A stretch of DNA of 14,549 nt from Candidatus Woesearchaeota archaeon (GTDB lineage Archaea; Nanobdellota; Nanobdellia; Woesearchaeales; UBA12501), in the NCBI GenBank assembly GCA_026394915.1, contig JAPLZS010000145.1, positions 1 to 14,549 on the forward strand, read 5' to 3'. The position numbers and the translations under genes are program-made. The notes beneath the pieces were generated by a model. That model made no database searches and was not told the DNA's origin. It saw only the letters and a list, made by a program, of their open reading frames with translations. Below, piece by piece: positions 1 to 14,549 of this stretch; positions within the stretch are counted from its first letter, which is position 1; each line of letters opens with the position of its first letter.

Positions 1-180
1 GGAAAAGGAATGGATGAGATACTTAAAAGCATGGATGTCCATTCAACAGAGACAAGCCAGGCTGATTACAAACTTTCGTCTCTTGCCTCAATAAGGCTTG
101 CAGTGAGAGTCCCATTCATGCTCAAAATGGCTGGAGAGGAGCTCTCTAATTTTGTTAGCAAGGGTTATCGTGATCTATAA
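1..180 (+). CDS. C-terminal end of an unidentified protein (5' end outside window)
   Basis: Frame 1 is open from the first base to a TAA at 178-180 and gives 59 residues ending in SKGYRDL. The stretch is mixed amphipathic, with a segment around residues 31-50 (IRLAVRVPFMLKMAGEEL) that could form a helix. I do not recognise the family from this fragment and assign no function. Coding is supported by the uninterrupted frame, by AGA/AGG arginine codons and ATA isoleucine codons like the neighbours, and by the T-rich run and a new promoter that follow the stop. The gene must start upstream of the window. Confidence 0.6.
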   Translation, partial: GKGMDEILKSMDVHSTETSQADYKLSSLASIRLAVRVPFMLKMAGEELSNFVSKGYRDL

Positions 181-195
181 GACTTAGAAGAGTAG

Positions 196-211
196 TATTG
201 TCTTTCTTTTT
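196..211 (+). terminator. T-rich archaeal-type terminator
   Basis: A pyrimidine run with a T5 tract lies 16-31 bases after the stop of the first partial gene. Archaeal RNA polymerase terminates at T-rich tracts in the non-template strand without needing a hairpin. The position between a stop codon and the next TATA box fits, but this is inference from composition. Confidence 0.4.
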
Positions 212-232
212 GGAGATTAACTGACAGAAAAG

Positions 233-242
233 ATTTATATAA
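233..242 (+). promoter_or_regulatory. TATA box for the lpxC-like gene
   Basis: TTTATATAAA preceded by an A-rich stretch (AGAAAAGA) that could serve as a BRE. It predicts a start of transcription near 262-268, giving a leader of about 35-40 bases. A GTGATC at 294-299, complementary to the conserved 3' end of archaeal 16S rRNA, lies 4 bases before the ATG at 304. Confidence 0.6.
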
Positions 243-303
243 ACGGTTCATTCGCTCTTCTTAAAAGAGGTCTATTACTGTCTATTCAATGATGTGATCA
301 GTC

Positions 304-1278
304 ATGAGCCTGAAAATATCTCAGAAAACACTGGAAAGCAGATGCAAATTACTGGGTTTTGCGATACATAATAGGGATAGTTCTGCAATACACATAATAG
401 GCGCAGAGCCGGATACGGGAGTATTATTCACTGATTATGAGACTAATAATGTGATACGTGCAGATATCAGAAATGCTGGATATGCTGGCAATGGAAGGAA
501 GACGACAATGCTCAGATAAAATGGTATAGGTGTACTATGCGTAGAGCATGTCCTTGCTGCGCTTTATCTAAGAGGAGTCACAAATGCAGAGATAATCTGC
601 CAAAAAAATGATAAGAATGATGAATCAGAAGATGAAGGATCAGCAAAAGAATGCGAAGTTCCGATGTATGACGGCTCAATAAGCCATATAATTGAGGCAA
701 TTGATAATGCAGGAGTAATAGCTCAGGAAGAGATGGTGAAAAAAGTATACAAGATCACTCAAGAGATATCTGTCTACTCAGGAGAAAGATTTGTGAAGGT
801 CTCTCCTATTGAAAGATACAGCGGAAAGAACCATCTTCAGCTTGATGTGGAAGTCGATTTCAAAAATCCAGGCATACCTTCGGGAAGATTAAATCTTTGT
901 CTTGACAGGGATGTCTATGAGAGAAGAATTATGGACAATCTTATAAGAGCAAGGACATTCTGCCTTGAAGAAGAGTTCAATGACATCGAAAAGCAAGAGC
1001 CAGGCACAAAAGGAAGAGCAAGGAAATATATGGTCATAGTAGATAGGCATGGAAATCCCGCTGTAGGGCAGAAAGGGGGATTCTCTTTTGTTGAAGAGCC
1101 TGTATACCACAAGACAGTCGATCTCATCGGAGACCTTAGTCTCCTGCAGTTGCCCCTGATTGCGCATGTGCAGGCATACATGCCTGGCCATGAGCTGAAC
1201 CTCGCGCTTGCAAGGGTAATATATGAAGAGACGCAGAAGGATAATGGAAAAGCGCAGCTTATTTCTCTGGTGCAGTAA
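304..1278 (+). pseudogene. lpxC: LpxC-like UDP-3-O-acyl-GlcNAc deacetylase, interrupted by an in-frame TAA
   Basis: LpxC is the zinc deacetylase that commits UDP-3-O-acyl-GlcNAc to lipid A synthesis. The frame from ATG 304 to TAA 1278 is continuous (324 residues, close to the usual 300 or so) except for one TAA at 517-519. Reading through it gives the expected LpxC layout. First comes an N-terminal half with GFAIHNRD and EPDTGVLF, then the EHVLAAL motif with E81 and H82, then EVPMYDGS. The second half has RTFCLEEEF and then HKTVDLIGD with H269, D273 and D277, followed by PGH with H296. The spacing H-4-D-4-D-19-H equals that of the E. coli zinc ligands and active site. The TAA falls where LpxC proteins usually have K-N-G, so AAA to TAA is a likely single change. 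A hydrophilic acidic insert of about 16 residues (codons 97-114) precedes EVPMYDGS. Restart at ATG 664 would lose E81/H82. The family call is secure; whether the gene is truly dead is open. Confidence 0.85.
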
Positions 1279-1287
1279 AAAACAGAA

Positions 1288-1297
1288 AAATATAAAA
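1288..1297 (+). promoter_or_regulatory. TATA box for the CMP kinase gene
   Basis: AAATATAAAA lies with its centre about 27 bases before ATG 1321, so the transcript probably begins at or next to the start codon (leaderless). No Shine-Dalgarno-like sequence is seen before the ATG, which agrees. Confidence 0.6.
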
Positions 1298-1320
1298 CCC
1301 CTTCCTGATTCCTTATTCAG

Positions 1321-1884
1321 ATGATCATAACAATCTCAGGAAAGCCTGGCTCCGGCAAGAGCACTGTCGCAAAGCTCGTCGCAAGAAAGCTTGGCCTGAA
1401 GCATCATTCTATCGGAGACTTATGGAGAGGCATGGCAGCAGAGAGGAATATGACAATCCTTGATTTCAACAAGCTTGTTGAGAAAGACAAGGACATTGAT
1501 ATCGAGACAGACAGGAAACAGGAGGAATTGGGAAGAAAAGAGGACAATTTTGTGATTGACGGCAGGATGAGCTTCCATTTCATACCAAAATCGACAAAAG
1601 TCTTCCTTGATGTGAATGAGGAAGAAGGGGCAAAGAGGATATTCCAGCAGAATAGGGGTGGAGTTGAGCAGTTTTCTGAATTTGATGACGCTCTTGAGAG
1701 CATACAGAGAAGAGAGATGTCAGAGACAAAGAGATACAAGAAGCTTTACAAGGTCAACTACACTGATCATTCCAATTTTGACATTGTGATAGACACCACA
1801 AGAATGCCTCCAGAGAAAGTTGCTGAGAAGATAGTGAAGACAATAAGCATGTTCAAAGAAGCAAAACGGAAACAAAACCTTTAA
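1321..1884 (+). CDS. cmk: Archaeal-type cytidylate kinase
   Basis: This enzyme transfers phosphate from ATP to CMP and dCMP in the cytoplasm, supplying CDP for nucleotide and CDP-lipid synthesis. The 187-residue product has the P-loop GKPGSGKST at residues 7-15, a KHHSIGDLWRGMA segment that matches the NMP-binding start of the family, and the conserved IDIETDRKQEELG stretch at about 60-72 followed by FVIDGRM. A variable lid follows (about 105-135). Length and order match archaeal Cmk, which is shorter than most bacterial Cmk proteins. The gene is monocistronic as far as can be seen: it has its own TATA box and an FKBP promoter overlaps its stop. An adenylate kinase-like role is possible from the P-loop alone, but the GKPGSGKST plus DRKQEEL pair favours Cmk. 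Confidence 0.9.
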   Translation: MIITISGKPGSGKSTVAKLVARKLGLKHHSIGDLWRGMAAERNMTILDFNKLVEKDKDIDIETDRKQEELGRKEDNFVIDGRMSFHFIPKSTKVFLDVNEEEGAKRIFQQNRGGVEQFSEFDDALESIQRREMSETKRYKKLYKVNYTDHSNFDIVIDTTRMPPEKVAEKIVKTISMFKEAKRKQNL

Positions 1885-1890
1885 ATATAC
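1880..1890 (+). promoter_or_regulatory. TATA box overlapping the cmk stop codon
   Basis: TTTAAATATA covers the TAA of cmk. It predicts transcription starting near 1911-1914, giving a leader of about 75 bases to the FKBP start at 1987. A second TATA-like run (GTATATAAT, 1903-1911) could be an alternative promoter. Confidence 0.5.
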
Positions 1891-1911
1891 CCCCCTAATC
1901 CTGTATATAAT

Positions 1912-1941
1912 CCTTCTAGGTTTTCTAACAGAGCTAGAGGG
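1912..1941 (+). other. Hairpin in the 5' leader of the FKBP gene
   Basis: CCTTCTAG (1912-1919) pairs with CTAGAGGG (1934-1941) in an 8-bp stem with one G-U pair around a 14-base loop. It begins at about the predicted 5' end of the transcript. No known riboswitch is recognised. It may be a stability or control element, or chance. Confidence 0.35.
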
Positions 1942-1986
1942 TAGTGGAAAGTACATAATTCAGGCAGGGGTAAAAAATAGGGCAAG

Positions 1987-2618
1987 ATGGCAGAAACAAT
2001 AAAGAAAGGAGATTTCATAGAGCTTGAGAATACTGCAAAGACTGAAGACGGAACCATATTCGACACGTGTGCGTCGGAGAGGGACATATTGTTCCAGGGC
2101 TTGACGCAGAGATTGAAGGAAAAGAGACAGGAAAGGATTACAGTATAGCAGTCTCTCCTGAGAATGGATTCGGAAAAAAAGACGCAAAGCTCATCCAGCT
2201 CATATCGACAGGTAAGTTCAGGAAAGAGAACATCCAGCCAATGCCTGGCCTGCAGGTCAATATCGACGGGACTTATGGAATCGTGAAAAGCGTCAGCGGA
2301 GGAAGGACTATTGTTGACTTCAACCACCCATTGTCCGGCCAGAACCTCATCTATGACATCAGGATCGTGAAGATAGTCAATGATGATAGGGAAAAGATTA
2401 AGGCGATGATTGAGCTCAAACTGGGGCTGAAGGACATTGAAGTAGAATTCAATGAAGGCAAGGCCATAATAATCACAAAAAAAGACCTGAAGATCCCTGC
2501 AGAGGTCACAAAAGCGATTTCAGATGAGATATCAAAATCAATACCTGCTCTCAAGAGTATGGAATTCACATCAAAGAAGGACGACAAGCCGAAACAAGAG
2601 GGAAAAGAGGCCCAATAA
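1987..2618 (+). pseudogene. SlyD-like FKBP peptidyl-prolyl isomerase, frameshifted by a deletion
   Basis: FKBP-type isomerases catalyse cis-trans isomerisation at proline and act as chaperones. From ATG 1987 the first frame reads MAETIKKGDFIELENTAK then DGTIFDT, the normal FKBP start, and would end at a TAG at 2146-2148 (53 residues). From about 2067 the second frame carries CVGEGHIVPGLDAEIEGKE, NGFGKKDAKLIQLI, PGLQVNIDG and DFNHPLSGQNL, the rest of the FKBP fold with its inserted-flap domain, then a C-terminal domain of about 75 residues ending in a charged tail. The linker that normally lies between FDT and VCVGEGH in archaeal SlyD-like proteins (about 20-25 residues) is missing, and the frame changes at 2064-2069. 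This looks like a deletion that is not a multiple of three. GTG 2067 could start a protein of 183 residues, but it would lack the first FKBP strands. Confidence 0.8.
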
Positions 2619-2651
2619 TGCATAGAATAACATGTAGAATATCCGACAAAA

Positions 2652-2662
2652 CATTTATATAC
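2652..2662 (+). promoter_or_regulatory. TATA box for the ftsZ-secE-spt5 cluster
   Basis: CATTTATATAC lies about 75 bases before the ftsZ ATG. It gives a leader of around 50 bases that carries a GGGGAG Shine-Dalgarno-like sequence at 2717-2722. A second weaker AT-rich candidate (GATAAATATTC, 2682-2692) is closer to the gene. Confidence 0.5.
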
Positions 2663-2733
2663 AAGCATGATATCGTTTGAGAGATAAATATTCAAAAAAG
2701 AGGGCTTAAAAGTTGTGGGGAGCGTGGAAAAAA

Positions 2734-3867
2734 ATGAACTCTGAAAATGCTGGATCTTATGAGGAGAATGATGCAAAGAATGCATCAATGCCTATTGTTG
2801 AGGACATGAAGGCAACAATGATGGATGCTGAACTTGAGGCATATCTGACAAAGCAGAAAGCAAGCATAAAAGTGATTGGAACAGGCGGCGGTGGAAACAA
2901 CACAATCAACAGGATAACAGAAGTCGGTGTCAAGGGCGCAGAGACAATAGCTGTAAACACAGATGCCCAGGACCTTCTTTACACTCATGCTGACAAGAAG
3001 ATACTGATAGGAAGGGAGACTACAAAGGGCCTTGGCGCAGGATCCATACCAAAGATAGGAGAGGAGGCTGCAAAGGAGAACGAGTCTGAGATAAAGGCTG
3101 CGATAAAAGGATGTGATATGATATTCATAACATGCGGCCTCGGTGGAGGGACAGGAACAGGTTCTGCTCCTGTGATTGCTGAGATCTCAAAGAAGTTGGG
3201 CGCATTGACAGTGGGGATTGTCACAATGCCTTTTGCAATGGAAGGGAAGCGTAGATATGAGAACGCTGTGATAGGCCTTGAGAAGCTTGAGAATATCGTC
3301 GATACTCTCATAGTGATACCTAATGACAAGCTTCTTGAGATCGCTCCTGATCTGCCATTGCACACAGCATTCAAGGTAGCTGATGAGATACTCACAAATG
3401 CAGTCAAGGGAGTTGCAGAGCTTGTGACAAGAGCAGGCCTGATAAACCTTGATTTCGCAGACATAAGGACAGTCATGGGCAACGGAGGAGTTGCCCTTAT
3501 CGGTGTAGGAGAGTCTGACACAGAGAACAGGGCATGTGAAGCTGTTGAGAAGGCAATAAACAATCAATTGCTTGATGTCGACATATCAGGCGCAAGCGGC
3601 GCCCTGATAAACATAAGCGGCGGACCGGACATGACTCTTGATGAGGCAAGGAAGGTTGTCGAGATAGTGTCAGAGAAGCTTGATGAGGACGCAAGGATAA
3701 TCTGGGGAGCCCAGATAAGCGATGACCTCAAGAACACAGTCAGGGCATTGCTCATAATAACCGGCGTCAAATCAACGCAGATATTCGGCACAGAGAGGCA
3801 AGCCTCAGTGTCCACAAGAAAGAAAAAAGAGATAGAGACAGAACTTGGCATAGAGTTCATTGACTGA
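2734..3867 (+). CDS. ftsZ: Cell division protein FtsZ
   Basis: FtsZ is the tubulin-like GTPase that forms the division ring at mid-cell. The product (377 residues from ATG 2734) has [13 protein letters not shown] near residues 50-62, AVNTDAQDL, the tubulin signature GGGTGTG at 137-143, the phosphate/ribose-contact region [13 protein letters not shown], the T7 catalytic loop [11 protein letters not shown], and the C-terminal domain with [10 protein letters not shown] and IIWGAQI. A variable acidic N-terminal tail of about 40 residues precedes the GTPase core, and the end (ELGIEFID) is short. An in-frame TTG at 2713 would add seven residues, but GGGGAG at 2717-2722 is placed to serve ATG 2734. 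The secE start follows the stop by 5 bases, so ftsZ heads a translation-coupled cluster with secE and spt5, an order seen in other archaea. Confidence 0.97.
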
Positions 3868-3872
3868 AGAAG

Positions 3873-4067
3873 ATGGAGCTTGAATCAAATTCATGGTCAG
3901 TTAAGCTGAAGCTTTTTGCAGCTGAGTGCGTAAGGGTTCTCAAGGTTACAAAGAAACCTACAAGCATTGAATTCAAGACAATTGTCAAGGTGTCTGCATT
4001 GGGGATAGCCATAATAGGCCTGATGGGCTTTGTGCTTTTTTTCCTGAAAGAGATGCTTGTGAAATGA
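3873..4067 (+). CDS. secE: Preprotein translocase subunit SecE (Sec61 gamma)
   Basis: SecE clamps the SecY channel in the cytoplasmic membrane and is needed for Sec-dependent export. The 64-residue protein has the typical archaeal layout: an amphipathic N-terminal helix with CVRVLKVTKKPTSIEF, the conserved K-P-xxxEF segment, then one membrane span (about residues 39-60, VKVSALGIAIIGLMGFVLFF). It lies between ftsZ and spt5 with very short gaps (5 and 12 bases). The secE-spt5 pairing is widespread, also as secE-nusG in bacteria. The small size and single span make sequence recognition rest partly on context, but both agree. Confidence 0.92.
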   Translation: MELESNSWSVKLKLFAAECVRVLKVTKKPTSIEFKTIVKVSALGIAIIGLMGFVLFFLKEMLVK

Positions 4068-4079
4068 TGAAGTGATACT

Positions 4080-4784
4080 ATGAGTGAAGATGAACTGAAC
4101 AACGAGGACAAGGAAGAAGATTCAGAGGAAGAGATGGGAGAGAAAAGCGAAAGCCCTGTTCCAGAAGAGCTCTCTGAAGACATTGAGAAAGAGGATCCTG
4201 CTGAAGAATCAGTCGAAGAACGCAAGGAAGAGGAAGAAGCAGATGAGGAAAAGGAAGAGAAGCCCAAGAAGAAGAAAGCAAAGAAAGAAGAGAAACCTGA
4301 AGTTGTAGAGACAACTGAGCCAAAGGTCTTTGCATTGAGGACAACTGCCAACAGGGAAGACCAGGTCATGGATTTCATCACAAGCAACATAGAGAAGAAA
4401 AAAGACCTAAGAGACTATTCGGTGATAAGACCTAATGGGATGAGGGGTTACATATTCGTTGAAGCGGCTACAAGGTTTGACGCTGAGCAGGCTGCGATGA
4501 ACATACCCTATGCAAGAGGAATCTTGCCTAAGGTAGTCGAGTATTCTGAGATGGAGCACATGCTTGAGCAAGTCAAGCAGGAAGTCGACATCAGGAAGAA
4601 TGACATTGCAGAGATCATAGCAGGGCCGTTCAAGAGAGAGCAGTGCAAGGTCACAAGGATCGACAAGGCAAAGGAAGAGGTTGTTGTCGAGCTGCTTGAG
4701 GCTGCTGTTCCGATACCTATCACTGTGAAGATGGACGCAATCAAGGTGATAAGGAGAGAAGGCGAGAGCACGCCTGAAGACTGA
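4080..4784 (+). CDS. spt5: Transcription elongation factor Spt5 with acidic N-terminal extension
   Basis: Spt5, the archaeal/eukaryotic counterpart of NusG, binds the RNA polymerase clamp (with Spt4) and aids elongation. Residues 81-165 form the NGN domain (PKVFALRTTANREDQ, then RPNGMRGYIFVEA and YARGILPKVVEYSEME). Residues 172-225 form the KOW domain (DIAEIIAGPFKREQCKVTRI, then EVVVELLEAAVPIPITV). The usual archaeal protein is about 150 residues. This one is 234 because of an 80-residue, Glu/Asp-rich N-terminal stretch that turns Lys-rich at 61-73. ATG 4080 is the first start after secE, with GATGAAGTGAT before it; the start could be later, but no in-frame ATG lies between residue 19 and the NGN domain. 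The extension recalls the acidic N-terminus of eukaryotic Spt5; whether it is homologous is unknown. Confidence 0.95.
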   Translation: MSEDELNNEDKEEDSEEEMGEKSESPVPEELSEDIEKEDPAEESVEERKEEEEADEEKEEKPKKKKAKKEEKPEVVETTEPKVFALRTTANREDQVMDFITSNIEKKKDLRDYSVIRPNGMRGYIFVEAATRFDAEQAAMNIPYARGILPKVVEYSEMEHMLEQVKQEVDIRKNDIAEIIAGPFKREQCKVTRIDKAKEEVVVELLEAAVPIPITVKMDAIKVIRREGESTPED

Positions 4785-4788
4785 TATT

Positions 4789-5169
4789 ATGAAGACTCAA
4801 GATGTAGAACTGATAATCGAAACAGAAGAAATTTCTTTACTTCCTGATATCAAGAAAGCATTGGATGAATTGGATATTATCTTGGCAGCAGATTATGAAG
4901 GAATTGATAAAGAGTATAGGCAACGGATGAAGAAAGGAAGAGCAGAGATACATTTCTTTAAAGATAAGTCATTTGTTGCAGATGATGTGAAAGGAAGACT
5001 TATGATGATAGATTTAGGAACCAGTAATGAGTTAATTCCACCAGTCTCTGCAAAGGGATTAGAAGGGCTTTGTTCTCCATATGAAGTACACTATAATTCA
5101 GGCAATGTACAGATTGTAAAGAGGGGAGATTCCCCTATTAGATATCAGATTTCTACAATGCATGAATGA
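4789..5169 (+). CDS. Hypothetical protein between spt5 and uL11
   Basis: The 126-residue protein starts 4 bases after the spt5 stop, so it is probably cotranscribed and coupled. I do not recognise the family. It has no signal peptide, no membrane span and no clear metal or nucleotide motif. It reads as a small soluble alpha/beta protein: an N-terminal acidic strand (VELIIETEE), a helix (LPDIKKALDEL), a basic patch (YRQRMKKGRAEIHFFKDKSF), a strand-rich middle (RLMMIDLGTS) and a C-terminal GNVQIVKRGDSPIRYQIS. Its codons are more A/T-ending than those of spt5 and uL11, which are highly expressed, and this could mark a lower-expressed or later-added gene. A function in translation or transcription is suggested only by position. 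Confidence 0.7.
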   Translation: MKTQDVELIIETEEISLLPDIKKALDELDIILAADYEGIDKEYRQRMKKGRAEIHFFKDKSFVADDVKGRLMMIDLGTSNELIPPVSAKGLEGLCSPYEVHYNSGNVQIVKRGDSPIRYQISTMHE

Positions 5170-5187
5170 TATATCAGCATTGCATTA

Positions 5188-5200
5188 TATTTTATATACA
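5188..5200 (+). promoter_or_regulatory. Distal TATA box upstream of the uL11 gene
   Basis: ATATTTTATATAC lies about 80 bases before the ATG at 5273 and predicts a leader of around 50 bases. Together with the proximal box at 5239-5248 it forms a tandem promoter pair. Confidence 0.45.
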
Positions 5201-5238
5201 AGCCATTGTAGGGAATATACTTCCACATCCCCCAAAAT

Positions 5239-5248
5239 CTTTATAAAG
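5239..5248 (+). promoter_or_regulatory. Proximal TATA box of the uL11 gene
   Basis: CTTTATAAAG with A-rich upstream bases is centred about 28-29 bases before ATG 5273, predicting an essentially leaderless transcript. No Shine-Dalgarno-like sequence is seen between it and the ATG. Confidence 0.6.
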
Positions 5249-5272
5249 GACCTCTAAATCCAAATACTTATC

Positions 5273-6070
5273 ATGCCTAAACAGACAGTAGAAGCATTGG
5301 TAAACGGGGGGCATGCAACAGCAGCTCCTCCATTAGGGCCGGCATTAGGTCCATTAGGAGTCAATATAGGCCAGATCATAGCAGAAATAAACAAGAAGAC
5401 AGCTGACTTCAATGGCATGCAGGTTCCTATAAAGGTCATAGTAGATTCTTCTACAAAAGAGTTTAAGATAACAGTCGGAACTCCTCCAGTATCATCTTTG
5501 ATAAAGAAAGAGGCAAAGATCGAAAAAGGCTCAGGAAACCCGCTTCTGGACAAAGTAGCTGACATCAAAATAGAGCAGGTGATCAAGATCGCAAAGATGA
5601 AAGGAGATGCACTTCTCGGAAAAGCGATGAAGCAGAGAGTGAAAGAGATCATCGGCACATGCAATTCAATGGGCGTCCTTGTAGAAGGAGTGCCTGCAGT
5701 CGAGGCCATCCAGCTTGTCGAGCAGGGAAAGTTCGACGAAGAGATAAGGACAGAGAAGACAGAGCTTTCTGCAGAAGAGATGAAAGAGCTCGAGGAAGAG
5801 AGAAAGAAGCTCGAGGAAGAGATGAAGACAAGAAGAGCAGAGTTCGAATCAAGGGCAAAGCAGATCATAAACGAGCTGACAGGCAAGACAAGGGCAGAGA
5901 TAAAGGCAAAGCTCATAGAGGCAAAGATACCTGCAAAGATGATAGAGGAATTGTTGCCTACCGATGCAGCAGCCGGAGCAGCAGCTCCTGGAGCAGCGCC
6001 AGCGCCTGGTGCAGCACCTGCAAAGGGCGCAGCGCCAGCACCTGAGAAGAAGGCAGAGAAAAAAGCATAA
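5273..6070 (+). CDS. rpl11: Large ribosomal subunit protein uL11 with long C-terminal extension
   Basis: uL11 sits at the base of the ribosomal stalk and helps control elongation-factor GTPases. Residues 1-157 form the normal protein: an N-terminal domain with the proline-rich APPLGPALGPLGVNIGQII and a C-terminal rRNA-binding domain with GTPPVSSLIKKEA, KMKGDALLGKAMK and EIIGTCNSMGVLVEG. Archaeal uL11 usually ends at about 160-165 residues; this one has 265. Residues 160-195 are a charged, heptad-like helix (KELEEERKKLEEEM), 196-228 look like a small helical domain, and 230-258 are Ala/Pro/Gly-rich, ending in EKKAEKKA. The last part resembles the flexible hinge of stalk proteins P1/P2. No uL1, uL10 or P1 genes follow, although they often do. 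Two TATA boxes upstream make the gene independently transcribed. Confidence 0.95.
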   Translation: MPKQTVEALVNGGHATAAPPLGPALGPLGVNIGQIIAEINKKTADFNGMQVPIKVIVDSSTKEFKITVGTPPVSSLIKKEAKIEKGSGNPLLDKVADIKIEQVIKIAKMKGDALLGKAMKQRVKEIIGTCNSMGVLVEGVPAVEAIQLVEQGKFDEEIRTEKTELSAEEMKELEEERKKLEEEMKTRRAEFESRAKQIINELTGKTRAEIKAKLIEAKIPAKMIEELLPTDAAAGAAAPGAAPAPGAAPAKGAAPAPEKKAEKKA

Positions 6071-6176
6071 AAAATTTGCGGCATATATATCTCATTTTCT
6101 TTAAGTGATCAATTGCGATTCAAATTATGTCTTTTTGGTGATTATATTATTACTTTAAAGTAGTTATAAAACAAAA

Positions 6177-6186
6177 GATTTAAATA
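6177..6186 (+). promoter_or_regulatory. TATA box of the Nudix-like/HAD gene pair
   Basis: GATTTAAATA is centred about 29 bases before ATG 6211, giving a leaderless transcript. A second AT-rich run (TTAAATATAT, 6194-6203) is too near the ATG to act as the TATA box for it. Confidence 0.5.
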
Positions 6187-6210
6187 ATAGGGATTAAATA
6201 TATACTTGAT

Positions 6211-7257
6211 ATGGAACCCCTTGCAGAATTAGCGGAGATATATTGCCCATCTTTGACTGAAGCTTCTCCTATTAAAGTGCAATATAATCAAAAAGAAGGC
6301 ATACAAAAAAGTGTGAGAGGAGTAAAAGACAGGCTGGATATTCTGATAAGCGCAAAAAGAGAATATCTCGGCCTGTCAAAAGTCAAGCCAATTCATATGT
6401 CAAGGGATCAGGCAGAATCTTTGAGACAATCTTTGAAAACAGACAGGCAATGGATCAATAATTTTGAAGAATTGATCGGCTTATTGGCCCCTAAACTGAA
6501 CAGCCTCACCTTAGACGAGAAACTGGCTCCGATAAATATTCCCTGGTGGAATGCGGGCCTGCTGTTCTCAAGCAGAGATCATTATGATGAAACAGCAGGA
6601 TCACTAGAGCTTGATGCCACAATATCGCATTCATACATAACACAGTTGATCCGTTCCCAAAAGCCTGGAGAGCAAAGAGGTAAGACAATATCTGTAAGCA
6701 ATCTGCTGATAACATCAGATGATCTTATTGTCCTTGGCTACAGAGGAGGGCAGAATCTGCCTGACACAATAATGACTGTTCCTGCTGGCTCTGTTGAATA
6801 TCACACAGGCAGGAACCCTCTATTTGAATCAATGTACGCTGAATTTGCGGAAGAATTGGGATTAAGAAAAGAGGATATGCAGACAATAGAGCTTATGGGC
6901 AAGATAACAACACGGGCTTTCATAAACAACCCGCATTACACATTCAGGTCAAGAACAAGATTATCATTTGAGGACGTGAAGAAGGTTTGGTCAGAATCAG
7001 AGGACCAGAGAGAGCATAAACACCTGGTATCATTTCCTGACAATCCAGACCATATGATTAGAGAGATAAGGAGACTCAGTTATGATATATCAAAGGCAAA
7101 TCCTGACAAGCCAGCTCTAACAACAAACGAGAATATAGGGAAGATACTTCCGCAGTGCGCAGCAGCTGTCCTGCTGCACTATGTCCAGAGAGAGGGAAAA
7201 GAATGGGCTAGGATGGCAGAAGAAAAACTGGGAGGAGATTATAAACTTGTAAGATAA
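6211..7257 (+). CDS. Nudix-like domain protein with a degenerate Nudix box
   Basis: The 348-residue protein has in its middle a Nudix-like segment. LLITSDDLIVLGYRGG (165-180) looks like the first strands of the fold, followed by VPAGSVEYHTGRN and then AEFAEELGL at 210-218. The second part matches the REUxEExGU half of the Nudix box with R replaced by A. The first half has G193 and E206 at spacings that do not fit the GX5EX7 rule. The acidic EFxEE residues that bind metal are kept. About 160 residues before it (PWWNAGLLFSS) and 130 after it are not recognised. Nudix enzymes hydrolyse nucleoside diphosphates linked to another group; the substrate here cannot be read from sequence. It has its own TATA box, and a HAD-like gene follows after 11 bases, so the two may act in one pathway. 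Confidence 0.65.
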   Translation: MEPLAELAEIYCPSLTEASPIKVQYNQKEGIQKSVRGVKDRLDILISAKREYLGLSKVKPIHMSRDQAESLRQSLKTDRQWINNFEELIGLLAPKLNSLTLDEKLAPINIPWWNAGLLFSSRDHYDETAGSLELDATISHSYITQLIRSQKPGEQRGKTISVSNLLITSDDLIVLGYRGGQNLPDTIMTVPAGSVEYHTGRNPLFESMYAEFAEELGLRKEDMQTIELMGKITTRAFINNPHYTFRSRTRLSFEDVKKVWSESEDQREHKHLVSFPDNPDHMIREIRRLSYDISKANPDKPALTTNENIGKILPQCAAAVLLHYVQREGKEWARMAEEKLGGDYKLVR

Positions 7258-7268
7258 ACAGAATTATC

Positions 7269-8006
7269 ATGATAAAAAAAGATAAAAAGACAGAGGAAAA
7301 TAAAAAAGATATTCTTATATTATTCGATGTAGGCGGAGTTCTTCTTAAACTGGATTATAATCGGTTTTATGAAGCAGCAGCAAGACTGTCAGGAACTATG
7401 AACGCAGGCGAATTCAAAAATCGATTTGTTGAAAGTGGAATTGAGTTCATGGCAATAAAAGGCGAGATAAAGGCTGCTGATTACCTGCAGAGGCTCAGGG
7501 AGATGATTTCGCCGCAAGAAGATGCTACAGATGATGAACTAAAAAGGATACGTGGATATTGCTGGAAAGAACGGGTGGATGAAGCTGTCAGCTTAAAAAG
7601 AAGATTGCATGAAAACAAATATTCTGTTGGGATACTCTCAAACATCTCAGATTTTGCTCTGGAGACTATATCTTCCAGATATCCTGAGATGCTTGAAACC
7701 TATGACAGATCATCTCCCAGGATATACTCTTTCCAGATTGGTTCTATGAAGCCTGAACTGCTGATGTATCAGGCAATAAAGGGATATAACAAAGTAATCC
7801 TTATTGATGATAAGGAGAGCTATCTTAGGACAGGCATAGAAGAGTTTGGGTGGAACGGAATATTATTCACTCCATTCATAGATGAGGCAGAGGCAATACG
7901 CTCAATACACAATAATAAAGAGATACCAAGAGATAATTTCAGTGTTGCTGGCTCTATGAAGGAACTTGAATCATCATTGAATAAGCTAGGTATAAAAACA
8001 GAATAA
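7269..8006 (+). CDS. HAD superfamily hydrolase (phosphatase-like)
   Basis: HAD enzymes use an aspartate nucleophile to cleave phosphate esters or similar bonds. All four motifs are visible in this 245-residue protein. Motif I is LFDVGGVLL with D20, where the second aspartate is replaced by glycine as in several HAD-IA groups. Motif II is ILSN with S124, motif III GSMKPE with K161, and motif IV ILIDDKESY with D180 and D181. The helical cap lies between motifs I and II (about 30-115), as in class C1. A Gly in place of the second Asp of motif I occurs both in epoxide/haloacid-type members and in some phosphatases, so the substrate is open. The gene lies 11 bases after the Nudix-like gene. A Nudix-HAD pair could act in sequence on a nucleotide-linked substrate; this is inference. 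Confidence 0.8.
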   Translation: MIKKDKKTEENKKDILILFDVGGVLLKLDYNRFYEAAARLSGTMNAGEFKNRFVESGIEFMAIKGEIKAADYLQRLREMISPQEDATDDELKRIRGYCWKERVDEAVSLKRRLHENKYSVGILSNISDFALETISSRYPEMLETYDRSSPRIYSFQIGSMKPELLMYQAIKGYNKVILIDDKESYLRTGIEEFGWNGILFTPFIDEAEAIRSIHNNKEIPRDNFSVAGSMKELESSLNKLGIKTE

Positions 8007-8030
8007 AAAATAAGAAAAGAATGAAAAGAA
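8003..8030 (-). terminator. T-rich terminator for the minus-strand gene pair
   Basis: Read on the minus strand, the bases after the stop of the membrane-anchored gene contain several T-runs, including a T6. This suits archaeal T-tract termination between the two convergent genes. It overlaps the end of the HAD gene by a few bases. Confidence 0.4.
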
Positions 8031-8783
8031 TCAGGCATTTGTCATATTGAATATGGCATTTGTGTCGTTTGTCTTATCCTTGCCATTCTTGCCACAGAAA
8101 TAAATGATGGTATTTATGTTCCTCTGATTGACATCATCAAGCTCATCATATGTCTTGTTCAGGTTCTTTATCCAGAACTTGGATATGTCTATCTGTTTTG
8201 CTTCTTCAGGATATTCATCAAGCATCCTTGAAAGGGCCTCAACAGCGATCCTTCCCTGCTTCACGCTGATGTTAAAGTTCATTGAAGCCTCTTCGACATA
8301 AGGCCTTTCAGAGCATTTGAATCCGTCAGCTGTCAATCCTTTTGTGGTCTTTGTCGCAAGCCTGAAATGCTGCTCTGAATCAAGAAGAGCCACTCTCGCA
8401 TTCACAAGAAGCTTTGCAGCAGTGTCTTCCTTTAGATTGTGGAACAGCTCATGCACTCCTTCAAGATCCCCTATCACGCCCTCGTATTCATTCAGGTTTA
8501 TCTCCTTCGGGAATCTTGGATGGAATTTGAGGTATGAAACTCCGTTATCATAGTCATGCAGCGACATGCCATTCTCCTGGTCTATAACGTTCAATTCCTC
8601 AAGAGTCTCACTGAATGATTTCTCTTTTGAGAGGAATATGCATAAAGCGGCTATTGATATCAGTATGACTGCGCCTGCAATCACTGCAATGATTTTCTTA
8701 TTTATAGGCTTAGATGCAGGTTTATCAGATGCCTTGTTTGCCTTCCTGCTGGCATTCTTGTTTGATTTAGATCTCTTTTTCAT
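8031..8783 (-). CDS. Hypothetical membrane-anchored protein
   Basis: The 250-residue protein begins with about 30 very Lys/Ser-rich residues, followed by one membrane span at about 31-51 (IIAVIAGAVILISIAALCIF). The remaining 200 residues would face outside under the positive-inside rule. This outer part is rich in charged, helix-like segments (GVHELFHNLKEDTAAKLLVNARVALL; RIAVEALSRMLDEYPEEAKQ) and has two cysteines, in DGFKCSERP and YFCGKNG, that could form a disulphide. I recognise no family. A strong Shine-Dalgarno-like GAGGTGG lies 6 bases before the ATG and overlaps the stop region of the Trx-CcdA gene upstream (9-base gap), so the two genes are almost surely cotranscribed. The pairing with a disulphide-transfer protein suggests, but does not prove, that its cysteines are a substrate. 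Confidence 0.75.
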   Translation of the reverse strand: MKKRSKSNKNASRKANKASDKPASKPINKKIIAVIAGAVILISIAALCIFLSKEKSFSETLEELNVIDQENGMSLHDYDNGVSYLKFHPRFPKEINLNEYEGVIGDLEGVHELFHNLKEDTAAKLLVNARVALLDSEQHFRLATKTTKGLTADGFKCSERPYVEEASMNFNISVKQGRIAVEALSRMLDEYPEEAKQIDISKFWIKNLNKTYDELDDVNQRNINTIIYFCGKNGKDKTNDTNAIFNMTNA

Positions 8784-8792
8784 TGTTCCACC

Positions 8793-9890
8793 TCATAGCC
8801 ATCCTAAATAAAGGGATGCAAGCATCCCTATTCCAAGCAATAGTATTATTATCCCTGCAATAAGATGCAGAACCTTCAGCTCCCTCTGCCTCCACTCCTC
8901 TGCTTTCTCTGTTGTTGTGAATCCAAAGTATATTGCAAGAGTGATGATCATCATAGGAAGTATGAATATCAGATTGTATAGCAATAAAAGGGGTATTGCT
9001 GCTGCTCTTGTTGCTGTTTTTGAGAGAAGACCTATTATCACTACATACGGCCCTGATGAACATGGCAGAAGGAAAAGGCTTACAAGCATCCCTACAAAGA
9101 ATGCCCCTGGAACAGATGTGACGCTCTTGAGGAGAATCTTCATCCTTGGCCTCCACGCCCTAGGGACTTCCATTATGAACCATTTCCCGTACCAGAAATA
9201 ATCCTTGATGTTGAATAGGCCGATCACCAATGCGAGTATCGAGACAACAATATAAAATATATGAGTAACTCCTGTCACCTGTATCGCAGAATAAAGGCCG
9301 AGTCCCATAAGGAAATACGAGAGATATACTGCTGCAGAGAACACAAGGCCTGCCAGCAATGCCTTCTTCTTGTTCTCCTTGCTTGCAGAGAGTATTGTCG
9401 TGAGAAGTATGATGAGGACTGCGAATGCGCATGGATTTATCGCATCGACTGCAGCTGCTCCGAGCAGCGCTGGGATCGTGACAAATGTTGCGGGAACTTT
9501 CCCGTCAACACTCTTCATCTCGCACTTGTTCTGAGTGCAGTATTTTATCTGCTCTTCAACAGCCTGCTCTGTCAACGGTGAATCTCCGATGAACACCTTG
9601 TCGCCTATGAACACAGTTGGAACTCCCTGCACTTCAGCGCCATATGCAACTGAAAACTTCTGGAGAAGATCTGCATTCTTAGGATCAGTTATGTCATAGC
9701 TTATGACATTAAAATCATATTTGGAGGTTATGCTGTCAAGAAAGCTTTCCATATTTGCGCAGTGTATGCAGCCTGCTCTCTTGAATATGTGCACATCTGC
9801 CTTATTCTGCTGCGCCAATGCGGTTGATGATAAGAGTGCAGCTATGAATACAAGAAGCACTATATGAAAGAAACGCATCTTTTTTCCCAT
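8793..9890 (-). CDS. Thioredoxin-like domain fused to a CcdA/DsbD-type membrane electron carrier
   Basis: The protein is predicted to carry reducing power across the membrane to disulphides outside. Residues 1-27 are a signal peptide (MRFFHIVLLVF then ALLSSTALA). Residues 30-120 form a thioredoxin/glutaredoxin-like domain with CIHC at 41-44 and the cis-proline loop GVPT at 89-92. An extra pair C118/C123 (YCTQNKC) follows. From about 138 to the end are six or so membrane spans with the CcdA cysteines NPCAF (C154) and LPCSSGPY (C277). The frame is open to 10061, but the added N-terminal part is not coding-like. ATG 9890 fits a leaderless start, because a TATA box is centred 26 bases upstream; ATG 9878 (MRFF) is an alternative. 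A membrane-anchored cysteine protein follows in the same operon. The electron donor and target are unknown. Confidence 0.88.
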   Translation of the reverse strand: MGKKMRFFHIVLLVFIAALLSSTALAQQNKADVHIFKRAGCIHCANMESFLDSITSKYDFNVISYDITDPKNADLLQKFSVAYGAEVQGVPTVFIGDKVFIGDSPLTEQAVEEQIKYCTQNKCEMKSVDGKVPATFVTIPALLGAAAVDAINPCAFAVLIILLTTILSASKENKKKALLAGLVFSAAVYLSYFLMGLGLYSAIQVTGVTHIFYIVVSILALVIGLFNIKDYFWYGKWFIMEVPRAWRPRMKILLKSVTSVPGAFFVGMLVSLFLLPCSSGPYVVIIGLLSKTATRAAAIPLLLLYNLIFILPMMIITLAIYFGFTTTEKAEEWRQRELKVLHLIAGIIILLLGIGMLASLYLGWL

Positions 9891-9909
9891 ACCCCTGTTT
9901 TTTGGGCCG

Positions 9910-9920
9910 GGATATTTAAA
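9910..9920 (-). promoter_or_regulatory. TATA box of the Trx-CcdA operon
   Basis: On the minus strand CTTTAAATATC is centred about 26 bases before ATG 9890, so transcription should begin at the start codon. This decides the start in favour of 9890 over the upstream in-frame codons. Confidence 0.6.
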
Positions 9921-9995
9921 GCTTATGGATTTCTGATACATGAAATGATGATGATATTTTATATATAGAGTAAAGAGGGTAAGAATAGAGGGAAA

Positions 9996-10005
9996 ATTAT
10001 ATAAA
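9996..10005 (+). promoter_or_regulatory. TATA box of the truncated gene at 10040
   Basis: ATTATATAAA, with GGGGGG at 10027-10032 as a Shine-Dalgarno-like sequence 7 bases before ATG 10040. An earlier AT-rich run (TTTTATATATAG, 9957-9968) is another TATA candidate in this divergent intergenic region of about 150 bases. Confidence 0.45.
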
Positions 10006-10032
10006 AGGATAGATATACTATATAGTGGGGGG

Positions 10033-10452
10033 CTAAAAAATGACCTTAATAATAGGGGCAAGATTGTAAAAATCGGCTTTGATCTGGCTGGCTACCGGAT
10101 AAATTGTTTTGTCCGGGTAAGTGAAGGCATTGATAAAAGTTTGCAGAGTGGAACGCATCAATTCTTTAAAAACATCCTTGAGTGGATACTTTTCAGAGCC
10201 GGCCAGCACGGAATGCTCCAGGATGTGGGGCAATCCCGTGGAATCTGCAGGCGGTGTGCGAAACCCGATCGCGTATAAATTTTCGCGGTCAAATGAATGC
10301 AGGTGGAGAACCTTGGCGCCTGTTTTATCATGCTCTATTTCGTAGGCCGTAACCCGCAGATCGGCAAATATTTGCACACGTAGGACTTTAAATCCATGCA
10401 GTATATCGCCTGCTTTAAGTGTCGGTTGGGGAAAGGTTGATTGATTAATCAT
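10033..10452 (-). CDS. N-terminal part of a PreP-like M16C metallopeptidase, cut at the junction
   Basis: PreP-type M16C proteases (about 970 residues) degrade peptides within a closed chamber. The window holds only the first 131 or so residues. The start GDILHGFKVLR is typical. HILEH is the inverted zinc-binding motif HxxEH, followed by SVLAGSEKYPLKDVF. TFINAFTYPDKTIYPVASQ and DFYNL are also strong family signatures. After DFYNL the homology stops. The last nine residues (APIIKVIF, reading to a stop at 10033) are reverse-strand archaeal promoter DNA and not part of the protein. The ATG at 10452 overlaps the pyrE stop by four bases (ATGA), so the gene is translationally coupled to pyrE. Confidence 0.85.
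   Translation of the reverse strand: MINQSTFPQPTLKAGDILHGFKVLRVQIFADLRVTAYEIEHDKTGAKVLHLHSFDRENLYAIGFRTPPADSTGLPHILEHSVLAGSEKYPLKDVFKELMRSTLQTFINAFTYPDKTIYPVASQIKADFYNLAPIIKVIF
10040..10063 (+). CDS. First codons of an archaeal gene, possibly proteasome beta-type, cut at the junction
   Basis: ATG 10040, with a TATA box and a G-rich Shine-Dalgarno before it, starts a reading frame MTLIIGAR. It meets a stop only two codons later, after the DNA has become bacterial. The residues resemble the start of archaeal proteasome beta-type Ntn hydrolases (MT-I-IG-K-KDGVV). Eight residues are too few for certainty. What is well supported is that a promoter and a start codon lead into a gene that is missing. 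Its loss at exactly the place where the bacterial gene is cut supports an artificial or recombinational join. Confidence 0.35.
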
Positions 10453-11024
10453 TTGTTTTTTGCCCGAAGCGCCATTATTTCGGTTCGGGTGAAAACTGAT
10501 TCTACATGATCAACATGCTTTAAAATATTTTCCCGGCCGCCTTCTTCCCGGTCAATTAGTGTGATAACTCTTTCGACCACAAGCCCGGCGAGACGTGCCT
10601 GTTCAATCGCGGTAATGGTTGAGCCGCCTGTGGTAATGACATCATCAATAATTATAACCTTTTCACCGGCCACAACATTGCCCTCAACTGCGCTTTTGGT
10701 GCCGTGTGCCTTGGCATCTTTGCGAACAATAAAAGATTTGATCGGTTTTCCTTTTTGGTAAGAAATTAAAGCCAGCGCATTGGCAATGGGATCAGCGCCC
10801 AGTGTCAACCCTCCCGCCGCTGTAATATCGTAACCTTTGATCATATCAAAAACAATTATGCCGATTAGATTCATCCCCTCCGGGTCGAGAGTTGTTGGTT
10901 TGCAATTAAAATAGAAATTACTTAACCTGCCGGAGGCCAGCGTGAAAGGCGGATTGTCGCTGTATTTGAAAGACCGAGCTAGAATTATTCGGCCTAGACG
11001 TTCTTTATGCTCTTCGGTAGTCAT
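10449..11024 (-). CDS. pyrE: Orotate phosphoribosyltransferase
   Basis: PyrE joins orotate to PRPP to give orotidine 5'-monophosphate in pyrimidine synthesis. The 191-residue protein has the PRPP-binding motif VIIIDDVITTGGS at about 125-137 (after the start at 11024), the flexible loop VRKDAKAHG, and SGRLSNFYFNCKP plus AAGGLTLGADPIA, all typical of the family. ATG 11024 is chosen because CTGGAGG lies 7 bases upstream; the frame is open further to 11078 but has no such site. The tonB stop lies 22 bases before this start, and the stop overlaps the start of the M16 peptidase gene (ATGA), so the genes form an operon. No attenuator or PyrR-type leader is seen in the 22-base gap. Confidence 0.95.
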   Translation of the reverse strand: MTTEEHKERLGRIILARSFKYSDNPPFTLASGRLSNFYFNCKPTTLDPEGMNLIGIIVFDMIKGYDITAAGGLTLGADPIANALALISYQKGKPIKSFIVRKDAKAHGTKSAVEGNVVAGEKVIIIDDVITTGGSTITAIEQARLAGLVVERVITLIDREEGGRENILKHVDHVESVFTRTEIMALRAKNK

Positions 11025-11046
11025 TTTATTTCCTCCAGTTTGCGCT

Positions 11047-11733
11047 TCATGATGAAGAGTTATCATCATGCAAAACAAATTTAATGGGCAATTTTACGCG
11101 GATAGCAAAAGGCTTCCCCGCTTTTTTTGCCGGTTCAAACTTCCATAGTTTTACTGCTTCCATTGCCGACTTATCTAAAATTGTGTAGCCGGAGGACTTA
11201 CTTATTGCTGTGTTTCCTACACGGCCATCCGGTAAAATTTCCGCGTTCACCAGAACAACACCTTCATAACCCCGAAGCTTTGCTATTGCTGGATATATTG
11301 GCGGAGTATTTTCTCGATAAAGCGGGCTGGCGCTGACAAAAGCCGCTGAATTTCCCGCTGCAGGCATCGCAGCTGCGCCTGAAATATTAGTGGAACTATC
11401 TGTGCCTGTTGCCTGGCCAACATTATCTTCTTTAACTGCGTAATTCTGAACAGGTATGTTCTTTGTTGTGCTGATAGTTGTGACCGCGTTTATTTTATCT
11501 GACTGAAATTGACTTCGGTCTGCCTTTTTTTCCTGAGGCAAGATTGTGGATTTACCGCTTTCCGATTCCAGCGAAACCCAGGCCAGGTTTAATTTGCTTA
11601 AATTTGGCGTAAAGTTTCCGTCACTTAGCAAACCCAGAATGAGAAGCGAGCCTACGGCTACGTGAATTATAATCGACGCACTCACAGACAATAAGAGATT
11701 TTGTTTTGCTATTTTAAGATTAATTAATGTCAT
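11047..11733 (-). CDS. tonB: TonB-like energy transducer
   Basis: TonB couples the proton gradient of the inner membrane to outer-membrane receptors, with ExbB/ExbD. The 228-residue protein has one N-terminal membrane anchor (about 14-36, LLLSVSASIIIHVAVGSLL) with the conserved histidine H24 in the span. A long, low-complexity periplasmic linker follows, rich in Ser/Thr/Ala rather than Pro. The C-terminal TonB domain (about 148-222) has YPAIAKLRGYEGVVLVNAEI, LPDGRVGNTAISKSSGY and AVKLWKFEPA. It starts 12 bases after the metH stop, with no obvious Shine-Dalgarno, which suggests coupling to metH translation. No exbB or exbD is in the window. The protein implies a diderm bacterium, which sets this part apart from the archaeal DNA. 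Confidence 0.92.
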   Translation of the reverse strand: MTLINLKIAKQNLLLSVSASIIIHVAVGSLLILGLLSDGNFTPNLSKLNLAWVSLESESGKSTILPQEKKADRSQFQSDKINAVTTISTTKNIPVQNYAVKEDNVGQATGTDSSTNISGAAAMPAAGNSAAFVSASPLYRENTPPIYPAIAKLRGYEGVVLVNAEILPDGRVGNTAISKSSGYTILDKSAMEAVKLWKFEPAKKAGKPFAIRVKLPIKFVLHDDNSSS

Positions 11734-11745
11734 CAGGTAAAATAT

Positions 11746-14151
11746 CTATTTTTTAATTAATTTTTCTACAACTCTGACTGCTTCTACGCCGTCTTTGGCA
11801 AAAGACGCGCCAATTGAGCTGGCATAGGATTCGGTAACTACCGCCCCACCAACCAGGAAATCGGTTTTGATCCCTTTGGCTCGAGCAAGGTCGATCAAAT
11901 CCTTCATGTTCACCATCGTAGTTGTCATCAGCGCCGAAAGACCAACAACATCGGGATTTTCTTTTTTCATCGCGTCAATTATTGTCTGATCGGGAACATC
12001 CTTGCCCAGATCAATAACATCATAACCATAATTTCGCAAAAGGAGGGCGACAATATTCTTACCAATATCATGAATGTCACCCCTGACCGTTGCCATTATT
12101 ATTTTACCTTTACCCGCCGCCGCTGTTTTCTTTAAGTGGGGCTCCAGGTAGCTAAGCGCCTTTTTCATTGTTTCTGCGGCGGACATAAGCTGTGGTAAAA
12201 AATAAATCTTCTTTTCGTATAAATCGCCCACACGGACAATGGCGGGGATCATTATCTGATCAACTAACTCTGAGGCCTGTGTGCCGCCTGCAAGCTCTAA
12301 ATCAATTAAAGTAATAATGTTTTCCCTGTCACCTTCGATTATTGCGGCGGCAATTTTTTCCCGCGGAGTAGCGGTTTGTTTTCCAACATCGGCAGACGAT
12401 GCAGAACCTGGCTGGACAGAAAAATGTTCAATAAAGCTCAGGGTACTTTTATCTTTAGCCGTTAGCGTGTCACTTGCTTTTTTTACATTCATCAATTCCA
12501 CACTGGAGGGATTGGCAATAGCCATAGTCAGGCCGCAATATTGCGCCATGGCCAGAAATGAAGCATTGAGCCAGGGACGCCCCGGCATACCGAAAGAAAC
12601 ATTGGAAAGGCCGAGGATGGTTTTACTTTTAAACGTTTCGGTACACCAAATAAGCGTCTTGAGAGTTTCCTGCGCCGCGACGGGATCGGAGGCTATGGCC
12701 ATGACCAGACAATCCACAATAAAATCGTCTTTGGTGAAGCCGAACTTTTTTGCCTTCTGAAAAATATTGTTGATCAAGGCTTGACGCTTTTGAGCGGTTT
12801 TAGGCAGATCGCCACCGGTCAGAGGCAGAAGAATAAACATGGCTCCATACCTGGCAGCCAGCGGCAAAAGCCTGTCTAATTTTTCTTTTTCTCCAGAGAT
12901 GGAGTTAATCAGCATCCGCCCAGGATAGAGCCGCAGTGCGGCTTCGATAGTTTCTATGCGAGAAGAATCCACAACCAGTGGCAGTTTAGTCGTTGTCGCC
13001 AAAAGGCCGATTACGGCTTTAATTGTTTTTACTTCATCGATACCGGGCTGGCCGACGTTTACATCCAGCAGGTTCGCGCCCAGCTTTTCCTGTTCCTGCG
13101 CCATAAGGCGAATGATCGACATCTTACCCTCTGTCAGTTCCTGCTGCAGGGCTTTTTTACCGGTGGGGTTGATTCTCTCGCCAACGATGCAAAGCGGTTG
13201 ATTATCCGTTAAATATAAAAAACTTCGTGCTGAGCTAAGCGCGCTGATTGATATTCTTCCAGGTAATTTGGGTTTGCTGCTTGCCGTTGTTTTGGCCAGT
13301 TTTTCGATATGCGCAGGTGTTGTGCCGCAGCACCCGCCGATCATATTGGCTCCGGCTGCCGCAAGATTTCGGCCATAAGAAGCAAAAGTCTTGGCGTCCA
13401 TATCAAAAACTGTTTTCCCGCCTTCCAGGCGAGGGACTCCGGCATTGGGTTTAGCAACCAGTGGCACCGTAGCATAAGGCTTCATGGCCGCGATAAATTC
13501 CAGCATTTTTTCAGGACCGGTGGAGCAGTTACAGGCCACGGCATCGGCACCAAGACTCTGCAATGTGATGAGGGCGCTTACCGGATCAGTTCCCCCCAGT
13601 GTGTGGCCGTCCTTTTCATAGGTCATGGATACAACAGTAAAGATGTCGGCTATCTCTTTAACGGCAATAAGCGCCGCGCGTGCTTCCTGAATATCAATCA
13701 TGGTTTCGATGACAATAAGATCACAGCCGCCGTCAATCAAGCCGCGAACCTGCTCTTTAAAGGCATCTACTGCTTCTTCAAAAGCCAGCGGGCCGAAAGG
13801 CTCGATAAATAAGCCGGTAGGTCCGATATCTCCTGCAACCAGCACTTTTTTGCCACAAGATTGTTTGGCAAGAGAAGCAAGTTCAGCGTTAATTCGGCGG
13901 ATGTCTTTTGAAATTCCGTATTGCTTGAGTTTGAAGCGATTGGCGCCGAAAGTACAGCTATAAACTATCTGTGCTCCAGCTTTTGAATAAGAGGCATGCA
14001 CATCCCGAATAATTTGTGGATTATCCAAGCACCACTGCTCCGGACAAACTCCGGCAGGCAATCCCTTTTTTTGCAGCTCTGTGCCGGTGGCTCCATCCAA
14101 AATAATAATTTTATTAGTCAGATTTTTTATAATTTTACTGCTTTTTGTCAT
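11746..14151 (-). CDS. metH: Cobalamin-dependent methionine synthase, short form without reactivation domain
   Basis: MetH moves a methyl group from methyltetrahydrofolate through cobalamin to homocysteine. The 801 residues hold four domains. The homocysteine domain (about 1-290) has DGATGTELQ and the zinc cysteines C209 (NC), C274 and C275 (GGCCGT). The folate-binding domain (about 318-575) has IVGERINPTGKK and LLDVNVGQPGIDE. The cobalamin cap domain covers about 600-685. The B12 domain has the DIHDIG motif with the cobalt ligand H694 and ends in VRVVEKLIKK. The C-terminal AdoMet reactivation domain of E. coli MetH (1227 residues) is absent, as in many anaerobes, which may use a separate protein for reactivation; none is seen here. 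ATG 14151 is chosen because AGGA lies 8 bases before it and ILDGATG follows at the normal distance; the frame is open to 14244. It heads the metH-tonB-pyrE-peptidase operon. Confidence 0.95.
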   Translation of the reverse strand: MTKSSKIIKNLTNKIIILDGATGTELQKKGLPAGVCPEQWCLDNPQIIRDVHASYSKAGAQIVYSCTFGANRFKLKQYGISKDIRRINAELASLAKQSCGKKVLVAGDIGPTGLFIEPFGPLAFEEAVDAFKEQVRGLIDGGCDLIVIETMIDIQEARAALIAVKEIADIFTVVSMTYEKDGHTLGGTDPVSALITLQSLGADAVACNCSTGPEKMLEFIAAMKPYATVPLVAKPNAGVPRLEGGKTVFDMDAKTFASYGRNLAAAGANMIGGCCGTTPAHIEKLAKTTASSKPKLPGRISISALSSARSFLYLTDNQPLCIVGERINPTGKKALQQELTEGKMSIIRLMAQEQEKLGANLLDVNVGQPGIDEVKTIKAVIGLLATTTKLPLVVDSSRIETIEAALRLYPGRMLINSISGEKEKLDRLLPLAARYGAMFILLPLTGGDLPKTAQKRQALINNIFQKAKKFGFTKDDFIVDCLVMAIASDPVAAQETLKTLIWCTETFKSKTILGLSNVSFGMPGRPWLNASFLAMAQYCGLTMAIANPSSVELMNVKKASDTLTAKDKSTLSFIEHFSVQPGSASSADVGKQTATPREKIAAAIIEGDRENIITLIDLELAGGTQASELVDQIMIPAIVRVGDLYEKKIYFLPQLMSAAETMKKALSYLEPHLKKTAAAGKGKIIMATVRGDIHDIGKNIVALLLRNYGYDVIDLGKDVPDQTIIDAMKKENPDVVGLSALMTTTMVNMKDLIDLARAKGIKTDFLVGGAVVTESYASSIGASFAKDGVEAVRVVEKLIKK

Positions 14152-14258
14152 AAAAATATCCTGATTTGCATATGTTTCTTTAAGGTGCGCTCTTATATCA
14201 TCTTTAACGCAAAAAATGTGGATTTTTTTATTGTGAAACTCCAATTCCGAAAGCGCAG

Positions 14259-14310
14259 TAACCTAATAACCTGAATAACCTAAAGGTCACTATAGGGTCA
14301 CACGAGGTCA
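14259..14310. repeat. Array of short direct repeats upstream of metH
   Basis: TAACCT occurs at 14259, 14267 and 14276 (steps of 8 and 9), followed by GGTCA at 14285, 14296 and 14306 (steps of 11 and 10). On the metH strand this reads as three TGACC units and then three AGGTTA units. The last spacing is close to one helical turn, so the array could bind a regulator on one face. The function is not known. Confidence 0.5.
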
Positions 14311-14416
14311 TCTGCGACGTAGCGTAATTGTTAAGTTAATGAGACACAAGTTTCAGAAACGAAGTGCACGGAAAATTGCATGTCGAATTATCCCGCTTAG
14401 CGGAGAGCATAAAACA

Positions 14417-14432
14417 CCGCAGCTTGCTGCGG
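14417..14432. repeat. Hairpin with CTTG loop, copy 1
   Basis: CCGCAG-CTTG-CTGCGG: a perfect 6-bp stem closed by a G-C pair around CTTG. As RNA from the plus strand this is a stable CUUG tetraloop. A smaller palindrome, CCGCTTAGCGG, lies just before it at 14393-14403. Confidence 0.6.
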
Positions 14433-14441
14433 AATCTGTTT

Positions 14442-14457
14442 CCAAAGCTTGCTTTGG
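14442..14457. repeat. Hairpin with CTTG loop, copy 2
   Basis: CCAAAG-CTTG-CTTTGG: again a perfect 6-bp stem with the same CTTG loop, 9 bases after copy 1. The stem sequences differ, but the loop and closing pair are the same. No T-run follows on the plus strand, so these are not typical intrinsic terminators. Confidence 0.6.
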
Positions 14458-14549
14458 GGTTCCCGGGACTAATGGTGCTTTTGTTTCTCATATATGTTAT
14501 CAAATCTTCAAGAAACAAAAATATTGGGAAAAAAGTTAATTAGTAAGCC

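Follow-up and report, generated by a model that had tools for sequence, protein, structure and literature searches.

The window analysed here, a 14,549-nucleotide stretch of DNA from Candidatus Woesearchaeota archaeon, carries near its start a homologue of LpxC, an enzyme that normally helps to build the lipid A of bacterial outer membranes. LpxC is taken as a sign that lipid A is made and is considered a target in Gram-negative bacteria; plants have it too. We propose, with moderate confidence, that the archaeal gene is a transferred and domesticated lpxC whose product may deacetylate a UDP-amino-sugar, a substrate that we infer, to supply a surface glycan or glycolipid.

Identity of the lpxC frame

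The frame matches PF03331 at 166.6 bits (cut-off 27) over profile positions 1–267 of 268, and at 166.9 bits once its stop is read as X. This match, above the curated cut-off and across the whole profile, bears out the original prediction of an LpxC homologue at these positions. The features of the frame are:

304 to 1278, plus strand: LpxC homologue (type I), 325 positions when translated conceptually through a single in-frame stop (PF03331, E 3.2e-49; translation)
517 to 519, plus strand: in-frame TAA stop in lpxC (translation; two same-genus genomes hold intact copies)
544 to 549, plus strand: codons of E81-H82, E. coli E78 and H79 (alignment)
946 to 960, plus strand: RARTF motif (E. coli R190, T191, F192), the start of acyl-tunnel insert II (alignment)
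1108 to 1134, plus strand: HKxxDxxxD (E. coli H238, K239, D242, D246; alignment)
1186 to 1200, plus strand: GHxxN (E. coli G264, H265, N268; alignment)

We refer to the LpxC of the window genus as type I; it comprises the window copy, from genome G000, and the proteins of the other two genomes (species) of the genus, G001, whose protein carries the name 'Candidatus Woesearchaeota archaeon', and G002, 'Nanoarchaeota archaeon' Modern_marine.mb.317. In the alignment, the zinc ligands and acid–base residues E78, H79, H238, D242 and H265 are present in all three type I proteins, the window copy included, and so are D246 and N268; T191, K239 and the aromatic residue at 161 of E. coli LpxC are also kept. 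The six catalytic residues named in the original prediction (E81, H82, H269, D273, D277 and H296) are indeed retained, aligning with E. coli E78, H79, H238, D242, D246 and H265. The E. coli spacing claimed for them is found inside the motifs, but the interval between H82 and H269 exceeds that of E. coli by 28 residues. A predicted model of the G002 homologue shows both domains of a complete LpxC fold, and its zinc site (H79, H238, D242) is the bacterial one.

Gene neighbourhood

Two short elements precede lpxC in the window, and a run of further genes follows it:

234 to 241, plus strand: TATA-like TTTATATA upstream of lpxC (sequence inspection)
263 to 273, plus strand: 11-mer AAAAGAGGTCT just upstream of lpxC (also at L008:3058 in G002 and at L007:7345, minus strand, in G001)
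1321 to 1884, plus strand: cytidylate kinase, cmk (PF13189, 5.1e-21; PF02224, 1.8e-17), which adjoins lpxC in 3/3 genus genomes
1987 to 2618, plus strand: gene for an FKBP26-type isomerase, broken: it is split between two frames and lacks a segment that G001 has (PF22199 on 2067–2618; tblastn with the G001 protein)
2713 to 3867, plus strand: FtsZ, 84.6% identical to the G001 protein (PF00091, PF12327)
3873 to 4067, plus strand: 64-residue protein with no match in the Pfam search, conserved in G001; by position, we take it to be SecE
4080 to 4784, plus strand: Spt5 with NGN and KOW domains, 87.5% identical to G001 over 152 residues (PF03439, 8.8e-16)
5273 to 6070, plus strand: ribosomal protein L11 (PF00298, PF03946)

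All of these genes lie on one strand together with lpxC, and the order lpxC, cmk, FKBP, ftsZ, small protein and Spt5 is identical in G001, where identity to the window over the matched parts is 37% for lpxC, 61% for cmk, 58% for FKBP and 69% for the small protein. In G002 an intact lpxC is followed by cmk, and the contig ends shortly beyond. A TATA-like run stands upstream of lpxC in G001 and G002 as well (3/3 genus genomes). Counting both strands, exact copies of AAAAGAGGTCT number one in the part of G000 examined (40 contigs plus window positions 1–10,050), three in 445,581 bases of G001 and one in 16,497 bases of G002. This same-genus synteny, with an intact lpxC beside cmk in both other species, upholds the claim that the gene is resident in an archaeon.

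From about 10,030–10,060 onwards the window holds a piece of an M16 peptidase gene cut at the join, a phosphoribosyltransferase, TonB and MetH, and the contig is probably chimeric, its last third (about 10030–14549) looking bacterial. Such a join would speak for lpxC being itself bacterial contamination, or lying on the bacterial side of the chimera. We consider this highly improbable, since lpxC is about 9 kb away from the apparent join, near Spt5 and L11, and in a block that it shares with the two other genomes of the genus; the original placement of lpxC outside the bacterial part is thus sustained.

The in-frame stop

The original prediction called the window gene intact and overlooked the TAA at positions 517–519. 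The homologues in G001 (L007:6327–7322, minus strand) and G002 (L008:3093–4040, plus strand) are intact. In 300 neutral simulations, with the G002 gene as start, substitutions only and a run to 42% identity, the mean number of stops was 11.5 and the minimum 3; the single stop in the window indicates that the lpxC frame was under selection until recently. Codon positions 1 and 2 of the window gene have changed less than position 3. Pairwise LpxC identity was 38.6% for the window and G001, 42.9% for the window and G002, and 63.3% for G001 and G002, whereas Cmk identity for the same pairs was 59.3, 55.1 and 55.7%. By these values the window LpxC evolves faster than both sister copies, while Cmk is even.

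Either the TAA arose recently as a nonsense mutation, or it reflects an error of sequencing or assembly. G000 is a poor, error-prone draft: 20,666 of the 261,591 bases examined are N, none of them within the window, and among 66 G001 frames matched in it, 21 were flagged. Four of these reflect N gaps, several proved to be paralogues, shadow frames or ambiguous cases, and aIF2-beta was dismissed as a false alarm. The ribosomal protein L3 gene (L080 5639–6566, contig C28) is broken in the alignment by a missing stretch and a frame change, with no N; an Elp3-type and a P-type ATPase gene also appear broken, judging from match coordinates alone. An error at the TAA is plausible because the same draft breaks both L3 and the FKBP gene of the window. 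A recent loss of lpxC is plausible too, given the faster change of the window copy, and together with the stop this makes decay in the window species possible. We nevertheless think it rather unlikely that the window copy is a pseudogene of a gene still functional in the sister species. The TAA, the rapid protein change beside an even Cmk and the break in the FKBP gene, two genes downstream, would all fit such a loss, but the stop is single in a frame otherwise open on both sides, every catalytic residue is retained, codon positions 1 and 2 are the less changed, and the elements upstream of lpxC are conserved. Moreover, L3 is needed by a living cell, so lesions in the window need not be real.

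Distribution and lipid A pathway partners

Archaeal genomes searched with PF03331, as the original prediction had proposed, do contain LpxC homologues. The profile matched 13 of 352 genomes of the order, presumably Woesearchaeales, 6 of 371 drawn from the phylum and 5 of the 60 genomes in the nearest set, each count including the window's own genome; the three sets overlap and the carriers total 13, one of which, G331, we set aside as probable contamination. Within the family, 3/3 genomes of the genus matched, against none of the seven others. Among 14 control genomes four matched, all bacteria, and the four archaeal controls had no PF03331 match. The carriers have small genomes, of roughly 1.0 to 1.8 Mb.

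Judged by titles and the beginnings of abstracts, none of the papers listed from one library of open literature concerns archaeal LpxC, although PMC516016 and PMC5007114 among them mention both archaea and LpxC. LpxC together with Woesearchaeota, or with Asgard, returned nothing in that library. The term 'lpx' is absent from PMC9938205 and PMC4975002, and 'archaea' from PMC3087551 and PMC13333357.

Of the pathway, we searched for LpxA, LpxB, LpxD and KdtA (LpxH, LpxI, LpxK, LpxL and LpxM lie outside this set), in the carriers other than G436, G446, G452 and G514. LpxB was found in 0/9 carriers and LpxA, above cut-off, in 0/9 (both sets including G331); LpxD and KdtA were each found in 0/8. The check for lpxA, lpxD and lpxB in the same genome thus came out as the original prediction anticipated. 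With carrier drafts 76–93% complete, and completeness below 80% in two of the genus's three, a partner may have been missed in any single genome. As none of the partners searched was found, LpxC has probably been recruited to another use.

Alternatively, the carriers might have a hidden pathway resembling that of lipid A, in which unrecognised acyltransferases provide acylated UDP-GlcNAc. Hexapeptide matches to the LpxA profile, weak and partial, occur in 7/9 carriers, but the profile also matches 14/14 controls, four of them above cut-off, a level that no carrier reaches. FabA/FabZ matches are likewise present in 3/8 carriers (G041, G213 and G269) but in 0/3 genomes of the genus. Since the carriers searched yielded no LpxB, LpxD or KdtA, we consider such a pathway very unlikely. 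The FabA/FabZ-like hot-dog genes (L113; G213, G269) sit in carriers of LpxC other than type I.

As to related sugar enzymes, GlmS-sized frames with SIS matches are present in 8/8 carriers and a PIG-L gene in 5/8, including all three genomes of the genus. PIG-L/LmbE-type deacetylases (PF02585) perform zinc-dependent deacetylation of a GlcNAc unit with a fold unrelated to that of LpxC, and are the enzymes usually employed for such a deacetylation. Type I LpxC would share this likely chemistry, and the PIG-L gene that the genus holds separately from lpxC counts against a recruited deacetylase.

Origin of type I and its acyl-tunnel insert

We built a tree of 81 rows: 42 of 249 bacterial-type proteins plus E. 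coli, 18 of 24 type II proteins plus that of G178, 16 of 42 type III proteins and the three of type I; types II and III are two further clades treated below. Each archaeal type forms one group (support 100/100 for type I, 100/100 for type II with G178 and 100/99 for type III). Type I lies on a long branch among bacterial LpxC, as sister to P0191, P0066 and P0070 (99/88), and stands beside the same three rows when types II and III are left out (98/90). We guess that these rows come from Planctomycetes or Verrucomicrobia. Two alternative topologies were not rejected by approximately unbiased (AU) tests: a single bacterial clade that excludes every archaeal type (p 0.391) and a grouping of type I with type III (p 0.188). 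The tree placement, the bacterial residue set and the restriction to one genus make transfer from bacteria the likely origin of type I. The original claim of a transferred gene is accordingly favoured by the tree, with the AU tests leaving the source unproven.

Type I differs from bacterial LpxC (PF03331, TIGR00325) in that no LpxA above cut-off, LpxD or LpxB was found in the carriers searched, and in being 27–30% identical to E. coli LpxC. Against the TIGR00325 equivalog cut-off of 187.25 bits, the window scores 112.3, G001 104.7 and G002 128.3, and 0/6 archaeal proteins pass. LpxC–FabZ fusions (NF009667/PRK13188) are the top NCBIfam match of G001 and G002 and the second for the window; P0191 is itself such a fusion, but the archaeal protein has no FabZ part.

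The acyl chain runs in a tunnel formed by insertion II of LpxC, according to PMC13333357. The insert is present in type I, but its GGSLENA motif is changed: G209 is kept in 241/250 and N214 in 237/250 bacterial rows, whereas type I has I or K at 209 and Y or H at 214. The original prediction looked to changes in the acyl-chain passage; changes are present at insert II, but P0066, P0070 and P0191, the nearest bacterial rows, also lack GGSLENA, so the change says less about a new substrate than had been hoped. Types II and III keep G209 (24/24 and 40/42), and the change marks neither archaea nor a common archaeal use. Position 161, which we take to stack against the uracil, carries F or Y in nearly every row (248/250 bacterial, 3/3 type I, 22/24 type II and 42/42 type III), so that UDP binding is probably retained.

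Clades II and III

The original prediction missed two further LpxC clades, types II and III, which are archaeal wherever they are named and occur in the same order of archaea. In an alignment of 66 rows both retain the zinc and acid–base residues, as type I does, and the predicted type III model has the same LpxC fold; several of these proteins carry the NCBI name UDP-3-O-acyl-N-acetylglucosamine deacetylase. D246 is present in 0/66 (E in three), N268 is replaced by D in 61/66 and by E in 2/66, T191 is absent from 65/66, and K239 is absent from 41/42 type III proteins. Type I differs from types II and III in keeping D246 and N268 in 3/3, and it forms a separate tree group.

The G002 draft holds a type I (L008) and a type II (L009) LpxC together, with contig C7 taken as archaeal. 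In G035 the surroundings of a type II lpxC (L010:1911–8861) include GlmS, a CofD-family gene and a GlmU-like nucleotidyltransferase that carries a fused HAD domain. The lpxC of G269 at L028:11017–11885, judged by eye to be type II-like, is divided between two frames, and in G213 an elongation factor 2-type gene with an intein adjoins a type III lpxC (L027:9550–12354). P0079 and P0272 are fusions of LpxC with a response-regulator receiver domain (PF00072).

Tentatively, and with less confidence than for type I by itself, we suggest that archaeal LpxC proteins are UDP-amino-sugar deacetylases outside lipid A that were recruited at least twice: once as types II/III, in which the dyad carboxylate steering the catalytic histidine would have moved from 246 to 268, and once as type I, a bacterial transfer with the bacterial site kept. 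G002 would use both.

A proposed role for archaeal LpxC

Type I might alternatively act on material from cohabiting or host bacteria, for example on a lipid A precursor or an acylated UDP-sugar that is scavenged and then trimmed. The small carrier genomes suit a dependent life, and type I has lost none of the bacterial catalytic residues, T191, K239 and D246 among them; however, GGSLENA of the tunnel insert is lost, and the LpxC substrate in bacteria is cytoplasmic. We regard scavenging as improbable.

In the mechanism that we prefer, a bacterial lpxC would have been transferred into one archaeal genus and domesticated ahead of cmk, FKBP, ftsZ and spt5. Type I LpxC would then be a zinc-dependent enzyme that cleaves the acetate off the amino group in a UDP-N-acetyl-amino-sugar, for which UDP-GlcNAc or a 3-substituted form of it is a candidate, and the product, a sugar nucleotide with a free amine, may enter a surface glycan or an archaeal glycolipid.

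An active site kept while the searched partners are missing would show the LpxC fold serving another reaction, and 'lpxC present' in a metagenome need not imply lipid A. Archaeal LpxC would also provide variants of a drug target in which nature has rebuilt the catalytic dyad and the tunnel, and it would open a test of the surface composition of these archaea.
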